Assembly: GCF_016801985.1 (NCBI RefSeq)
Contig: NZ_JAEVLS010000005.1
Coordinates: forward strand, 434,001 to 498,000
From: Steroidobacter gossypii
GTDB lineage: Bacteria; Pseudomonadota; Gammaproteobacteria; Steroidobacterales; Steroidobacteraceae
Length of the DNA stretch: 64,000 nucleotides
Direction of reading: 5' to 3'
A program made the position numbers and the translations under genes. This document shows positions 1 through 64,000 of this stretch, piece by piece; within the stretch, counting starts at the first letter, position 1, and the number at the start of each line of letters is the position of its first letter. The notes beneath the pieces are model-generated. The model saw only the letters and a list, made by a program, of their open reading frames with translations. It ran no database searches and was not told the DNA's origin.

Positions 1-1680
1 TTGACACAAGGAGTGATGCAACAGCAGGGCTCGCTCGTTCCCAAAGACAAGATGCCTCTGCTGCTGGAATATCTCGCCGCGGACGATGCCGATAGCAACT
101 GGACCGCCGCAATGATGTGCGCCGGCGGCGAGCGCAACGTCGACTTGAACCCGCCGGCCTCGCTGAGCATGTTCGGCGTGGATCACAAGAATAGCCGTCG
201 CATGAGTGCGCAGCAGGCCGGGCTCAGCAGCAAACAATTGCCGGATCTCGAGCTCGCGTGGGCGATCGGCTTCCCACAAACGACCTCGCTGCGCTCTTCG
301 CCGGTGATCGTCGGCCCGACCATGTTTTATGCGCCGGCGCAGAGCGGTAAGCTGCTCGCGCTCGACATCGAGAAGGCGTGCGCCAAATGGGTTTATGACG
401 TCGGCGTAGCAGTGCGCAGCTCGGTGTCGTATGGAGACATCGGCTCGCGTAAAGCGCTGATCCTTGCCGACGCTCAGGCTCAAGTGCACGTGGTCGACGC
501 CAGGACTGGCGAGCGCATCTGGAAAGCCAATGGCCGTCACGATGCGACGGGCACTATCACCGGCGCTCCGGTGCTCTACAAAGATCGCATCATCGTGCCG
601 GTCTCCTCTTCAGGTGTCGGCGCAGGCGCGAATCCCAAACACGAATGCTGTGTCGGTCACGGCGCCGTGGTCGCCCTGGATGCGGCGACTGGCAAACAGC
701 TGTGGACCGCGCACACGATGGAAGACGCGCAGTACACCGGCAGGACGAGCTCGATCGGTGTGAAATTGCGCGGCCCTTCGGGCGCGCCGATCTGGTCGAC
801 GCCCTCCATCGATAGCGAGCGCGGGCTGGTCTATGCGACGACGGGACAAAACACTTCGTTGCCTGCGACGCAGACCAGCGATGCGGTGCTGGCCATCGAT
901 CTCGCCAACGGCAATCTGCAATGGACGTTTCAAGCGCTGGCCAACGATGTTTGGAATCTGGCGTGCCGCCCCGAGCCGGCGCAGTCCGGCCCCAATTGCC
1001 CCAGCCCGGCGGACAGTGTTTTGAAGGACTTTGACTTCGGTGCCGGCGCCGTGCTCGCTCGAACTCGCGACGGCAAGGACATCGTGCTCGCCGGTCAGAA
1101 GTCCGGCGACTTGTGGGCGTTGGATCCGCAGCAGAACGGCAAACTGCTGTGGCGGCAACGCTTCGGCGACGGCACGGCGCTCGGCGGCATCCACTGGGGT
1201 CTCGCCATCGACAGCGAATATCGCGTATTCGCGCCGATCAACGATCCGCACTTCCCCGAGATCGAGGACTATGTGCCCCAGCCAGGCATGAACGCCGTCG
1301 ACATCGATACTGGGGCGGTGTTGTGGCGCAAGCCGGTGACTGCCGATTGCAGCAACGGTCGCAAAGAGCGATTCAACTTGTGCGGCGAGAAGTATGGGCT
1401 GTCGGCCGCGCCACTGGTCGTGGACAAGTCCATCGTCGCCGGTGCCCTCGACGGACGCGTCTATGTCTTCGACGCAGCCACTGGCGATATCGTTTGGCAG
1501 TACGACACCCTTCGCGATTTCTCGACAGTGAATGGAATCAAGGGTCAGGGTGGCGGCATCGATTCGCATTCGGTGTTTGCGGGCAGCGGCATGCTGTTCG
1601 TCGCTTCGGGCTACGGCGGGTTCCGTCAACCGCCCGGCAATGTGCTGCTGGCGTTTCGTCCCAAATCCAAAGCTCGCTAA
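1..1680 (+). CDS. PQQ-dependent (polyvinyl-alcohol-dehydrogenase-like) oxidoreductase, 5' end outside window
   Basis: Periplasmic quinoprotein dehydrogenase that would oxidise an alcohol substrate and pass electrons to a cytochrome c domain. The frame is open from base 1. Its first ~25 residues (GVM followed by a YLA helix end) look like the last part of a cytochrome c domain, so the CXXCH heme site and signal peptide should lie upstream of the window. The remainder is a beta-propeller with repeated blade motifs such as GAVVALDAATGKQLW, GDLWALDP and GRVYVFDAATGDIVW. An adjacent Cys pair (HECCVGHG) recalls the vicinal disulfide of PQQ alcohol dehydrogenases. The cytochrome-plus-propeller order fits PVA dehydrogenases, but the substrate is not proven. 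The next gene encodes a hydrolase 22 bp downstream. Confidence 0.75.
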   Translation: MTQGVMQQQGSLVPKDKMPLLLEYLAADDADSNWTAAMMCAGGERNVDLNPPASLSMFGVDHKNSRRMSAQQAGLSSKQLPDLELAWAIGFPQTTSLRSSPVIVGPTMFYAPAQSGKLLALDIEKACAKWVYDVGVAVRSSVSYGDIGSRKALILADAQAQVHVVDARTGERIWKANGRHDATGTITGAPVLYKDRIIVPVSSSGVGAGANPKHECCVGHGAVVALDAATGKQLWTAHTMEDAQYTGRTSSIGVKLRGPSGAPIWSTPSIDSERGLVYATTGQNTSLPATQTSDAVLAIDLANGNLQWTFQALANDVWNLACRPEPAQSGPNCPSPADSVLKDFDFGAGAVLARTRDGKDIVLAGQKSGDLWALDPQQNGKLLWRQRFGDGTALGGIHWGLAIDSEYRVFAPINDPHFPEIEDYVPQPGMNAVDIDTGAVLWRKPVTADCSNGRKERFNLCGEKYGLSAAPLVVDKSIVAGALDGRVYVFDAATGDIVWQYDTLRDFSTVNGIKGQGGGIDSHSVFAGSGMLFVASGYGGFRQPPGNVLLAFRPKSKAR

Positions 1681-1702
1681 CGGACTGTGAAGGGGGATCA
1701 TC

Positions 1703-2887
1703 ATGTCGAACGTCATCATTCGAGCTTCGCTTGCGGTGTGTGGTGTGTTACTGGGCGCGAGCGCTCTCGCGCAGTCGTCCTCGCCGCAGAGCGCGCCGCA
1801 GGCTGCCAACGATTACAGCAAGCCAGAGACCTGGCTGTGTCGACCGGGGCGCAAAGATTCATGCGCGGTGGATTTGACGACGACTGTCATCGCAGCGGAT
1901 GGCAACTTGACCAAAGAGCCGTTCAAGGCGAATCCGGATGCGTCGGTCGATTGTTTCTATGTCTATCCGACGGTGTCCAACGATCAGACTCCGAACAGCG
2001 ACATGAACGCAGGGCCCGAAGAGCATGCGGTGGTGCGTGCTCAGTTCGCGCGCTTCGGTTCGAAGTGTAAATTGTATGCGCCTTTGTATCGGCAGGTCAC
2101 GCTAAAAACGTTGCGTGCCGCGATGGCAGGCGGTGCCGGGTTTCCGGCGGATCGCATGCTTGGTTACCACGATGTGCTTTCGGCTTGGAACTATTATTTG
2201 CAGCACGACAACAAGGGTCGGGGCGTGGTGTTGATCGGGCATTCGCAGGGCTCGGCCGTGCTGACGCAGCTGATCAAGAATGAGATCGATGGCAAGCCGA
2301 TTCAGTCCAGGATCATTTCGGCGCTGCTGTTGGGGACCAACGTCGCCGTGCCCAAAGGTAAAGATGTGGGCGGCGCGTTTCAACACATGACCTTGTGCCG
2401 TTCTCCTTCGCAGCTTGGCTGCGTCATTTCGTATGCAGCCTTCCGTGCGGATGTGCCGCCGCCTTCGAATTCTCGCTTCGGCCGCGTGCCTGAAGATGGG
2501 ATGGTGGCTGCGTGTGTGAATCCGGCTGCGTTGGACGGTGGCAAGGGACAGATGCATGCGTACTTGTCTACGGGATCGAACGGTGTGAGCACCTCGTCTG
2601 CTGCGCCCAAGCCCTGGGTTTCCACCGGGCAGACGATCGACACCCCGTTCGTGAGCGTGCCTGGGCTGCTCACTGGCGAGTGCATTTCCAACGAGGCCGG
2701 TTCGTATCTTGCAATCACCACTCATGCGAATCCTTCCGACCCGCGCACGGATGAGATTCCCGGCGACGTCGTCGCCAATGGTGTCGTGCTGAAAGATTGG
2801 GGCCTGCACCTCATCGACGCCCACGTCGCCATGGGAAACCTGATCGACGTGGTCGCTGAGCAGTCGAAGGCCTACCTGAACAAATAA
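1703..2887 (+). CDS. Exported DUF3089 family alpha/beta-hydrolase
   Basis: Secreted hydrolase or esterase of the DUF3089 family, 394 aa. The ATG follows a purine-rich ribosome site (aaggggg) and starts a clear signal peptide (hydrophobic core to residue ~20, cleavage after ALA). The family block CFYVYPTVS is near residue 75. The nucleophile elbow GHSQGS (VVLIGHSQGSAVL) is near residue 180, and a late Asp/His region includes DAHVAMGN. Downstream of a PVA-dehydrogenase-like gene it could cleave an oxidised product, as oxidised-PVA hydrolase does in PVA degraders, but it belongs to a different family from that enzyme and the link is only contextual. Confidence 0.75.
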   Translation: MSNVIIRASLAVCGVLLGASALAQSSSPQSAPQAANDYSKPETWLCRPGRKDSCAVDLTTTVIAADGNLTKEPFKANPDASVDCFYVYPTVSNDQTPNSDMNAGPEEHAVVRAQFARFGSKCKLYAPLYRQVTLKTLRAAMAGGAGFPADRMLGYHDVLSAWNYYLQHDNKGRGVVLIGHSQGSAVLTQLIKNEIDGKPIQSRIISALLLGTNVAVPKGKDVGGAFQHMTLCRSPSQLGCVISYAAFRADVPPPSNSRFGRVPEDGMVAACVNPAALDGGKGQMHAYLSTGSNGVSTSSAAPKPWVSTGQTIDTPFVSVPGLLTGECISNEAGSYLAITTHANPSDPRTDEIPGDVVANGVVLKDWGLHLIDAHVAMGNLIDVVAEQSKAYLNK

Positions 2888-3020
2888 CGCGGCCGCATTC
2901 TTTTTTCATCTCTCCCAGTTATTTACTTTCCCCCACTTACGCGAGCCGCCTCCGGCGGCTCTGCGCTCTGCGACCTCGCACGCATCTGCCCTCTCTTCGC
3001 CACTCCACCATCGACGCAGC

Positions 3021-3184
3021 GTAGCCACTCTTAGCATTGACGCCGCCCCATCAAGAACAAACGCGGCGGCGTTACACTCATGACCGCACAACCGGCGCAA
3101 AACCTCAAGATGCGCGCGGTGAGTGCAACGAAGCCACTCTTAGCGCGGCGCAGCCCATTCAAAAAAAAATGCGGCGGCGTTATG
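3021..3184. repeat. Pair of ~54-bp imperfect direct repeats in a 401-bp gap
   Basis: The gap between genes (2888-3288) has no convincing coding frame. It carries two related blocks 110 bp apart, 3021-3074 and 3131-3184. Each begins with agccactcttagc and ends with gcggcggcgtta. The first also folds: acgccgcc at 3040-3047 pairs with ggcggcgt at 3065-3072. The second has an A9 run instead of the left arm. Function unknown. Confidence 0.55.
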
Positions 3185-3288
3185 CCCGTGCGGTGATTCG
3201 ATCTACACATACCGCTCACCGCGAGAGCGGAACTGACAAATCGCCTGCGGCGTTCCGCCCGTGCGTTTTCTCACGACGAGAGCCGGCC

Positions 3289-4545
3289 ATGCGATACCTC
3301 GCGCTGTGCACCGACTATGACGGCACGATCGCCCGCCATGGAGTCGTCGACGAGCCCACGATCGACGCGCTCGCGCGGCTGCGTGAATCGGGCCGAAGGC
3401 TCATCATGGTCACGGGTCGCGAGCTGCCCGAACTGAGGACAGTGTTCCCGCGACTGGATCTATTCAATCTGGTGGTGGCGGAAAACGGCGCCCTGCTCTA
3501 CAACCCACAAACCAAAGAAGAAACGCCACTCTGCGAGCCACCGTTACCGGCCTTCGTAGAAGCACTGAAAGCGAGAAACGTCGCACGACTCAGCGTGGGA
3601 AGAACCATCGTCGCCACCTGGGAGCCGCACGAACAAGACGCACTGGAAGTGATCCGCGACCTGGGCCTGGAGCTGCAGGTGATATTCAATAAAGGCGCGG
3701 TGATGATCCTCCCCTCCGGCGTCAACAAGGCCACCGGCCTGAAGGCGGCGCTCACGCAGTTGAATCTGTCCGCACACAACGCCGTCGGCGTCGGCGATGC
3801 GGAAAACGATCACGCCTTTCTCGGTATCTGCGAATGCGCCGTAGCGGTCGCTAACGCGCTGCCCTCGCTGCAAGGCAAAGCAGACTTTGTCACCCAGGCA
3901 ACCCACGGCGCCGGCGTCACGCAACTTATCGAAGAGATGCTCGAAGACGACCTCGCCTCACGTGAATCATCGCTGCGTCGTCATCGCATCCTGCTGGGGC
4001 ACACATCCGCAGGCGAGCCCGTGCACTTCTCCCCATATGGTGCGAACGCTCTGATCACTGGCGGCAAAGCGAAAGTGGCGACCGGGATCGTGCAGCGCTT
4101 GTGTCAGCATCAGTACACCTTCTGCCTCATCGATCCCGAGGGAGAACACGACAGCGTCGAATCCGCGGTCGTGCTCGGCAGCGCCGAACATCCGCCCGAC
4201 ATCGACGAATGCGAACAGTTGCTGTGCAAGCCCGATCAGAATGCAGCGATCGATCTGAGCGCCGTCGCGCTCAACGAGCGCCCCGAGTTCTTGCTGACTT
4301 TGTTTGCTCGGCTGCGCGACCTGCGCGCCCAAACGGGACGTCCTCACGCGCTGATCGTCGATGAAGCGCATCGAGCGCTGCCATCCAACTGGCAATCAGA
4401 GGGTGTTCGGGACCAGTTGAATAGCGTACTACTCGTGAGCACCGCGCCGAATCAGCTGCCGAAACCTCTGCTCCGCGCAGTGGATGCTGTACTCAAGTAC
4501 GCCGAAGATGAACCGTCCAAGGATCGCCAGGTCGCAGCGTCATGA
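3289..4545 (+). CDS. HAD-IIB hydrolase fused to a P-loop ATPase-like C-terminal domain
   Basis: 418 aa, taking the ATG at 3289 because the HAD motif starts immediately after it (MRYLALCTDYDGT). HAD motifs are in order: DYDGT near residue 10, VTGRE near 45, and GDAENDHAF near 165, giving a Cof/sucrose-phosphate-phosphatase-like phosphatase over residues 1-235. The C-terminal ~180 residues resemble a HerA/DUF853-type NTPase. A Walker-B-like stretch is clear (ALIVDEAHRALP), but the expected Walker A is replaced by ITGGKAKVATG, without a GKS/GKT end. The phosphatase half is likely active; the second half may bind nucleotide weakly or not at all. An open frame extends upstream to 3037 but reads through the repeat DNA and was not used. 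Confidence 0.7.
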   Translation: MRYLALCTDYDGTIARHGVVDEPTIDALARLRESGRRLIMVTGRELPELRTVFPRLDLFNLVVAENGALLYNPQTKEETPLCEPPLPAFVEALKARNVARLSVGRTIVATWEPHEQDALEVIRDLGLELQVIFNKGAVMILPSGVNKATGLKAALTQLNLSAHNAVGVGDAENDHAFLGICECAVAVANALPSLQGKADFVTQATHGAGVTQLIEEMLEDDLASRESSLRRHRILLGHTSAGEPVHFSPYGANALITGGKAKVATGIVQRLCQHQYTFCLIDPEGEHDSVESAVVLGSAEHPPDIDECEQLLCKPDQNAAIDLSAVALNERPEFLLTLFARLRDLRAQTGRPHALIVDEAHRALPSNWQSEGVRDQLNSVLLVSTAPNQLPKPLLRAVDAVLKYAEDEPSKDRQVAAS

Positions 4546-4707
4546 AGCAGTGGTTGCGCGGAACCCGACCAAAGGGCGAATTGCAAGCACTATTGTTAAG
4601 TGTGTAAGGATTTTAATCCGGCAGGCGGCCCGGCCGGCGGCCGCTCTTGCTGAACGGGCGCGCATTTGTAAATCTCGCTGCCTTGCTTCGGACACCGATA
4701 AACACTC

Positions 4708-6897
4708 ATGCCAGCCAAGACACTCGCCGCCGCGGTGCTAGCCGCGACGCTCGGAACGATGACCATGAACGCAACCGCCGCCCCCTCAGTGCCTCCCGAT
4801 AGCCGCTTGTCTGCCGACAATCCGTTCGCGCGCGAAAGCACTTTGCCCTACAAGTGGCCGCCGCTCGACAAGATCCAGAACTCGCACTACGTGCCGGCGC
4901 TGGAAGCGGGCATGGCCGAGCAGCGAGCGGAAGTCGCGGCCATCGCCAGCAACAACGCCGAGCCGACCTTCGAGAACACCATCGTCGCCCTGGAACGCTC
5001 CGGCCAGTTGCTGAATCGCGCCGCCACCATTTTCTTCGCGCTCAGCTCCTCGAACACCAATCCGGACATCGAGAAGGCGCAGACCGAAATGGCGCCCAAG
5101 CTGTCGGCCCACTCGGATTCGATTTATCTGGATCCGGCCTTGTTCGCGCGCGTGAAGCGACTGTACGAGCAGCGCCAGTCGCTGAAGCTCGATCCCGAAT
5201 CGTTGCGCTTGCTGGAGCGATATCACACCAACTTCGTGCGCGCGGGCGCCAATCTGTCCGAGGCGCAGAAAAAAGAGCTGCGCGCGCTCAACGAGAAGAT
5301 CTCTTCGATCACCACCGAGTTTCGTCAGCTGGTGCTCAAGGGCGACAATGCTGCCGCCATCGTGATCGACGATCGCGCCGAGCTCGACGGGCTCAGCGAT
5401 GCGCAAATCGCCACCGCCGCCGAAGCCGCAAAGAGCCGCGGCCTCGAAGGCAAATGGGTGCTCACATTGTTGAACACCACCGGCCAGCCAGCGCTCGCGC
5501 AGCTCAAGAACCGATCAGTGCGCGAGCGCCTGTACAAGGCGTCCATCGGTCGCGGCTGGGGCGGCGAGTTTGCGACCACCAAAGCCATCGCCGAGATCGT
5601 CAAGCTGCGCGCCGATCGCGCCAAACTGCTGGGTTATCCGAATCACGCTGCCTACGTGCTGGAAGACGAGACCGCGCTCACCGCCGACGCCGTCAACAGC
5701 ATGCTGCATCAACTCGCGCCCGCCGCGGTCGCCAACGCCAAGCGCGAAGCGGCCGACATGCAGAAGCTGATCGATGAGCAGGCCAAGGCCAACGGCACGC
5801 CGAGTTTCAAGCTGGAAGCGTGGGATTGGGATTTCTACGCCGAGCAGGTGCGCGCCAAGAAGTTCGCCTATGACGAAGCGCAGGTCCGCCCATATTTCGA
5901 GATGAACCGCGTGCTGGTGGACGGCGTGCTGTTCGCCGCGCAGGAGCTGTACGGTCTGAAGTTCAAAGAACGCAAGGACCTGCCCGTCTATCAAGAAGAC
6001 GTGCGCGTGTTCGAAGTGTTCGATCACGACGGCGCGCAGCTCGGAATGTTTCTGTTCGATCCCTACGCCCGCAGCAACAAGCGCGGCGGCGCGTGGATGA
6101 ACAGCTTCGTCGAGCAATCGCGACTGTTCGGCAATAAGCCGGTGGTCACCAACACCCTGAATATTCCCAAGCCGCCGGCCGGCCAGCCGACCTTGCTGAC
6201 CTGGGACGAGGTGATCACTGCATTCCACGAGTTCGGCCACGCCCTGCACGGCTTGTTCTCGGACGTGCAATACCCGCAGTTCGCCGGCACCAGCGTGCCG
6301 CGCGATTTCGTGGAATATCCGTCGCAGTACAACGAAATGTGGGCCACCGAGCCGCGCGTGCTGGCGAACTATGCCAAACATCACCAGACTGGCGCCGCCA
6401 TGCCGAAGGAGCTGATGGACAAGGTGCTGGCCGCGCAGAAGTTCAATCAGGGCTACGCCACCACCGAGTACCTGGCCGCGGCGATCCTGGATCAGAGCTA
6501 TCACCAGCTCGCGCCCGGCAAGACCCCGAGCGCCGGCGAAATCGCGGCATTCGAAGCGGACGCGCTGAAAGCGGCGCAGATCGACTTCGGGCCGGTGCCG
6601 CCGCGCTATCGCTCGACCTACTTCCTGCACATCTTCTCCAACCCGATCGGCTACTCGGCGGGTTACTACGCCTACATCTGGAGCGAGGTGCTGGCGCGGG
6701 ACACCGAGCACTGGTTCAAGACCCATGGCGGCCTGAAGCGCGAGAACGGCGATCTGCTGCGCGCCAAGGTGCTGTCCAAGGGCTTCAGTGCGGATGCGCT
6801 GACCATCTTCCGGGATTTTTATGGCAAGGCGCCGGAAATCGGGCCGCTGCTGGAAGCCCGCGGCCTCACCGGAGGCGCCGAGGCGACCGCTAACTGA
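4708..6897 (+). CDS. dcp: Exported M3 family metallopeptidase (peptidyl-dipeptidase Dcp type)
   Basis: Zinc peptidase of the thimet/Dcp family, 729 aa. The first ~25 residues are a signal peptide ending NATAAPS, so the enzyme should work in the periplasm on short peptides. The zinc site is FHEFGHALHG (His507, Glu508, His511); the third ligand is expected in the EYPSQYNEMWATEP region just after it. Length and the conserved HIFSNPIGYSAGYYAY block near the C-terminus fit Dcp. The gene ends at a strong terminator. The 162 bp upstream hold no other gene. A cytosolic oligopeptidase A is less likely because of the signal peptide. Confidence 0.85.
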   Translation: MPAKTLAAAVLAATLGTMTMNATAAPSVPPDSRLSADNPFARESTLPYKWPPLDKIQNSHYVPALEAGMAEQRAEVAAIASNNAEPTFENTIVALERSGQLLNRAATIFFALSSSNTNPDIEKAQTEMAPKLSAHSDSIYLDPALFARVKRLYEQRQSLKLDPESLRLLERYHTNFVRAGANLSEAQKKELRALNEKISSITTEFRQLVLKGDNAAAIVIDDRAELDGLSDAQIATAAEAAKSRGLEGKWVLTLLNTTGQPALAQLKNRSVRERLYKASIGRGWGGEFATTKAIAEIVKLRADRAKLLGYPNHAAYVLEDETALTADAVNSMLHQLAPAAVANAKREAADMQKLIDEQAKANGTPSFKLEAWDWDFYAEQVRAKKFAYDEAQVRPYFEMNRVLVDGVLFAAQELYGLKFKERKDLPVYQEDVRVFEVFDHDGAQLGMFLFDPYARSNKRGGAWMNSFVEQSRLFGNKPVVTNTLNIPKPPAGQPTLLTWDEVITAFHEFGHALHGLFSDVQYPQFAGTSVPRDFVEYPSQYNEMWATEPRVLANYAKHHQTGAAMPKELMDKVLAAQKFNQGYATTEYLAAAILDQSYHQLAPGKTPSAGEIAAFEADALKAAQIDFGPVPPRYRSTYFLHIFSNPIGYSAGYYAYIWSEVLARDTEHWFKTHGGLKRENGDLLRAKVLSKGFSADALTIFRDFYGKAPEIGPLLEARGLTGGAEATAN

Positions 6898-6919
6898 ACG
6901 AGCGGCGGACGCATTGAAA

Positions 6920-6954
6920 GGGCGGCCAATGCTGTATGCTGGCCGCCCTTTTTT
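6920..6954 (+). terminator. Rho-independent terminator after the M3 peptidase gene
   Basis: Perfect 9-bp stem, gggcggcca (6920-6928) with tggccgccc (6940-6948), an 11-nt loop, then six T residues. It ends 20 bp before the FKBP start codon, so the downstream gene probably has its own promoter or depends on read-through. Confidence 0.9.
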
Positions 6955-6974
6955 CTCACCGGATAAGGACTCCC

Positions 6975-7688
6975 ATGCGCGCGTTTCTAATTGCGACCGT
7001 AGGGTTCGTGCTGTTCGTGGTGGCGGTAAAACTGTTCGCGACCGACGACGCCAAGGCCAAAGCTGGCTCGGCCCCGACCGCCAGTGCTCCGCTGACCGGC
7101 AGTGAGGACGACAAGGCCTTGTACGCGCTCGGCGTGGCCGTCTCGCAGAACATCGTCTCGTTCGAATTCACGCCGGCCGAGCTGGAAAAGGTGAAGCAGG
7201 GATTCACCGACGGCGCCCTCGGCAAGACGCCGCAAGTGGACGTGCAGTCCTACTTCTCGCGCCTGCGTGAGATGCAGCAGACCCGCATCGCCGCCACTGC
7301 TCAAAAGACGCTCGACAAGCAAGCGGCCGAGCCCGGCGCCAAGCGCATGGAATCCGGCCTGATCATCACCACCGTCAAGGAAGGCTCGGGCCCGACGCCG
7401 AAGGCCACCGACACGGTCAAGGTGCACTATCACGGCACTCTGCCCAACGGCAAAGTGTTCGATAGCTCGGTCGAGCGCGGCGAGCCCGCGACCTTTCCGC
7501 TGAACGGCGTGATCCCGTGCTGGACCGAAGGCGTGCAGCAAATCAAGGTGGGCGGCAAGAGCAAGCTGGTGTGCCCGGCCAGCATCGCGTATGGCGACCG
7601 CGGCGCGCCGCCGGACATCGGCCCGGGTGCGACGCTGATCTTCGATGTCGAACTGCTCGGCATCGAGAACGCGCCGGCTGCGCAATAA
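6975..7688 (+). CDS. FKBP-type peptidyl-prolyl isomerase (FkpA/Mip-like)
   Basis: Catalyses cis-trans isomerisation of prolyl bonds in periplasmic protein folding. The ATG at 6975 has the ribosome site aaggac 5 nt upstream and begins a membrane anchor or signal (FLIATVGFVLFVVAVKLF). Residues ~45-125 form the helical FKBP_N dimerisation domain (ALYALGVAVSQNI). Residues ~140-230 are the FKBP catalytic domain, with VKVHYHGTLPNGKVFDSS and YGDRGAPPDIGPGATLIFDVEL. At 237 aa the size matches FkpA/Mip. A disulfide oxidoreductase gene follows 37 bp later, suggesting a small envelope-folding operon. Confidence 0.88.
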   Translation: MRAFLIATVGFVLFVVAVKLFATDDAKAKAGSAPTASAPLTGSEDDKALYALGVAVSQNIVSFEFTPAELEKVKQGFTDGALGKTPQVDVQSYFSRLREMQQTRIAATAQKTLDKQAAEPGAKRMESGLIITTVKEGSGPTPKATDTVKVHYHGTLPNGKVFDSSVERGEPATFPLNGVIPCWTEGVQQIKVGGKSKLVCPASIAYGDRGAPPDIGPGATLIFDVELLGIENAPAAQ

Positions 7689-7725
7689 ACTTCGCCGACC
7701 CGACAACACTACGGAGAGAAGAACT

Positions 7726-8349
7726 GTGATTTCCGCGGCCCGGATTCTGTTCGCGCTGTTAGTTTCGGTAGCGGCAGTGGCTGGCGGCGCTGTGCAAGCC
7801 GCGCCGGTGCAGGGCACCGACTACACCCTGGTCTCGCCGCCCCAACCGCAGCTCACCCAGGACAAGGTCGAGGTGATCGAGTTCTTCTCGTACGCCTGCC
7901 CCCACTGCGCTCATCTGCAGCCGCTGCTGAACGAGTGGAAGGCCAAGCTGCCGGACAACGCGGTGCTGGTCAAAGTGCCGGTCTCGTTCGGTCGCCGCGA
8001 TTGGGGGCAGCTGGTGCGGGCTTACTACACGCTGGAAGAAACGGGCGATCTGCAACGGCTCGACGATGAGCTGTTCGCTTCCATTCACGAGCAGCGGCTG
8101 CGGTTGGCGGATGTGGATTCCCTGGCCGCCTGGGCCGCGCAGAACGGCGTCGATGCAAACAAGTTCCGCACGACGTTCAACTCCCCAGAAGTCACGCAGA
8201 AGGCGCTGCGTGCTGAGCAGTTGTCGCGCGATTACAAGATCAACGGCGTCCCCACGATCACCGTCGCCGGCAAGTACCGCGCCCAAGGCAAGGACTACCC
8301 CGACATGCTCCGCGTCGCCCGCGAGCTGATCGACATGGCCGCGAAGTAA
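7726..8349 (+). CDS. dsbA: Thiol:disulfide interchange protein DsbA
   Basis: Periplasmic oxidant that introduces disulfides into exported proteins. The GTG at 7726 is chosen because ggagag lies 7 nt upstream and the reading gives a clean signal peptide (ILFALLVSVAAVAGGAVQAAP). The active site is CPHC (Cys58 and Cys61) in FFSYACPHCAHLQP, and the cis-Pro loop is INGVPTITVAG. At 207 aa it has the normal DsbA size. The partner DsbB is not in the window. Confidence 0.9.
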   Translation: MISAARILFALLVSVAAVAGGAVQAAPVQGTDYTLVSPPQPQLTQDKVEVIEFFSYACPHCAHLQPLLNEWKAKLPDNAVLVKVPVSFGRRDWGQLVRAYYTLEETGDLQRLDDELFASIHEQRLRLADVDSLAAWAAQNGVDANKFRTTFNSPEVTQKALRAEQLSRDYKINGVPTITVAGKYRAQGKDYPDMLRVARELIDMAAK

Positions 8350-8355
8350 TGTTCA

Positions 8356-8384
8356 GGCATCACCTCCCTTCCGGAGGTGATGCC
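8356..8384. other. Perfect 12-bp hairpin just after dsbA
   Basis: The arms ggcatcacctcc (8356-8367) and ggaggtgatgcc (8373-8384) flank a 5-nt loop. There is no T-run on either strand, so it is not a standard terminator. It may stabilise the dsbA mRNA 3' end. It is the first element of the gene-free stretch 8350-8705, which otherwise holds the tandem repeats and two more hairpins. Confidence 0.6.
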
Positions 8385-8410
8385 ATGCCCTCGCACGGAT
8401 CGGGCGGCGT

Positions 8411-8640
8411 GACCTTCACACCCACCACTGCCTCGGCCGCCCATGACCTTCGCAGGAAACCACTCCTCTCCGCGCCGCCCCTGACCTTCGCAGGAAACCA
8501 CTCCCCTTCGGGCCGCCCCTGACCTTCGCAGGAAACCACTCCCCTTCGGGCCGCCCCTGACCTTCGCAGGAAACCACTCCTCTCCGGGCCGCCGGTGACC
8601 TTCGCAAGGAACCACTCCTCTCCGGGCCGCCCGTGACCTG
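8411..8640. repeat. 38-bp tandem repeat (minisatellite), about 6 copies
   Basis: Copies of a unit beginning gaccttcgcaggaaaccact start at 8445, 8483, 8521, 8559 and 8597, exactly 38 bp apart. A diverged copy starts at 8411 (34 bp) and a partial one at 8635. Middle copies are nearly identical. Because 38 is not a multiple of three, all three minus-strand frames stay open and give repetitive peptides, which are not believed to be genes. The units touch each other without spacers, so this is not CRISPR. Confidence 0.9.
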
Positions 8641-8655
8641 CCGCAGGCAGGTCAC

Positions 8656-8698
8656 AAAAAAAATGTTTGGGCGATGTCCCTGCCGAAGGCAGGGACAT
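8656..8698 (-). terminator. Probable terminator of the DUF481 gene
   Basis: Read on the minus strand, an 11-bp perfect stem (8674-8698) closes on a cUUCGg-type loop and is followed 10 nt later by T8 (8656-8663). The stem starts 7 bp past the DUF481 stop codon. The gap between stem and T-run is longer than usual. A second 10-bp hairpin (8633-8655) lies just beyond. Confidence 0.55.
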
Positions 8699-8705
8699 GA
8701 GCCTC

Positions 8706-9434
8706 TTATTTGATGTCGTAAACCAAGTTAATCGTGGTCAACGTATCGGTGTTCTCGAACTCCGACGGCGGATCGGTGTTATGGCGCACCGAATACCCCA
8801 GCGCCAACGCCAGCACATCCGTCATCTTCACCTGCAACGACAACTCGTTCTGCACGAACGTATTGTCCGCGCCCGACTCGACGATGAACTTGTTGATCAG
8901 GTTGGTGGTGGCCGTGAACTGATGATCCAGATCGAGCGTGGCGCGAAACACCACTTCCTTGTCGCTGTCACCCTCCTCGATCAATATGCCGGTTTCCTCG
9001 TCGAAGGAATCGCGCGTTTCGATGAATTTGTAACCGGCGCCGAGCGTGCCGACCATCTTGGTGCTGGGGCTGTCGAAGAAGCGGCGGCCGATACCGTACG
9101 ACGCCGTGGCCTGGTATTCGAAGCCGCTGAACTCGTCCTGTTCGTAGCGCCCTGCGCCAAACAGGAAATTCCTTGCCGTGAACTTCCAGTCCGTTTGCGC
9201 GGACAGTTCCCAGCGATTGGCCGTCTTGCCTTCCTCGTCGGAGGCATACAGCGCGGCGGCGCCAGCCGTGTTCTTCCAGTTGTCGGTCTCGTTGGTGAGC
9301 TGCACCTTGGCGTTGGCCGTCTCGGTATCGGTATTGCCGCTGGCAATCACCAGGCCTGCCTCGCCCTTGCCGGTCCAGTCCGCATGCACTGGCGCGGCGG
9401 CGGCCAGCATGGCCGCGAAAACCCATCGTCGCAT
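8706..9434 (-). CDS. DUF481 (YdiY-like) outer-membrane beta-barrel protein
   Basis: 242-aa exported protein of the DUF481 family, predicted to form an outer-membrane barrel; its cargo or role is unknown. The ATG at 9434 was chosen over an earlier one at 9530 because cggag lies just upstream and a signal peptide starts there (MRRWVFAAMLAAAAPVHA). Family features are the WTGKGEAGLVIASGNTDTET start, alternating aromatic strands, and a C-terminal strand ending INLVYDIK. It is monocistronic and ends at the hairpin terminator described downstream. Confidence 0.85.
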   Translation of the reverse strand: MRRWVFAAMLAAAAPVHADWTGKGEAGLVIASGNTDTETANAKVQLTNETDNWKNTAGAAALYASDEEGKTANRWELSAQTDWKFTARNFLFGAGRYEQDEFSGFEYQATASYGIGRRFFDSPSTKMVGTLGAGYKFIETRDSFDEETGILIEEGDSDKEVVFRATLDLDHQFTATTNLINKFIVESGADNTFVQNELSLQVKMTDVLALALGYSVRHNTDPPSEFENTDTLTTINLVYDIK

Positions 9435-9564
9435 CAATCGAACTCCGTGAAAAAAAGCCGCCCGCCCCGTCAGCAAACCGCGGGACAGTATCGGGCGCGG
9501 TATGGAAGCAGAATACGTAGATGCTTCCAACTAAAAAATCTTCGAGCGTCGCCTGGCGGCGACG

Positions 9565-10305
9565 TCACTGAAACGACACCACCGGCGGCTGGCCGCTGTG
9601 CGCGGCTTCTTGGGAGGCGGTGGCAACACGCGAGTAACAAGCGTCGGCCCCGAGCGTGCGATGAAACGCTTCACCGCTCATGGACTCGTGCGTAAGCGCT
9701 GCAACGGCCGGCTCGCCGAGATAACAGGCCAGGTAGCGGATCCTCAGCGCGCCGCCCTGCGGCTCCGCCAGCGCGTAGGTGCCGGCGATGGGAGCGTCGT
9801 GCTCCGGCATTCGATGCAACGTCGGACGAGCCAAAGCGCTGGTTAACACCAGACCCGACGTTTCGTACTGCCATTGGGCCTGGCGCGCGCCGGCGGTGCA
9901 GATCGAACGGGCCGAGTCGCACCATGCGAGCAGGACCACGATCGGGCGCTCGCATTCGTTATCCAGGAACCAGCGACGCGGCTGGGTGTTCGTCGCATGC
10001 AACGACTTGATGCAAGCGGTCGCGGGCCACTGCTCAGCCGTGCCGAGGTCGGCGACCGCGACGGGCTCGCCCTTGCGGGTCTCGGGCTGGGCCTGTTGCA
10101 GCTCCGGAAGCCACGCCCGCCACGTGGCGGAGGTAGAGACGATGGCAATCGCGCTCGCGCCAAGCAGCAGCACCAAACCCATGCCACCGAGCCCCAGCGA
10201 CAGCGCGGAGGCGCGGCGCTGCTCGGTCAACCACTGGTTGAATAACCAGCTACCCAGCGAAGCAGCCAGCGCCAATAGCAGCAGAATCAGTAATGCGGTA
10301 AACAT
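9565..10305 (-). CDS. Membrane protein of unknown function with six cysteines
   Basis: I do not recognise this 246-aa protein. It has two hydrophobic segments (residues ~2-22 and ~38-62), then a soluble C-terminal domain of ~180 residues. Six Cys in that domain (ACIKS, NECER, AWCDS, SICTA, LACYL, DACYS) would allow three disulfides if it faces the periplasm. ATG at 10317 is an equally possible start. It is transcribed away from zapD, and the 168 bp between the two starts should hold both promoters. Confidence 0.6.
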   Translation of the reverse strand: MFTALLILLLLALAASLGSWLFNQWLTEQRRASALSLGLGGMGLVLLLGASAIAIVSTSATWRAWLPELQQAQPETRKGEPVAVADLGTAEQWPATACIKSLHATNTQPRRWFLDNECERPIVVLLAWCDSARSICTAGARQAQWQYETSGLVLTSALARPTLHRMPEHDAPIAGTYALAEPQGGALRIRYLACYLGEPAVAALTHESMSGEAFHRTLGADACYSRVATASQEAAHSGQPPVVSFQ

Positions 10306-10473
10306 TTCCGATCCCATCCTTGCAGCCCATCGCAGCAGCCCATTCCCGGCAGCCCATCCCCACGGGACGGGGGCAATGCATGCCAGCAATCATATGACCG
10401 CATCCAGAGGACGGCGTGCCTCGAAATCAAAAAGGGTTTTTCAACGGCCGCCTACTGCTTCACAATCCACGGG

Positions 10474-11283
10474 ATGACTCCGTCCGATCGTTCACGCCAA
10501 AGCCACGGCCGCGAGCAGGCGCCCGGCCCCGTCTATGAGCAGCCGCTCAACGAGCGGATGCGGACTTTTCTGCGACTCGATTTTCTTTATCAGCAAGCGC
10601 TGTACCACGAAGAGCGCGAGGATGCGTGGTCAACCCGCGCCGCGATGAGCGCGCTGCTGGAAATTCTGGCCATCACCGCGCGCGGCGATATTCGCAGCGA
10701 AGTGCTCAAGGACCTCGAGCGTCAGATGGCTGTGATGCACGACTACACCACCCGCCCGGGCGTCGACACGTCGCGGCTCAAGGCGGTGCTGAACAACTTG
10801 GGCCGGCTGCGCACCGAGCTCAATTCGGTGGGCGCGCTGTTCATGCAGCGGCTGCGCGACTCGGAGTTTTTGAACTCCATCAAGCATCGCAGCACCATCC
10901 CCGGCGGCACCTGCGAGTTCGATCTCCCGGATTACCGCCATTGGCTGGATCAGCCGTTCCCGGTTCGCGCCAAAGCGTTCGGCGACTGGATGGCCACCAT
11001 CCGGCCGCTTTGCGATGCCGTCACCGAACTGCTATGGCTGACGCGCGAGGCCGCCCGGCCCCGTCCGGAAGTCGCCACTGGCGGCACCTTCCAGATTGCG
11101 TTCGAACGCGAGAATCCCTGTCAGCTGCTGCGGCTCGCATTGCCGGCGGGCACGCAGCTGTTTCCCGAAATCAGCGGCAGCCATCATCGCTGCAGCATTC
11201 GCTTCCTGTCGTGGAACGATGTGAATTCGCGGCCGGTTCAAACCACAGAGGACGTGCACTTCCAGATCAGCGTCTGCACTTGA
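10474..11283 (+). CDS. zapD: Cell division protein ZapD
   Basis: Cytoplasmic FtsZ-bundling factor of the DUF1342 family that cross-links FtsZ filaments in the Z-ring. The family start [19 protein letters not shown] is at residue ~21, after a polar N-terminal extension. The conserved [15 protein letters not shown] block is near residue 147. At 269 aa it is ~20 residues longer than E. coli ZapD, mostly from the N-terminus. yacG follows 7 bp later, the same pair as in E. coli; coaE, the usual third partner, is absent here. Confidence 0.9.
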
Positions 11284-11290
11284 GACCGAC

Positions 11291-11485
11291 ATGACTGTGG
11301 TTCGATGCCCCACCTGCGACCGTCCCGTCGAGTGGACGGAGGCTTCGCGCTGGCGCCCGTTCTGCAGCGAGCGCTGCAAGCTCATCGATCTGGGCGCCTG
11401 GGCCGCCGAGAAACACGCCATCCCGGGCGAAGTCGTCGAAACCGACGACGGTCCCAAACGTCACCGCGAGAGCGACGACGAATAG
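11291..11485 (+). CDS. yacG: DNA gyrase inhibitor YacG (small zinc-finger protein)
   Basis: 64-aa zinc protein known in E. coli to bind GyrB and inhibit gyrase. The four zinc ligands are visible as CPTC (residues 6-9) and CSERC (25-29), followed by the family block [17 protein letters not shown]. The acidic tail is normal. It is cotranscribed with zapD (7 bp gap). Confidence 0.92.
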
Positions 11486-11508
11486 CCGCCGCTCCCGCCG
11501 AACTGCGA

Positions 11509-13713
11509 TCAGCCGGCGTCCGCCTGCCGGGTCAGCCTCTGCATCTGTTCCATCCCCAGCGACTTGACCAGGAACGCCCACTGATCGGCGTAGTCCTCGA
11601 TCTGCATCCACACCGGCTTGCCGGCCCCGTGCCCGGCGCGCGTCTCCACTCGTAGCATCACCGGGTTGGGACAGCTCTGCGCGGCCTGCAAGGTGGCGGC
11701 GAACTTGTAGCTATGCCAGGGAACCACGCGATCGTCGCGATCCGCGGTAGTCACGAGCGTCGGCGGATAACAGACCTCTTTCACGTTATGCACCGGCGAA
11801 TACGCCAGCTGCGCACGGAATTCCGCTTCGTTCTCGCTAAGGCCGTAATCGCTCGACCACTGGCGCGCGTTGGCGCTCGGCGTGTGATAGCGAAGCATGT
11901 CCAGCACGCCCACGGCGGGTAGCGCCGCCCCAAACAAATCCGGACGCTGGGTCAGCACGGCGCCGACCAGCAGGCCGCCGTTGCTGCGGCCCCGGATCGA
12001 GATTTTCGCGGGTGAGGTGTACTTCTCCGCCACCAGGCACTCGGCGGCGGCGATGAAATCGTCGAACACGTTCTGCTTGCGCAGCTTGGTGCCGGCTTCG
12101 TGCCAGGCCTCGCCATATTCCGAACCGCCGCGCAGATTGGCCACCGCGTAGACGCCGCCCATCTCCAGCCACACCAGCACCGGCACGCTGAACGAAGGCT
12201 TCTGGGCGATGTTGAAGCCGCCATAGCCGTACAGCTGCACCGGGTTCTGTCCAGTCAGCTCCAGGCCCTTCCTGTGCGCGATGAACATCGGCACCCTGGT
12301 GCCGTCCTTGCTGTTGTAGAACACCTGCTTGACCACGAACTGACCGGTGTCCGCCGCCAGCTTGGGCGCACGCCACAGCTCGGTCGCGCCGGTCTTCAGA
12401 TCCAGCCGCGACACGCTCATGGGCGTCAGGAAATCGGTATAGGCGAAGAACGTTTCGTTGTCCTGCACGTCGCCGAAGAAGCCCAGCGCGGTGCCGAGGC
12501 CCGGCAACTTCACGTCGTACTGCGCCTTGCCGTTCAGATCGAACACGCGCACCAGCGAATGCGCGTCCTGCAGGTACTGCACGATGATCTTGTGACCGAC
12601 CAGGGTCACCTCGTCGGCGGAGAACGGCGTTTCCGGCACAACCACCCGCTGCTCGGCGGTCGCCCCCTCGGCCCCCACTGGAATCGCGATCACCCGCGCG
12701 TTGGGCGCATCCTTGTTGCTGCGGATATAGAAAACATCGTCGACGGCGGCAATGAATTGATAGTTGGCGTCGAAGCTGTCGATCAGGCGCACGGTCTCGC
12801 CCTGGGGCGTGCCGTCGGCCGCGATCTTCCGATAGTAGATGCCGGTGGATTGCGAGCCGTCGTACAGCCAGAACACGACGTAGCGACCGTCATCCGAGAT
12901 CTGCACATACGGATTGCGCGTCGGGTGATCGGTGACTTTGAAGACCAGGGGGTCCCGAGCGGCGTCGGTGCCAAGCTTGTGCCAGAACACTTCGCGCTGC
13001 CTGGTGTCGTCGCCCTTGCCCTCGGCATTCAACGGGAAGCGCGCGTAGTAGACCGACTTGGAATCGGCGGTCCACGCCACCGGCACGAACTTCACGTGGC
13101 GCAGAACGTCGGGCAGATCCTTGCCGGTGGCCACGTCGCGGAAGTGCCAGGAACGCCAGTCGGTGCCGCCGTCGGACAGGCTGTATGCAACCAGTCGCCC
13201 GTCGGGGCTGGGCACGAACTCGCCCAGCGCCACGGTCGCATCCTTGCTGAGTTTGTTCGGATCGAGCAGCACGCGCGGCTCGCCGTTCAGCCGCTCGGTG
13301 ACATACAGCACGCTCTGATTCTGCAGACCGTCGTTACGCAAATAGAAGTAACGATCGCCGCGCTTGAGCGGGATGTCGTAGCGCTCGTAGTTCCACAGCT
13401 GGGTCATGCGCCGCTTGATGTGCTCCCGGGCTGGAATGGCTTCCAGATACGGCTGGGCCAGCGCGTTCTGCGCCTGGATCCAGCTCCTGGTGTCGGCACT
13501 GTCGGGATTTTCAAGCCAGCGATACGGATCGGGCACGCGCACGCCGTGATAGGTATCGACATGCTCGATGCGTTTGGTCGCCGGATAGGCAATGCTCGGA
13601 GCGGAGCTCGGCCTGGCGGCCTGCTCGCTACTGGAGGCGATTTGCCTGGCGGGCTCGGTGCCGCACGCAGCGAGCAACAACAAAGCGGGCAGCAGCGGGA
13701 TGGTGCGTTTCAT
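11509..13713 (-). CDS. Prolyl oligopeptidase family S9A lipoprotein
   Basis: Serine peptidase cutting after proline in short peptides, 734 aa. The N-terminus is a lipoprotein signal (LLPALLLLAAC, lipid Cys17), so it is probably anchored in the envelope. The N-terminal block YPATKRIEHVDTYHGVRVPDPYRWLE region is typical. A seven-bladed propeller separates it from the hydrolase domain. The catalytic triad is Ser577 (GRSNGG), Asp660 or 661 (TADRDDRVVPWHS) and His695 (AGHGAGKP). An alternative ATG lies 12 bp upstream; 13713 was preferred because MKRT gives the better signal peptide. It is divergent from the DPP IV-like gene across 66 bp. Confidence 0.9.
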   Translation of the reverse strand: MKRTIPLLPALLLLAACGTEPARQIASSSEQAARPSSAPSIAYPATKRIEHVDTYHGVRVPDPYRWLENPDSADTRSWIQAQNALAQPYLEAIPAREHIKRRMTQLWNYERYDIPLKRGDRYFYLRNDGLQNQSVLYVTERLNGEPRVLLDPNKLSKDATVALGEFVPSPDGRLVAYSLSDGGTDWRSWHFRDVATGKDLPDVLRHVKFVPVAWTADSKSVYYARFPLNAEGKGDDTRQREVFWHKLGTDAARDPLVFKVTDHPTRNPYVQISDDGRYVVFWLYDGSQSTGIYYRKIAADGTPQGETVRLIDSFDANYQFIAAVDDVFYIRSNKDAPNARVIAIPVGAEGATAEQRVVVPETPFSADEVTLVGHKIIVQYLQDAHSLVRVFDLNGKAQYDVKLPGLGTALGFFGDVQDNETFFAYTDFLTPMSVSRLDLKTGATELWRAPKLAADTGQFVVKQVFYNSKDGTRVPMFIAHRKGLELTGQNPVQLYGYGGFNIAQKPSFSVPVLVWLEMGGVYAVANLRGGSEYGEAWHEAGTKLRKQNVFDDFIAAAECLVAEKYTSPAKISIRGRSNGGLLVGAVLTQRPDLFGAALPAVGVLDMLRYHTPSANARQWSSDYGLSENEAEFRAQLAYSPVHNVKEVCYPPTLVTTADRDDRVVPWHSYKFAATLQAAQSCPNPVMLRVETRAGHGAGKPVWMQIEDYADQWAFLVKSLGMEQMQRLTRQADAG

Positions 13714-13779
13714 GGCTCTCGTCATGGCTTTCCAGAGCGCTTAGTGTAACGTCGCGATTCCTTTTCCGGCGCAACTCTC

Positions 13780-16059
13780 ATGCGGTATACAACGACCTGC
13801 GTCGCACTGATTGCGACTTGTCTGCCCCCTTGCTTGTTAGGCCTGCCCGTGTCCGCCGAACCCCTCACCGTCGAACGCATCTTCGCCGATCCCGATCTGG
13901 CCGGTCCGCGGCTGCGCGAGCCGAAGTTCTCGCCCGACGGACGCTATGTCACCTACCTGCAGGGCAAGACGGACAACAAGGATCAGCTGGATCTGTGGGC
14001 GTTCGACACCCGCAACGGTACGGCGCGCCTGCTGGTCGATTCCCGCAAGCTGGTCGGCGACGAGAAGAAGCTGTCCGCCGAAGAAGAAGCGCGACGTGAA
14101 CGCCAGCGCACGGCGTCGTTACGCGGCATCGTCGAATATGAGTTCTCCAGCGACGGCAAGCGCCTGCTGATTCCGCTCGGCGGCGATTTGTATCTATACG
14201 ATCTCGATGCGAAGGCCGAGCCGGTGACGCGGCTCACCCACAGCGAATCGTACGAGACTGACGCCAAGCTCTCGCCGGGTGGCCGCTATGTCAGTTTCAT
14301 TCGCGATCAGGATCTGTTCGTGATCGATCTGCGCACGCGTCAGGAGCGCGCCATCACCACCGATGGCGCAGGCCTCGTGCAGAACGGCGTCGCGGAGTTC
14401 GTGGCGCAGGAAGAGATGGGGCGCGACACCGGCTACTGGTGGTCGCCCGATGACGCGCACATCGCTTTCACTCGCATCGACGATGCGCCGGTGCAGGAAG
14501 TAGAACGTTTCGAGATCAACGCGGACGGCGCGCGCATGTTTCGGCAGCGCTATCCTGCGGCCGGCACGGCCAACACCAAAGTCGAGCTGAAGGTTGCCAC
14601 CCTCGCGACCTCCAAAGTCGCCGACCTCGTTATCGGCCTGGGCGACGGCTATCTGGCGCGCGTCAAATGGTTCCCCGACTCCAAGGCGCTGGCCGTTCAG
14701 CGCCAGACCCGCGATCAGAAAAAACTCGAGCTGCTGAAGATCGACTTGCGCAATGGCGAATCGCGCGTGCTGCTAACCGAGACCAGTCCGCACTGGGTGG
14801 AACTCAACGACGACTTCAGATTCCTGAGTTCCACGCCGCAGTTCGTCTGGAGCTCTCGGCGCAGCGGCTACAAGCATTTGTATCTGTACGATCTGGACGG
14901 CAAATTGCTGCGGCCGTTGACGGACGGTGAGTGGATGGTGGTGGGCGACGGCTCCGAGAACGGCCTCGTCGGCGTCGACGAGGACGCGGGTCGCGTGTAC
15001 TTCCTGGGCACCAAGGACTCGCCCCTGGAGCGTCATCTGTATTGGACCTCGCTGAACGGCTCGAGCAAGGTCACTCGAGTCTCGAAAGAGGCCGGCTGGC
15101 ATGATGTGAAACTACTGCCCGGCGGGCGGGGCTATCTCGATGTGCATTCCGCGCCGGAGCAACCGCCATCGGCGAGCATTCGCAAGCTCGACGGCTCGCT
15201 CCAGCATTGGCTGCTGCGCAATCCGCTGGACGCCACGCACCCCTATCATCCCTATGTTTCCAATCATGTCGCCGAGGAATTCGGCTCGGTCACGGCCAGC
15301 GACGGCCAGCAGCTCTACTACCGACTGCTCAAGCCCGCGAACCTGCAGCCGGGCAAGAAATATCCCGCCGTCATCGACGTTTATGGCGGGCCGCACTTCC
15401 AGTATGTGCGCAAGGATTGGATGGGCGGCGCGCGGGCGACACAAGGTTTGTTTCGTCAGGTGATGGCGCAGAACGGCTTCGTGGTGCTCACGCTCGACAA
15501 TCGCGGCTCGGGCTTTCGCGGCAACGCTTTCGAGACTGCCATCGCTGGCCGCACCGGCAAAGTGGAGATCGACGATCAGCTGCGTGGCGTGGAATATTTG
15601 AAGTCCTTGCCGTTCGTCGCGGGCGGTCGCATCGGCATCATGGGCTGGAGCTACGGCGGCTACATGTCGCTCATGGCGCTCACCACGACCAAGGCGTTTC
15701 GCGCCGGCGTCGCAGGCGCGCCCGTCACCGACTGGGCGCTGTACGATACCCACTACACCGAACGTTACCTGAGCACTCCGCAGGCGAACGCCGACGGTTA
15801 TCGCAACAGCGCCGTTATTCCCTACGTGGATTCATTGCACGGCTCGCTGCTGCTCGTGCATGGCATGGCCGATGACAATGTACTGTTCACTCACAGCACG
15901 CTGCTGATGCAGAAGCTGCAGTCGGCGAACAAACCGTTCGATGTGATGACCTATCCCGGCGGCAAGCACGGCCTGGTGCGGATGCCCCAGCAGGGGCGGC
16001 ACTACTACGAGATGGTGTTGCGCTTCTTCAGTCGGGAGTTGAACAGCCCGGAGAGTTGA
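13780..16059 (+). CDS. Dipeptidyl-peptidase IV-like S9B serine peptidase, exported
   Basis: 759-aa exported aminodipeptidase that would release X-Pro or X-Ala dipeptides. A signal peptide covers residues 1-27 (ends VSAEP). The N-terminus-binding Glu pair is in AQEEMGRDTGYWWSPDD near residue 210. The triad is Ser624 (GWSYGGY), Asp698 (HGMADDNV) and His730 (GGKHGL). With the adjacent prolyl oligopeptidase it makes a proline-peptide degrading pair. Its stop codon abuts the stop of the convergent phosphodiesterase gene with no gap. Confidence 0.9.
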   Translation: MRYTTTCVALIATCLPPCLLGLPVSAEPLTVERIFADPDLAGPRLREPKFSPDGRYVTYLQGKTDNKDQLDLWAFDTRNGTARLLVDSRKLVGDEKKLSAEEEARRERQRTASLRGIVEYEFSSDGKRLLIPLGGDLYLYDLDAKAEPVTRLTHSESYETDAKLSPGGRYVSFIRDQDLFVIDLRTRQERAITTDGAGLVQNGVAEFVAQEEMGRDTGYWWSPDDAHIAFTRIDDAPVQEVERFEINADGARMFRQRYPAAGTANTKVELKVATLATSKVADLVIGLGDGYLARVKWFPDSKALAVQRQTRDQKKLELLKIDLRNGESRVLLTETSPHWVELNDDFRFLSSTPQFVWSSRRSGYKHLYLYDLDGKLLRPLTDGEWMVVGDGSENGLVGVDEDAGRVYFLGTKDSPLERHLYWTSLNGSSKVTRVSKEAGWHDVKLLPGGRGYLDVHSAPEQPPSASIRKLDGSLQHWLLRNPLDATHPYHPYVSNHVAEEFGSVTASDGQQLYYRLLKPANLQPGKKYPAVIDVYGGPHFQYVRKDWMGGARATQGLFRQVMAQNGFVVLTLDNRGSGFRGNAFETAIAGRTGKVEIDDQLRGVEYLKSLPFVAGGRIGIMGWSYGGYMSLMALTTTKAFRAGVAGAPVTDWALYDTHYTERYLSTPQANADGYRNSAVIPYVDSLHGSLLLVHGMADDNVLFTHSTLLMQKLQSANKPFDVMTYPGGKHGLVRMPQQGRHYYEMVLRFFSRELNSPES

Positions 16060-17130
16060 TCACCGCGCTCGCGCGCGGACCGCAATGTCGGGATAGTCAG
16101 TGAAAATTCCGTCCACGCCGAGTGCATATAGGGCGCGGAAATACTTTTCCGCGTCACCGTGTTTGGCTTGGTAACCAGCCGCACTTGGATTTCCGCGGCG
16201 TAGATCGGTTGGCAGCGCCGGGTTCTCGGCGCTGACACTCCATGGATGCACAAACAATCCGGCGGCATGTGCATCGGTCACGAACTGCGTTGGCGCTATG
16301 AGACGACCGTCGCGATCACGCGGCAACAGCAGATCCAGCTCGGGACCGACACCGTCGGCAAAGCTTGCGATCTTCCGCAGGCCCGCGGGCGAATACACAT
16401 CTGACCAGGCTGCAATGCCGTTCGCCCGCAAAATCTCGGCTGGCGGCGGCACGCTATTGATCAGAAACACGCACCGGAGTGGCGTGAGCTGGCGCAGAGA
16501 CTGCAACGTCTGTGGCCAGAACGACTGCAGGAACACCGGCGCGTCGCGACGATTCAGATCGTTCGCCGCCAACGTCTCGACCAGCTTGCGCTCCATCGGC
16601 AGACCGATGCTGGCGTGGTAGTTGGGGTTTTTGAGCTCGATGTAGAGTCCGACAGGGCGCCCCGCGGCCCGAACGAGGTCGATGATTTCCTGCAATGTGA
16701 GTATCTGCTCGCGACCATCGTGGGATGCGCTTACAGGCCGCCGCGCCGGAGCACGCTCTCTCGCGCGCAATGTCTTGATCTCCGCGAGCGTGAAGTCCTC
16801 CGCAAACCAGCCGGTGAAGATTTCGCCTTCGATGGTCCGCGTGGTGCGACGGTCGGCGAATTCGGGATGAGCGGCGACATCGGTCGAGACGCCAATCTCA
16901 TTCTCGTGTCGCGCGACCAGCACCCCGTCCCTGGTCATGACCAGGTCCGGCTCGATGTAATCCGCGCCCTGCTCGATGGCTAGCAGATAAGCAGCGCGCG
17001 TGTGCTCCGGCCGATAGCCGCTTGCACCTCGATGCGCGATGACAATGGGCGAATCGACCGACGCCGCGATGGCGGGCGCGCCCACCAGACACAGCACTGC
17101 GAGCAACCCACCGAGCCAGAGTTTGATCAT
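16060..17130 (-). CDS. glpQ: Exported glycerophosphodiester phosphodiesterase
   Basis: Hydrolyses glycerophosphodiesters to glycerol-3-phosphate and an alcohol, 356 aa. The start at 17130 lies 2 bp after the TonB-receptor stop (TGATCATG arrangement), which implies translational coupling. A signal peptide ends PAIAAS. GDPD motifs are IAHRGASGYRPEHT near residue 30 (catalytic His), then EPDLVMTRDGVLVARHE near 60 with the metal-binding Glu/Asp and second His. The C-terminal GIFTDYPD block is also present. The coupling suggests the receptor imports a glycerophosphodiester or a product of its cleavage. Confidence 0.88.
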   Translation of the reverse strand: MIKLWLGGLLAVLCLVGAPAIAASVDSPIVIAHRGASGYRPEHTRAAYLLAIEQGADYIEPDLVMTRDGVLVARHENEIGVSTDVAAHPEFADRRTTRTIEGEIFTGWFAEDFTLAEIKTLRARERAPARRPVSASHDGREQILTLQEIIDLVRAAGRPVGLYIELKNPNYHASIGLPMERKLVETLAANDLNRRDAPVFLQSFWPQTLQSLRQLTPLRCVFLINSVPPPAEILRANGIAAWSDVYSPAGLRKIASFADGVGPELDLLLPRDRDGRLIAPTQFVTDAHAAGLFVHPWSVSAENPALPTDLRRGNPSAAGYQAKHGDAEKYFRALYALGVDGIFTDYPDIAVRARAR

Positions 17131-17132
17131 GA

Positions 17133-19976
17133 TCAGCGCCGGATGGAAAAGCGAATGCCGTAGTAACGCGGGTCGCCAAGCACGTTGGTGGGCAGCCCGA
17201 TCGAGCCGCCGGCGCTGCCCGCCCCCTTGCGGTAGACCTCGTCCGTCAGATTGCTGACGAAGGCTTCGACATCCCAATGGCCACGGTCCGGGACATATCC
17301 CAGCCGCAGGTTCAACAATCCGAACGACTCCTGGAACTCGTCCACGAGCAGATCGGGAACGATCTGGCCGGCTTGCAGCTCGGGGCGGTCGTTGTCGTCG
17401 GCAAAGAAAATCTTGGAGCGCCAGGTGTACGTCGGCCGGAATTCGACCATGCCCGCCGGCGCCGGCACTCGCAGGATCGCGCCCAGCGAAAACATATGAT
17501 CGGGAGAGCGAGCGAAGCGATTGCCCTCGTACGCGCCTCGGATGAAGCGCGTGTGGTTGTACGCGTAGTTTGCGAACAGCTCGGAGGATCCGAATGCGCG
17601 CCACATGCCCTGCAACTCCGCGCCATACGCGTCGGCTGCGCCCGCGTTGGTTGTAACGAAGCTCGAGCCGATCAGCTCGCGCGTCTGGAAATTGTCGTAC
17701 TCGTAGTAATACAGCGAAGTATCCAGGCGCACAGCGCGCTCGCTGGATTCGAACTTCAAGCCCAATTCATAGGTATCCGCCGTCTCGGCGGGTGCGACTG
17801 CGAACACAGGATTCCCATCCGGTGCTGATGGAGCTGCGGCGGAGAGCACAGCCGCGCGGCGCCCGCGCGCGTAGCTGCCGTAGAGATTGAACTGATCGGC
17901 CAACTGATATCTGCTCGCCAGGCGCCAGGTGAATCCATCGTCATCCAGCGACTGACTGAAGATCGAGCCGTTGCCGGGCGTCGGCTGCGCATTGATGCCG
18001 AAGTACGGCAACGGCGCACTCAGATCGGCGCCGAATGCCGTGAGCCCGTTGAGAAGCGCGCGAGCTGTGGCGATTCCAGCCGGAGCGCCACTGGCGGCGA
18101 GTCCGGACGCGCCGACGATGCCGCCGAGCACACTGCGCCCGGCAACGGAGCTGCCCCACCGAGTGACTTTGTCATCGCGTGTGTAGCGAACGCCCGCGCT
18201 GACTTCCCAGCGCTCTTGCGGGCGAAACGTCATATCCGCGAATACATCGTAGGAATCCGTATCCGCGGTGTTGTCGTTCGTTTCGACGTGCGCTGGATCG
18301 AGCTGCGAAGCAAGGGCCGCCGCCTGAGATGCGTTCAGCAGGATATTGCCGCGCGTCTGTTGAGCGATCAGTCCCTGCACCAACGCGCCGGTGAACGCCG
18401 TGTTGGCAAACAGGGACGCGGGCGCGGGCGTCGTCGCCGGCAGCCCAAGCAGCGGGCCGCCGTTGAGCATGCCCGTGACTTGCGCGAGCAGCATGCGCTC
18501 ATCGAAGCGCACGTCCACCTTGGATCGAGCCCGTTCCCGGTAATAGTTCAGGCCCACCATGCCGGTCACCGGCCCGCCCGTATCGAAGTTCAGCCGCAAT
18601 TCCTGATTGAAGAAGCGACCGCCGTTGTCTTCCATGTTCGTGAACAATGGCAGGGAGATGCCGTCCGCGTCGTAGACCTCGATGGAATCCACATCGCGAT
18701 AGCCGCTGATGGAATTGAGCGTCACGGCATCGTTGAGCCGATATTCCAGGAGCGCGGTGACGCCGGCATACTGCTGATCTACGCCAAGATCGTGGCCGGT
18801 CGCGAAACCTTCGGGAACCGACAGCCACACGGCATCGTCGGTACCAACGCCGGCGAGCACTTGTCCCGTGACCGGATCGGTCGGGCTCAGGTACATCGAC
18901 TTGAAACCGGTGCCGTCGGTGCGCTCTTCCTGATAGTTCACGATCAGATCGGCGCTCAACCGATCGCCGCTGCGCAGGCTCATCACAGCGCGATAAGCGT
19001 TCAGCTCGATCGAGTTGAGATCGCCCTCCGCGCCGGGCGCGAGGTTCTCCTGATAACCGTCGCGCTCGCGATGTCGGGCGGCGATCCGAAAGGAGACGCT
19101 ATCGCTCAACGGCACATTCAGCATGCCGTCCGCCAGCATATAACCCAGGTTGCCGCCCTCGACGGCCGCGGCGCCCGTCAGTTCCGGCGTGGCGCGTTGT
19201 TGAATGACATTGATGCCGCCGATCAGCGCGCCACGACCGAACAGCGTCGACTGCGGCCCCTTGGACACTTCCACGCGTTCGATGTCGAACAGTTCGACGA
19301 AGGATCCGCGCGACTTGGAGATCGGCACGCCGTCCTGAAATACGGCCACGCGCGGCTCGGTGAACGAATCGCCTCCAGAAGAGGTAATGCCGCGCATCAC
19401 GAAGATCGGGTTGTTCGGCGATTGATCCTCGATCAGCAGTCCAGGCGTATAGAGCGAAACGTCGCGCAGCGTCACCGCGCCCAGATTTTCCAGCGCATCG
19501 CCGCTGAACGCCGTCAAGGCGAATGGCACGTCCACGGCCGACTGCTCCCGCCGCTGAGCTGTGACGATCAGCTCTTCGATTTCGATCGGCGCGGCAGCAG
19601 ATGTTTCGACGCGAGCGCGTTCTGTCGGCCGCGTCGGAACAGCACTCGCGCTCGCCGCTTCACGCAGCAAAATGAGGCCGCCGTCATCGGTGCCGATTTC
19701 GAGACCGCTGCCCGCCAGCAAACGAGTCAAGGCCTCGCGGCTGCTCATTCGCCCCTCGACGGCTGGCGAGCGACGGTTAGCGACGATCTGCGCCGGATAG
19801 GCGATCTGCACACCGGCTTGCTTCGACCACGTGTTGAGCGCGAGGCCCAGCTCCTGAGCCGGAATGGAAAACGCAATTTCGTGCGTCGCCGCCGCTGTTT
19901 GCGCGGCATGCGTTACCACAGGCACGCCCAGCGCCAATGCGATGTGCGCACTCAACAACCAGATGCTCGACTTCAC
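17133..19976 (-). CDS. TonB-dependent transducer-type outer-membrane receptor
   Basis: 947-aa outer-membrane receptor. The GTG start has agaggaa upstream and a signal peptide. Residues ~35-105 form an STN domain, the periplasmic signalling domain of FecA-like receptors. A TonB-box-like IEELIVTAQRRE near residue 132 leads into the plug domain (VFQDGVPISKSRG, RVEVSKGPQSTLFGRGA), followed by a 22-strand-type barrel ending YGIRFSIRR. A FecR-like gene and a sigma-factor gene lie directly upstream on the same strand, so receptor occupancy should signal to its own transcription. The ligand is unknown; coupling to the phosphodiesterase gene is the best clue. Confidence 0.9.
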   Translation of the reverse strand: MKSSIWLLSAHIALALGVPVVTHAAQTAAATHEIAFSIPAQELGLALNTWSKQAGVQIAYPAQIVANRRSPAVEGRMSSREALTRLLAGSGLEIGTDDGGLILLREAASASAVPTRPTERARVETSAAAPIEIEELIVTAQRREQSAVDVPFALTAFSGDALENLGAVTLRDVSLYTPGLLIEDQSPNNPIFVMRGITSSGGDSFTEPRVAVFQDGVPISKSRGSFVELFDIERVEVSKGPQSTLFGRGALIGGINVIQQRATPELTGAAAVEGGNLGYMLADGMLNVPLSDSVSFRIAARHRERDGYQENLAPGAEGDLNSIELNAYRAVMSLRSGDRLSADLIVNYQEERTDGTGFKSMYLSPTDPVTGQVLAGVGTDDAVWLSVPEGFATGHDLGVDQQYAGVTALLEYRLNDAVTLNSISGYRDVDSIEVYDADGISLPLFTNMEDNGGRFFNQELRLNFDTGGPVTGMVGLNYYRERARSKVDVRFDERMLLAQVTGMLNGGPLLGLPATTPAPASLFANTAFTGALVQGLIAQQTRGNILLNASQAAALASQLDPAHVETNDNTADTDSYDVFADMTFRPQERWEVSAGVRYTRDDKVTRWGSSVAGRSVLGGIVGASGLAASGAPAGIATARALLNGLTAFGADLSAPLPYFGINAQPTPGNGSIFSQSLDDDGFTWRLASRYQLADQFNLYGSYARGRRAAVLSAAAPSAPDGNPVFAVAPAETADTYELGLKFESSERAVRLDTSLYYYEYDNFQTRELIGSSFVTTNAGAADAYGAELQGMWRAFGSSELFANYAYNHTRFIRGAYEGNRFARSPDHMFSLGAILRVPAPAGMVEFRPTYTWRSKIFFADDNDRPELQAGQIVPDLLVDEFQESFGLLNLRLGYVPDRGHWDVEAFVSNLTDEVYRKGAGSAGGSIGLPTNVLGDPRYYGIRFSIRR

Positions 19977-20069
19977 TGCGCCATTCCTCTGCCGTGCTCA
20001 TGGGCGGCGTACGTGAAGCCAGACGCACAAGCGGCTCGCCACCGCCAAGCGGCAGCAAATATTTTTTAT

Positions 20070-21029
20070 TTATGTCTTACGCACCAATACCACGGCGCCG
20101 TCTGATTGCACGGACGTTACACGAAGCGTGATTTCGATCGCGCGCAGGAAGGTGCTGACGTCGGCCGAGTTGAAACGCCCGCCGATGCGCAGCTCGCCCA
20201 CTGCTGGATCGAGAATCATCAGCTTGCGTTGCAGATATCGATTGTACTCGGCGACCGCGGCCGACAACTGAGTGTCCTGAAATACAATCTCGCCTCGCTG
20301 CCAGGCCTCGATGGCGTCCAAATCCTGTTCCGATACGGATTGCAGCGCCGTCGCGCCGTCTGCCGCGAGCAACCGTTGCCCGGCGGTCACGGCGATCGCT
20401 TTTGCGGGCGGTGCGCGCAGCTGTGCGGCTCCTCGCACAACAGTGAGATCGAGCATCCTGTCGACGAAGCGTGCGTTGTAAACGCCAGCCGAGAGTAGAG
20501 CCTCGATGTTGCTCGTCTCTATCCATAACAGGGCCGCGGTCGCGGCGACTCGCACGGCGATTTCGCCGTGGTCGAGCCAGAGCTTCACTGCGTTGTTAGA
20601 AGCACGCCACGAGAGCGCGGTAGCGGTGTTCATGTCCAGGCGCACGGATTGCGGCAGGTCCAGCGAACGGCGCTCGCCGGTGCTGGTTTCCACTGTTTCC
20701 CGGGCCAGCGACTGATAGGTGATGAGACCCGCCGCGCCCAACGTCATCGCTCCAGTGAACCAAGCGATTGCGCGGCGCCGGCTCACCACTGTGCGTGGCT
20801 TGTCGGCGCGTTCAATGACCGTACCTGACCAAGCTACGTCTTCCACCGCAGACCACGTACTTGCAATTCTGGCGAACGCAATTGCGTGCGCGGGATCGGC
20901 GTCACGCCACCGCTCGAACTCAGCCACGTCGGCGGTGTTGGAGTCGAGCTGCGCGCGCCAAAGCGCCGCCTCCTCCAACAGAGTCTCGCGTCGGCTGGCT
21001 GATGCGATTGCTGGTGGCTGCTCGTTCAT
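20070..21029 (-). CDS. FecR-like transmembrane anti-sigma regulator
   Basis: 319-aa inner-membrane protein that relays the receptor signal to the sigma factor. The N-terminal cytoplasmic DUF4880 part carries the ALWRAQLDS and FERWRDADPAHAIAFAR blocks. One membrane segment lies at residues ~88-108. The periplasmic FecR domain contains RSLDLPQSVRLDMNTATALSW-type sequence, and a C-terminal STN-like stretch ends the protein. It lies between the sigma gene (80 bp gap) and the receptor gene (93 bp gap). Confidence 0.85.
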   Translation of the reverse strand: MNEQPPAIASASRRETLLEEAALWRAQLDSNTADVAEFERWRDADPAHAIAFARIASTWSAVEDVAWSGTVIERADKPRTVVSRRRAIAWFTGAMTLGAAGLITYQSLARETVETSTGERRSLDLPQSVRLDMNTATALSWRASNNAVKLWLDHGEIAVRVAATAALLWIETSNIEALLSAGVYNARFVDRMLDLTVVRGAAQLRAPPAKAIAVTAGQRLLAADGATALQSVSEQDLDAIEAWQRGEIVFQDTQLSAAVAEYNRYLQRKLMILDPAVGELRIGGRFNSADVSTFLRAIEITLRVTSVQSDGAVVLVRKT

Positions 21030-21109
21030 TCCCCTGGACGATCGTTGGCGCGGGTCATGAAGGTGAGACGCTCGGCGCGCGACTCACCGCCAGGGTGCGC
21101 CAAAATATT

Positions 21110-21676
21110 TCAGCTCCGTTTACGGCGCGCCGGCGAGCCCGGAGCCTGAGCCGACGACGTCGGTTCCTGTTGTAGCGCCTTGGTAAGCAGCACCAACGCA
21201 CGTGCCAGGCGTTTCTCCATCGTGGACAGGCTCAATCCAAGTCGCTCCGCGACTTCGCGCGGCGGCAACTCCTCGAACCGGCGCAGGAGCATTACGTCGC
21301 GGCATCGGGCGGGCAGCTCGCGGATCGCGTTCGCCAGCCGCCGCAATTCATGACGCGCCACCATGCGATCGAAGGGATCCGGCGCGGGAACCGCCTGCTC
21401 CAGCTCATCGAGATTGGCAATGGAGGCGAAACTCACGATCTTGGTCCGGCGCATTCGCTGAATGGCCAGGTTGCGCACCATGCGCAGGACATAAGCCGAC
21501 GGATGATCGATCGCTCGCCAGGCTTCGTCCCGAAACAGGCGCGTATAGGCGTCGTGCACCAGATCCGCAGCCTGGTCGCGATTGCCTGTCATACGCCGCG
21601 CCAAAGCGAGATAACGCGCTTCGTGCGGCAGCACTTCGTCAATGAACCAGCGATCGATTTCTCTAAGCAGCGACAC
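21110..21676 (-). CDS. FecI-type ECF sigma factor
   Basis: RNA polymerase sigma factor of the extracytoplasmic-function class, expected to drive the TonB receptor operon. Region 2 is YLALARRMTGNRDQAADLVH. Region 4 includes ELPARCRDVMLLRRFEELPP and an HTH (VAERLGLSLSTMEKRLARAL). The start is uncertain: the frame is open to 21826, inside mutT. The GTG at 21676 gives 188 aa, a normal size, and keeps the gene clear of mutT, but no strong ribosome site is visible. Confidence 0.8.
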   Translation of the reverse strand: MSLLREIDRWFIDEVLPHEARYLALARRMTGNRDQAADLVHDAYTRLFRDEAWRAIDHPSAYVLRMVRNLAIQRMRRTKIVSFASIANLDELEQAVPAPDPFDRMVARHELRRLANAIRELPARCRDVMLLRRFEELPPREVAERLGLSLSTMEKRLARALVLLTKALQQEPTSSAQAPGSPARRKRS

Positions 21677-21738
21677 GCCGCAAGGCTGCGGCACGAATGT
21701 GAAGCTCTGATGACGCCGCCCGACGCGATCGTCATCGA

Positions 21739-22128
21739 TCAGCGTCGCGCGGCACGCAGCGCTGGAATCATCGGACGGTCTGCTTCCAGCAGGCCCACCG
21801 TCTCCAGTTCCTCGATCGACACCCATTGCAATGGTTGCCCTTCCACCGAGCGCGGCTGCCCGGTGAACCGGGATACCAGCCAGAGATCGAGCAACACGCG
21901 CCGATCGGAATAACCATGCTCGTAGGCGATCAGCGGCGCCGCTTCGAGCACCTCGATGCCGAGCTCTTCCCGCAGCTCACGTTGCAAGCCCGCCAGCGGC
22001 GACTCGCCCGCCTCCAGCTTGCCTCCCGGAAATTCCCAACCGCCCGCCATGTGCTTGCCCGGCGGCCGCTGCGCAATCAACACCCGACCTTGCTCGTCGA
22101 ACAAAGCGCCAGCGACGACGTGGATCAT
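21739..22128 (-). CDS. mutT: NUDIX hydrolase MutT (8-oxo-dGTP pyrophosphatase)
   Basis: 129-aa sanitising enzyme that hydrolyses 8-oxo-dGTP to its monophosphate. The full Nudix box is at residues 36-58 (G-K-L-E-A-G-E, then RELREELGI). Length matches E. coli MutT. It lies downstream of secA on the same strand, as in E. coli, but with two extra genes between. Its start overlaps the stop of the preceding small gene by 4 bp (ATGA), indicating coupling. Confidence 0.88.
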   Translation of the reverse strand: MIHVVAGALFDEQGRVLIAQRPPGKHMAGGWEFPGGKLEAGESPLAGLQRELREELGIEVLEAAPLIAYEHGYSDRRVLLDLWLVSRFTGQPRSVEGQPLQWVSIEELETVGLLEADRPMIPALRAARR

Positions 22129-22487
22129 GTTCCGCGCGCTCTAATCAAGGCGATGGCTGCCTGCTGGTCGAGCTTGGGTCCGACATGCAATTTGACCTGA
22201 CGAGCGCCAGCGCCGGCGCCCAGCTCGAGGAAGACTCTTTCTTCGACCGTACTGAGACCGCCTTCGATCATCTCCAGCGGCTGAATCAGCAGCGCAGGCT
22301 GGGCCGAGAACAGGCCGTTGGATTTCACTTCTTTCACCAGCCTGGTGAGCAGTTCCTCGGCGGCCTTGAATTCGCCGACGAGCAACCTCGTCGTGGTGAA
22401 GGCGGCTGTGCCGGCGGCGGTGGCGCCGTCCTTCAAGTTCGTCACTTCCATGCGATTCTTCTGAATATATGCAACAAGATCAGACAT
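22125..22487 (-). CDS. Small MreB-like (actin-fold fragment) protein
   Basis: 120-aa cytosolic protein. It resembles one stretch of MreB: the LKDG segment, a 'VxEFKAAEELLTRLVKEV' helix, and VEERVFLELGAGAGARQVKL, which lines up with the MreB pattern [20 protein letters not shown]. The phosphate-binding loops and the rest of the actin fold are missing, so it is not a working MreB by itself. The resemblance is from memory and needs a profile search. It is translationally coupled to mutT (ATGA overlap) and follows the methyltransferase gene by 15 bp. Confidence 0.5.
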   Translation of the reverse strand: MSDLVAYIQKNRMEVTNLKDGATAAGTAAFTTTRLLVGEFKAAEELLTRLVKEVKSNGLFSAQPALLIQPLEMIEGGLSTVEERVFLELGAGAGARQVKLHVGPKLDQQAAIALIRARGT

Positions 22488-22502
22488 TCGTGCTCCGTCC
22501 GC

Positions 22503-23117
22503 TCACTGTTTGAGCCGCGCCAGCCAGACCGCATGTCCCCCGCAGTCGGGATCGTCTTCCGAGTGGGCCACGACGCTGAAGCCGTGCGAGTCCAACAACG
22601 TTCGATATTCTTCTGAAGACAGGCTCGCATGATACAGGGGCTCGCCCTGGTACCAGCCTATGGCCACGCCATGATCGGACCCTGTGGTGAACAACAGCAG
22701 CGCACCGGGGCTGGCGTGACACCTGAAGATTGGAAACATCGCTCGCTGGTGCTCATGCGACAGGTGAAACAGGCTGTTCCAAGCGATGAGCGCGTCAAAC
22801 GTCCGATGCAAAGCGAGCGCGCGCATGTCGGCGATGATCCATCGATTGCCAGGAAATCGCGCGCAGCATTTCTTTATCAACGGCGGAGAAGAGTCGACAC
22901 CGACCACGTCATAGCCGCGCTCGATCAGATACTTCGCGATGGGCTGCCCCGAGCCGCAACCGATGTCGAGCACAGAAGCGCCTGGCTGTAGCAGCGCCGT
23001 GAACCGATCCATCCACCCCTGTTCGATCACCGGATCGGCGCGACGATCGCGGTCCCATGCGTCCGCATGCCGTTGATACAGGCCAACGATGTCCTCGGGG
23101 TTGGCGGCATCGGACAT
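22503..23117 (-). CDS. Class I SAM-dependent methyltransferase
   Basis: 204-aa methyltransferase; substrate unknown. The SAM-binding motif I is SVLDIGCGSGQP near residue 47, followed by an acidic residue at the end of strand 2 (VVGVDSSPPLI) and IIADMRAL for the adenine pocket. The fold resembles small-molecule methyltransferases (Methyltransf_11/25). It is 79 bp downstream of secA and leads an operon with the MreB-like protein and mutT. Confidence 0.75.
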   Translation of the reverse strand: MSDAANPEDIVGLYQRHADAWDRDRRADPVIEQGWMDRFTALLQPGASVLDIGCGSGQPIAKYLIERGYDVVGVDSSPPLIKKCCARFPGNRWIIADMRALALHRTFDALIAWNSLFHLSHEHQRAMFPIFRCHASPGALLLFTTGSDHGVAIGWYQGEPLYHASLSSEEYRTLLDSHGFSVVAHSEDDPDCGGHAVWLARLKQ

Positions 23118-23196
23118 GAGAGCACCACCGTCGATGCGCGAGCGTGCGGCTTATGCCGCAGCTCGCTATGTCAGCAAGGCTTGCGCGCGAGGCAGC

Positions 23197-25938
<2,742 letters not shown>

Positions 25939-25977
25939 GCTGAAAACTCCGGGTGGGGGCGTTGGGAAAAGCCCGTT

Positions 25978-26005
25978 ATTGTACACGCGCGCCCGGCGAC
26001 TCTAA
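25978..26005 (-). promoter_or_regulatory. Candidate sigma-70 promoter for secA
   Basis: Minus strand: -10 TACAAT (25978-25983), 16-bp spacer, weak -35 TTAGAG (26000-26005). It is the best match in the 180-bp gap between the M23 peptidase stop and the secA start. The -35 is poor, so confidence is limited. Confidence 0.45.
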
Positions 26006-26118
26006 TTAAGGTCTCGAAATGCTGAGCGTCGGACCGCCGTCAGGCTGGGGGCAGTCAGGGGTAAAACAAGGGGTGGTCCAGCCCGGCGCTGCCCGCCTTG
26101 CCGGATGATCGCTGAAGC

Positions 26119-27039
26119 CTATCGCCGGACGAAGGTCATCGGATCCACCGCGCGGCCCTGCTTGAGCACTTCGAAATGCAGGTGCGGGCCGGTGGAGCGG
26201 CCGGTGGAGCCCATCAGCGCGATGGGCTGGCCTTTTTGCACGGTATCACCCACCTGCACCAGCGCTTTCTGATTGTGCGCATAGCGGGTGACGTAGCCAT
26301 TGCCGTGGTTGATTTCGACCGTGCGGCCGTAGCCGAACCGATCCTTGGAATAAGTGACCACGCCGGCGGCCACCGCCACGACCTGCGAGCCGGCCGGGCC
26401 GGCGAAGTCGATACCGCGGTGATAGGCGTTGCGGCCGGTGAACGGATCGGCGCGATAACCGAAGTGCGAAGAAATCCAGCCCTTGAGCACCGGGCGGCCA
26501 TCCGGCACCACCTGCCGGCTCAGATTGCGGGTGGAAATCATGCTTTCCAGCACGCTCAGCTGACGCTCGCGGTCGCGGATCTGGTTGGTCAGGTTGTCCA
26601 GCATGGCGGTGATTTCGGGGGCGGCCACGGTGGCGCTTTCCACCAGGCCTTCCGGACCGCCGACGGCCGGCTCGCTATCGAAATTGAATTCGCCCTTGTC
26701 CAGGTTGGCCATTTCGGTGAGCCGGCGGCCCAACGCATCGAGCCGGATCACATGGGCGTTCATCTGGCCCACGCGGCTGGTGAGCGCATCGAGCCGTTCC
26801 TGAATATCGCGCCGGGCATTGGCGATTTCGAGGCGTTGCTGCTCGAGATGGCCGCCCCACTCGGTCACTTTGGCGGAAGGGTTGCTCAGCAGGCCGCTGC
26901 GCCCGAGCTGAATGCCGGCGAACAGTACGCCGCTCAGCACGGTCAGCACGATCGCAATCGTCACCGTCATCGCCAACGGACGGCCAAGCTCGAATTGGCG
27001 AGCCTTGCCGAAGCGCTTGGAGAACACGATGACGTTCAT
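26119..27039 (-). CDS. M23 family peptidoglycan endopeptidase, membrane-anchored
   Basis: 306-aa cell-wall hydrolase expected to cut peptidoglycan cross-links in the periplasm. One membrane anchor spans residues ~22-46 after a basic N-terminus. A coiled-coil region follows (EQQRLEIANARRDIQERL and on to ~180). The LytM domain holds the zinc motifs HRGIDFAG near residue 210 and HLHFEV near 290. The gene sits between secA and lpxC, a place where many gammaproteobacteria carry this family. An MepM/NlpD-type role is likely; a catalytically dead activator is unlikely since both zinc motifs are intact. Confidence 0.88.
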   Translation of the reverse strand: MNVIVFSKRFGKARQFELGRPLAMTVTIAIVLTVLSGVLFAGIQLGRSGLLSNPSAKVTEWGGHLEQQRLEIANARRDIQERLDALTSRVGQMNAHVIRLDALGRRLTEMANLDKGEFNFDSEPAVGGPEGLVESATVAAPEITAMLDNLTNQIRDRERQLSVLESMISTRNLSRQVVPDGRPVLKGWISSHFGYRADPFTGRNAYHRGIDFAGPAGSQVVAVAAGVVTYSKDRFGYGRTVEINHGNGYVTRYAHNQKALVQVGDTVQKGQPIALMGSTGRSTGPHLHFEVLKQGRAVDPMTFVRR

Positions 27040-27405
27040 TGGATCACTACCTTGCTGCCTTTCGCGCCCTAAAAAGCCGATGTCATCAGCGACGCGACAA
27101 TACGTTCACCCCCGCCTTGAACCGGCGCTGTGGACAGCATGGCTCGTGGCGACTTCAGCAGAGTGCCTGGTACTGGTCGAACAGCGCCGTGAGGCGCTTT
27201 CGACTTTACGGTGGACGTAGAACCGAATATTCGTGTTGTACATCCTGGCAACCCCGCTATCGTGGCGCAGCCCTCGTGGCTGGCCGTAGACCGGTGGCTT
27301 TGCGTCCCCGCCTTTCGACGGGTTTGCCCTTAACAGTGGCCGGAATATGCATAACGCAACGTACAAAGATCAAGCGCCTGGCGCCCAGAACGCGGCTTTC
27401 AGGGT
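27040..27405. other. 366-bp gene-free divergent promoter region
   Basis: Lies between the start codons of the M23 peptidase (minus) and dciA (plus), so it should carry both promoters. Weak plus-strand matches are TTTACG-N17-TATTCG (starting ~27206) and TTGTAC-N16-TATCGT (starting ~27235). No tRNA, repeat or convincing small gene was seen. Confidence 0.5.
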
Positions 27406-27714
27406 ATGACTGATCGTTTCAAGCCGCTGGGCGAAACCGTCGGCCCGCTGTTCGCTGAACTCGAACAGCGCGTCGCCGCCCATGTCGAACTCACTGAACG
27501 GATCCGTTCAGCCCTCACCGGACCGGAAAAAGATCATGTCCTGTCAGCGAGTTGCCGCGGCGACACGCTGGTGGTGCTGGCCGACTCGGCGGCCTGGTGC
27601 CCGCAGATCCGTTATGCCCAGGCGCAGCTGCTGGCGCAGCTGAACGGCGCCAGTGAGATGCAGGTCACAAAAGTCAAAGTTCGCGTTGGCAGGAAGCCCC
27701 GCGATCTGACCTGA
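27406..27714 (+). CDS. dciA: DciA family (DUF721) helicase-loading protein
   Basis: 102-aa DUF721 protein. DciA proteins load the replicative helicase DnaB in bacteria that lack the phage-derived DnaC/DnaI loaders. Seen here are the N-terminal DUF721 core (LAELEQRVAAHVELTERIR) and the strand-rich end VLADSAAWCPQIRYAQAQLLAQL. It converges on lpxC with only 27 bp between stops, and is the only plus-strand gene between 22 and 48 kb. Its presence implies that this organism does not use DnaC. Confidence 0.8.
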   Translation: MTDRFKPLGETVGPLFAELEQRVAAHVELTERIRSALTGPEKDHVLSASCRGDTLVVLADSAAWCPQIRYAQAQLLAQLNGASEMQVTKVKVRVGRKPRDLT

Positions 27715-27741
27715 ACGACGGATTCGGCTGTAACGGCAGCT

Positions 27742-28659
27742 TTACGCGCTGACCATCGCGGCAGCGGGTACGTAGGATATCGGGCTGTCTTTTACGTTAT
27801 CGAAAGTCACCGGCTCCCACGCATTGGGCGAGTTGATCAGCTTGCGCACCAGCTGATTGTTCAACGCATGGCCGGATTTGTGGCCGCTGAACTCGCCGAT
27901 CAGGCTCCTGCCCAGCAGGTACAGATCGCCGATGGCGTCCAGGATCTTGTGCTTCACGAACTCGTCTTCGTAGCGCAGGCCGTCTTCGTTCAGCACGCGG
28001 TACTCATCCAGCACGATGGCGTTGTCCATGGTGCCGCCCAGCGCCAGGTTCTTGGAGCGCATGTATTCCAGATCGCGCATGAAGCCGAAGGTGCGCGCCC
28101 GGCTGATCTCTTTCAGATACGACGTCGTGGAGAAGTCCATCGACGCGGTCTGCGAGCGCTTTTTGAAGACCGGGTGATTGAACTCGATCTCCATGTTCAC
28201 TTTGAAACCGTTGTACGGGGCGAAGCGCGCCCACTTGTCGCCGTCGCTCACTTCCAGCGGCGCCAGGATGCGCACGAAACGTTTCGGCGCGGGCTGCTCT
28301 TCGATGCCGGCCGACTGCAGCAGGAACACGAACGGTCCCGCGCTGCCGTCCATGATGGGGACTTCCTCGGCGGACAGATCGACATAGGCATTGTCGAGCC
28401 CGAGCCCGGCAAACGCCGACAGCAGGTGCTCCACCGTGGAGACTCGGACATCGCCGTTGTACAGAGACGTGCCGAGCATGGTGTCGCCGACGTTTTCTGC
28501 GTAGGCGCGCACATCCACCGGCTGATCGAGGTCGGTTCGACGAAACACGACGCCGGTGTCCACCGGCGCCGGGCGCAGCACCATCAGCACTTTTTTGCCG
28601 GAGTGCAGGCCAACGCCGGTCGCGCGGATGGTGTTCTTGAGGGTACGTTGTCGCAGCAT
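27742..28659 (-). CDS. lpxC: UDP-3-O-acyl-N-acetylglucosamine deacetylase LpxC
   Basis: Zinc enzyme for the committed step of lipid A synthesis, cytosolic, 305 aa. Conserved segments are [17 protein letters not shown] at the start, [14 protein letters not shown] (zinc His), [14 protein letters not shown] (zinc His/Asp) and [14 protein letters not shown] (catalytic His region). It lies downstream of ftsZ in the usual order; the 243-bp gap holds a hairpin and may contain its own promoter (weak TTGCCG-N17-TAGGGT on the minus strand). Confidence 0.97.
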
Positions 28660-28703
28660 TGAAGGGCTTCCAGGCGGCGCAGACCCTACACTGCCAGCAA
28701 GTG

Positions 28704-28728
28704 AACGGCAAGCCTCTGACTTGCCGTT
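28704..28728. other. 9-bp hairpin between ftsZ and lpxC
   Basis: aacggcaag (28704-28712) pairs with cttgccgtt (28720-28728), loop 7 nt. On the minus strand no T-run follows, so it is not a clear terminator of ftsZ. It could act as a processing or pausing site in the lpxC leader. Confidence 0.45.
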
Positions 28729-28902
28729 ACTTTTGCTTACATTGAAAAAAGGACTGTCCGATATAACTACTTGAATCGACTTGCGAGGCTACTGCGAAGT
28801 TCCAGGGGCACTATGCATGTTCCCTATGTAACCCATAGAGACCCGCGAAGCCCTGCTGAACCGTTCAAGTCAGCAGTCGTTACTCATCAGTCACTCCTCC
28901 CA

Positions 28903-30084
28903 TCAATCCGCCTGTCGGCGCAAAAACGCGGGAATATCCAGCATCGACGTATCCTCCGCCGTCAAACCGTCGCCCACCGCGCGGCGCGCCTGGCCCGCAT
29001 GCGGATCGCGCTGGTTGCGGATGTAGGTCGGCACATGCAGGTCGTCCAGCGTCGGCACCCGGCCGCGGCCGCCGGAGATGGCGGTCATACGACGGGTATC
29101 CTGCTGCGGCTGCTGCATGTGAGCGCTCGGGCGGCCGATGCCGGTGGCGACCACGGTCACGCGAATTTCTTCGCGCATCTCCGGATCGATCACGCAGCCC
29201 ACCACCACGTTCGCATCCTCCGACGCGTACTGTTTCACCGTGTCGCCGACGATGCTGAACTCGCTGGTGCGCAGGTCCATGCCGGCAGTGACGTTGATCA
29301 GCAGGCCGTGAGCGCCCTGCAGATTCACATCCTCCAGCAGCGGGCTGGAAACAGCAGCTTCAGCGGCTTCACGCGCACGATGCTCGCCGCGAGAAACGCC
29401 GGTGCCCATCATCGCCATGCCGGTCTCGGCCATCACGGTGCGCACGTCGGCGAAGTCGACGTTGATCATGCCGGGACGGGTGATCAACTCGGCAATACCC
29501 TGCACCGCGCCCTGCAACACCTGGTTCGCGGACTTGAACGCATCGAGCAAAGTCACATCGCCGCCCAGCACGGTCAGCAGCTTCTGGTTCGGAATGGTGA
29601 TCAGCGAGTCGACATGTTTGCTCAGCTCGGCGATGCCGCGCTCGGCGGAGCCCGAACGTTTCATGCCTTCCATGTCGAACGGCCTGGTCACCACCGCGAC
29701 CGTGAGGATGCCCAGCTCCTTGGCGACCTGCGCCACCACCGGAGCCGCGCCCGTGCCGGTGCCACCGCCCATGCCGGCGGTGATGAACAGCATGTCCGAA
29801 CCTTCGATCATTTCAATGATGCGATCGCGATCTTCCATCGCGGCCTGACGGCCCACTTCCGGATCGGCGCCCGCACCCAGACCCTTGGTGATGTTGCAGC
29901 CGATCTGCAGACCGACTTTCACCTTGGAATGTTTCAACGCCTGCGCGTCGGTGTTGATGCAAATGAAATCCACGCCTTCGATGCCGGCCTGGATCATGTG
30001 AGCGACTGCGTTGCCGCCGCCGCCGCCGACGCCGATCACTTTGATCACGGCGCCCTGGTTTTCTGTATCAGCTAGTACAAACAT
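28903..30084 (-). CDS. ftsZ: Cell division GTPase FtsZ
   Basis: Tubulin-like GTPase forming the Z-ring, 393 aa. The GTP-binding signature GGGTGTGAAP is near residue 107, the N-terminal loop is GVGGGGGNAV, and the synergy segment is NVDFADVRTVM. A variable linker (~320-375) leads to the C-terminal tail DIPAFLRRQAD, almost the E. coli sequence, which binds FtsA and ZapD. It is the last gene of the dcw cluster, 137 bp after ftsA. Confidence 0.98.
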   Translation of the reverse strand: MFVLADTENQGAVIKVIGVGGGGGNAVAHMIQAGIEGVDFICINTDAQALKHSKVKVGLQIGCNITKGLGAGADPEVGRQAAMEDRDRIIEMIEGSDMLFITAGMGGGTGTGAAPVVAQVAKELGILTVAVVTRPFDMEGMKRSGSAERGIAELSKHVDSLITIPNQKLLTVLGGDVTLLDAFKSANQVLQGAVQGIAELITRPGMINVDFADVRTVMAETGMAMMGTGVSRGEHRAREAAEAAVSSPLLEDVNLQGAHGLLINVTAGMDLRTSEFSIVGDTVKQYASEDANVVVGCVIDPEMREEIRVTVVATGIGRPSAHMQQPQQDTRRMTAISGGRGRVPTLDDLHVPTYIRNQRDPHAGQARRAVGDGLTAEDTSMLDIPAFLRRQAD

Positions 30085-30221
30085 CGGTTAGTCCCCTCAA
30101 TGTCAGCGAGACAAAGCAAATTTCAACTTGAGCCACGGCCGGTTCAGAGGCCCGCCGCGCTCACCACCTTCCCCAGAGATCCCCTTGTTGTTGCCATTTC
30201 CCTGGCGCTCATCTGAAGTCA

Positions 30222-31457
30222 TCAAAAATTTCCTTGAAACCAAGCCTTCATGCGATCGAACGTGCTGCGTACGTTGCCGCCCAGCGGCAACTCGCGACGC
30301 CCGCGCAGATAATTCTCACGGCCGTACAACAACAGTCCGACGCCGGTGGAATGGATGGGATTGCTCACCACATCCACCAGCCCGGTGATGTATTGCGGTA
30401 TCCCCAGCCGCACCGGCATGTGAAACACTTCTTCGGCAAGCTCGACCGCGCCTTCCATCTTCGCGCTGCCGCCGGTGAGCACGACGCCCGCGGCGATCAC
30501 TTCTTCGAAGCCGGACCGGCGCAGCTCTTCGCGCACCAGAGCAAACAATTCCTCGTAACGCGGCTCGACCACTTCGGCGAGCGTCTGCCTCGCCAGCCGA
30601 CGCGGCGGACGATCGCCGACGCTCGGCACCTCGATGGTCTCGTCGGAGTTCGCCAGCTGCGACAGCGCGCAGGCGAACTTCATCTTGATCTCCTCGGCGT
30701 GCTGCGTCGGCGTGCGCAGGCTGACGGCGATGTCGTTGGTCACTTGATCGCCGGCGATCGGCAACACGGCGGTGTGACGAATCGCTCCGCCCGAGAACAC
30801 CGCGAGATCCGTGGTGCCGCCACCGATATCGACGAGACACACGCCAAGTTCCTTCTCATCGTCCGCCAGCACCGAATAACTCGAGGCGAGCTGCTCGAGC
30901 ACGATGTCTTCGACCGCAAGCCCACAGCGCTGCACGCACTTCACGATGTTCTGCGCGGCGCTCTCGGCGCCGGTGACGATGTGCACCTTCGCTTCCAGAC
31001 GCACGCCCGACATGCCGATCGGCTCGCGAATGCCTTCCTGGCTGTCGATCAGAAACTCCTGCGGCAGGATGTGCAGGATCTTCTGGTCGGCGGGAATGGC
31101 GACGGCGCGCGCGGCGTCGATCACGCGATCCACGTCCTCGGAGGTCACTTCTTTGTTCCGAATGGCCACGATGCCGTGCGAGTTCAAGCTGCGCACATGG
31201 CTGCCGGCGATGCCGGCATACACCGAATGGATCTCGCAGCCGGCCATCAGCTCGGCCTCTTCGACCGCGCGCTGAATCGACTGCACCGTCGATTCGATGT
31301 TCACGACCACGCCCCGCTTCAAGCCGCGCGAAGGATGCGAGCCCAGCCCCACCACTTCGATGCGACCCTCGTGATTCACCTCGCCGACGATGGCGACCAC
31401 CTTGGAGGTGCCGATGTCGAGGCCGACGATCAGATTTCGGTCATTTCTTCTAGCCAT
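30222..31457 (-). CDS. ftsA: Cell division protein FtsA
   Basis: Actin-like ATPase tethering FtsZ to the membrane, 411 aa from ATG 31457; an upstream ATG at 31523 would run into ftsQ with no conserved sequence. The phosphate-1 loop is LIVGLDIGTSKVVAIVGE at the start, phosphate-2 is CLVDIGGGTTDLAVF, and the adenosine loop is GVVLTGGSAKMEG. The C-terminus ends in an amphipathic targeting helix (DRMKAWFQGNF). It overlaps the end of ftsQ by 8 bp. Confidence 0.97.
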   Translation of the reverse strand: MARRNDRNLIVGLDIGTSKVVAIVGEVNHEGRIEVVGLGSHPSRGLKRGVVVNIESTVQSIQRAVEEAELMAGCEIHSVYAGIAGSHVRSLNSHGIVAIRNKEVTSEDVDRVIDAARAVAIPADQKILHILPQEFLIDSQEGIREPIGMSGVRLEAKVHIVTGAESAAQNIVKCVQRCGLAVEDIVLEQLASSYSVLADDEKELGVCLVDIGGGTTDLAVFSGGAIRHTAVLPIAGDQVTNDIAVSLRTPTQHAEEIKMKFACALSQLANSDETIEVPSVGDRPPRRLARQTLAEVVEPRYEELFALVREELRRSGFEEVIAAGVVLTGGSAKMEGAVELAEEVFHMPVRLGIPQYITGLVDVVSNPIHSTGVGLLLYGRENYLRGRRELPLGGNVRSTFDRMKAWFQGNF

Positions 31458-32271
31458 CAGAGCGAGCATCCTGTGCGTCATGCGCGACGCGAGTGGGCGC
31501 GTTCCAGCCCACCGAAAAACCATTGCTATAACGCAAATCGACGTAACTGACCTCAGCTGCGCGGGCCGCGACTATCGGGCTCGCCACAGCAATGAACCTT
31601 TCCAGGCGGGCCGGCACGTCCTGCCGGCCGAGTCGCACCGTGACGCCGTTGTGGAGCGTCAACTGCCATGCGCCGCGCGCGTCCAGCTCGACTTTCGTCA
31701 GGCGCATGCCGACGCCGAGCAGGCGCGGGTACGAATCCAGATAAAGCTTGGCGACCTGAGCTTCGGTGCCCGCCGGGCCCACCAGCTGCGGCAACTCCTG
31801 TGGAATGTGCCGGGTATCTTTCAGGAACAGCTCGCCACGCGTATTCATCAAACCGGAGTCACCCCAGCGCGCCGCCGCCACGTGTTCAGTGATGAACACG
31901 CGCACGCCATTGGGCCATTTGCGTTCGACGCGCGCGCGATCCACCCAAGGGATGGTTTCCAGCGCGCCGCACAGCGCCTCCAGATCGATGGAAAGAAAAC
32001 CCGAGCCGCGAAACGGCGCCACCACTTCTTCGATCTGCAACGGCGCGACGCGCTGAAACTGCCCGGCCACTTCGAGTTTGCCAATCGGTCGATCGAGCGA
32101 GACCACCAGGCCCCACACCATCACACCGAGACCGACGAACAACGCCAGCACGCCAAGCGCGGAGCGCAAGCCACCTTCGGCCACCCACGTGGCCAATGGC
32201 TGCAAGCGGGCTAAGAGGTCGAACCCCTCGCCCGCGGCCTTGCGACGATTGCGCTTGCGTGTGCCCATCAT
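31450..32271 (-). CDS. ftsQ: Cell division protein FtsQ
   Basis: Bitopic divisome scaffold, 273 aa. The ATG at 32271 is chosen because it overlaps the ddlB stop as ATGA and has agggag ~10 nt upstream. A basic cytoplasmic tail precedes one membrane segment ([19 protein letters not shown], ~residues 38-56). A POTRA domain ([15 protein letters not shown] to ~130) and the FtsQ beta domain follow, with [21 protein letters not shown]. It is expected to bind FtsB and FtsL; only ftsL is in this window. Confidence 0.94.
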
Positions 32272-33251
32272 GCGCGGGGCGCTCCCTGGCTGAGTCGCGG
32301 CAGGCTGGTTTCCAGCACGCGCCACACCAACTCGTCAAATTCGATGCCGAGTGCTTTGGCCGCTTTGGGCACCAGCGAATGACTGGTCATCCCCGGCGCG
32401 GTGTTCACTTCCAGCAAATAAAAGCTGCCGCTGGCGCGGTCGCGCATCACGTCGACGCGACCCCAGCCAGAGCAGCCGGCCGTGCGGAACGCTTCGAGCG
32501 CGAGCGCACGGATCTCCTGCTCAGCCGCGCCGTCCAGACCCGGACAGATGTACTGCGTGTCTTCGGCTTTGTACTTCGCGTGGTAGTCGTAGTACTCGCC
32601 GGCCGGCACGATGCGAATGCTCGGCAATGCAATGTCGCCGAGAACGCCGACGGTGAGCTCGTCTCCCACGATCAACTGCTCCATCAACATCTCGCCCTCA
32701 TAGCGCGCGGCCAGAGCAACGGCCTGCGGCAGGTCGGATTCCTTGAACACGCGAGTGACGCCGACGCTCGAACCTTCGCATGCGGGCTTCACGATCACCG
32801 GCAAGCCGAGCTCGCGCGCCGCTTTCTCGACGTCGCTGTTACGAGCCAGGCGCGCGTAACGCGGCGTCGGCAATCCGAGCGACAGCCACACTTGCTTGGT
32901 GCGGATCTTGTCCATCGACAACGCCGAGCCGAGCACGTCCGAACCGGTGTACGGAATTCCGAAAGCCTCAAGCAGTCCCTGCAGGATGCCGTCCTCACCG
33001 CCGCCCGCGTGACCGTGCAGGATGTTGAAGACGCGCTGGCAGCGTTTGTTGACCAGCTCATCGACCAGCGCGCTGATGCCATCGACCTGGTACGCGTCGA
33101 CGCCCTGACGCTTGAGCGCATCCAGACAGTTGCTGCCGCTGTCCAGCGACACTTCACGTTCGGACGAAGTGCCACCCATCAACACGGCGACGCGACCGAA
33201 GTCACGTGGATTGGACACACGGCGCGGTCCGATCTTGTTTGTTTCAGCCAT
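32268..33251 (-). CDS. ddlB: D-alanine--D-alanine ligase
   Basis: ATP-grasp enzyme joining two D-Ala for peptidoglycan precursors, 327 aa. Conserved parts are [18 protein letters not shown] (N-terminal substrate loop), [31 protein letters not shown] (ATP lid) and [20 protein letters not shown] (metal ligands and substrate). It overlaps murB by 8 bp upstream and ftsQ by 4 bp downstream. Confidence 0.97.
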
Positions 33252-34158
33252 GACTCACCTCGCCCACGATGCGCACCTCAGTGTTGAGTCGCACACCGTG
33301 CTTTTGTTCCACCGTCTGCTGCACATGACGGATCAACTGTTCGATATCCGCCGCGCTCGCCGTGCCGTCGTTGACGATGAAGTTCGCGTGCATCTCGGAC
33401 ACTCGCGCGCCGCCGATGCGAAAACCTTTCAGGCCGCACGCTTCGATCAAGCGGGCCGCGTGGTTGCCGGGCGGATTCGTGAACACCGAGCCGCACGACC
33501 ACTCTTGAATGGGCTGCGTCGCCTTGCGCTTGGCGAGCAGTGCGCGGATGTCGTCGTTGCTCACACCCGGCCGCGCTTCGAAACGCAACAGCGCGCCGAG
33601 GAACCATTCATCGCCCACGTCATGGGATTGGCCCGACACATGTCGATAGCCAATCTGGTAGTCGGCCGCGGGACGTTCGCGCCGCACGCCGTTGCGATCG
33701 ATCACGGCGACGGCCACGACGTGATTCCATGTTTCACCACCGAACGCACCGGCGTTCATCGCCAGAGCGCCGCCGAGCGTGCCGGGAATGCCAGCAAAAA
33801 ATTCCGCGGGCCCCAGGCCCCACTTGACGCATTGCTTGGCGAGCTTGGCGCAGGCGACGCCACTGCCACACCAAACCTCGTGGTCGCCGCGACGCTCGAG
33901 CTCATCGAAGATGCCGTGCGTCTCGATCACCGCACCGCGGATGCCGCCGTCGCGAACCAGTAAGTTGCTGCCCAGGCCGATCCACATGACCGGCGTGCCG
34001 GGCTCGAGGCTTTGCAGGAAGCCGGACACGTCGGTCGCATCGAGCGGCGAGAAAAACAAATCCACCGGGCCGCCCACGTGCCATGACGTGTGCTTCGACA
34101 TCGGTTCGTTGCGCTTCACGCGCGCTTCGAAATCGGGCGGCAGGGACAACGCGTTCAC
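33244..34158 (-). CDS. murB: UDP-N-acetylenolpyruvoylglucosamine reductase MurB
   Basis: FAD enzyme reducing UDP-GlcNAc-enolpyruvate to UDP-MurNAc, 304 aa. The FAD-binding parts are [30 protein letters not shown] and [25 protein letters not shown]. The catalytic Ser is in [11 protein letters not shown] and the C-terminal Glu in [11 protein letters not shown]. Length and the missing type-I loop fit a type II MurB. Its ATG overlaps the murC stop by 4 bp. Confidence 0.95.
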
Positions 34159-35582
34159 GGTTGCCTCCGCTCGGCGGACAAGGTCGTCAAAGCGCTTGCC
34201 AACTCCGGCGCCAAGCCGCCGATGCTGCCCGCGCCCATGGTCACGATCACGTCGCCGTCGCGGGCGATTTGGATCAGCGCGCGCGGCAGCTCATCGATCT
34301 TTTCGACGAACACCGGCTCGACACGGCCATGCGAGCGCACGGCGCGGCAGATCGCCTTGCCGTCCGCGCCTGCGATGGGCGCTTCGCCAGCGGCGTAGAC
34401 CTCAGTGACGATCAGCGCGTCGGCGTTGGCCGACAGCACGCGCGCGAAGTCATCGAGCAGATCGCGCGTGCGGCTGTATCGATGCGGCTGGAACGCGAGC
34501 AGGATGCGGCGATTCGGCCAACCCTGCCGGATAGCTTCCAGCGTGGCGGCGAGCTCGGTCGGGTGATGCCCGTAGTCGTCGATGATCGTGACCTTGCCTG
34601 CCGAGGTCTGCACGTCGCCGTACTGTTGCAGACGGCGATCGACGCCATGGAACGAGCCGAGCGCGCGCTGAATCGCCGTGTCGCTCACGTCGAGCTCTTT
34701 GGCGACGGCGATGGCCGCCAGCGAATTGAGCACGTTGTGCGTGCCGGGCAGATTCAACTTCACCTGCAGGGGTCGTGCGCCGGCGCGGTGTACTTCGAAG
34801 CAGGTCTGCACGCCTTGCCGAACGATGTTCACGGCGCGGACGTCGGCGTCGCTGCTGTCGATGCCGTAAGTCACGAACGGGCGATTGATCCGCGGCAACA
34901 GACTCTTCGCGATCGGATCGTCCGCGCACACCACGGCCAGGCCGTAGAACGGCAGGTTGTGCAGAAAGTCGATGAAGCTCTGTTTCAGGCGCTCGAAGTC
35001 ACCCTCGTGGGTGCCCAGATGATCGTTGTCCACGTTGGTGACGATGGCGATCATCGGTTGCAGATGCATGAACGAGGCGTCGCTCTCGTCGGCCTCGGCC
35101 ACCAGATATTTGCCGGTGCCCAGGCGCGCGTTGCTGTCGGCGCTCTTCAATCGACCGCCGATCACGAACGTGGGATCGAGACCGCCTTCGGCCAGGATCG
35201 ACGCGACCATGGACGTCGTCGTGGTCTTGCCGTGCGTGCCGGCCACCGCGACGGCGTAACGGAAACGCATCAGCTCGCCGAGCATCACGGCTCGCTGCAC
35301 GATAGGCAGACGGCGCGACTTCGCTTCCACCACTTCGGGATTGTCCGCTTGCACCGCCGTCGACACGACCAGCACGTCGGCCTTGCCCACGTTCTCTGCA
35401 GCGTGACCGATCATGACCTGCGCGCCGAGCTTCGTCAGCCGTTGGGTGACAGCGTTCGGCTTCAGGTCGCTGCCCTGCACGTGATAGCCGAGGTTCAGCA
35501 GCACTTCGGCGATGCCGCCCATGCCGCTGCCGCCGATGCCGACGAAATGAATGCAATGAATGCGACGCATGCGATCTTTCAT
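34155..35582 (-). CDS. murC: UDP-N-acetylmuramate--L-alanine ligase MurC
   Basis: First amino-acid-adding Mur ligase, 475 aa. The N-terminal Rossmann motif is [16 protein letters not shown], the ATP loop is [12 protein letters not shown], and the family sequences EADESDASF and DDYGHHPTE follow. It starts with an ATGA overlap on the murG stop and ends with an ATGA overlap on murB. Confidence 0.97.
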
Positions 35583-36679
35583 GCGGCACCTCCGACGGCG
35601 GCGACGCAGGCGTCGGCGAGACGCACATCGGCATCGGTGATGGCGACTGCGCGAGCCCGCATCGCCATCGCTTTCAATTGCTCACGTCCACCGCTCAACA
35701 ATTTCTTCAGCTCCTCCGCGAGCCGTTCAGCCGTGAGATCGCGCTCGGCGATCGAGATGCCCGCCTGCGCATCGACCAGGAACTTCGCATTGAGCGTTTG
35801 ATGATCGTCGACGGCCGCGGCGAACGGCACGAAGATGGCCGGCAATCCGGCGGCGGCAAGCTCGGACACGGTCATGGCGCCGGATCGGCACACGACGACA
35901 TCGGCCCAGCTGTACGCTTCCGCCATGTCGGTGATGAAGGCGCGGATGTCGGCCTGCACGTCGTGCTTCTTATATGTCTCTTGCACGAGCGGCAGGTGCC
36001 GCTCGCCGGCCTGGTGGATCACTACCGGCCGAGACGCCGCATCGATCAGCGCGAGCGCGGCTGGCACGGTAGCGTTGAGCTTCATCGCGCCCTGGCTGCC
36101 GCCAATGATCAGCAAGCGAATCGGACCTTGACGAGCGGCGAAGCGCTGCTCGGGCGAGGCGATCGCTGCAATCTCACGACGCACCGGATTGCCTACCTGT
36201 TCGGCATTGGTGCCCGACGGGAAACTCTTCGGAAACGCTTCGAGCACTCGACGCGCAAGCTTCGCCAACATGCGATTAGTCATGCCCGCCACCGCGTTCT
36301 GCTCATGGATAACGAGTGGTCGGCGAGTCAGCCACGCCGCCACGCCGCCGGGGCCTGCGACGAACCCACCGCAGCCGAGCACGACGACCGGGTTGCGACG
36401 TCGAATGACTTGCAGGCTTTGCCAGATCGACTGCACGACTCTGAACGGTGCGAGCAGCAGCGTCGCCGCGCCTTTGCCACGCAGACCGCTCATCGAAATC
36501 CACTCGATCTCGATTTGCGCCGGGGGGACCAGCTTGGCCTCGAGACCTTTCCTGGTTCCCAGCCACACGGGCTCGAAGCCGCGCTCACGAAGCACGCGAG
36601 CGGCCGCGAGCGCCGGAAAGACATGCCCGCCGGTTCCGCCAGCCATGATCAGCACTGTCTGCTTCGCCGCGCGCGTCAT
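35579..36679 (-). CDS. murG: UDP-GlcNAc transferase MurG
   Basis: Peripheral membrane glycosyltransferase that makes lipid II from lipid I, 366 aa. The first G-loop is [16 protein letters not shown], the second is [16 protein letters not shown] with [12 protein letters not shown], and the GT28 C-terminal signature includes [12 protein letters not shown] and [20 protein letters not shown]. It overlaps both ftsW and murC by 4 bp. Confidence 0.97.
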
Positions 36680-37905
36680 TCGTCATCCTCCTCTCGCTCG
36701 CGGCGAGAAGGCCGACGCTGCGCAGTCCCCGAAGAGGGACGCGACACGGCGAGCCGACCCGACGTGCTCGCTTCGTGATGAATGCGCATCAGAAAACCCA
36801 GCCAGCCGAGCGTCACCATGACGCTCGAACCGCCGTAGGACATCAGCGGCAGGGTCAGACCCTTGGTCGGCAGGATGCCCATGTTTACGCCAACGTTGAT
36901 GAAGGTCTGCAACGCCAGCCAGATGCCGAACGCAGCGGCGCAGTACGCTTGAAACGCCAGGCCGGCTTCGGCGGCCATGCGCGAGATATGGAAGCTGCGC
37001 CACACCAGCACGACGAACAGCGCCAGGGTGAGAATCACGCCCATCAGGCCGAGCTCTTCGGCCAGCACGGCGAACACGAAGTCGGTGTGCGCTTCGGGCA
37101 GATAGAAAAGTTTCTGCACGCTCGAACCCAGGCCCACGCCGAACAGTTCGCCGCGCCCGATGGCGATCAACGACTGCGTGAGCTGGAAGCCCGAGTTGAA
37201 CGGATCGGCCCACGGATCCATGAACGCAGTCAGACGCTTCAGTCGATAGGCCGAAGTCACTGCGATCAACGCCATGCCTGCAGCCGCAATCGCAACCAGC
37301 GCGAAGAAGTGACGCAGCTTCACTCCGGCCAGGAACAGCACACCGAGCCCCGTCGCCATGAGCACGGTGGCAGCGCCGAAGTCGGGCTCCATCAGCAGCA
37401 GCGCCGCGGCGCCCATCAACACACCCAGGGGCTTGAGGAAGCCTTTGAGCTCCTCTTTCAATTCCGCCTGACGTCGCACCACGTAGCTGGCCAGATAGGT
37501 CAGTAACAACACGCGCGCCATCTCGGACGCCTGGAAGTTCATGACGCCAGCGCGCAACCAGCGACGGCTGCCGTTCACTTCGTGACCGATGCCTGGAATC
37601 AAAACCAGCAGCAGCAGAATGAATGCGACCAGCAGCAGCGGCATGGCCAGCCTTTCCCAGACCGCGGTCGGGACGGTCATCATGACGGTCGCGGCCAGCA
37701 CGCCGAACGCCACGCCGGTGAGCTGACGGAACAGGAAATAAAGCGGGTCCTGCAATTGCTTGTCGGCGATGCTGATGGACGCGGACGTCATCATCACCAG
37801 CCCGAGCAGCAGGATGCCGGCCACCGTCATCAGCAGCACGCCGTCGAACGCAAAGCGCCGCGGCCGGCCGTTGGATCTTGCAAAGGTCAGAGTGGCTGCA
37901 CTCAT
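36676..37905 (-). CDS. ftsW: Septal peptidoglycan polymerase FtsW
   Basis: SEDS-family glycosyltransferase that polymerises lipid II with FtsI, 409 aa, about ten membrane segments. Typical parts are NGSRRWLRAGVMNFQASEMA (with the catalytic Asp expected further on), LLLMEPDFGAATVLM, RLTAFMDPWADPFNSGFQL and the C-terminal GLTLPLMSYGGSS. The long polar tail ends REREEDDE. Overlaps of 4 bp with murD and murG. Confidence 0.97.
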   Translation of the reverse strand: MSAATLTFARSNGRPRRFAFDGVLLMTVAGILLLGLVMMTSASISIADKQLQDPLYFLFRQLTGVAFGVLAATVMMTVPTAVWERLAMPLLLVAFILLLLVLIPGIGHEVNGSRRWLRAGVMNFQASEMARVLLLTYLASYVVRRQAELKEELKGFLKPLGVLMGAAALLLMEPDFGAATVLMATGLGVLFLAGVKLRHFFALVAIAAAGMALIAVTSAYRLKRLTAFMDPWADPFNSGFQLTQSLIAIGRGELFGVGLGSSVQKLFYLPEAHTDFVFAVLAEELGLMGVILTLALFVVLVWRSFHISRMAAEAGLAFQAYCAAAFGIWLALQTFINVGVNMGILPTKGLTLPLMSYGGSSVMVTLGWLGFLMRIHHEASTSGRLAVSRPSSGTAQRRPSRREREEDDE

Positions 37906-39281
37906 GATTGCAGCCCTCGCACGGCGGCGGCGAACACATCGCCGCGATGGCCGTAGTCACGGAACATGTCGAGGCTCGCGCAGGCAGGCGACAGCAACAC
38001 TGTCTCACCCGGACGCGCCGCGTTGGCGGCAAGCTGCACGGCCTCATTCATATCTATGGCGAACTGAGTCGTAGCAACGCCTTGCAAAGCCGCGTCGAGT
38101 TGCTTCGCGTCCTGCCCGATCAGCACCACGTGCCGCACCTTGCCGCGAAAAGCTTGAGCCAGCGGCGCGAAGTCCTGACCTTTGCCCTGGCCGCCAGCAA
38201 TCAGCACCAGCGAACCCGGCATGCCGGCCACGGCGGCCAGCGTCGCGCCGACGTTCGTACCCTTGGAGTCATCGACGAAGCGAACGCCTTCGATGTCCGC
38301 AACCCACTGCGATCGGTGCGGCAAGCCAGCGAACTCACGCAGCGCCTGCAAACAGGCCGGTCGCGACAAATCCAGTGCTTCACACATGGCGAGCGACGCA
38401 AGCGCATTCGCCGCATTGTGCAAACCGCGAATCTTCAACTCCGACGTCGCGACCAGCCGCTCGCGGCCGCGCATAAGGATGACGTCTTCGCCTTGCACCT
38501 GAACGTGATATTCCGCGCCTGAATCGGCACTCAGACTGAAGCGGAGGACTCGCGGCGAGTCATTGCGCATGGCGCGCACAGCCGCATCGTCCAGATTCAC
38601 GATGGAAGCATCCGCACGTTGGAAGATGCGCTCTTTCGCCGCCACGTATTCTTCGACCGTGTCGTACCGATCCATATGATCTGGCGTCACATTGAGCACG
38701 GTGGCCGCGGCAGCGCGCAGCGAGTGCGTCGTCTCCAATTGGAAACTCGACAGCTCCAGCACGTACAGCTCGGGCACGGGATCATCGAGCAGATCCAGCG
38801 CCGGCCGGCCCAGGTTGCCGCCCGCGACGGCGCGACGACCGGCGGCATTCGCCATCAAGCCCACCAAAGTGGTGACCGTGCTCTTGCCGTTAGTGCCGGT
38901 GATAGCAGCGATGGGCGCCTTCGCCTCGCGCACGAACAGCTCGATGTCGCCAACGATTGGAATGCCACGCGCAGCGGCGCTCTTGAGGAAAGGTTCTTTG
39001 AGAGAAACGCCAGGCGACGCAACGACCTGCGACGCGCCGTCCAGCAGCGCCTGGTCGAAACCACCGAGGCGAGCGTCCAGCCCCGGCGCGAGCTTCTCGA
39101 GAGCCGCGGTTTCAGGCGGCGCGGCCCGGCTGTCGGTCACTGCGAAGCTCACGCCACGCGATTGCAAATATCGCGCGCACGACAACCCCGTCCGGCCGAG
39201 GCCGACGACGACCGAACGCTCCCCGGCCGCCGGGAGCGGCAAGCGAGCGTCAGGGCGAGTTGTCTGTTCGCGCGGCGTCAT
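37902..39281 (-). CDS. murD: UDP-N-acetylmuramoylalanine--D-glutamate ligase MurD
   Basis: Adds D-Glu to UDP-MurNAc-Ala, 459 aa. Motifs are VVVGLGRTGLSCARYL (nucleotide fold), AAITGTNGKSTVTTLVG (ATP loop), LELSSFQLETT, NVTPDHMDRYD and FVDDSKGTNVGAT. The N-terminus has a ~20-residue polar extension before the conserved core. It lies 4 bp after mraY and overlaps ftsW by 4 bp. Confidence 0.97.
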   Translation of the reverse strand: MTPREQTTRPDARLPLPAAGERSVVVGLGRTGLSCARYLQSRGVSFAVTDSRAAPPETAALEKLAPGLDARLGGFDQALLDGASQVVASPGVSLKEPFLKSAAARGIPIVGDIELFVREAKAPIAAITGTNGKSTVTTLVGLMANAAGRRAVAGGNLGRPALDLLDDPVPELYVLELSSFQLETTHSLRAAAATVLNVTPDHMDRYDTVEEYVAAKERIFQRADASIVNLDDAAVRAMRNDSPRVLRFSLSADSGAEYHVQVQGEDVILMRGRERLVATSELKIRGLHNAANALASLAMCEALDLSRPACLQALREFAGLPHRSQWVADIEGVRFVDDSKGTNVGATLAAVAGMPGSLVLIAGGQGKGQDFAPLAQAFRGKVRHVVLIGQDAKQLDAALQGVATTQFAIDMNEAVQLAANAARPGETVLLSPACASLDMFRDYGHRGDVFAAAVRGLQS

Positions 39282-39285
39282 TGCT

Positions 39286-40371
39286 CTAGCGCACCTTCAA
39301 CGTCGCCAGCCCGATCAACACCAGGATCACCGAGATGATCCAGAAGCGCACGATGACCTTCGGCTCGGCCCAGCCCTTGAGCTCGAAGTGATGATGAATC
39401 GGCGCCATGCGGAAAATGCGTTTGCCGGTGAGCTTAAAGGAGGCCACCTGCACCATCACCGACACCGTCTCCATCACGAACACGCCACCCATGATGAACA
39501 GCACGATCTCCTGGCGGACGATGACCGCGACGATGCCTAGTGCCGCACCGAGCGCGAGGGCGCCAATGTCGCCCATGAACACTTGCGCGGGATAGGTGTT
39601 GAACCAGAGAAAGCCGAGACCTGCGCCGACCAGCGTCGCGCAGAACACCAGGATTTCACCGGTGCCCTCGATGAAAGGAAGGCCGAGATAATCCGAGAAC
39701 ACAGCATGGCCTGTCGCATATGCAAAGACCCCCAAGGCGCCGCCCACCAGAACCGCCGGCATGATGGCGAGGCCGTCGAGACCGTCGGTGAGATTCACCG
39801 CGTTGCTCGTGCCGACCACCACGAAATACGCCAGTGCGATGAAGCCCACCGAGCCGAGCGGCACCATCACCGTCTTGAACAGCGGCACGTACAGGGCGGT
39901 CTCGGCCGGCGTCTTGGCCGTCATATATAAGGCGACCGCGCAGCCCAGCCCCGCGACCGACTGCCAGAAATATTTGTAGCGCGCGATCAGGCCGCGGCTG
40001 TTGCCGACCACCAGCTTCAGATAGTCGTCCCAGAAACCGATCAGGCCGAACGCCAGGGTGACCAGCAGCGTGACCCAAACGAAGCGATTGGTGAGGTCGG
40101 CCCACAGCAAGGTGCTGAACGTGATCGCCACCAGGATCAACAGCCCGCCCATGGTCGGCGTGCCGGCCTTGGGCAGGTGCGTCTTCGGGCCGTCGTCGCG
40201 CACCCGCTGGCCGATCTGATTCAACGACAGCTTCTGGATCATCCAGGGGCCGATCATGAAAGAGATCACCAGGGCCGTGAGCGCCGCCAGAATCGCGCGC
40301 AGCGTCAGGTACTGGAAGACGCGGAACGCGCCTTCCAGCAAGGCCAGCTGTTTAGTCAGGTACAGCAACAT
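39286..40371 (-). CDS. mraY: Phospho-MurNAc-pentapeptide translocase MraY
   Basis: Integral membrane enzyme forming lipid I on undecaprenyl phosphate, 361 aa, ten predicted membrane segments. Diagnostic stretches are [12 protein letters not shown], the Asp-rich [38 protein letters not shown] and [14 protein letters not shown]. 15 bp after murF and 4 bp before murD. Confidence 0.98.
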
Positions 40372-40386
40372 TCAGTAGTTGTTCTC

Positions 40387-41769
40387 TTAATGATGGCCGT
40401 TGTTGTTGGAGCTCGGCGCGCCGGTCAGAGCGGCCGACACACGCTCGAGTCGATTCGCGCGCGACCCTTTAATAAGTACCGCCACGCCTGCGGTGAGCGA
40501 CGCCTTGGCTTCGCGGATCAACGCATCGATATCGGCAAACCAGCGCCCGCCAGGACCGAACGCCTCGACTGCGAAATGCGAGCCTTCGCCAATGGCGAGC
40601 AAACGCTCGATACCGGCCTGGCGCGCGTAGCGGCCAACTTCGGCATGCAGCTCGTTGCTCGCATCGCCCAGTTCTTTCATTTCCCCCAACACCAGCCAGC
40701 GCGAGCCGGCGAAAGCGCGCATGGCGTCGAGCCCCGCCTTGAGCGAGCTCGGGTTGGCGTTGTAGGAGTCGTCGACAATGAAGGCGCCGTTGATCGCCGG
40801 CTTCAGTTCCAGCCGGCCGGCGACGGTCTTCATTGCGCTCAGCCCCGAGGCGATCTGCTCGATTTCCGTGCCAGCCGCGCAAGCCGCTGCCGCTGCGCCC
40901 AATGCATTGCGCAGGTTGTGAAGACCGGCGAGCGGAATCGTGGCGGGAATCGTGCCGTCCGGCGTGACCAGATCGAAATCGATACGGAAGCCGTTCGCTC
41001 CGCTCACCTCACGCACCTTGTGCGCCATGAAATCGGCCGGCTGTTCAAAGCCGAACGTGAGAATCCGATCCGCGCTGCTCATGTCGCGCCACTGAGAGGC
41101 GTACTTGTCGTCCGCATTGATGACGGCGACGCCTTCCACCGGCAGCGCCTGAAACATTTCGCCTTTGCCGGTCGCAACGCCGTCCAGGCTGCCGAAGCCT
41201 TCCAAGTGCGCCGCGCCAGCGTTGGTCACCATGCCGACCGTTGGCTCGGCGAGGGATGCCAAGTGAGCGATCTCACCAAGATGGTTGGCCCCCATCTCGA
41301 TGACGGCGTATCGATGCTGCTGGGTCAGCTCGAGCAGCATCAGCGGCACGCCGATGTGATTGTTCAGATTGCCACGCGTGATCAAGGTCGGACCGAGTTG
41401 CGACAGGATCGAGCCGATCAGCTCTTTGGTCGTGGTCTTGCCGTTGCTGCCGGTGACGCCCACCACGGGAATCTTGAACTGACGGCGCCACGCACGAGCG
41501 AACGCCGACAGCGCCGCCAACGGATCGGCGACGACGATCTGTGGCAAAGCGACCGGAAGCTGCCGGGACACCAGCGCGGCGGCCGCGCCTTTCTCGGCAG
41601 CGGCGGCCACGAAGTCGTGGCCATCGAACGTCGGTCCGGCGAGCGCGACAAACAACGCGCCCGCTTTGATGGTTCGCGTGTCCGTCGAGACGCTCGTGAA
41701 CTCACGATCTGCGCCTGCTACCTGACCCTGCGCGTAACGCGCGATCTCACTCAATCGCCAGGCAATCAT
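40387..41769 (-). CDS. murF: UDP-MurNAc-tripeptide--D-Ala-D-Ala ligase MurF
   Basis: Adds D-Ala-D-Ala to the precursor, 460 aa. The N-terminal substrate domain has STDTRTIKAGALFVAL. The ATP loop is VGVTGSNGKTTTKEL, followed by EMGANHLGEIAHLA and the C-terminal VDDSYNANPSSLKAGLDAM. It overlaps the murE stop by 4 bp. Confidence 0.97.
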   Translation of the reverse strand: MIAWRLSEIARYAQGQVAGADREFTSVSTDTRTIKAGALFVALAGPTFDGHDFVAAAAEKGAAAALVSRQLPVALPQIVVADPLAALSAFARAWRRQFKIPVVGVTGSNGKTTTKELIGSILSQLGPTLITRGNLNNHIGVPLMLLELTQQHRYAVIEMGANHLGEIAHLASLAEPTVGMVTNAGAAHLEGFGSLDGVATGKGEMFQALPVEGVAVINADDKYASQWRDMSSADRILTFGFEQPADFMAHKVREVSGANGFRIDFDLVTPDGTIPATIPLAGLHNLRNALGAAAAACAAGTEIEQIASGLSAMKTVAGRLELKPAINGAFIVDDSYNANPSSLKAGLDAMRAFAGSRWLVLGEMKELGDASNELHAEVGRYARQAGIERLLAIGEGSHFAVEAFGPGGRWFADIDALIREAKASLTAGVAVLIKGSRANRLERVSAALTGAPSSNNNGHH

Positions 41770-43310
41770 GACTGCCTCCTCAGCGCTCGCAGCGCCTGCT
41801 CGCGGTCGCTGAACGAACGACGCTCAGTGCCCACGATTTGATAATCCTCGTGGCCCTTGCCGGCGATCAGAACCACGTCGGTTCTATCGCTCGCCGCAAT
41901 CGCGCGAGCGATGGCGAGCGCACGATCGCGTTCGACGAGCGCCGCTTCGGGACGAGTCAGCCCTTTGAGGATGTCAGCGACGATCGAGTCACCGTTCTCG
42001 GTGCGCGGGTTGTCGTCGGTGACGATGACGCGGTCGGCGAGACGCTCGGCAATCGCTCCCATCAGAGGGCGCTTGCCAGGGTCACGGTCGCCGCCGCAAC
42101 CGAACACACAAACCAATTTGCCGCTGCGATGCTTGCGCACGGCGAGCAATGCTTTTTCCAACGCGTCCGGCGTGTGCGCGTAGTCGACGATGGCGAGCGG
42201 CCGGTCCGGCGCGGTGATCGTTTCCATTCGGCCGGGCGGCGGCGCGCAGTTCTCTAGCGCAGCGACGGCCTGCGGGATCGATACGCCACTGGTCAGCAAC
42301 GTGGCGAGCACGGCCAGCAGGTTCTCCACGTTGAAGTCGCCGACAAACCGAGAGCGCAATGTCGCCGGCCCCCAGCTGCCATCGAACTCGATGTCCAAAC
42401 CGTTGGGCGCGGCGGTCACGCGGCGAGCAAACAATTGCTTCACCTCGCCCTTCTCGCTGTGCCAACGCGGATCGAGCTGGATCGGTCCATTGCGACTGAA
42501 CACGACCAGGCAGGTGTGTGCCACCCGCGTCGCCAGCTCGCGGCCGAACACGTCATCTACATTGATGATGGCGTTACGCAGACTCGGCCAGCGGAACAGA
42601 TGCGCTTTGGCCTCGCCGTACTCTTCGAGCGTGCCGTGATAGTCGAGATGATCGCGGGTCAGATTGGTGAACACCGCGGTGTCGAAACGCACGCCGTAAA
42701 CGCGACCTTGATCGAGCGCATGCGAGGACACTTCCATGCCCAGGCAACGCACGCCTTCGTCTCGGAGTTCGGCGAGTTGCCGCTGGACCGTGATGCAATC
42801 CGGCGTGGTCAGCGTACCTCCGCGCAACGCGCCGACGCGGCCGTAACCCAGCGTGCCGGCGTAGGCGGAAGTCACATTCAGCCGTTGCAAGGCGTCTGCG
42901 ATGACATGCGCCGTAGTGGTTTTGCCGTTGGTGCCGGTGACGCCGACGACACGAACGCCAGTCGAGGGCGCATCGAAGAACCAATCGGCGATGGTGCCGA
43001 GCCAGTTCGTCAGCTCAGGGATGGCGATCAGCGGAACGCCTTCAGGCAGGTTCGGAGCAGCCACTCCTTCCGAGGGCTCCCAGAGGATAGCGCTAGCGCC
43101 AGCCTTAACAGCTTGCTCCGCAAAGCCGATGCCGTGCGTGCGCGTGCCCGGCAATGCGACGAATGCAGCGCCCGGCCGCACCGCCCGGCTGTCGAGCGTG
43201 AGATCGCTGATCTGCAGATCGGGCGGCACAAAATCCAGGGACGACACGCCGCTGTCCGCAAGCAGTGCTCGCAGATTTTTGACGCGTACCTTGTCGACCC
43301 GGCTGTTCAT
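41766..43310 (-). CDS. murE: UDP-MurNAc-L-Ala-D-Glu--meso-DAP ligase MurE
   Basis: Adds the third stem-peptide residue, 514 aa from ATG 43310; the frame is open to 43382 but that part overlaps ftsI and lacks conserved sequence. Motifs are LTLDSRAVRPGAAFVALPG, VVGVTGTNGKTTTAHVI, TTPDCITVQRQL, EVSSHALDQGRV and VDYAHTPDALEKAL. The DNPR motif (TDDNPRTENGDSI) marks the meso-diaminopimelate-specific type, as expected for a Gram-negative. It starts 22 bp after ftsI. Confidence 0.97.
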   Translation of the reverse strand: MNSRVDKVRVKNLRALLADSGVSSLDFVPPDLQISDLTLDSRAVRPGAAFVALPGTRTHGIGFAEQAVKAGASAILWEPSEGVAAPNLPEGVPLIAIPELTNWLGTIADWFFDAPSTGVRVVGVTGTNGKTTTAHVIADALQRLNVTSAYAGTLGYGRVGALRGGTLTTPDCITVQRQLAELRDEGVRCLGMEVSSHALDQGRVYGVRFDTAVFTNLTRDHLDYHGTLEEYGEAKAHLFRWPSLRNAIINVDDVFGRELATRVAHTCLVVFSRNGPIQLDPRWHSEKGEVKQLFARRVTAAPNGLDIEFDGSWGPATLRSRFVGDFNVENLLAVLATLLTSGVSIPQAVAALENCAPPPGRMETITAPDRPLAIVDYAHTPDALEKALLAVRKHRSGKLVCVFGCGGDRDPGKRPLMGAIAERLADRVIVTDDNPRTENGDSIVADILKGLTRPEAALVERDRALAIARAIAASDRTDVVLIAGKGHEDYQIVGTERRSFSDREQALRALRRQS

Positions 43311-43332
43311 GACGATCTCTGCAGCGGCTTCC

Positions 43333-45060
43333 TCATGGGTTGGCCTGCACCAGCGTGGTGGCAGGCAGTCGATCCAGACCATCGGGCGGCACGCCCATCA
43401 AACGCAGCGCGCCCGCCATCACATTGGCAAACACCGGCGCGGCCACGTCGCCGCCGTAATATTTCTTGCCGCTCGGCTCGTCGATCACGACGATGGCGGC
43501 CAGCCGCGGATGGCTCGCGGGCACGACGCCGCCGAACGACGCTTTGTAACGTTCAGTGGAATAGGAGCCGGCGTCGGCAGTCCAGGCAGTGCCGGTCTTG
43601 CCAGCCACGCGATAGCCCACCAGCGAGGCGCGCTTGCCGCTGCCTTCGGACGAGACGACGCTCTCCATCATCTCCAGCAATTCTTTGGCGACGCGCGGAT
43701 CGATGACCTGTTCACCCGGCACCGGCTCCTCGACCTTGCGCAACGTCACCGGCCGCTTGACGCCGTAGGCGCCGAGCGTCGCGTAAGCGCGCGCCAGTTG
43801 CAGCGGAGTGACCGACAGACCATATCCATAAGAGATGGTGGCCTGGCCGATCTTGCGCCAGTGCGAGTGGTCGTTCAGCAAACCGGCCGACTCGCCTGGA
43901 AAACCGCTGCCGGAGACTTCGCCGAAGCCGAACGCGGACAGCGTCTCCTGCATGGTCTTGGGCGACAGGTTCATGGCCATCTTGGTCATGCCGACGTTGC
44001 TCGACTTGGCCAGCACGGTGGTCAGCGTGATCGGGCCGAGGTTGTGATGGTCCGGAATTCTCTTGATGCCCACCTGCACGAAGCCCGGCGAAGTATCGAT
44101 GACGGTGTTGCCGTGATAGCGCCCGGACGCGAGGCCGGCGGCGGCAATGAACGGCTTGATGCTCGAACCCGGCTCGAAGATGTCAGTCGCCGCGCGATTG
44201 CGATAGCGCGAGGCCGCGACCTGATCGCGATCGTTCGGGTTGTAGGCCGGCTGATTCACCATGGCCAGCACTTCGCCGGTCTCGATGTCGAGCACGATCA
44301 CCGTGCCGGCCTTGGCGCCATGTTCCTGAACCGCCGCTTTCAGTTCGCGATAGGCGAGGTACTGGATGCGCAGGTCGATGCTGGTGATCAGGTCGCCGCC
44401 CGGGTGCGGAGCGCGAATGCTTTCGACGTCTTCCACGGTGCGGCCGAGCCGATCCTGAATGACGCGCTTGGCGCCCGGCTCGGCGCCCAGCCAGCGGTCG
44501 TAAGCCAGCTCCAGGCCTTCCTGACCGATGTCGTCGTATCTCTTGGTGAAGCCAAGCAGATGGCCGGTGACTTCGCCCGCCGGATAGAAGCGCTGGTATT
44601 CACGCTGCAGGTACACGCCCGGGATCTTCAGATCCTTGACCTGCGCGGCGTCGCTCGGGCGCATGTGGCGCACCAGATAAACGAACTCTCGATCCAGATT
44701 GCTGGTGATCAGCTGCGTCAGCCACTTCTTGTCGCGATTCAAAGCTTCGGCCAGCAGCGGAATCTGATCCGCCGCCTTCATCACTTCCGACGGATTCGCC
44801 CAGACCGTGTCCACCGGCATGCTGGCGGCCAGCGGCTCGCCGTTGCGATCGTAGATATCGCCGCGGTTGGCGGTGAGCTTGGCAATGCGGGTGTAACGCG
44901 CGTCGCCCTGGCCTTCGAGGAAACCTTGATCGAGGACCTGCAAATCCACTGCGCGCGCGACCAGGCCGGTGGCGATCAGCACCAGCGTGACGAGCACGAA
45001 CCGCAGCCGTCCGCGGTACTGCTCGGGTGAAAATTGTTTGCCCTCGTCGCGACGGATCAT
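43333..45060 (-). CDS. ftsI: Septal transpeptidase FtsI (PBP3)
   Basis: Class B penicillin-binding protein that cross-links septal peptidoglycan with FtsW, 575 aa. A short cytoplasmic N-terminus precedes one membrane segment (FVLVTLVLIATGLVARAV, ~residues 21-38). A pedestal domain follows with RGDIYDRNGEPLA. The transpeptidase motifs are S299-S-I-K302, KSSNVG and K488-T-G. It lies 7 bp after ftsL. Confidence 0.97.
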   Translation of the reverse strand: MIRRDEGKQFSPEQYRGRLRFVLVTLVLIATGLVARAVDLQVLDQGFLEGQGDARYTRIAKLTANRGDIYDRNGEPLAASMPVDTVWANPSEVMKAADQIPLLAEALNRDKKWLTQLITSNLDREFVYLVRHMRPSDAAQVKDLKIPGVYLQREYQRFYPAGEVTGHLLGFTKRYDDIGQEGLELAYDRWLGAEPGAKRVIQDRLGRTVEDVESIRAPHPGGDLITSIDLRIQYLAYRELKAAVQEHGAKAGTVIVLDIETGEVLAMVNQPAYNPNDRDQVAASRYRNRAATDIFEPGSSIKPFIAAAGLASGRYHGNTVIDTSPGFVQVGIKRIPDHHNLGPITLTTVLAKSSNVGMTKMAMNLSPKTMQETLSAFGFGEVSGSGFPGESAGLLNDHSHWRKIGQATISYGYGLSVTPLQLARAYATLGAYGVKRPVTLRKVEEPVPGEQVIDPRVAKELLEMMESVVSSEGSGKRASLVGYRVAGKTGTAWTADAGSYSTERYKASFGGVVPASHPRLAAIVVIDEPSGKKYYGGDVAAPVFANVMAGALRLMGVPPDGLDRLPATTLVQANP

Positions 45061-45067
45061 GCTTTCC

Positions 45068-45334
45068 TCAGGGCTTCACAATCCGAACTTCATCGGGCCG
45101 CGGCACCACCATCTGCAGATTGACGCGCGCGGTCTGTTCCACTCGCCCATGCATCGCAAAGGCGCTCTGCTCCAGCTTCAGCTGGCCCCATTCGATATCG
45201 AGCCGGTCGCGCTCGGCGTGCAGGCCCTGCAACTCGATGAACAAGTTGCGCGCCTCGTGCTTGCTCCACACGACCGCGATCGCAGCCGCCAGCAGTCCCG
45301 CCCACAACACCGCCATGGCCACTTTGCCGCTCAT
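45068..45334 (-). CDS. ftsL: Cell division protein FtsL
   Basis: 88-aa bitopic divisome protein. One membrane segment (AMAVLWAGLLAAAIAVVW) is followed by a periplasmic coiled coil with leucine-type heptads (LFIELQGLHAERDRLDIEWGQLKLEQ region). FtsL proteins vary in sequence; size, topology and place between rsmH and ftsI make the call. ATGA overlap with rsmH. Confidence 0.93.
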   Translation of the reverse strand: MSGKVAMAVLWAGLLAAAIAVVWSKHEARNLFIELQGLHAERDRLDIEWGQLKLEQSAFAMHGRVEQTARVNLQMVVPRPDEVRIVKP

Positions 45335-46260
45335 GCCGCCAACCTCTCGGCGACTCGCATCACCGCGCTACGGGCACGGGGATTGGCGGCCACTTCCGCT
45401 TCGCTCGGATGGATCGGCTTGCCGATCCGGCGCAATTTCGGACGGGCGTGCGCGGGCACGTCGGGCAAGCCGGCGTACACGGGATCTTCTTGTGACTGCT
45501 CCTGCATGAAACGTTTGACGATGTTGTCTTCGAGCGAATGAAAACTGATCACCGCGAGCCGCCCCTTGGGCGCCAACGCGGTCAAGCTGCCGGCCAGTGC
45601 GGCGCGAATTTCCTCGAACTCGTGATTCACCTGAATACGAATGGCCTGAAACGTCCGCGTGGCCGGGTGTTTGCCCGGCTCGCGCGTCGGAATGGACTGC
45701 GCAACGATCTCGGCTAACTGCAACGTACGAACGATGGGCGCCTCGCGACGCGCGTTGACGATCGCGCGCGCGATGCGCCTGGCGAACCTTTCCTCACCGA
45801 ATTCCTTGATGACCCGGACCAGCTCGTGCTCCGGGGCCTTCGCCACGAAGTCCGCCGCGGTGGCGCCGGAAGAAACATCCATGCGCATGTCGAGCGGACC
45901 GTCCTGAGTGAAACTGAACCCGCGCGCGGCTTCGTCCAGCTGCGGCGACGACACGCCCAGATCGAGCAGCACGCCGTCGATGGCGCCCGTCAGCCCCATT
46001 TGCGCCACCACCGCGCCCAATCGCGAAAACGCACTGCTCACCAAAGTCATCCGCCCATCGTTGGCGAAGCGTTCGCGCCCTGCGGCAATCGCCGCCGGGT
46101 CCCGATCGAATGCAATCACAGCTCCCTGCGGCCCGATTCGCTCCAGGATCGCGGCGCTGTGGCCGCCACGACCGAAAGTCGCGTCGAGATAGCGGCCGCC
46201 CTCGCGTAGCTCGAGCGCGGCCAGCACTTCCTGCAGAAGCACCGGCGTGTGCGACAACAT
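45331..46260 (-). CDS. rsmH: 16S rRNA (cytosine-1402 N4) methyltransferase RsmH
   Basis: Methylates C1402 in the ribosomal P site, 309 aa. Signature parts are HTPVLLQEVLAAL, the SAM loop LDATFGRGGHSAAIL, LLDLGVSSPQLDEAARGFSF, GPLDMRMD and VISFHSLEDNIVKRFM. RsmI, which adds the 2'-O-methyl to the same nucleotide, is encoded 2 kb away in this window. It lies 9 bp after mraZ. Confidence 0.97.
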   Translation of the reverse strand: MLSHTPVLLQEVLAALELREGGRYLDATFGRGGHSAAILERIGPQGAVIAFDRDPAAIAAGRERFANDGRMTLVSSAFSRLGAVVAQMGLTGAIDGVLLDLGVSSPQLDEAARGFSFTQDGPLDMRMDVSSGATAADFVAKAPEHELVRVIKEFGEERFARRIARAIVNARREAPIVRTLQLAEIVAQSIPTREPGKHPATRTFQAIRIQVNHEFEEIRAALAGSLTALAPKGRLAVISFHSLEDNIVKRFMQEQSQEDPVYAGLPDVPAHARPKLRRIGKPIHPSEAEVAANPRARSAVMRVAERLAA

Positions 46261-46269
46261 GACCGGGCC

Positions 46270-46725
46270 TTACAACGACAGCGATTCGAGCTCGGGGGGC
46301 AGATCCTCGGCGGTTTCGTCGACCTTCAGCCACTGCTCGCGGCTGTCGTTCCACAACGCCTCGTCCCACAGCTCGAACCGGTTGCCCTGACCAATCAGCA
46401 TCGCGGTGCGCGACAGCGTCGCGTACTCACGCAGGCTCGGCGGAATCAGGATGCGGCCGCTGGAGTCCAGCTCCAGGTCCGTGGCGTGACCGATCATCAG
46501 GCGCTGCAGCCGGCGCGCGACCGGATTCAAGGTCGGCAGGCGACGCAACTTCAGCTCGATCTCTTCCCACTCCGGCAGCGGATAAATGAGCAGACAGCGG
46601 TCGGCGCGATCGACGGTCGCGATCAGCCGGCCATTGGAGCGCTCCACGATGCGCTCGCGATAGCGCGTGGGCATGGCGAGCCTGCCCTTGCTATCGAGAG
46701 TGACCTTGTTGGCGCCCCTGAACAT
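46270..46725 (-). CDS. mraZ: Transcriptional regulator MraZ
   Basis: DNA-binding repressor of the dcw operon, 151 aa, with two SpoVT/AbrB-like MraZ repeats: residues ~1-50 ([21 protein letters not shown]) and ~75-125 ([20 protein letters not shown]). It is the first gene of the cluster and sits directly behind a promoter and a repeat array that matches the known MraZ operator, so autorepression is expected. Confidence 0.97.
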
Positions 46726-46727
46726 GC

Positions 46728-46759
46728 CCCACTAACCCACGCATTCCCACTTTTTCCCA
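46728..46759 (-). promoter_or_regulatory. MraZ operator (tandem TGGG repeats)
   Basis: On the minus strand TGGG occurs with first bases at 46759, 46749, 46739 and 46731, so the first three copies are spaced exactly 10 bp. This matches the direct TGGGN repeats separated by 5 nt that E. coli MraZ binds. The array lies between the -10 box and the mraZ ATG, and its last copy overlaps the ribosome-binding region, so bound MraZ would block transcription. Confidence 0.8.
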
Positions 46760-46768
46760 CCGAACTGC

Positions 46769-46797
46769 ACTATAGGTACACGGCTCACCCGGGTCAA
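46769..46797 (-). promoter_or_regulatory. Sigma-70 promoter of the dcw operon (Pmra)
   Basis: Minus strand: -35 TTGACC (46792-46797), 17-bp spacer, -10 TATAGT (46769-46774). Start of transcription is expected near 46762, directly in front of the TGGG array. It is the best sigma-70 match seen in the window. Confidence 0.8.
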
Positions 46798-47230
46798 AAA
46801 AATTTGGGGCATTTCCTGTTTAGCGACAGGCACTTAGAGCCGGAAGCTGGCGCCCTCAGCGAAAACCTTCAAAGGCGCTGTGTCAGAAATCAGGGGGTTA
46901 GGAAAGGTTCTTTGCGTGGCGCTGCACGAGTAGCAGGGTTTGCCCGAGGCTGTGTTTTCAACCAGTACAGGGAAAACCTTAACGCTTCGAAATGCGCAAT
47001 CGGGGGGCGATGCGCGGCTGCATTGCTACCTGAATGGGGCGAATCGTGGCTCTGTGGTTCGTGAGGAATTTATCGACAGTTATGGGTAAATGGGTGTCTG
47101 TCGGGTCCTCTTACATGAACGGTGGTTAGTAAAAGTTAACGTTGTTTCGGACCATCGATGGCCGCGAGGCAACTCTGACCTGGCTCCGCTGGTCGAGCCT
47201 AGGGCGAGTTCGAGGCGGGGCTCGCGGCGG

Positions 47231-47340
47231 CGGCGGTGGCCTGAGGTTGGGGTTTGCTTCGGAGGTGGGCTGGTGGCGGCGGTGGCTTGAAGTTGGAGTG
47301 CGCTTCGGAGGTGGGCTGGTGGCGGCGGTGGCTGGCGGAG
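47231..47340. repeat. 46-bp tandem repeat, 2.3 copies
   Basis: Units beginning cggcggtggc start at 47231, 47277 and 47323. The first two are full length and differ at only a few positions; both contain cttcggaggtgggctggtgg. The third copy breaks off after ~10 bases and runs into the left arm of the inverted repeat. Confidence 0.8.
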
Positions 47341-47488
47341 GCCAGGGTGGGCGAGCTCCTTCGGGCACCGTGCTCCCCTCGGCCGCGCTGGCGCGCGCCC
47401 GAGGGGTCCCGTCCCTGGGCGCACTGCGGCGAAAACATCCCTCTTTTTCGACGCTGCCCGAAGAAGCTCGCCCACCCTGGCCTCCGCC
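47334..47488. repeat. Long inverted repeat (34-bp arms, one mismatch)
   Basis: Left arm 47334-47367 (ggcggaggccagggtgggcg then agctccttcgggca) pairs with right arm 47455-47488, with one mismatch. Inside the 87-nt loop an 8-bp pair, cccctcgg with ccgagggg, could form a second stem. Such a structure is larger than a terminator and has no flanking duplication I can see. Confidence 0.8.
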
Positions 47489-47625
47489 TCCGGCGTTCGG
47501 TTCGGCCGCCCGGAGGCTCGGAATGCAGCGGCGCATCTCGTTCCTGCGTTCAGCTCGAATGCTTGGGTCGAGGAGAACCTGAACAGTCAGCGTCGCCTTC
47601 TTTCCGGCTCCGAAGCGGGGTGGCG

Positions 47626-47816
47626 GAGGCCACCGACGCGGAGGCGGTGGGTGTCGGGGGGAAGTGTTCTCCCGGCAAATGGGATCGACAGGGATGTCGA
47701 CCCATTAGCGCTACATGGACGTACAAGCAGCGCGCGAGCGACAGCGACGCGCGGCGGGTGCAGCGGTGCCGGGAGGACACTTCGCCTCGACACCCGCCGC
47801 GAACCACCGAGGCCTC
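47626..47816. repeat. Second long imperfect inverted repeat (~50-bp arms)
   Basis: Left arm 47626-47676 is largely the reverse complement of 47768-47816; the best part pairs gtgtcggggggaagtgttct plus cccggc with gccgggaggacacttcgcct plus cgacac, 22 of 26. It ends 46 bp before the rnpB 3' end. Together with the preceding inverted repeat it makes a hairpin-rich tract downstream of rnpB. Confidence 0.6.
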
Positions 47817-47861
47817 TCAACGGCCGAGGCTCGAACCAAGCGAAGTGCAAATTGAGAAAAG

Positions 47862-48240
<379 letters not shown>

Positions 48241-48291
48241 CGCCAGTAATGATACAGAAGTGGGTGGAAAGTTCCGGCAGATCTTGCGCAA

Positions 48292-49176
48292 CTACTCCTC
48301 GCGCTTGCCACCACTCAACTGCGTGGCTCGCGCGTACAAGTCGCCGCGCTTCTCTCCCGTCAATTTTGCAGCGATTTTCGCTGCCTGCGACGGCGGCAGC
48401 TCTTCGAGTAGCGTGCGAAGCAGTTGATCGGCGTTGAAGCTTTGCGCGCTGCTCGCTGGAGCAGTGTTGCCACTGACGATGATGACGATCTCACCGCGCG
48501 CCATATCGGCATTTTTCTCGGCGATTTCACAGAGCTGCGCGAGCGTCCCGGTGTACGTCGTCTCGAATCGCTTGGTGAGCTCACGACTCACCGAAGCCGC
48601 ACGCTCAGCGCCGAATTCCGCCGCAAGATCTCGAAGCACCTCGACCAACCGATGCGGCGCTTCGTAAAAAATCATCGTACGCGCCTCGTTCAACAACTCG
48701 CGCAACCGAGTCACGCGAGCTGCGCTTTTCGCAGGCAAAAAGCCCTCGAAAACGAAACGATCGGTCGGCAAGCCCGCAATCGACAACGCCGCGATGGCAG
48801 CACACGGCCCCGGCACGACGGCCATCGAAACGCCGCGCGCACGAGCGTTGGCCACCAGATCGAAGCCCGGATCGCTGATCAGCGGCGTTCCGGCATCGGA
48901 CACCAGAGCAATCGATTCGCCCGCCAGCAAGCGCGAAATCAGCGCCTCGCTCTTGTGCATCTCGTTGTGCTCGTGCAACGAAGTGAGAGCTGTATCGATG
49001 CCGAACGCTTGCAACAATTGCCGAGTGTGCCGCGTATCTTCCGCTGCGATCAGCTGAACGCGCGACAACACCTCGCGCGCCCGCGCACTGAGGTCGCCGA
49101 GGTTGCCAATCGGCGTGGCAACGACGTACAGCGTGCCGGGCTCTACCGCAGATTCGGTGCTAAATCCAGGGCTCAT
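48292..49176 (-). CDS. rsmI: 16S rRNA (cytidine-1402 2'-O) methyltransferase RsmI
   Basis: Tetrapyrrole-methylase-fold enzyme acting with RsmH on C1402, 294 aa. Motifs are TLYVVATPIGNLGDLSAR, AEDTRHTRQLL, LVSDAGTPLISDPGF and VPGPCAAIAALSIAGLPTDRF; the C-terminal domain ends the protein normally. It is divergent from lpoA, as in E. coli, across 65 bp, and lies upstream of rnpB on the same strand. Confidence 0.96.
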   Translation of the reverse strand: MSPGFSTESAVEPGTLYVVATPIGNLGDLSARAREVLSRVQLIAAEDTRHTRQLLQAFGIDTALTSLHEHNEMHKSEALISRLLAGESIALVSDAGTPLISDPGFDLVANARARGVSMAVVPGPCAAIAALSIAGLPTDRFVFEGFLPAKSAARVTRLRELLNEARTMIFYEAPHRLVEVLRDLAAEFGAERAASVSRELTKRFETTYTGTLAQLCEIAEKNADMARGEIVIIVSGNTAPASSAQSFNADQLLRTLLEELPPSQAAKIAAKLTGEKRGDLYARATQLSGGKREE

Positions 49177-49205
49177 GCACTGTCTCTACTTGTGCGCATA
49201 ACTTC

Positions 49206-49211
49206 TATAAT
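49206..49211 (+). promoter_or_regulatory. -10 box of a candidate lpoA promoter
   Basis: A perfect TATAAT lies 31 bp before the lpoA GTG in the rsmI-lpoA divergent gap. No good -35 is found at 16-18 bp, so an activator or a weak promoter is possible. Confidence 0.4.
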
Positions 49212-49241
49212 GCCCGCAGCGGCGCTTGCCGAGAGGTTGAC

Positions 49242-51134
49242 GTGGAAATGAATGGCACAAAGATGGCTCGACGGGCGATGACTGCACTCGCCTCCATCAT
49301 ACTGGCGATTGCCGTCACCGCATGCACGCCGACACGCGTGGTCGAGGACTCGCCGGCCGTCGTGACGGACCGTCAAGTCGATCAGGCCGAGACACTGTCT
49401 CGAAAGGGCGACTTCAAGGGCGCCGCGCGCACCTATGAAAACCTGGCCGCGCAATCGCCCGGCGAATTACGGGATCGCTTTCTTCTGCGTGCCGCTCGGG
49501 AATATGTCCGTGCTGACGACACGGCTCGCGCCACGACGCTGTTGAATCAGGTCAGCGCCTCACTGCCTCGTGCGGATTTCGGCTTGCGTTCACTTGTCGC
49601 AGCCGAGCTGGCGCTGCGCGGCGGTCGTGGCGACCGAGCACTCGCTGAGCTCGATCGCATTCCGCAACCGATTCCTCGTGAGCTGTCGCCGGACGTTCTG
49701 GAACTTCGCGCTCGCGCACTGTTCGCGCTGAATCGTCCGGCCGCAGGCGTAAGCACCGCGCTCGAACGCGAGCGCACGCTGAGCACGCAGGAAGAGATTC
49801 GTGCGAATCAGCGCTTGATCTGGCAGGGCTTGCAGAAGAGCGCGGCTGGCAATGCCGACTTCACGCCGCCTGCGGGTGCGAGCCAGACAGTGACGGGTTG
49901 GCTCGATCTCGGCCGTGCGGCGCTGGGAACGGCGCGCAATCCGTTCTCCGCGAATGAAGATATCGCGCAGTGGCGCACTCGCTACCCCTCGCACCCGGCC
50001 AATTCGCTGCTCGCCGAAGACGTCTTGCCGCAGCTCAATATCGGCCTCGACTATCCGACGCAAATTGCGCTGATTCTGCCGCTGTCCGGACGCCAGCAAG
50101 CCGCCGGCATGGCGGTGCGCGACGGCTTCTTGGCTGCTCTGTTGCAGCAGGAGGCGAGTCGTCGGCCATTGTTGAATGTTTATGACTCCGCCGAGATGGG
50201 TGCGACCACGGCGTATCGTCAAGCCGTTGCCGATGGCGCGCAGTTCATCGTCGGGCCGCTGACGAAGGATGAAGTGACGGCGATCGCCACTTCCGGCGAG
50301 ACATCGGTGCTCACGTTGGCGCTCAATCAAACCAACGAAAATGTTTCTCCCCCGCCGATGCTGTTCCAGTTCTCGCTCGATCCGGAGGAAGAAGCCCGCC
50401 AGGTGGCGCAACGGGTGACGGCCGACGGCCGCATGCGTGGGCTGGTGTTGCTGCCCAACAATGAATGGGGTCAGCGCGTGTTTCGTGCTTTCGATACCGA
50501 GTTGAAGACGCTGGGCGGCCAGATCGCGGGCATGAAGTTTTACGATCCGGCAGCTCGTGACTATTCGCAGCCGATCACCGAGCTGCTGTTGATCAATGAG
50601 AGTCGCGCGCGGGCGAATGCATTGTTTGCAGCGCTCGGCACGCGCATGGAATTCGAACCGCGTCGTCGCGGCGATGCGCAGTTTGTATTCGTCGGGGCTC
50701 AGCCGGTGCAGGGTCGTTCGCTGCGGCCCGCGCTGCGTTTTCACATGGCTGAAGAGCTCGCGGTGTATGCGACGTCGGATATCTTCGAGCCGGATGCGCA
50801 GGGGAACAACGATCTCGAAGGTGTAATCTTTCCGGATATGCCTTGGGTGATTTCTCCCGACGCCGCATCGAGCCAGCTGCGCACCACCCTCAGCCGCCAC
50901 TGGCCCGTTCGCGCTCGCGGCCGCGGTCGTTTGTATGCTTTCGGTTTCGATGCATGCCGCATCGTGCCCCTGCTCAAAGCCGGCCAATTCGGCAGCGCCC
51001 ACGCCATCCCCGGCATGACCGGCCTGCTGTCCATCGATGAGAACGGTCACGTCAAGCGCGAGCTCGACTGGGCCAAGGTCTCCGGCGGCCGCGCCACCCC
51101 CCTCGGCACCGCCGCCACCGCGTCAGTGAGATAG
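49242..51134 (+). CDS. lpoA: Penicillin-binding protein activator LpoA-like lipoprotein
   Basis: Outer-membrane lipoprotein of the LppC/LpoA family that, in E. coli, reaches through the periplasm to activate PBP1A; 630 aa. The lipobox is AIAVTAC with lipid Cys28. Residues ~45-250 are a TPR-like helical domain (AETLSRKGDFKGAARTYENL). Residues ~270-600 are a periplasmic-binding-protein-like domain (IALILPLSGRQQAAGMAVRD, FIVGPLTKDEVTAIA). GTG 49242 has gagagg 5 nt upstream; ATG 49248 is also possible. The rsmI-lpoA-yraN neighbourhood supports the call. Confidence 0.88.
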   Translation: MEMNGTKMARRAMTALASIILAIAVTACTPTRVVEDSPAVVTDRQVDQAETLSRKGDFKGAARTYENLAAQSPGELRDRFLLRAAREYVRADDTARATTLLNQVSASLPRADFGLRSLVAAELALRGGRGDRALAELDRIPQPIPRELSPDVLELRARALFALNRPAAGVSTALERERTLSTQEEIRANQRLIWQGLQKSAAGNADFTPPAGASQTVTGWLDLGRAALGTARNPFSANEDIAQWRTRYPSHPANSLLAEDVLPQLNIGLDYPTQIALILPLSGRQQAAGMAVRDGFLAALLQQEASRRPLLNVYDSAEMGATTAYRQAVADGAQFIVGPLTKDEVTAIATSGETSVLTLALNQTNENVSPPPMLFQFSLDPEEEARQVAQRVTADGRMRGLVLLPNNEWGQRVFRAFDTELKTLGGQIAGMKFYDPAARDYSQPITELLLINESRARANALFAALGTRMEFEPRRRGDAQFVFVGAQPVQGRSLRPALRFHMAEELAVYATSDIFEPDAQGNNDLEGVIFPDMPWVISPDAASSQLRTTLSRHWPVRARGRGRLYAFGFDACRIVPLLKAGQFGSAHAIPGMTGLLSIDENGHVKRELDWAKVSGGRATPLGTAATASVR

Positions 51135-51329
51135 CCAAGCACCAGTTGGCGTAGCCGATGTAGTTGGCGGCCGCGCCGCGCCACATGCGATGCCGGCCGA
51201 AAGGAGCGGTACACCATTCGGCGACGCCAGCCACACGCAGCAACCTGCCGTTTTGAGGAGATAACCGATCTTCCGCCGCCGCTCCGAGCTGGCACGCTGG
51301 TGCCAGGTTTGGTTGCGGCGGAGTGGAGC

Positions 51330-51698
51330 ATGGACGACTGGGAACGAAAGGCCATCGGCCTGCTCGGGGAAGAGCTGGCGCTCGCGCATCTCACATCGCA
51401 TGGCCTGAACCTGATCGTTCGCAACTATCGGGCCAAGGTGGGCGAGCTCGACCTGGTCATGCTCGATGGCCAGACCCTGGTGTTCGTGGAAGTGCGGTGC
51501 CGCTCGAGCCAGCAGTACGGCGGCCCGGCAGCATCGATCACCTGGCAAAAGCAACGAAGGCTCGTCAAAGCCGCCGAGCATCTGCTCATGAAACGCGCTG
51601 AACTGCGCCGCTACCCGGCGCGTTTCGACGTGGTCGCCATCGCCACCGGCGAACCCGAGGCCAAAGTCGACTGGATCAAGAGCGCATTCACGCTATAG
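51330..51698 (+). CDS. yraN: UPF0102 (YraN) family endonuclease-like protein
   Basis: 122-aa protein of the YraN family with a restriction-endonuclease-like fold; role unknown. The ATG at 51330 has ggag 6 nt upstream. Family motifs are KAIGLLGEELALAHLTSHG, the putative nuclease residues GELDLVMLDGQTLVFVEVR (the Asp and Glu-x-Lys-like positions, here EVR), and WQKQRRLVKAAEHLL. It follows lpoA after 195 bp of sequence with no recognisable feature, the usual order in gammaproteobacteria. Confidence 0.92.
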   Translation: MDDWERKAIGLLGEELALAHLTSHGLNLIVRNYRAKVGELDLVMLDGQTLVFVEVRCRSSQQYGGPAASITWQKQRRLVKAAEHLLMKRAELRRYPARFDVVAIATGEPEAKVDWIKSAFTL

Positions 51699-51738
51699 CC
51701 TGTAACGAGGCCAGGCGCCTGCGACCAGAGACCCCATC

Positions 51739-51924
51739 ATGCTCGAGACCACCGCTGAAACCACCTGCCCCCATTGCGGCGAATCCATCACGTTGTTTCT
51801 GGATCTCTCGGTGGAGTCCCAGGAGTACATCGAGGATTGCTCCGTTTGCTGCCAGCCCATGACGGTTTATTACAGCGCCGAAGGCGGCGAGCTCGCCGAG
51901 CTGCGGGTGGAATCGGCGAACTGA
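51739..51924 (+). CDS. CPXCG-motif cysteine-rich small protein
   Basis: 61-aa protein of the Cys_rich_CPXG family, function unknown. Two zinc-finger half-sites are seen: CPHCG (residues 10-14) and CSVCCQP (34-40). The sequence between is acidic (SVESQEYIEDC), typical of the family. 40 bp after yraN, probably cotranscribed. Confidence 0.88.
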   Translation: MLETTAETTCPHCGESITLFLDLSVESQEYIEDCSVCCQPMTVYYSAEGGELAELRVESAN

Positions 51925-51972
51925 GACCTCCGGCCTGTCGGGCGCCGGGCGGCAGCGGGTAAGGTCGTACGC

Positions 51973-52743
51973 ATGTGGCGCAAACTCCGCATTCTGCTCC
52001 TGCTGCTGATCCTGCTCATCGTCGCTCTGAACACGTACTTCGATCGCGTGTACTCCACCGACTGGAATATTCCTCTGCGGGTCACCGTCTACCCGATCAA
52101 CGGCGACGGCAGCGACAACGTCGCTGAGTTCATCAGCCAGCTGAAGCCGGATCGGTTCCAGAACCTGGAGGCGTTCTTCGACGAAGAAGCCAGCCACTGG
52201 GGCATCGCCCTGGAGCAGCCGGTTCAATTCAAGTCGGCGCCGCTTCTCGAGAAGAATCCACCAGCGCTGGATCGCGACGCAAACATGCTGAGCATCCTGT
52301 GGTGGAGCCTGCGCATGCGCTACTGGGCGTGGCAATCTCCCGAGCTGCCCGGGGCCGCGCCGGACATCAAACTGTTCGTCGTCTATCACGATCCCGCGCT
52401 CACCCCGACGGTGGCGCACTCGATAGGCATGCAGAAAGGTTTGTATGCTGTGGTGAATATATTCGCCGATCCCTCGATGACCGGCTCGAACGACGTCATC
52501 ACCGCGCACGAGTTGTTACATACGCTGGGCGCGACCGACAAATACGATCCCGATAACAGCCAGCCGCTCAATCCCACAGGGTACGCCGAACCCGACAAAC
52601 AGCCCTTGTTGCCGCAGGATTACGCGGAACTCATGGGCGGCCGCATTCCGGTGACGAGCGCCGAATCCACCGTCCCGGAGTCGCTCAACCAGGTCGTGGT
52701 GGGTCCAATCACCGCCGCGGAAATCGGCTGGCACAAGGAATGA
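51973..52743 (+). CDS. Membrane-anchored zincin-like metalloprotease, uncharacterised
   Basis: 256 aa. An N-terminal membrane anchor (ILLLLLILLIVALNTYF, residues ~7-23) leaves the remainder in the periplasm. The zinc motif HELLHTLGATD (His179, Glu180, His183, Asp189) fits the metzincin-type pattern HExxHxxGxxD, in which Asp is a third ligand in the snapalysin group. YAELMGGRIP downstream could provide the Met-turn, since Met lies in ELMGG. I do not know a named family for the whole protein. It lies 48 bp after the CPXCG gene and may share its transcript. Confidence 0.65.
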   Translation: MWRKLRILLLLLILLIVALNTYFDRVYSTDWNIPLRVTVYPINGDGSDNVAEFISQLKPDRFQNLEAFFDEEASHWGIALEQPVQFKSAPLLEKNPPALDRDANMLSILWWSLRMRYWAWQSPELPGAAPDIKLFVVYHDPALTPTVAHSIGMQKGLYAVVNIFADPSMTGSNDVITAHELLHTLGATDKYDPDNSQPLNPTGYAEPDKQPLLPQDYAELMGGRIPVTSAESTVPESLNQVVVGPITAAEIGWHKE

Positions 52744-52767
52744 TCGAGCCCCCCAAGCCGGATCCGC

Positions 52768-53529
52768 TCAGCGCAGCGCGTCGAGCACGGTCGAGTGCAA
52801 TTTGCCGTTGCTGGCAAGCACGGAGGTGGTCTGCAACGTCAACGCATTCCCGTCCAGATCGGTGAACCTGCCACCGGCCGCCGTGACGATGACCGAGCAC
52901 GCCGCCACATCCAGAATGCTCACGTCCGATTCGACGACCACGTCGATCTTGCCCGCCGCCAGCAAGTGATAATGCAGGAAGTCGCCGTAGCCCCGAATGC
53001 GGTGCGCCCGAGCGACCAGCTTGCCGAAGCGATCCCATCGCGGCCCGCTCGCCAGCGTCTTCAAATTGCCCGCGGAGATGGCGCCCGTCTCGATGCTGTC
53101 GATCTCGCTGACCTTGAGCGGCTGATCGTTCAACCACGCGCCTTTGCCGAGCTCACCCCAGGCAAGCTCGCCATACACCGGCGCGGACGAAACGCCGAGG
53201 ATGAATTGACCGCGATGCATGAGCGCGATCTGCGTCGAGAAAAACGGATACTCGCGCACGAACGCCTTGGTGCCGTCGATGGGATCGACCAGCCACAGGT
53301 ACTCCGCATCCATGGCGCTCTGCCCCGTTTCCTCGCCATAGAAGCCATGCGAGGGAAACTTCGAGCGGATGACACTGTGGATGACCTTCTCGGTTTCCAC
53401 GTCCGCCTCGGTAACCGGGGTCTTGTCAGCCTTGATGGTGACCTGCACGTTGCGCTGGTAGTAGCGACGAATGACGTCGGCGCCGGCGCGGGCAGCCTCG
53501 AGGGCGGTGGTCAGAAACGGCGAGTTCAT
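52768..53529 (-). CDS. hisN: Inositol-monophosphatase-family histidinol-phosphatase
   Basis: 253-aa Mg-dependent phosphatase. Metal-binding motifs are GEETG (residues ~68), LVDPIDGTKAF (~92) and SILDVAACSVIVTAAGG (~215). The pattern DPIDGTKAFVREYPFFSTQIAL and the GDFLHYHLLAAGKIDVVVE region fit HisN-type histidinol phosphatases better than SuhB or CysQ. HisN would complete histidine synthesis where the HAD-type HisB phosphatase is missing; no other his gene is nearby, so the substrate remains an inference. Confidence 0.78.
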   Translation of the reverse strand: MNSPFLTTALEAARAGADVIRRYYQRNVQVTIKADKTPVTEADVETEKVIHSVIRSKFPSHGFYGEETGQSAMDAEYLWLVDPIDGTKAFVREYPFFSTQIALMHRGQFILGVSSAPVYGELAWGELGKGAWLNDQPLKVSEIDSIETGAISAGNLKTLASGPRWDRFGKLVARAHRIRGYGDFLHYHLLAAGKIDVVVESDVSILDVAACSVIVTAAGGRFTDLDGNALTLQTTSVLASNGKLHSTVLDALR

Positions 53530-53579
53530 TGATTGACACTGTGAAGTACGGCGAAGGTCGCCCGATGTCGCCCAGTGTA

Positions 53580-53888
53580 CTACTGGCCGACCAGAATCAG
53601 CTTCCCGGTCTTCGGATCCCGATAAACCTGCCCGACCGGCTCCATCCCGGCGCCTGCGGCCTGGCCGCGCAGCCCCTCCGGCAGCTCGGCCAACTCACGA
53701 CCCGGTTCGACCAGTTGCTTCCCGCCCTCGGCATTGCTCGATGTCATGTCGAGCGCCGGTTGCGCCGACACCAGCGCAACGATCAGGCCACAGATGAACA
53801 CCAGCATGATGTCTACGAGATTGACCAACGAGGCCTGCGGATCCTCGGGCGTTTCATCGAAGCGAGTGCTGGTCCAACGTCGCCTCAT
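53580..53888 (-). CDS. DUF2149 family membrane protein
   Basis: 102-aa protein with one membrane segment (LVDIMLVFICGLIVALVSA, residues ~25-43) and a periplasmic tail ending in YRDPKTGKLILVGQ. DUF2149 proteins are regularly encoded with a MotA/TolQ-type channel and a CobN-like protein, and look like a minimal ExbD/TolR partner: short cytoplasmic N-terminus, one membrane helix with an Asp (VDIM) at its start. The ATG at 53888 overlaps the channel gene stop (ATGA). Third gene of the riboswitch-controlled operon. Confidence 0.75.
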   Translation of the reverse strand: MRRRWTSTRFDETPEDPQASLVNLVDIMLVFICGLIVALVSAQPALDMTSSNAEGGKQLVEPGRELAELPEGLRGQAAGAGMEPVGQVYRDPKTGKLILVGQ

Positions 53889-54322
53889 TGCTGTCGTTCC
53901 CAACGTAGCAAGGCCTCGTCATACCAACGCCGGCGTAGCCGACCGACGATGAACCCGACCACACCGGCTGCAAGCCCGAGCACCGTGGCGTCGAACGCGG
54001 TCAGCATCGCCTCGGCCAGCAGATTTAGATTGCCATTGCTCAGCGCCGTCAGCCCGGGACCGAGCGAGATCAGCGTCGCCATCAAGCCGAGCATGGGCGA
54101 GGTGCGAGTGAGAATGTCGGCGCGCTCGATGCGTCGATGTGCTCGACGCTCGATGGCGCCGACATCCGCTGGCCGCTCGTGCCGACGCAACAATCCTCGC
54201 TCACCCAACAGCACCCCGATATCGACGCAGGCGAGCGCGACACAAACAAACAATCCGATGACGACCGGCACCAGCAGGAGCGGCACCAGTGCGTGTGTCC
54301 ATTGAACAATGAACGAACTCAT
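53885..54322 (-). CDS. MotA/TolQ/ExbB-type proton channel protein
   Basis: 145-aa inner-membrane protein. One membrane segment lies at residues ~10-32 (VPLLLVPVVIGLFVCVALA) and two follow after a cytoplasmic loop. The family block TSPMLGLMATLISLGPGL, then FDATVLGLAAGVVGFIVG, corresponds to the TolQ/ExbB channel helices. It is shorter than ExbB or TolQ. The ATG overlaps the CobN-like stop by 4 bp. With DUF2149 it probably forms a proton-driven motor for the CobN-like protein. Confidence 0.82.
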   Translation of the reverse strand: MSSFIVQWTHALVPLLLVPVVIGLFVCVALACVDIGVLLGERGLLRRHERPADVGAIERRAHRRIERADILTRTSPMLGLMATLISLGPGLTALSNGNLNLLAEAMLTAFDATVLGLAAGVVGFIVGRLRRRWYDEALLRWERQQ

Positions 54323-57300
54323 GCGGAGCGACCTTTCGGTACAACGTAGCGTCCGCGCAGATATCCGGCGGACAGGAGCACGGCCGTGGCCATCACGATG
54401 ATTGCCAGACCCCACGGCGAACGCGCGGCCGAGATCTGGCCCTCAGCCTGCTGCCGAGCTGGTTCGTTCGCAGGCTGCAGCTCGGTCATGGTCGTCGGCG
54501 TCGCGGCCGCCGTGGCCTGCACGCGTGCACGCTCCAACAACTGTTTCAGCGGTTCGATCTGATCGGCCCGCAGATACGGCTGCACCCACTGAAACACCGG
54601 ATGATCCGGCTGCGTGTGACCGCTGCCCGGCAAGCCATGTTCCAGCAGCAGATCCACCCATTGCTGACTCAGCTGCTGCAAGGTTGCGGCATCGGTCTGC
54701 CAGAACTGTTTCTCGGCCGCGACCAGCAGGATGGCCATCATGTTGGTTTTCACATGCACGCTGGAGCCCTGCTCCAGAAACCGATCCAGTCCCAGCCCGT
54801 GCGCGTCGTCCAGATACACCTGCTTGACCTCGTCCCAGGCCCAGCTCTTGATCACGTCGGGATTGGTGACCTGCCAGCCCCACAGGTATTCCATGAACTC
54901 GCTGCCCATGGTGCGTGCACCCGCGTATCCATGCTGCATTAGAGGCTTGATCCACGCTGGATTCAGATAGCGACCTCGCAGCTCTGCAAGCAAGGCGGCA
55001 GGCAACGGCTGCATCTGCGGCTGCGACGGGTTGGAATGATCGGCGACGTGACTCGCGGGCACGCGCCCACTCAATGTTTCCACCGCGAGACTTAGGCCGC
55101 CGAGGTAGTCGAACGCGTCATTGTTATCCATCAGGCCGTAGAGATTGCTGGAACGGCCGAGGTAAGTGTTACGCACGGCGCGCAGGTTGTTTCTCAACAG
55201 CGCCTGCTGTGCCTGGCTGGCGCCATCCGCCGAGTACGCATGGCCGATGCGATCGATGTAGATCTTCGCGAGCTCTTTGCGATCGTGCCAACTCCCCGAT
55301 CGTTCGACGGCGCGATTGATGCCGGCGCTGTAGTCGCCGGGCGAAGTGCCGAACACGCGCAAGCTGGCCTGCTTGCCGGCCTCCGCATGGCCGACGCCTT
55401 GCTTGATCAAGACCGATGTTTCATTCACCCAGTGCCGCGCGACATGATTGCGCGACAACGGCTCGTCACCGGGACGCGCCAACTGACCCAACGGCGCCAA
55501 TGCCGCCCGCAGCGATGTCACGAGATCGGGGCGGTTGCGCTCGATGGTGCGACGACTGCCGTCCAGCGCCAGCAACACGGCTTTGTCGAGCCAGACGATT
55601 TGCTGGCCGAACAGATCACGAAACAAACCAGACGTGACGAAGACTGTATCGGCGCGCACACCCACCTCGGTCAAGGGCAATCGTTGCAGACCCGCGACGA
55701 TGCCGCGACTGTTCCATTGCGGGGCCACGCCCAGCAGTGACAGCCCGAATCCCACCATGGCGCCTTCATCGCGCACCGAATCGGAAGCCCAAAGAATCAC
55801 TGCCTCCTTGCCACCCTCTTGCACCTTCTGGCGTGCTTCAGCCGCAAGCGTGGAGCCGAGGGTGTAACCGAGCCGCGAAGGAATCAGGCTGTTGTCGAGG
55901 CCATGGAAATTTCGTCCTGTCGGCAGCGCCTCGGCATTGCGAATCGGATCGTTGCCGGGTCCTGCGGCAATGAATCGCCCCGACAGTCCATGCAACAGCG
56001 CACGCATTTCATGGGTAGGCGAGCTCTGCAGGTTCCGATGCAGGGCCTGATCGCCTTCGTCCGCCTTCATGGACGCCAGCATAGTTTGCAGTGCTTCCGG
56101 GGTCCACGGCTTGCCAAACACGTGCAACCCCAGCGGCATGAAATCTTCCTGCAGATGCGTGAGGTAGTGGCCTATCTCGTGCACCAGCAACTCGTCATCC
56201 GCCTGTTCGAACGAGATGCCACGCACCTTCAGCTCTGCATCCATGCTCGCAGTCAGCGCATCCTTCAGATGCAGCTCGTCGATCAGGCCACGCATCGCGG
56301 CGGCCGCCTGCTTGCGCAGTGCTGGGTTGTTCGAGGATTCGTAACTCTCCACCAGCTGTCGCAGGCGCAAGAGATCGTCGTAAAGCGGCGTCGCGGTGAG
56401 CGGCGGGATCAAATGATCGACGACCACGGCGAGGCCGCGTCGCTTCGCCTGCAGCCCCTCGCCCACGCCGTCGACGATATAGGGATAGATGCCAGGAATA
56501 TCGCCCGCGATCAGAGCGGGATAATCGAGCTCATCCTGGCCGACACCTTTGCGTGGCAGGAACTCATAGGTCGAATGCCGTCCCAGATGCACGATGGCGT
56601 CCGCGCGGAACTCATGGCGCAACCAGAAATAAAACGCCAGATATTGATGCGTGGGTGGGATGCTGGTGTTGGCGTGGAGCAGTTCCTCGTTCAACTCCCA
56701 GCCGCGCGGCGGCTGCGGACCAACGAAGACCTTGCCGAAACGCACCCCCGGCAGCACCAACTTGCCTTGGTTCACCATGACGTTGCCCGGCAACTTGCCC
56801 CAGCCGCGCAAACCTTCGATGCCGGTGGCGGCAATGGCGCGGGTCAGGGATTCGATGCGCGCATCGTTTCCGCCCTGGGCCAGCTGGATTTCGTAGGCCG
56901 CCTGCAGCTGCTGAACCAGATCCATCGCGCGAGCGCGCGCCGGATGTTGAGCGCCCTCGAGCAAATGCTCGACTTCGTGCAACGTGCGAGTCACTTGCCC
57001 GCGCGCTTCCTGTGGCAGACGAGCGGCTTGCGCAGCCTCGACGTTTGCCTGGAGCAGCGCCAACGGACCGCCTGTCATTTCCTTCTGCAAGGCTCGAGGC
57101 AACGTCTCGAACCATGTGGCGTATTGATCGGCGCTGACATTTGCAACCCGCTTCGCCATCGCCCGTAGCACGTCGCCGTGCTGGGGAAGATTCACACCGT
57201 CCTGCTGCAATCGTTCCAACAACGCCTCGGGCGAGGCGGGCAACGGCCCGGTGTCGTAGCCCTGGCGCTTCATGGCCTGCAGGATTTCGAGCAGCGACGC

Positions 57301-58605
57301 CGGCACGTCAAGATTGTCCGCGCCGATGTTGTGACGCCCCGGCGGGTGGTTGTAATAAACAATGGCAACGCGCTTATCGGCGTTCCTTGTTTGTTGCAGG
57401 CGAATCCATCGTTCGATACGCGCCGTCAACTGATCCACTTGCGACGGAATCGCAGCGACTCGAGTAACAGCTATGCCAGTGAGTGCATCCACCTGCGCGG
57501 CCGCCGCTGCGGCGACCACGATAGGTTGGCCGATCCCCTGCAATTCGGGCATGGCCACGCGATAGTAAACGCTATCCCAGGCCAATCCCTGCTCGGACAT
57601 ACGCCAGCCCTCGGCGGTGACATCGTGCAGACGCAATGCCTTGAACACCGGCACATCGATCTGTTCCAGCGTTCGAGTGGCAGTCGCGCGATCACTGCTG
57701 CCGCCGATGATGAAATCCTGCACAGAGACAATCGCGCCCAAGCGAGGGCCGAGCTTGTCACGCAAGACCTCGAGCGCATCGCTGCTCGGCTTGCCCCAGC
57801 CGGCCAGCACCGTGAGGCATTCCAGTGAGCGCTCAATCACAGCGCGGCAGATCACGTCGCTCAAGCCAACGTCCGCGTGTTGATCTTCGATCACCGCGAC
57901 CACGCGCCGGTCGCCTTGAATTCGAAGATTGTCAGCGGTGAGCCACGCGCCGCGGGAATGGATGCGTATGGGCAGCGCATCCTCGACGGGCTTAATGGCC
58001 GCGGTTGTCGCGCGATCCTGCTCGGACAACATCAAAGCCAGCAACGACACCAGATTCGGCTCGCCCCGGTTCTGCCAGTACGCGCGCGCCTGGATCCAAG
58101 GCGCCAGCTGTGGATGACGCCGAACCGCGTCGACGACCGCTGCAGCGCTCGCATCTTTCTCAGCGGTCAGCGACGACAGCTCCGCATAGCGCGGGTCCTC
58201 CTCAACAAACAATCGTTTGCCGCGCCATCGACTGTGTCGTCCAAGCGCAGGATCGCCTGCGACGGCGATAACTTCACGCGCCGGAGCTGTGGGCAACAAC
58301 GCCTGAACGCGTTGCGCTGTCTCCTTGAATACGGTTGCGAGCAGCAGCGCGTCGGCGCCGCCGATCAGCTCCTGCAACTGTGCGTCGCTCAACGCATCGA
58401 TCTGCGCAGTGGTGCGAAACACGAGGCGATGTTGCGGCAGACGTTGGTTGAAATCGCGCGCCGCCTGCGCGAGATCGCCGGAGTTGCGTTCGGAAACGAC
58501 AGCAACCAACGTGGCCGCGAGCGACCCCGGGGCGAACCAGGAAAGCAACAGCAGAAGAAACATTCCGCCCGAACGGCGGCGAGCACGGCAGGATTGCAAG
58601 CGCAC
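54319..58605 (-). CDS. Exported, membrane-anchored CobN/HmuS-like chelatase subunit
   Basis: 1428-aa member of the CobN/BchH/ChlH tetrapyrrole chelatase family. Taking GTG 58605 (agga 9 nt upstream) gives a basic N-region followed by a hydrophobic signal (MFLLLLLSWFAPGSLAA), so the bulk should be periplasmic; a C-terminal membrane helix (LAIIVMATAVLLSAGYL) anchors it. Cytosolic CobN has neither. Core family sequence is clear: SIPPTHQYLAFYFWL, HLGRHSTYEFLPRK (His677), QAKRRGLAVVVDHLIPP, GSEFMEYLWGWQVTNPD. Canonical CobN has GKHGTLEWLPGK at the second site. It overlaps the channel gene and is preceded by a cobalamin riboswitch. A corrinoid or heme metal-handling role is inferred. Confidence 0.85.
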   Translation of the reverse strand: MRLQSCRARRRSGGMFLLLLLSWFAPGSLAATLVAVVSERNSGDLAQAARDFNQRLPQHRLVFRTTAQIDALSDAQLQELIGGADALLLATVFKETAQRVQALLPTAPAREVIAVAGDPALGRHSRWRGKRLFVEEDPRYAELSSLTAEKDASAAAVVDAVRRHPQLAPWIQARAYWQNRGEPNLVSLLALMLSEQDRATTAAIKPVEDALPIRIHSRGAWLTADNLRIQGDRRVVAVIEDQHADVGLSDVICRAVIERSLECLTVLAGWGKPSSDALEVLRDKLGPRLGAIVSVQDFIIGGSSDRATATRTLEQIDVPVFKALRLHDVTAEGWRMSEQGLAWDSVYYRVAMPELQGIGQPIVVAAAAAAQVDALTGIAVTRVAAIPSQVDQLTARIERWIRLQQTRNADKRVAIVYYNHPPGRHNIGADNLDVPASLLEILQAMKRQGYDTGPLPASPEALLERLQQDGVNLPQHGDVLRAMAKRVANVSADQYATWFETLPRALQKEMTGGPLALLQANVEAAQAARLPQEARGQVTRTLHEVEHLLEGAQHPARARAMDLVQQLQAAYEIQLAQGGNDARIESLTRAIAATGIEGLRGWGKLPGNVMVNQGKLVLPGVRFGKVFVGPQPPRGWELNEELLHANTSIPPTHQYLAFYFWLRHEFRADAIVHLGRHSTYEFLPRKGVGQDELDYPALIAGDIPGIYPYIVDGVGEGLQAKRRGLAVVVDHLIPPLTATPLYDDLLRLRQLVESYESSNNPALRKQAAAAMRGLIDELHLKDALTASMDAELKVRGISFEQADDELLVHEIGHYLTHLQEDFMPLGLHVFGKPWTPEALQTMLASMKADEGDQALHRNLQSSPTHEMRALLHGLSGRFIAAGPGNDPIRNAEALPTGRNFHGLDNSLIPSRLGYTLGSTLAAEARQKVQEGGKEAVILWASDSVRDEGAMVGFGLSLLGVAPQWNSRGIVAGLQRLPLTEVGVRADTVFVTSGLFRDLFGQQIVWLDKAVLLALDGSRRTIERNRPDLVTSLRAALAPLGQLARPGDEPLSRNHVARHWVNETSVLIKQGVGHAEAGKQASLRVFGTSPGDYSAGINRAVERSGSWHDRKELAKIYIDRIGHAYSADGASQAQQALLRNNLRAVRNTYLGRSSNLYGLMDNNDAFDYLGGLSLAVETLSGRVPASHVADHSNPSQPQMQPLPAALLAELRGRYLNPAWIKPLMQHGYAGARTMGSEFMEYLWGWQVTNPDVIKSWAWDEVKQVYLDDAHGLGLDRFLEQGSSVHVKTNMMAILLVAAEKQFWQTDAATLQQLSQQWVDLLLEHGLPGSGHTQPDHPVFQWVQPYLRADQIEPLKQLLERARVQATAAATPTTMTELQPANEPARQQAEGQISAARSPWGLAIIVMATAVLLSAGYLRGRYVVPKGRSA

Positions 58606-58724
58606 GATGGGAAATCCTGAAGCCGACCAACGCACGATGCGATCGCCTTCAGATCGCACCGAACCCGTCGTCGCTGCAGGAAATCCCGCTCGCTCAGCAC
58701 ACCCCGGCTGGACGAAGACGACCA

Positions 58725-58880
58725 CGGCAAGCTGGTCTCCTGGCTCGCGGCTTCGCGCCGCTCCATCGCCTTCCCAGGCCCTCGAGCCCAGTGGCCAGCC
58801 CCGATGTTTCAGGAGCTTCGATGGCGGCACCGCTTACAGTTGCGGGGGCAGCCCGGGCATTGCACCCGGTTCCCATCACT
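58725..58880 (-). promoter_or_regulatory. Cobalamin riboswitch
   Basis: Adenosylcobalamin-sensing leader on the minus strand, between the cobP stop and the CobN-like start. In order: gggaaccgggtg with cccggg (P3 region), the invariant ctgcccccgcaactgtaa (58834-58851), gccactgg, tgggaaggcgatgg, and the B12 box gagccaggagaccagc (58731-58746). The aptamer ends ~120 nt before the GTG. It should shut off the chelatase/channel/DUF2149 operon when cobalamin is plentiful. Confidence 0.95.
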
Positions 58881-58923
58881 TGTCGCTGGCGCGCACAGTG
58901 CGCGAAAAATGTTCGTTCGTCAA

Positions 58924-59520
58924 TCAACCGCCGGCGGCGGACTTGATGGGCACGGCGATGCCGGCCACCACCAGGGTCACCTCGTCGCACGCGGCCGCGA
59001 GCGCCTGATTCAAACGTCCCTGCTCGTCCTGGAAGCGGCGAGACAGCGGCAACAACGGCACGATACCGGCGCCGACTTCATTGGAAATCAACAGCACATC
59101 GCCGCGAACTGCCCTCAACCATTGCAGAAATTGGTCGCGTTCGGATTCCCAGGTCGGCAGCGCGGCGGTAGGCGCATCCTCGCGGAAATCTTTGAGCAGC
59201 GCGTTGGACAACCACAAGGTCATGCAGTCGATCACCAGCAGGTCGGCCTCGCCGTGATTGCGCAGCGCTTGCGCAAGGCCGGTCGGTGCTTCTAAGGTTC
59301 GCCATGTCGCCGGTCGCTCGGCCCGATGCAGGCGGATGCGATGTTCCATTTCCTGATCGAGCGCCTGGGCCGTGGCCACATAGGTCACGGACCGACCCCG
59401 CGCCGTCGACAGCGATCTGGCCAACGCGATGGCGTGAGCGGTCTTCCCGGAACGCGCGCCGCCGATGATCAGCCGTCGCCCGGCCGAAGCTCGCTCACCC
59501 GATTCGTTGTCGTTCACCAT
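58924..59520 (-). CDS. cobP: Adenosylcobinamide kinase / guanylyltransferase
   Basis: Bifunctional CobU/CobP enzyme that phosphorylates adenosylcobinamide and attaches GMP, preparing the nucleotide loop of cobalamin; 198 aa. The Walker A is LIIGGARSGKTAHA (residues ~17-30). TYVATAQALDQEMEHRIRLHRAERP contains the GMP-accepting His, and LLISNEVGAGIVPLLPLSRRF is the family C-terminal block. It is divergent from cobT with only 26 bp between the chosen starts, and lies upstream of the riboswitch on the same strand. Confidence 0.93.
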   Translation of the reverse strand: MVNDNESGERASAGRRLIIGGARSGKTAHAIALARSLSTARGRSVTYVATAQALDQEMEHRIRLHRAERPATWRTLEAPTGLAQALRNHGEADLLVIDCMTLWLSNALLKDFREDAPTAALPTWESERDQFLQWLRAVRGDVLLISNEVGAGIVPLLPLSRRFQDEQGRLNQALAAACDEVTLVVAGIAVPIKSAAGG

Positions 59521-59546
59521 TGTCCGCTCTCACTGTCTCGACCGTC

Positions 59547-60557
59547 ATGATAACCAACGAAGCCTTGCAACGCCGGCTCGACACTCGCACCAAACCGCAA
59601 GGCTCGCTGGGTGCGCTGGAAACGCTCGCCATGCGCATCGGCCTGGCGCTGGACACCGACACGCCCGTGTTGCGGGCGCCGCAGATGTTTGTATTTGCAG
59701 GCGATCACGGCATCGCCACTGACGGCGTCAGCGCTTTCCCGCAAGCCGTTACAGCGCAGATGCTGCTGAATTACCTTCAGGGCGGCGCGGCCATCAATGT
59801 CCTGGCGCGTCAGCATGGCATGACTTTGAACGTCGTTGACGCGGGCGTGGCCACCGATATCGGCGAACATCCTTCGCTCCTGGCGCGTGCCGTTGGGCGA
59901 AGCACGCGCAACTTCCGGATCGAGCCTGCCATGACCCCCGAGCAGTGTGCTCGAGCACTCGATACTGGCAAAACGTTGGCGAAAGACGCTCTGCGTCAGG
60001 GCTCCAATGCGCTGATGTTTGGTGAGATGGGGATCGGCAACACCGCCAGTGCTTCGATGCTGTTACATCGGCGAACCGGTTGGACGCTGGAAGAGTGCGT
60101 GGGGCGCGGCACAGGGTTGGACGATGTAGGCCTCGCCCGAAAGCGCGAACGTTTGGCCGCCGCGTCGGCGCGTTGTCCTCGGAAACTCGCTCCCATCGAA
60201 ACGATCGCGGAGTTTGGCGGATTCGAGTTGGCCATGATCACGGGCGCGCTGCTCGCGACGGCCGATGAGAAATGCATCGCGGTGATCGACGGCTTCGCGG
60301 TCTCGGTCTCAGCGATGCTCGCCATCGAGATCGATCCGCGAGTGCGGTCCCGCTGCATCTTCAGTCATTGCTCGGCCGAGCACGCGCATCGTCAGCTACT
60401 GGCGCACCTGGATGTGAAACCGTTGCTCGATCTCGGCATGCGCCTCGGCGAAGGCACGGGCGCGGCGATGGCATGGCCCATCATCGACGCGGCAGCACGT
60501 TTGATGACCGAGATGGCCAGTTTCGAATCCGCGGGAGTGGACGATCGCGCTTCATGA
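59547..60557 (+). CDS. cobT: Nicotinate-nucleotide--dimethylbenzimidazole phosphoribosyltransferase
   Basis: Makes alpha-ribazole phosphate, the lower ligand of cobalamin, 336 aa. The ATG at 59547 begins the conserved N-terminus (RLDTRTKPQGSLGALE). An in-frame TTG at 59520 is possible but would overlap cobP. Motifs are FAGDHGIATDGVSAFP, MFGEMGIGNTASASML and the C-terminal LGEGTGAAMAWPI with the catalytic Glu. Overlaps cobS by 4 bp. Confidence 0.94.
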   Translation: MITNEALQRRLDTRTKPQGSLGALETLAMRIGLALDTDTPVLRAPQMFVFAGDHGIATDGVSAFPQAVTAQMLLNYLQGGAAINVLARQHGMTLNVVDAGVATDIGEHPSLLARAVGRSTRNFRIEPAMTPEQCARALDTGKTLAKDALRQGSNALMFGEMGIGNTASASMLLHRRTGWTLEECVGRGTGLDDVGLARKRERLAAASARCPRKLAPIETIAEFGGFELAMITGALLATADEKCIAVIDGFAVSVSAMLAIEIDPRVRSRCIFSHCSAEHAHRQLLAHLDVKPLLDLGMRLGEGTGAAMAWPIIDAAARLMTEMASFESAGVDDRAS

Positions 60558-61348
60558 GCAGCGACGCTCACACCGCCCGACCCTCCCGGCTGCTCACCGA
60601 GCTGCGGCTGCTGCTCATGGCGGTTCAGTACTTCACGCGCGTACCCATGCCCGGTTGGGTGGGACATTCAACGGAGCAACTGAGCGGCACGGCTCGATAT
60701 TTAACGACGGTGGGCATTTTCATCGGCGTCGTCGGCGCGGCTGTCTTGTGGGCGACCAGCTTGATTCTTCCAGCCCCGCTGCCGGTCATCCTGAGCACGG
60801 CAGCGACGCTGCTGCTGACCGGAGCATTTCATGAGGACGGTCTGGCCGACACGTTCGATGGACTGGGCGGAGGCGCGACGCGAGAGCGAGCGCTGGAAAT
60901 CATGAAGGACTCGCGTGTGGGCACGTATGGCGTGGCTGCCCTCGTGCTCACATTGCTGATCAAAGTTGCTGCGCTGAGCGCCTTGCCCGTGACGCTTGCG
61001 ATTGTTGTTCTGATCGCAGGTCACGCCTTCTCGCGCACGTGCGCCGTCGCTCTGTTGTTTGCCGGCCGCTATGTCGGCAATCCCGAACTGTCGCGGGCAC
61101 GCGCGGTCGCTCAACCCATGGGCCGCGGCGAGTTCTTGTTCGCAGCGATCGTCGGCGTCGCGCCGCTGTACTGGTGCGGCATGCATGCGATCGCCGGTGT
61201 GATCAGTGCCCTGCTCGTACTCTACAGGTTGGCGCGCTGGTTCGTGCGACGCTTGGGCGGCTTCACTGGCGACACGCTCGGCGCCGCGCAGCAGCTGACT
61301 GAAATCACTTTCTACGTGGCCGTGTTGGCGTCGTGGAACTCTACCTGA
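60554..61348 (+). CDS. cobS: Adenosylcobinamide-GDP ribazoletransferase (cobalamin synthase)
   Basis: Polytopic inner-membrane enzyme that joins adenosylcobinamide-GDP and alpha-ribazole, 264 aa. The ATG overlaps the cobT stop as ATGA. Conserved parts are VQYFTRVPMPGW, the Asp-rich AFHEDGLADTFDGLGGG, RALEIMKDSRVGTYG and the C-terminal GGFTGDTLGAAQQLTEI. About six membrane segments. Overlaps cobC by 16 bp. Confidence 0.95.
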   Translation: MSSDAHTARPSRLLTELRLLLMAVQYFTRVPMPGWVGHSTEQLSGTARYLTTVGIFIGVVGAAVLWATSLILPAPLPVILSTAATLLLTGAFHEDGLADTFDGLGGGATRERALEIMKDSRVGTYGVAALVLTLLIKVAALSALPVTLAIVVLIAGHAFSRTCAVALLFAGRYVGNPELSRARAVAQPMGRGEFLFAAIVGVAPLYWCGMHAIAGVISALLVLYRLARWFVRRLGGFTGDTLGAAQQLTEITFYVAVLASWNST

Positions 61349-61872
61349 TCCGGCACACCGCTCCGGCGGTCGAGAAAGGAATCTGTTACGGGCGCGCGGA
61401 TATTCCGCTGGCGCACACAGCAGATACCGATATTCAGCGGGCGCTCGCGCCCCTGCCGCGATTCGATCTGATTTATTCCAGCCCGGCGCAGCGTTGTACT
61501 CGCCTGGCGAACGCGCTGGCGGAGCGCGATGGATGCGAGTTGCGCCTGGCCCCGGAACTTCAGGAGCTGCACTTCGGGCAATGGGAGCAATTGCCGTGGG
61601 CGCGGATTCCGAGAGAACATAGCGATACATGGGCGGCCGATCCCTGGAATCGCGCGCCACCCGGTGGAGAAACAGAACAAGCTTTATGGACCCGAGTCGC
61701 GACCTGGTATCGAGCGGCCTTTCCCGCCGCGGTTTCCTGCTGCGCCATCGTCGCGCACGGCGGGCCGCTGCGCGTGTTGCGTTGTCTGGCGCTCGGCCAG
61801 TGCATGGAACAGCGCTGGTCCTGGAGTCTCGCCTGGGGCGAGCACGCCCGCTTCGTGTTGCCGCCTGGCTGA
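61333..61872 (+). CDS. cobC: Histidine-phosphatase-family alpha-ribazole phosphatase
   Basis: Dephosphorylates alpha-ribazole phosphate (or adenosylcobalamin phosphate), 179 aa, GTG start inside the end of cobS. The phosphohistidine motif is LIRHTAP (Arg7, His8), the family loop is GICYGRADIPL, and the second catalytic His is in VAHGGPLRVL. Its operon position after cobT and cobS makes CobC more likely than another phosphoglycerate-mutase-like enzyme. Confidence 0.88.
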   Translation: MELYLIRHTAPAVEKGICYGRADIPLAHTADTDIQRALAPLPRFDLIYSSPAQRCTRLANALAERDGCELRLAPELQELHFGQWEQLPWARIPREHSDTWAADPWNRAPPGGETEQALWTRVATWYRAAFPAAVSCCAIVAHGGPLRVLRCLALGQCMEQRWSWSLAWGEHARFVLPPG

Positions 61873-61922
61873 CAGGCTGGTCTGACAGGCGGGCTGACAT
61901 GACCTCGATCCTTGCGCGATGC

Positions 61923-61949
61923 GTAATAACTTCAGCGCTGCCCCGGTCT
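61923..61949 (+). promoter_or_regulatory. ECF-type promoter of the sigma-factor gene
   Basis: GTAAT (61923-61927), 16 nt, CGGTCT (61944-61949). The same two boxes with the same 16-nt spacing stand before the BufA2-like gene and the DoxX gene. The expected transcription start falls at or next to the sigma-factor ATG (61957). Confidence 0.72.
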
Positions 61950-61956
61950 GGTCGTC

Positions 61957-62472
61957 ATGAGTGTTGACAGTCCTCGCGAGCGTGGGCGCTTCGAGGCGCT
62001 GTGCATGCCGTTTCGAGCCGATGTCTTTCGGTTCGTTTATTGGCTGTGCCGGGATCGAGCTCTGGCGGAGGATGTAGTGCAGGAGACGCTGTTGCGAGCC
62101 TGGCGATCGCTGGATTCGCTGGGCGACGACAAAGCCGCGCGTCCCTGGCTGCTCACCATCGCGAGGCGCGAACTCGCCCGCGTGTTCGAGCGTAAGAGAT
62201 TGCCGATGGTGGATATCGATGTGGCCAACGAGTCGCAGCCCGAGGCGCTCACCGTCAACGATCAGCATGAAGTCGACGAGATGCGGCGCGCGATCCTGAA
62301 ATTAGACGTGATTCATCGTGAGCCGCTGGTGCTGCAGGTGTTGTTGGGCTATTCCACTGAAGAAATCGCGCGCCATCTGGAAATCAGTGTCGCCGCGGTG
62401 CTGACGCGTTTGTTTCGTGCGCGCCAGGTGTTGCGTCAGCAGCTGATGGGCGCGGAGGGCTCGCGGTCATGA
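61957..62472 (+). CDS. ECF RNA polymerase sigma factor
   Basis: 171-aa extracytoplasmic-function sigma factor. Region 2 is FVYWLCRDRALAEDVVQETL with LLRAWRSLDSLGDD. Region 4 is REPLVLQVLLGYSTEEIARH followed by the recognition helix VAAVLTRLFRARQVL. The anti-sigma gene overlaps its stop by 4 bp. A promoter with the same motif as the two neighbouring units lies directly upstream, so it probably transcribes its own operon. Its start codon lies at the predicted transcription start, so its mRNA may be leaderless; no Shine-Dalgarno sequence is seen. Confidence 0.9.
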   Translation: MSVDSPRERGRFEALCMPFRADVFRFVYWLCRDRALAEDVVQETLLRAWRSLDSLGDDKAARPWLLTIARRELARVFERKRLPMVDIDVANESQPEALTVNDQHEVDEMRRAILKLDVIHREPLVLQVLLGYSTEEIARHLEISVAAVLTRLFRARQVLRQQLMGAEGSRS

Positions 62473-63146
62473 ACTGCGAAGACTTCCGCACGATCGTTGG
62501 CGCCGAGCCCAACACGACTAATCCCGAAGTGCTCGCGCACCTCGAGCGCTGTCCGGAATGCGCGCGTTATCGCGAAGAGATGCAGGCGATGGATCGTCTG
62601 ATCTATCGCGCTCTCGCAGTCGAGGCCCCCACGGGAAGCAACGCCGATGAGTTGCTGACGCGGAAGAGCGGGACTCCATCTCGCGTGTGGCGCATGGCTG
62701 CGAGCGTACTGGTGGCTGTCCTGGTCGGCGCGATGTCGTTGTGGCTGCTGACGCCGCGGGACAGTTTTGCCCGTGAAGCGATCGCTCACATCAGACATGA
62801 GCAGGCATCGTTGGTGCGCACGTCCGACACTGTCGATCCCGCGCGCTTGGATCAGATCATGACGTCTGCGCAGGTGCGGCTGAAGCCGGGCGCCGCGAGA
62901 GTGTCATACGCGCAGTATTGCAACTTTCGCGGCCAGCGAATCCCACATCTGGTCGTGCAGACCGAGCAAGGCCCGGTCACGGTGCTGGTCGTGACACATG
63001 CTCCGACGCAAGAACGCGAGCAGATCGAAGAAGACGGTTTCCAGGGAGTGATCGTGCCGGCGCCGCGCGGCGTGATCGTCGTGCTGGGTCAGAACGTGCC
63101 GGTGGATCCGGTGGTGTGGACGGTGCTAGACGCGTTGGAATATTGA
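62469..63146 (+). CDS. Membrane anti-sigma factor (DUF3379-like)
   Basis: 225 aa. The N-terminal cytoplasmic part has the zinc-finger-like pattern NCEDFRTIVG, then HLERCPECARY (residues ~28-38), as in sigma-binding domains. One membrane segment (MAASVLVAVLVGAMSLWLL, ~77-95) is followed by a periplasmic domain of ~130 residues (SYAQYCNFRGQRIPHLVV, GFQGVIVPAPRGVIVVLG). The ATGA overlap with the sigma gene and this topology make an anti-sigma role secure; the DUF3379 assignment is from memory. The periplasmic part should sense the signal. Confidence 0.8.
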   Translation: MNCEDFRTIVGAEPNTTNPEVLAHLERCPECARYREEMQAMDRLIYRALAVEAPTGSNADELLTRKSGTPSRVWRMAASVLVAVLVGAMSLWLLTPRDSFAREAIAHIRHEQASLVRTSDTVDPARLDQIMTSAQVRLKPGAARVSYAQYCNFRGQRIPHLVVQTEQGPVTVLVVTHAPTQEREQIEEDGFQGVIVPAPRGVIVVLGQNVPVDPVVWTVLDALEY

Positions 63147-63242
63147 TTCGAACAAATATCGCGTCGGAACAGCTGCGGCCTTATGTGCTCGCTGCCGCTC
63201 GAAGGACGCCGGCGAGCAGAGCTCGCCGGCGTGTCACGAGCC

Positions 63243-63503
63243 TCAGCTCGCCTTTTTCATCTTGGCCTTGGCCGCATCGCACTCGGCCTTGGTCAGCATC
63301 AGATATCCCTTGCCCTTGCACGAGTTCTGGCCCTGACAGGCGTTGGTCGCCGTGCCGCAGGCCGAGTGGCCCTTACACGCGTTCACGCCTTCGCATTTCA
63401 CCTTGGCTTCGTCCGCTGCACTGGCAGTCGGCGCGGCGACGCTGGTGAAGAGCAATGCAGCAGCAGCGGCCATGGCGGCGCGAGTGGCTTTCTGGGTGTT
63501 CAT
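63243..63503 (-). CDS. BufA2-like bufferin precursor (cysteine-rich periplasmic peptide)
   Basis: 86 aa with ggag 8 nt before the ATG and a signal peptide ending TASAAD. The mature part has six Cys in VKCEGVNACKGHSACG, then TNACQGQNSCKGKGY and KAECDAAK. This pattern fits the BufA2 group of bufferins, peptides whose Cys are modified by an MNIO enzyme (BufB with BufC) to thiooxazoles that bind copper. No bufB or bufC follows it; they may lie past the window end. It is divergent from doxX and has its own GTAAT-N16-CGGTCT element. Confidence 0.75.
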   Translation of the reverse strand: MNTQKATRAAMAAAAALLFTSVAAPTASAADEAKVKCEGVNACKGHSACGTATNACQGQNSCKGKGYLMLTKAECDAAKAKMKKAS

Positions 63504-63575
63504 GTTTGGTTCTCCTCGATGATGGGGCCTTTGAAACGGATCGTTCTCGATGCCGCGAACAGCATCTAGCGCACC

Positions 63576-63602
63576 AGACCGGGCCGCTCGGCATCGCATT
63601 AC
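63576..63602 (-). promoter_or_regulatory. ECF-type promoter of the BufA2-like gene
   Basis: Minus strand: GTAAT (63598-63602), 16 nt, CGGTCT (63576-63581). Transcription start is expected near 63569, leaving a ~65-nt leader. The -35 box lies only 10 bp from the divergent -35 box of doxX. Confidence 0.72.
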
Positions 63603-63612
63603 AGAGCGCGTC

Positions 63613-63639
63613 GTAATAAGCGAGCAACGACACCGGTCT
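63613..63639 (+). promoter_or_regulatory. ECF-type promoter of the DoxX gene
   Basis: GTAAT (63613-63617), 16 nt, CGGTCT (63634-63639); start expected near 63646, 25 nt before the ATG. Same boxes and spacing as the sigma-factor and BufA2-like promoters. Confidence 0.72.
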
Positions 63640-63670
63640 ATTGCTGGCCACCCATTTGCCGGAGCCGAAC

Positions 63671-64000
63671 ATGCTGAGCGACGCTTTGATGGACCCGAGC
63701 AGCCTGCTGGCGCGCCTGCTGGACCGACTCCAGGCGCCATTCGCGCTGGCGTCGCGAGTGTACGTGAGCTGGGTGTTCCTCAAGAGCGGCTATCTCAAAC
63801 TGTCCGACTGGGACAGCACCCTCGCCTTGTTCGAGTATGAATATCGCGTGCCGCTGCTAACGCCGCAGCTGGCAGCCATCGCGGGCACCGCCGGCGAACT
63901 GGTGTTCCCGACTCTGCTCATCCTCGGGCTGTTCGGGCGAATCAGCGCGCTCGGCCTGCAGGCCGTCAATGTGTTGGCGGTCGTTTCCTATGCGCACGTT
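63671..64000 (+). CDS. DoxX family membrane protein, 3' end outside window
   Basis: Open from ATG 63671 (ggag 6 nt upstream) to the last base, 110 codons seen. The sequence has the DoxX pattern of bufferin loci: VYVSWVFLKSGYLKLSDWDS, FEYEYRVPLLTPQLAAIAGTAGE, then LVFPTLLILGLFGRISALGL as membrane helices. DoxX-like proteins (BufD) often accompany bufA-bufB-bufC. Its role, perhaps a redox or membrane partner, is unknown. Confidence 0.8.
   Translation, partial: MLSDALMDPSSLLARLLDRLQAPFALASRVYVSWVFLKSGYLKLSDWDSTLALFEYEYRVPLLTPQLAAIAGTAGELVFPTLLILGLFGRISALGLQAVNVLAVVSYAHV

Follow-up and report, generated by a model that had tools for sequence, protein, structure and literature searches.

A riboswitch-linked CobN, channel, and DUF2149 gene trio in Steroidobacter gossypii as a candidate periplasmic, proton-driven cobaltochelatase

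The window analyzed here is a 64,000-nucleotide stretch of the Steroidobacter gossypii genome, and its minus strand carries three adjoining genes. These encode a CobN-family large chelatase subunit with a predicted signal peptide and C-terminal transmembrane (TM) anchor (54319..58605, start uncertain; PF02514, E 9.4e-249), a short form of a MotA/TolQ/ExbB-type channel (53885..54322; PF01618, E 1.7e-8), and a DUF2149 protein with a single TM helix containing an invariant Asp (53580..53888; PF09919, E 1.8e-11). All three matches exceed the Pfam cutoffs (828.8 bits against 24.5 for the CobN protein; 34.7 bits against 22.9 for the channel). Both joints, CobN/MotA and MotA/DUF2149, are ATGA overlaps, which together with the Pfam matches bears out the three overlapping genes of the original prediction. 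The longest CobN open reading frame, from a GTG at 58830, extends into a riboswitch aptamer; later candidate starts are GTG 58605, TTG 58599, and ATG 58563, and the true start is uncertain. Read from the later starts, the N terminus runs from an arginine-rich n-region through a hydrophobic core to a final A-A, and the C-terminal TM segment is followed by a positive tail. The signal peptide and anchor first proposed for this protein thus stand as predictions from its hydrophobic ends.

Within the channel motif P-x-L-G-L-x-x-T, the P, G, L, and T are kept in 124, 124, 124, and 123 of 124 rows, and the TM Asp of DUF2149 is invariant (41/41). When DUF2149 was compared with ExbD by hhalign, 26 columns over the TM segment were aligned, TM Asp included (probability, 33%; E 4.5e-4; three sequences on the ExbD side). 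The ExbD Pfam model PF02472 did not match the DUF2149 protein of the trio. DUF2149 is perhaps an ExbD/TolR/MotB-like partner of the channel; its identification as a plain ExbD was set aside, given a weak hhalign match and no Pfam match. In the predicted structure (mean pLDDT, 65.9), the TM helix is predicted well and the remainder poorly. Searching solved structures with the single DUF2149 sequence yielded nothing useful, the best matches being proteasome subunits (E 1.4 or worse). With the DUF2149 profile as the query, the matches were a designed repeat protein (E 3.4e-7), pieces of ribosomal L4, and a TolR fragment (E 1.6); none of these was informative, and we attribute the match to the designed protein to chance similarity with a simple-sequence helix.

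Ahead of the trio on the minus strand lies a cobalamin riboswitch aptamer (58713..58898), which matches RF00174 over the full model length with 95.5 bits (E 1.6e-22; gathering score, 31.5). Upstream of it is a CobU/CobP cobinamide kinase gene (58924..59520, minus strand; PF02283, E 1.3e-54), and on the plus strand follow genes for CobT, the DMB phosphoribosyltransferase and not the chelatase CobT (59520..60557; PF02277, E 2.3e-120), CobS, the cobalamin-5-phosphate synthase and not the chelatase CobS (matched domain at 60620..61348, the gene beginning somewhat earlier; PF02654, E 4e-51), and a CobC-type phosphatase (61333..61872; PF00300, E 1.2e-29). Both the riboswitch and the cobP/T/S/C neighborhood had been proposed from the sequence alone and were confirmed by these matches. 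A second B12 riboswitch, absent from the original prediction, lies just outside the window and controls BtuB-CobD-CobO-BtuFCD-CbiB-CobQ. Likewise absent from that prediction is a second trio elsewhere in the genome (on C22), which has no B12 riboswitch and is accompanied by a CirA-like receptor.

Although the trio is a member of the known BtuS/HmuS family, it falls in a separate clade of 21 rows with a tree support of 100. The CobN tree was built from 79 of 140 aligned rows; the alignment took in trio CobN reading frames of 1150 to 1650 residues, and locus L213, whose DUF2149 match is below the cutoff and which has no CobN or MotA match, stands outside the clade counts. B12 riboswitches are present at 18 of the 21 window-clade loci, and B12 genes are close by at 17. 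Riboswitches were scored with a stricter regular expression (15/17 known ones recovered, 0 extras in test loci) and Rfam, which superseded a loose expression that gave 38 extra matches. The riboswitch counts and the aerobic B12 operons of four relatives make the corrinoid tie of the trio firmer than could have been known at the outset.

By hydropathy only, a signal-like N terminus together with a C-terminal TM segment is found in 21/21 window-clade proteins, 0/30 canonical CobN proteins, and 0/9 ChlH-type proteins, the last group (L220 to L228) having been picked from TIGR02257 matches below the cutoff with no ChlH model applied. Eight of these nine have a neighboring gene with GKGGIGKST, which we take to be the motif of BchL. 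The predicted periplasmic location and the channel-type partner gene beside CobN are supported by comparison. Of 435 relatives, 80 were kept in a scan of DUF2149 loci; a MotA-type gene was present at 80/80 loci and CobN at 67/80, the 13 exceptions comprising 10 short contigs or cut loci and three loci with full flanks (L091, L126, and L134). CobW, the cytosolic cobalt chaperone, was found at 0/21 window-clade loci versus 15/16 canonical CobN loci, which counts for a periplasmic cobaltochelatase; that it was found at only 1/4 CobG loci without a trio counts against one.

The catalytic His and Glu (H538 and E577 equivalents) are kept in 21/21 window-clade rows, and with the PF02514 match they uphold the proposed CobN family membership. 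Against the NCBIfam CobN equivalog TIGR02257, the S. gossypii protein scores 515.9 bits, below the cutoff of 822.05. A D-x-x-D metal-site signature, a marker defined here from the alignment at the site of the HmuS dyad, occurs in 21/21 window-clade rows and, at its two ends, in 30/30 and 29/30 canonical CobN rows; its second Asp is nonspecific, being present also in 63/80 other trio rows, and this counts against a cobaltochelatase. The HmuS Asp1208-His1209 dyad is absent from all 21 rows; in its place, 19 have Asn-Asp and 2 have Asp-Asp. In a search for the Met-rich insertion, none of these rows exceeded 9 Met per 120 residues, a weak test since five Bacteroidota HmuS-like rows are also without it (5 to 7 Met). 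The metal-site residues lean toward CobN and not HmuS, and a plain heme HmuS is made less likely by residues and gene context.

These residues bear on an HmuS-type dechelatase, which would strip the metal from a periplasmic tetrapyrrole and so gain cobalt or another metal. The gene trio and topology are shared with hmu, and HmuS has been demonstrated to be a dechelatase, the purified protein removing iron in an NADH-dependent manner (PMC12583661), a result that also counts against a cobaltochelatase. The passages of that report that set out the HmuS mechanism include no motor. We consider such a dechelatase improbable here: the dyad is replaced in every window-clade row, the Met-rich stretch was not seen in that weak test, and a B12 riboswitch would direct expression to times of B12 shortage, when corrinoid destruction would be harmful.

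The S. gossypii genome retains CobO, CobQ, CbiB, CobU, CobT, and CobS, the steps downstream of cobalt insertion, which counts for a cobaltochelatase. The chelatase CobS model TIGR01650 had no match in the whole genome, and a combined CobN, ChlID, and CobS query (19 of 26 candidates scored) gave five matches, each a fragment of one or the other trio CobN protein. No canonical CobN or ChlID/CobS was found genome-wide, and neither was CbiC (corrin ring). The original prediction had named CobS/CobT ATPase partners as the finding that would speak against it; none was found by either search. Because canonical CobN, ChlID/CobS, and CbiC were not found, the trio in S. gossypii most likely serves corrinoid salvage; a part in de novo B12 synthesis there was rejected because CbiC was not found. 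CbiC was likewise missing from the search results for 13 further genomes whose trio is B12-switched or of the window clade (one 67% complete) and for 8 of 12 class-sample genomes of that clade, so most trio genomes would have no substrate of their own for late insertion, a point against a cobaltochelatase. Three genomes (G096, G129, and G528) have canonical CobN and ChlID alongside such a trio, which counts against a cobaltochelatase.

A restriction of the trio to salvagers, suggested by an initial 0/22 genomes with CbiC, was dropped when CbiC was found in the trio loci of G616, G742, G642, and G875. In these 4 of the 12 class-sample genomes, the trio lies within an aerobic B12 operon of the late cobalt-insertion type. 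CobG and CobM are above the cutoffs in 4/4, and CobI (L205) and CobH (L208), at one locus each, are above the cutoffs of metal-free precorrin models. Of ten NCBIfam queries, six had no match, including four run on doubtful frames, and the frames for CobL and CobM went through a second search. One relative (L205) also has a TonB gene within the operon. In all four genomes, the trio CobN is the sole CobN-family protein found by the combined query, which covered CobN, ChlID, and CobS and scored 19 candidates out of the 19 to 31 that a first look gave per genome. ChlID gave weak matches alone (≤27 bits), and CobS gave ≤27 bits except for one AAA+ match in G616 (87 bits, 30% identity). As controls, the query recovered CobN and ChlID in G207 and CobN and CobS in G196; it also recovered CobN and ChlID in G447 and G199, but each of these had supplied one query part. 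A ChlI/CobS motif search beside canonical CobN found none with its first two motifs and was positive with the third. CbiD and CobG have an ABC-2 exporter between them in 4/4 aerobic trio operons versus 0/38 other CbiC loci, of which only 4 had CobG. The four genomes represent about two lineages in the tree, which counts against a cobaltochelatase.

The explanation that we favor, giving it slightly less than an even chance, is that the trio is a B12-dedicated periplasmic cobaltochelatase in which a proton-driven stator replaces the AAA+ motor. We infer this function, location, and energy source for a system whose parts, order, riboswitch, clade, lack of detected ATPase partners, CobN-type signature, and late-insertion operons in relatives are read from sequence. 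The original prediction of a tetrapyrrole machine driven by proton flow is supported in part by these comparisons. The machine would be a membrane-anchored class I chelatase at work in the periplasm. Cobalt would be inserted into a metal-free corrin, such as hydrogenobyrinic acid a,c-diamide, bound by its CobN-type subunit. The channel and DUF2149, with its TM Asp as in ExbD, would form the stator, stand in for the ATP-driven CobS/CobT or ChlI/ChlD ring, and act on the TM anchor of the CobN subunit to remodel that subunit. In aerobic-pathway relatives, metal-free corrin would reach the periplasm by the ABC-2 exporter, and its cobalt form would return by BtuFCD. In S. gossypii, scavenged corrin would receive its metal from this machine and pass on to CobO, CobQ, CbiB, CobU, and CobS. 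We know of no described pathway with such an export and reimport loop, which counts against this explanation. Possible, though decidedly short of an even chance, is the wider claim of a second late cobalt-insertion machine in B12 synthesis, comprising the periplasmic CobN, a MotA/DUF2149 stator that runs on protons and takes over from the AAA+ ring, and a metal-free corrin exporter; salvagers would then live on the metal-free corrin of others, with a pathway that starts at cobalt insertion outside the cytoplasm.

A BtuB-like receptor (>100 bits) is found at 11/21 window-clade loci, and the second B12-switched operon next to the S. gossypii trio also contains BtuB. These observations are consistent with an uptake helper, in which the CobN-like protein would be a periplasmic receptor passing B12 and its relatives from BtuB to BtuF with no metal inserted or removed, and the channel pair would power the hand-off or the outer membrane receptor in the style of ExbB/ExbD. 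Such a role is compatible with CbiC-less genomes, and HmuU/HmuV have been modeled as powering the TonB-dependent receptor HmuR of the hmu operon (PMC12583661). S. gossypii, however, already has 8 ExbD matches in its genome. The active-site His and Glu are kept in 21/21 rows, DUF2149 is accompanied by a MotA-type gene at 80/80 scanned loci and by CobN at 67/80, and late-insertion genomes would be left without a known chelatase among CobN, ChlID, and CobS. Searched genome-wide as a control, Methanosarcina acetivorans, an archaeon without an outer membrane, gave matches to DUF2149 and the CobN family and none to ExbD. We therefore judge an uptake helper unlikely. Still less likely, in our estimate, is metal or corrin repair, in which a wrong metal would be exchanged in scavenged corrinoids or tetrapyrroles, or an axial ligand removed, before import. 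The trio is kept in CbiC-less genomes, and CbiZ, a corrinoid remodeling enzyme, adjoins one riboswitch-less trio (L203), both of which favor repair, but repair alone does not account for the four late-insertion operons.

In B12 as in chlorophyll synthesis, the class I chelatases described have AAA+ motors driven by ATP, and late cobalt insertion employs CobNST (PMC7689651). If a proton stator does the work of the AAA+ ring in the favored cobaltochelatase, membrane energy would be coupled to chemistry in a new way. This would give HmuU/HmuV, DUF2149, and Zur-regulated CobN-like genes a common job, supply the step that is missing from late-insertion B12 producers where CobS and ChlID were not found, and suggest that metal-free corrins are a shared nutrient.

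Among known systems, the trio shares with ExbB-ExbD, TolQ-TolR, and MotA-MotB the Pfam channel family, the P-x-L-G-L-x-x-T motif, and a single-TM partner with an invariant Asp; it differs in having no ExbD Pfam match and a chelatase-type neighbor. With the aerobic cobaltochelatase CobN and its CobS/CobT or ChlI/ChlD partners, it shares PF02514, D-x-x-D, and, in four relatives, the position in an aerobic B12 operon; it differs in its predicted signal peptide and anchor, adjacent MotA and DUF2149 genes, no CobW, and no AAA+ partners found. BtuS/HmuS of the Bacteroidota hmu operon, with BtuS1 and BtuS2 of B. fragilis, likewise combines a CobN-type protein that carries a signal peptide and membrane anchor with a MotA/ExbB-type channel and DUF2149 (PMC6460266, PMC10434189, PMC13227078), and hmuYRSTUV includes CobN, MotA/TolQ/ExbB, and DUF2149 (PMC10434189), as the original prediction had stated. 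BtuS has been put forward as a third type of CobN, one that serves in the salvage of metalloporphyrins, an idea credited to Rodionov 2003. The S. gossypii trio differs from BtuS/HmuS in its own clade, B12 riboswitch, corrinoid genes, and CobN-type signature, with no Met-rich insert found and no hemophore gene noted. Pseudomonas aeruginosa PA1922-PA1925 likewise combines a TonB-dependent receptor, a CobN-like protein, a channel-type gene, and DUF2149 (PMC9431628). That cluster is under Zur (zinc) control, whereas the trio described here is under B12 control; the second S. gossypii trio resembles PA1922-PA1925 by its CirA-like receptor.

A cobalamin riboswitch (window positions 58898-58713, minus strand, 95.5 bits) heads a trio of genes on the same strand, encoding in order a CobN-family protein, a MotA/ExbB-type channel protein, and a DUF2149 protein. 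All three scored above the Pfam cut-offs, and the genes are linked through two ATGA overlaps in the window sequence. The CobN protein fell below the cut-offs of all nine NCBIfam CobN/BchH models that it matched. The genes cobU, cobT, cobS, and cobC adjoin the trio. Elsewhere in the window, a c-di-GMP-I-GGC riboswitch was detected at 27243-27337 on the minus strand (69.7 bits).

Searches detected DUF2149 in 9 of 150 family-sample genomes, 17 of 398 phylum-sample genomes, and 20 of 370 class-sample genomes. In a named scan of the DUF2149 loci of relatives, for which 80 of 435 relatives were kept, a MotA-type gene was present in 80/80 loci and CobN in 67/80; 10 of the 13 loci without CobN were short or cut. 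The genome of the archaeon Methanosarcina acetivorans, used as a control, gave genome-level matches to DUF2149 and the CobN family and none to ExbD. Archaea have no outer membrane, which makes it more likely that the channel pair works with the chelatase and not with a TonB receptor.

In a quick tree of 79 CobN proteins (window clade, other trio, canonical CobN, and ChlH-type), 21 loci including the window protein formed one clade with a support of 100. This clade adjoins the other trio proteins (support, 98) and is separate from the canonical CobN and ChlH-type proteins. The Rfam scan placed a same-strand B12 riboswitch upstream of 18 of the 21 window-clade loci, compared with 3 of 18 other trio loci (L056, L066, and L067), and found none upstream of L053, L203, and L204; the riboswitch ahead of the L052 CobN gene was weak (33.5 bits). 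For loci drawn from the same samples, B12 genes were matched at 17/21 in the window clade versus 2/24 among the other trios. CbiZ adjoins the trio in L203, although this locus was scored as lacking B12 genes, while no B12 link was found at L053 or L204. In L204, a TPP riboswitch and a TonB receptor gene (10347-12676) directly follow the trio. Outside the window clade, trios with B12 riboswitches occur at L056, L066, L067, L068, L071, and L073, including Bacteroidota, and at L072 by pattern alone. This distribution suggests that B12 control arose at least twice or was retained in several branches.

A signal-like N terminus together with a C-terminal transmembrane segment was present in 21/21 window-clade proteins and 75/80 other trio proteins, and in 0/30 canonical CobN and 0/9 ChlH-type proteins. 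From the charge pattern, the body of the protein is predicted to lie outside in 20 of the 21 window-clade proteins. The cytosolic cobalt chaperone CobW was absent from all 21 window-clade loci versus its presence in 15 of 16 canonical CobN loci, a contrast weakened by its presence in only one of four CobG loci lacking the trio.

The equivalents of the HmuS catalytic histidine and glutamate are conserved in 21/21 window-clade proteins. At the site of the HmuS Asp-His dyad, these proteins have Asn/Asp-Asp, like CobN (second aspartate, 29/30); histidine occupies the dyad position in 8/8 Bacteroidota/Planctomycete HmuS-branch proteins and 5/9 ChlH-type proteins. The second aspartate is unspecific, being present in 63/80 other trio proteins. 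An aspartate three positions upstream is common to the window clade (21/21) and CobN (30/30); among the 80 other trio proteins, Thr (51), Ser (15), and Asp (13) occur there. The trio CobN proteins of L063, L074, and L102 carry a substituted metal-site signature, e.g., LDHPMSAAFLGG, perhaps reflecting a different substrate or lost activity. In the channel motif P-x-L-G-L-x-x-T, P, G, L, and T are conserved in 124, 124, 124, and 123 of 124 sequences, respectively. DUF2149 has one transmembrane aspartate conserved in 41/41 sequences, which aligns with the ExbD aspartate in a weak profile match.

The S. gossypii genome (7.1 Mb, 97.6% complete) contains two CobN-family proteins, each within a trio. 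The second trio lies on another contig (L005, 7700-14380) with a CirA-like TonB receptor; no B12 riboswitch was found in the 20 kb scanned there, and by analogy with P. aeruginosa PA1922-1925, this trio is perhaps linked to zinc or iron. A second B12 riboswitch, shortly past the window, heads BtuB-CobD-CobO-BtuF-BtuC-BtuD-CbiB-CobQ, and a third, on the same contig as the second trio, heads the alpha and beta subunits of a class I ribonucleotide reductase (L013, 7666-11569). The window trio is thus one of three B12-riboswitch units found in this genome. Genome searches found neither PD_CobS nor CbiC, and a joined CobN, ChlID, and CobS query gave no ChlID or CobS match among the best 19 of 26 candidates. 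ExbD matches numbered 8. The genome holds CobO, CobQ, CbiB, CobU, CobT, and CobS, the steps downstream of cobalt insertion.

A first count had indicated that corrin-ring synthesis is absent from trio genomes (0/22); this was dropped after CbiC was seen in class-sample trio loci. CbiC occurs in 42 of 370 class-sample genomes. The sample includes 12 window-clade genomes (S. gossypii, the relative G431, and ten newly found ones), and in four of these, G616, G742, G642, and G875, no more than roughly 10 kb separates CbiC from the trio. The clusters of these four hold CobB, CbiD, CobG (above the cut-off in 4/4), CobH, CobI, and CobJ, and CobM flanks each of them (4/4). By gene content, this is the pathway of late cobalt insertion, in which cobalt is described as being inserted by CobNST (PMC7689651). 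The joined query was run over 28 genomes, with the best 19 of 19 to 31 candidates scored in each of the four. Among the matches listed, the trio CobN was the sole CobN-family protein in all four, no ChlID match exceeded 27 bits, and the same ceiling held for CobS, except for one AAA+ protein of G616 (87 bits, 30% identity). Control genomes were recovered (G207 for CobN and ChlID; G196 for CobN and CobS), as were G447 and G199, although each of these had supplied one query part. Because the tree puts the four genomes on about two branches, they amount to roughly two cases.

In 4/4 of these clusters, the interval from CbiD to CobG holds an ABC-2 permease resembling that of L206. It was matched in 0/38 other CbiC loci of the class sample, some of which are short. 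CobG is seen in only four of the 38, which limits the comparison among aerobic-pathway loci to 4/4 versus 0/4. One of the four comparison loci with CobG, L327, carries a comparable cluster that includes canonical CobN, CobB, CobO, and ChlID. Upstream of the trio riboswitch in L206 is a DsbD_2-like membrane protein (16055-16801, minus strand) with a NicO match slightly below the cut-off, possibly a nickel or cobalt transporter.

In the simplest account, the trio would replace CobN and its AAA+ ring, with the chelatase acting outside the membrane and the proton gradient as its energy source. It is family resemblance alone that suggests proton coupling. HmuS obtained by heterologous expression is reported to convert heme in an NADH-dependent manner (PMC12583661), which is evidence against a strict motor requirement; an influence of HmuT, HmuU, and HmuV on activity is described as possible (PMC13227078). 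In salvagers, the trio would perform the same step on scavenged metal-free corrin. The S. gossypii steps, starting right after cobalt insertion, are in line with such use, and cobalt-bearing precursors fit too. In the joined query, G096, G129, and G528 had canonical CobN and ChlID alongside a window-clade or B12-switched trio; therefore, the two machines can coexist. No CbiC was found in these genomes by genome search, and canonical CobN and ChlID without ring synthesis would fit the use of scavenged metal-free corrin. CobS-like AAA+ proteins of G663, G106, G115, and G096 are 64 to 68% identical to the protein encoded at L142 13272-14597; the joined query did not find canonical CobN in G663, G106, or G115.

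The BtuS/HmuS proteins, the trio, and its periplasmic placement are covered in published work (PMC9431628, PMC10434189, PMC6460266, PMC12583661, and PMC13227078). Among the papers listed by searches of an open-access library, no title or abstract opening described a proton-driven or periplasmic cobaltochelatase; an earlier mention, for instance in a subscription journal, is possible. A passage of PMC13227078 states that operons encoding CobN proteins have no Hmu-type partners, and the trio loci described here are exceptions of a sort to that statement.
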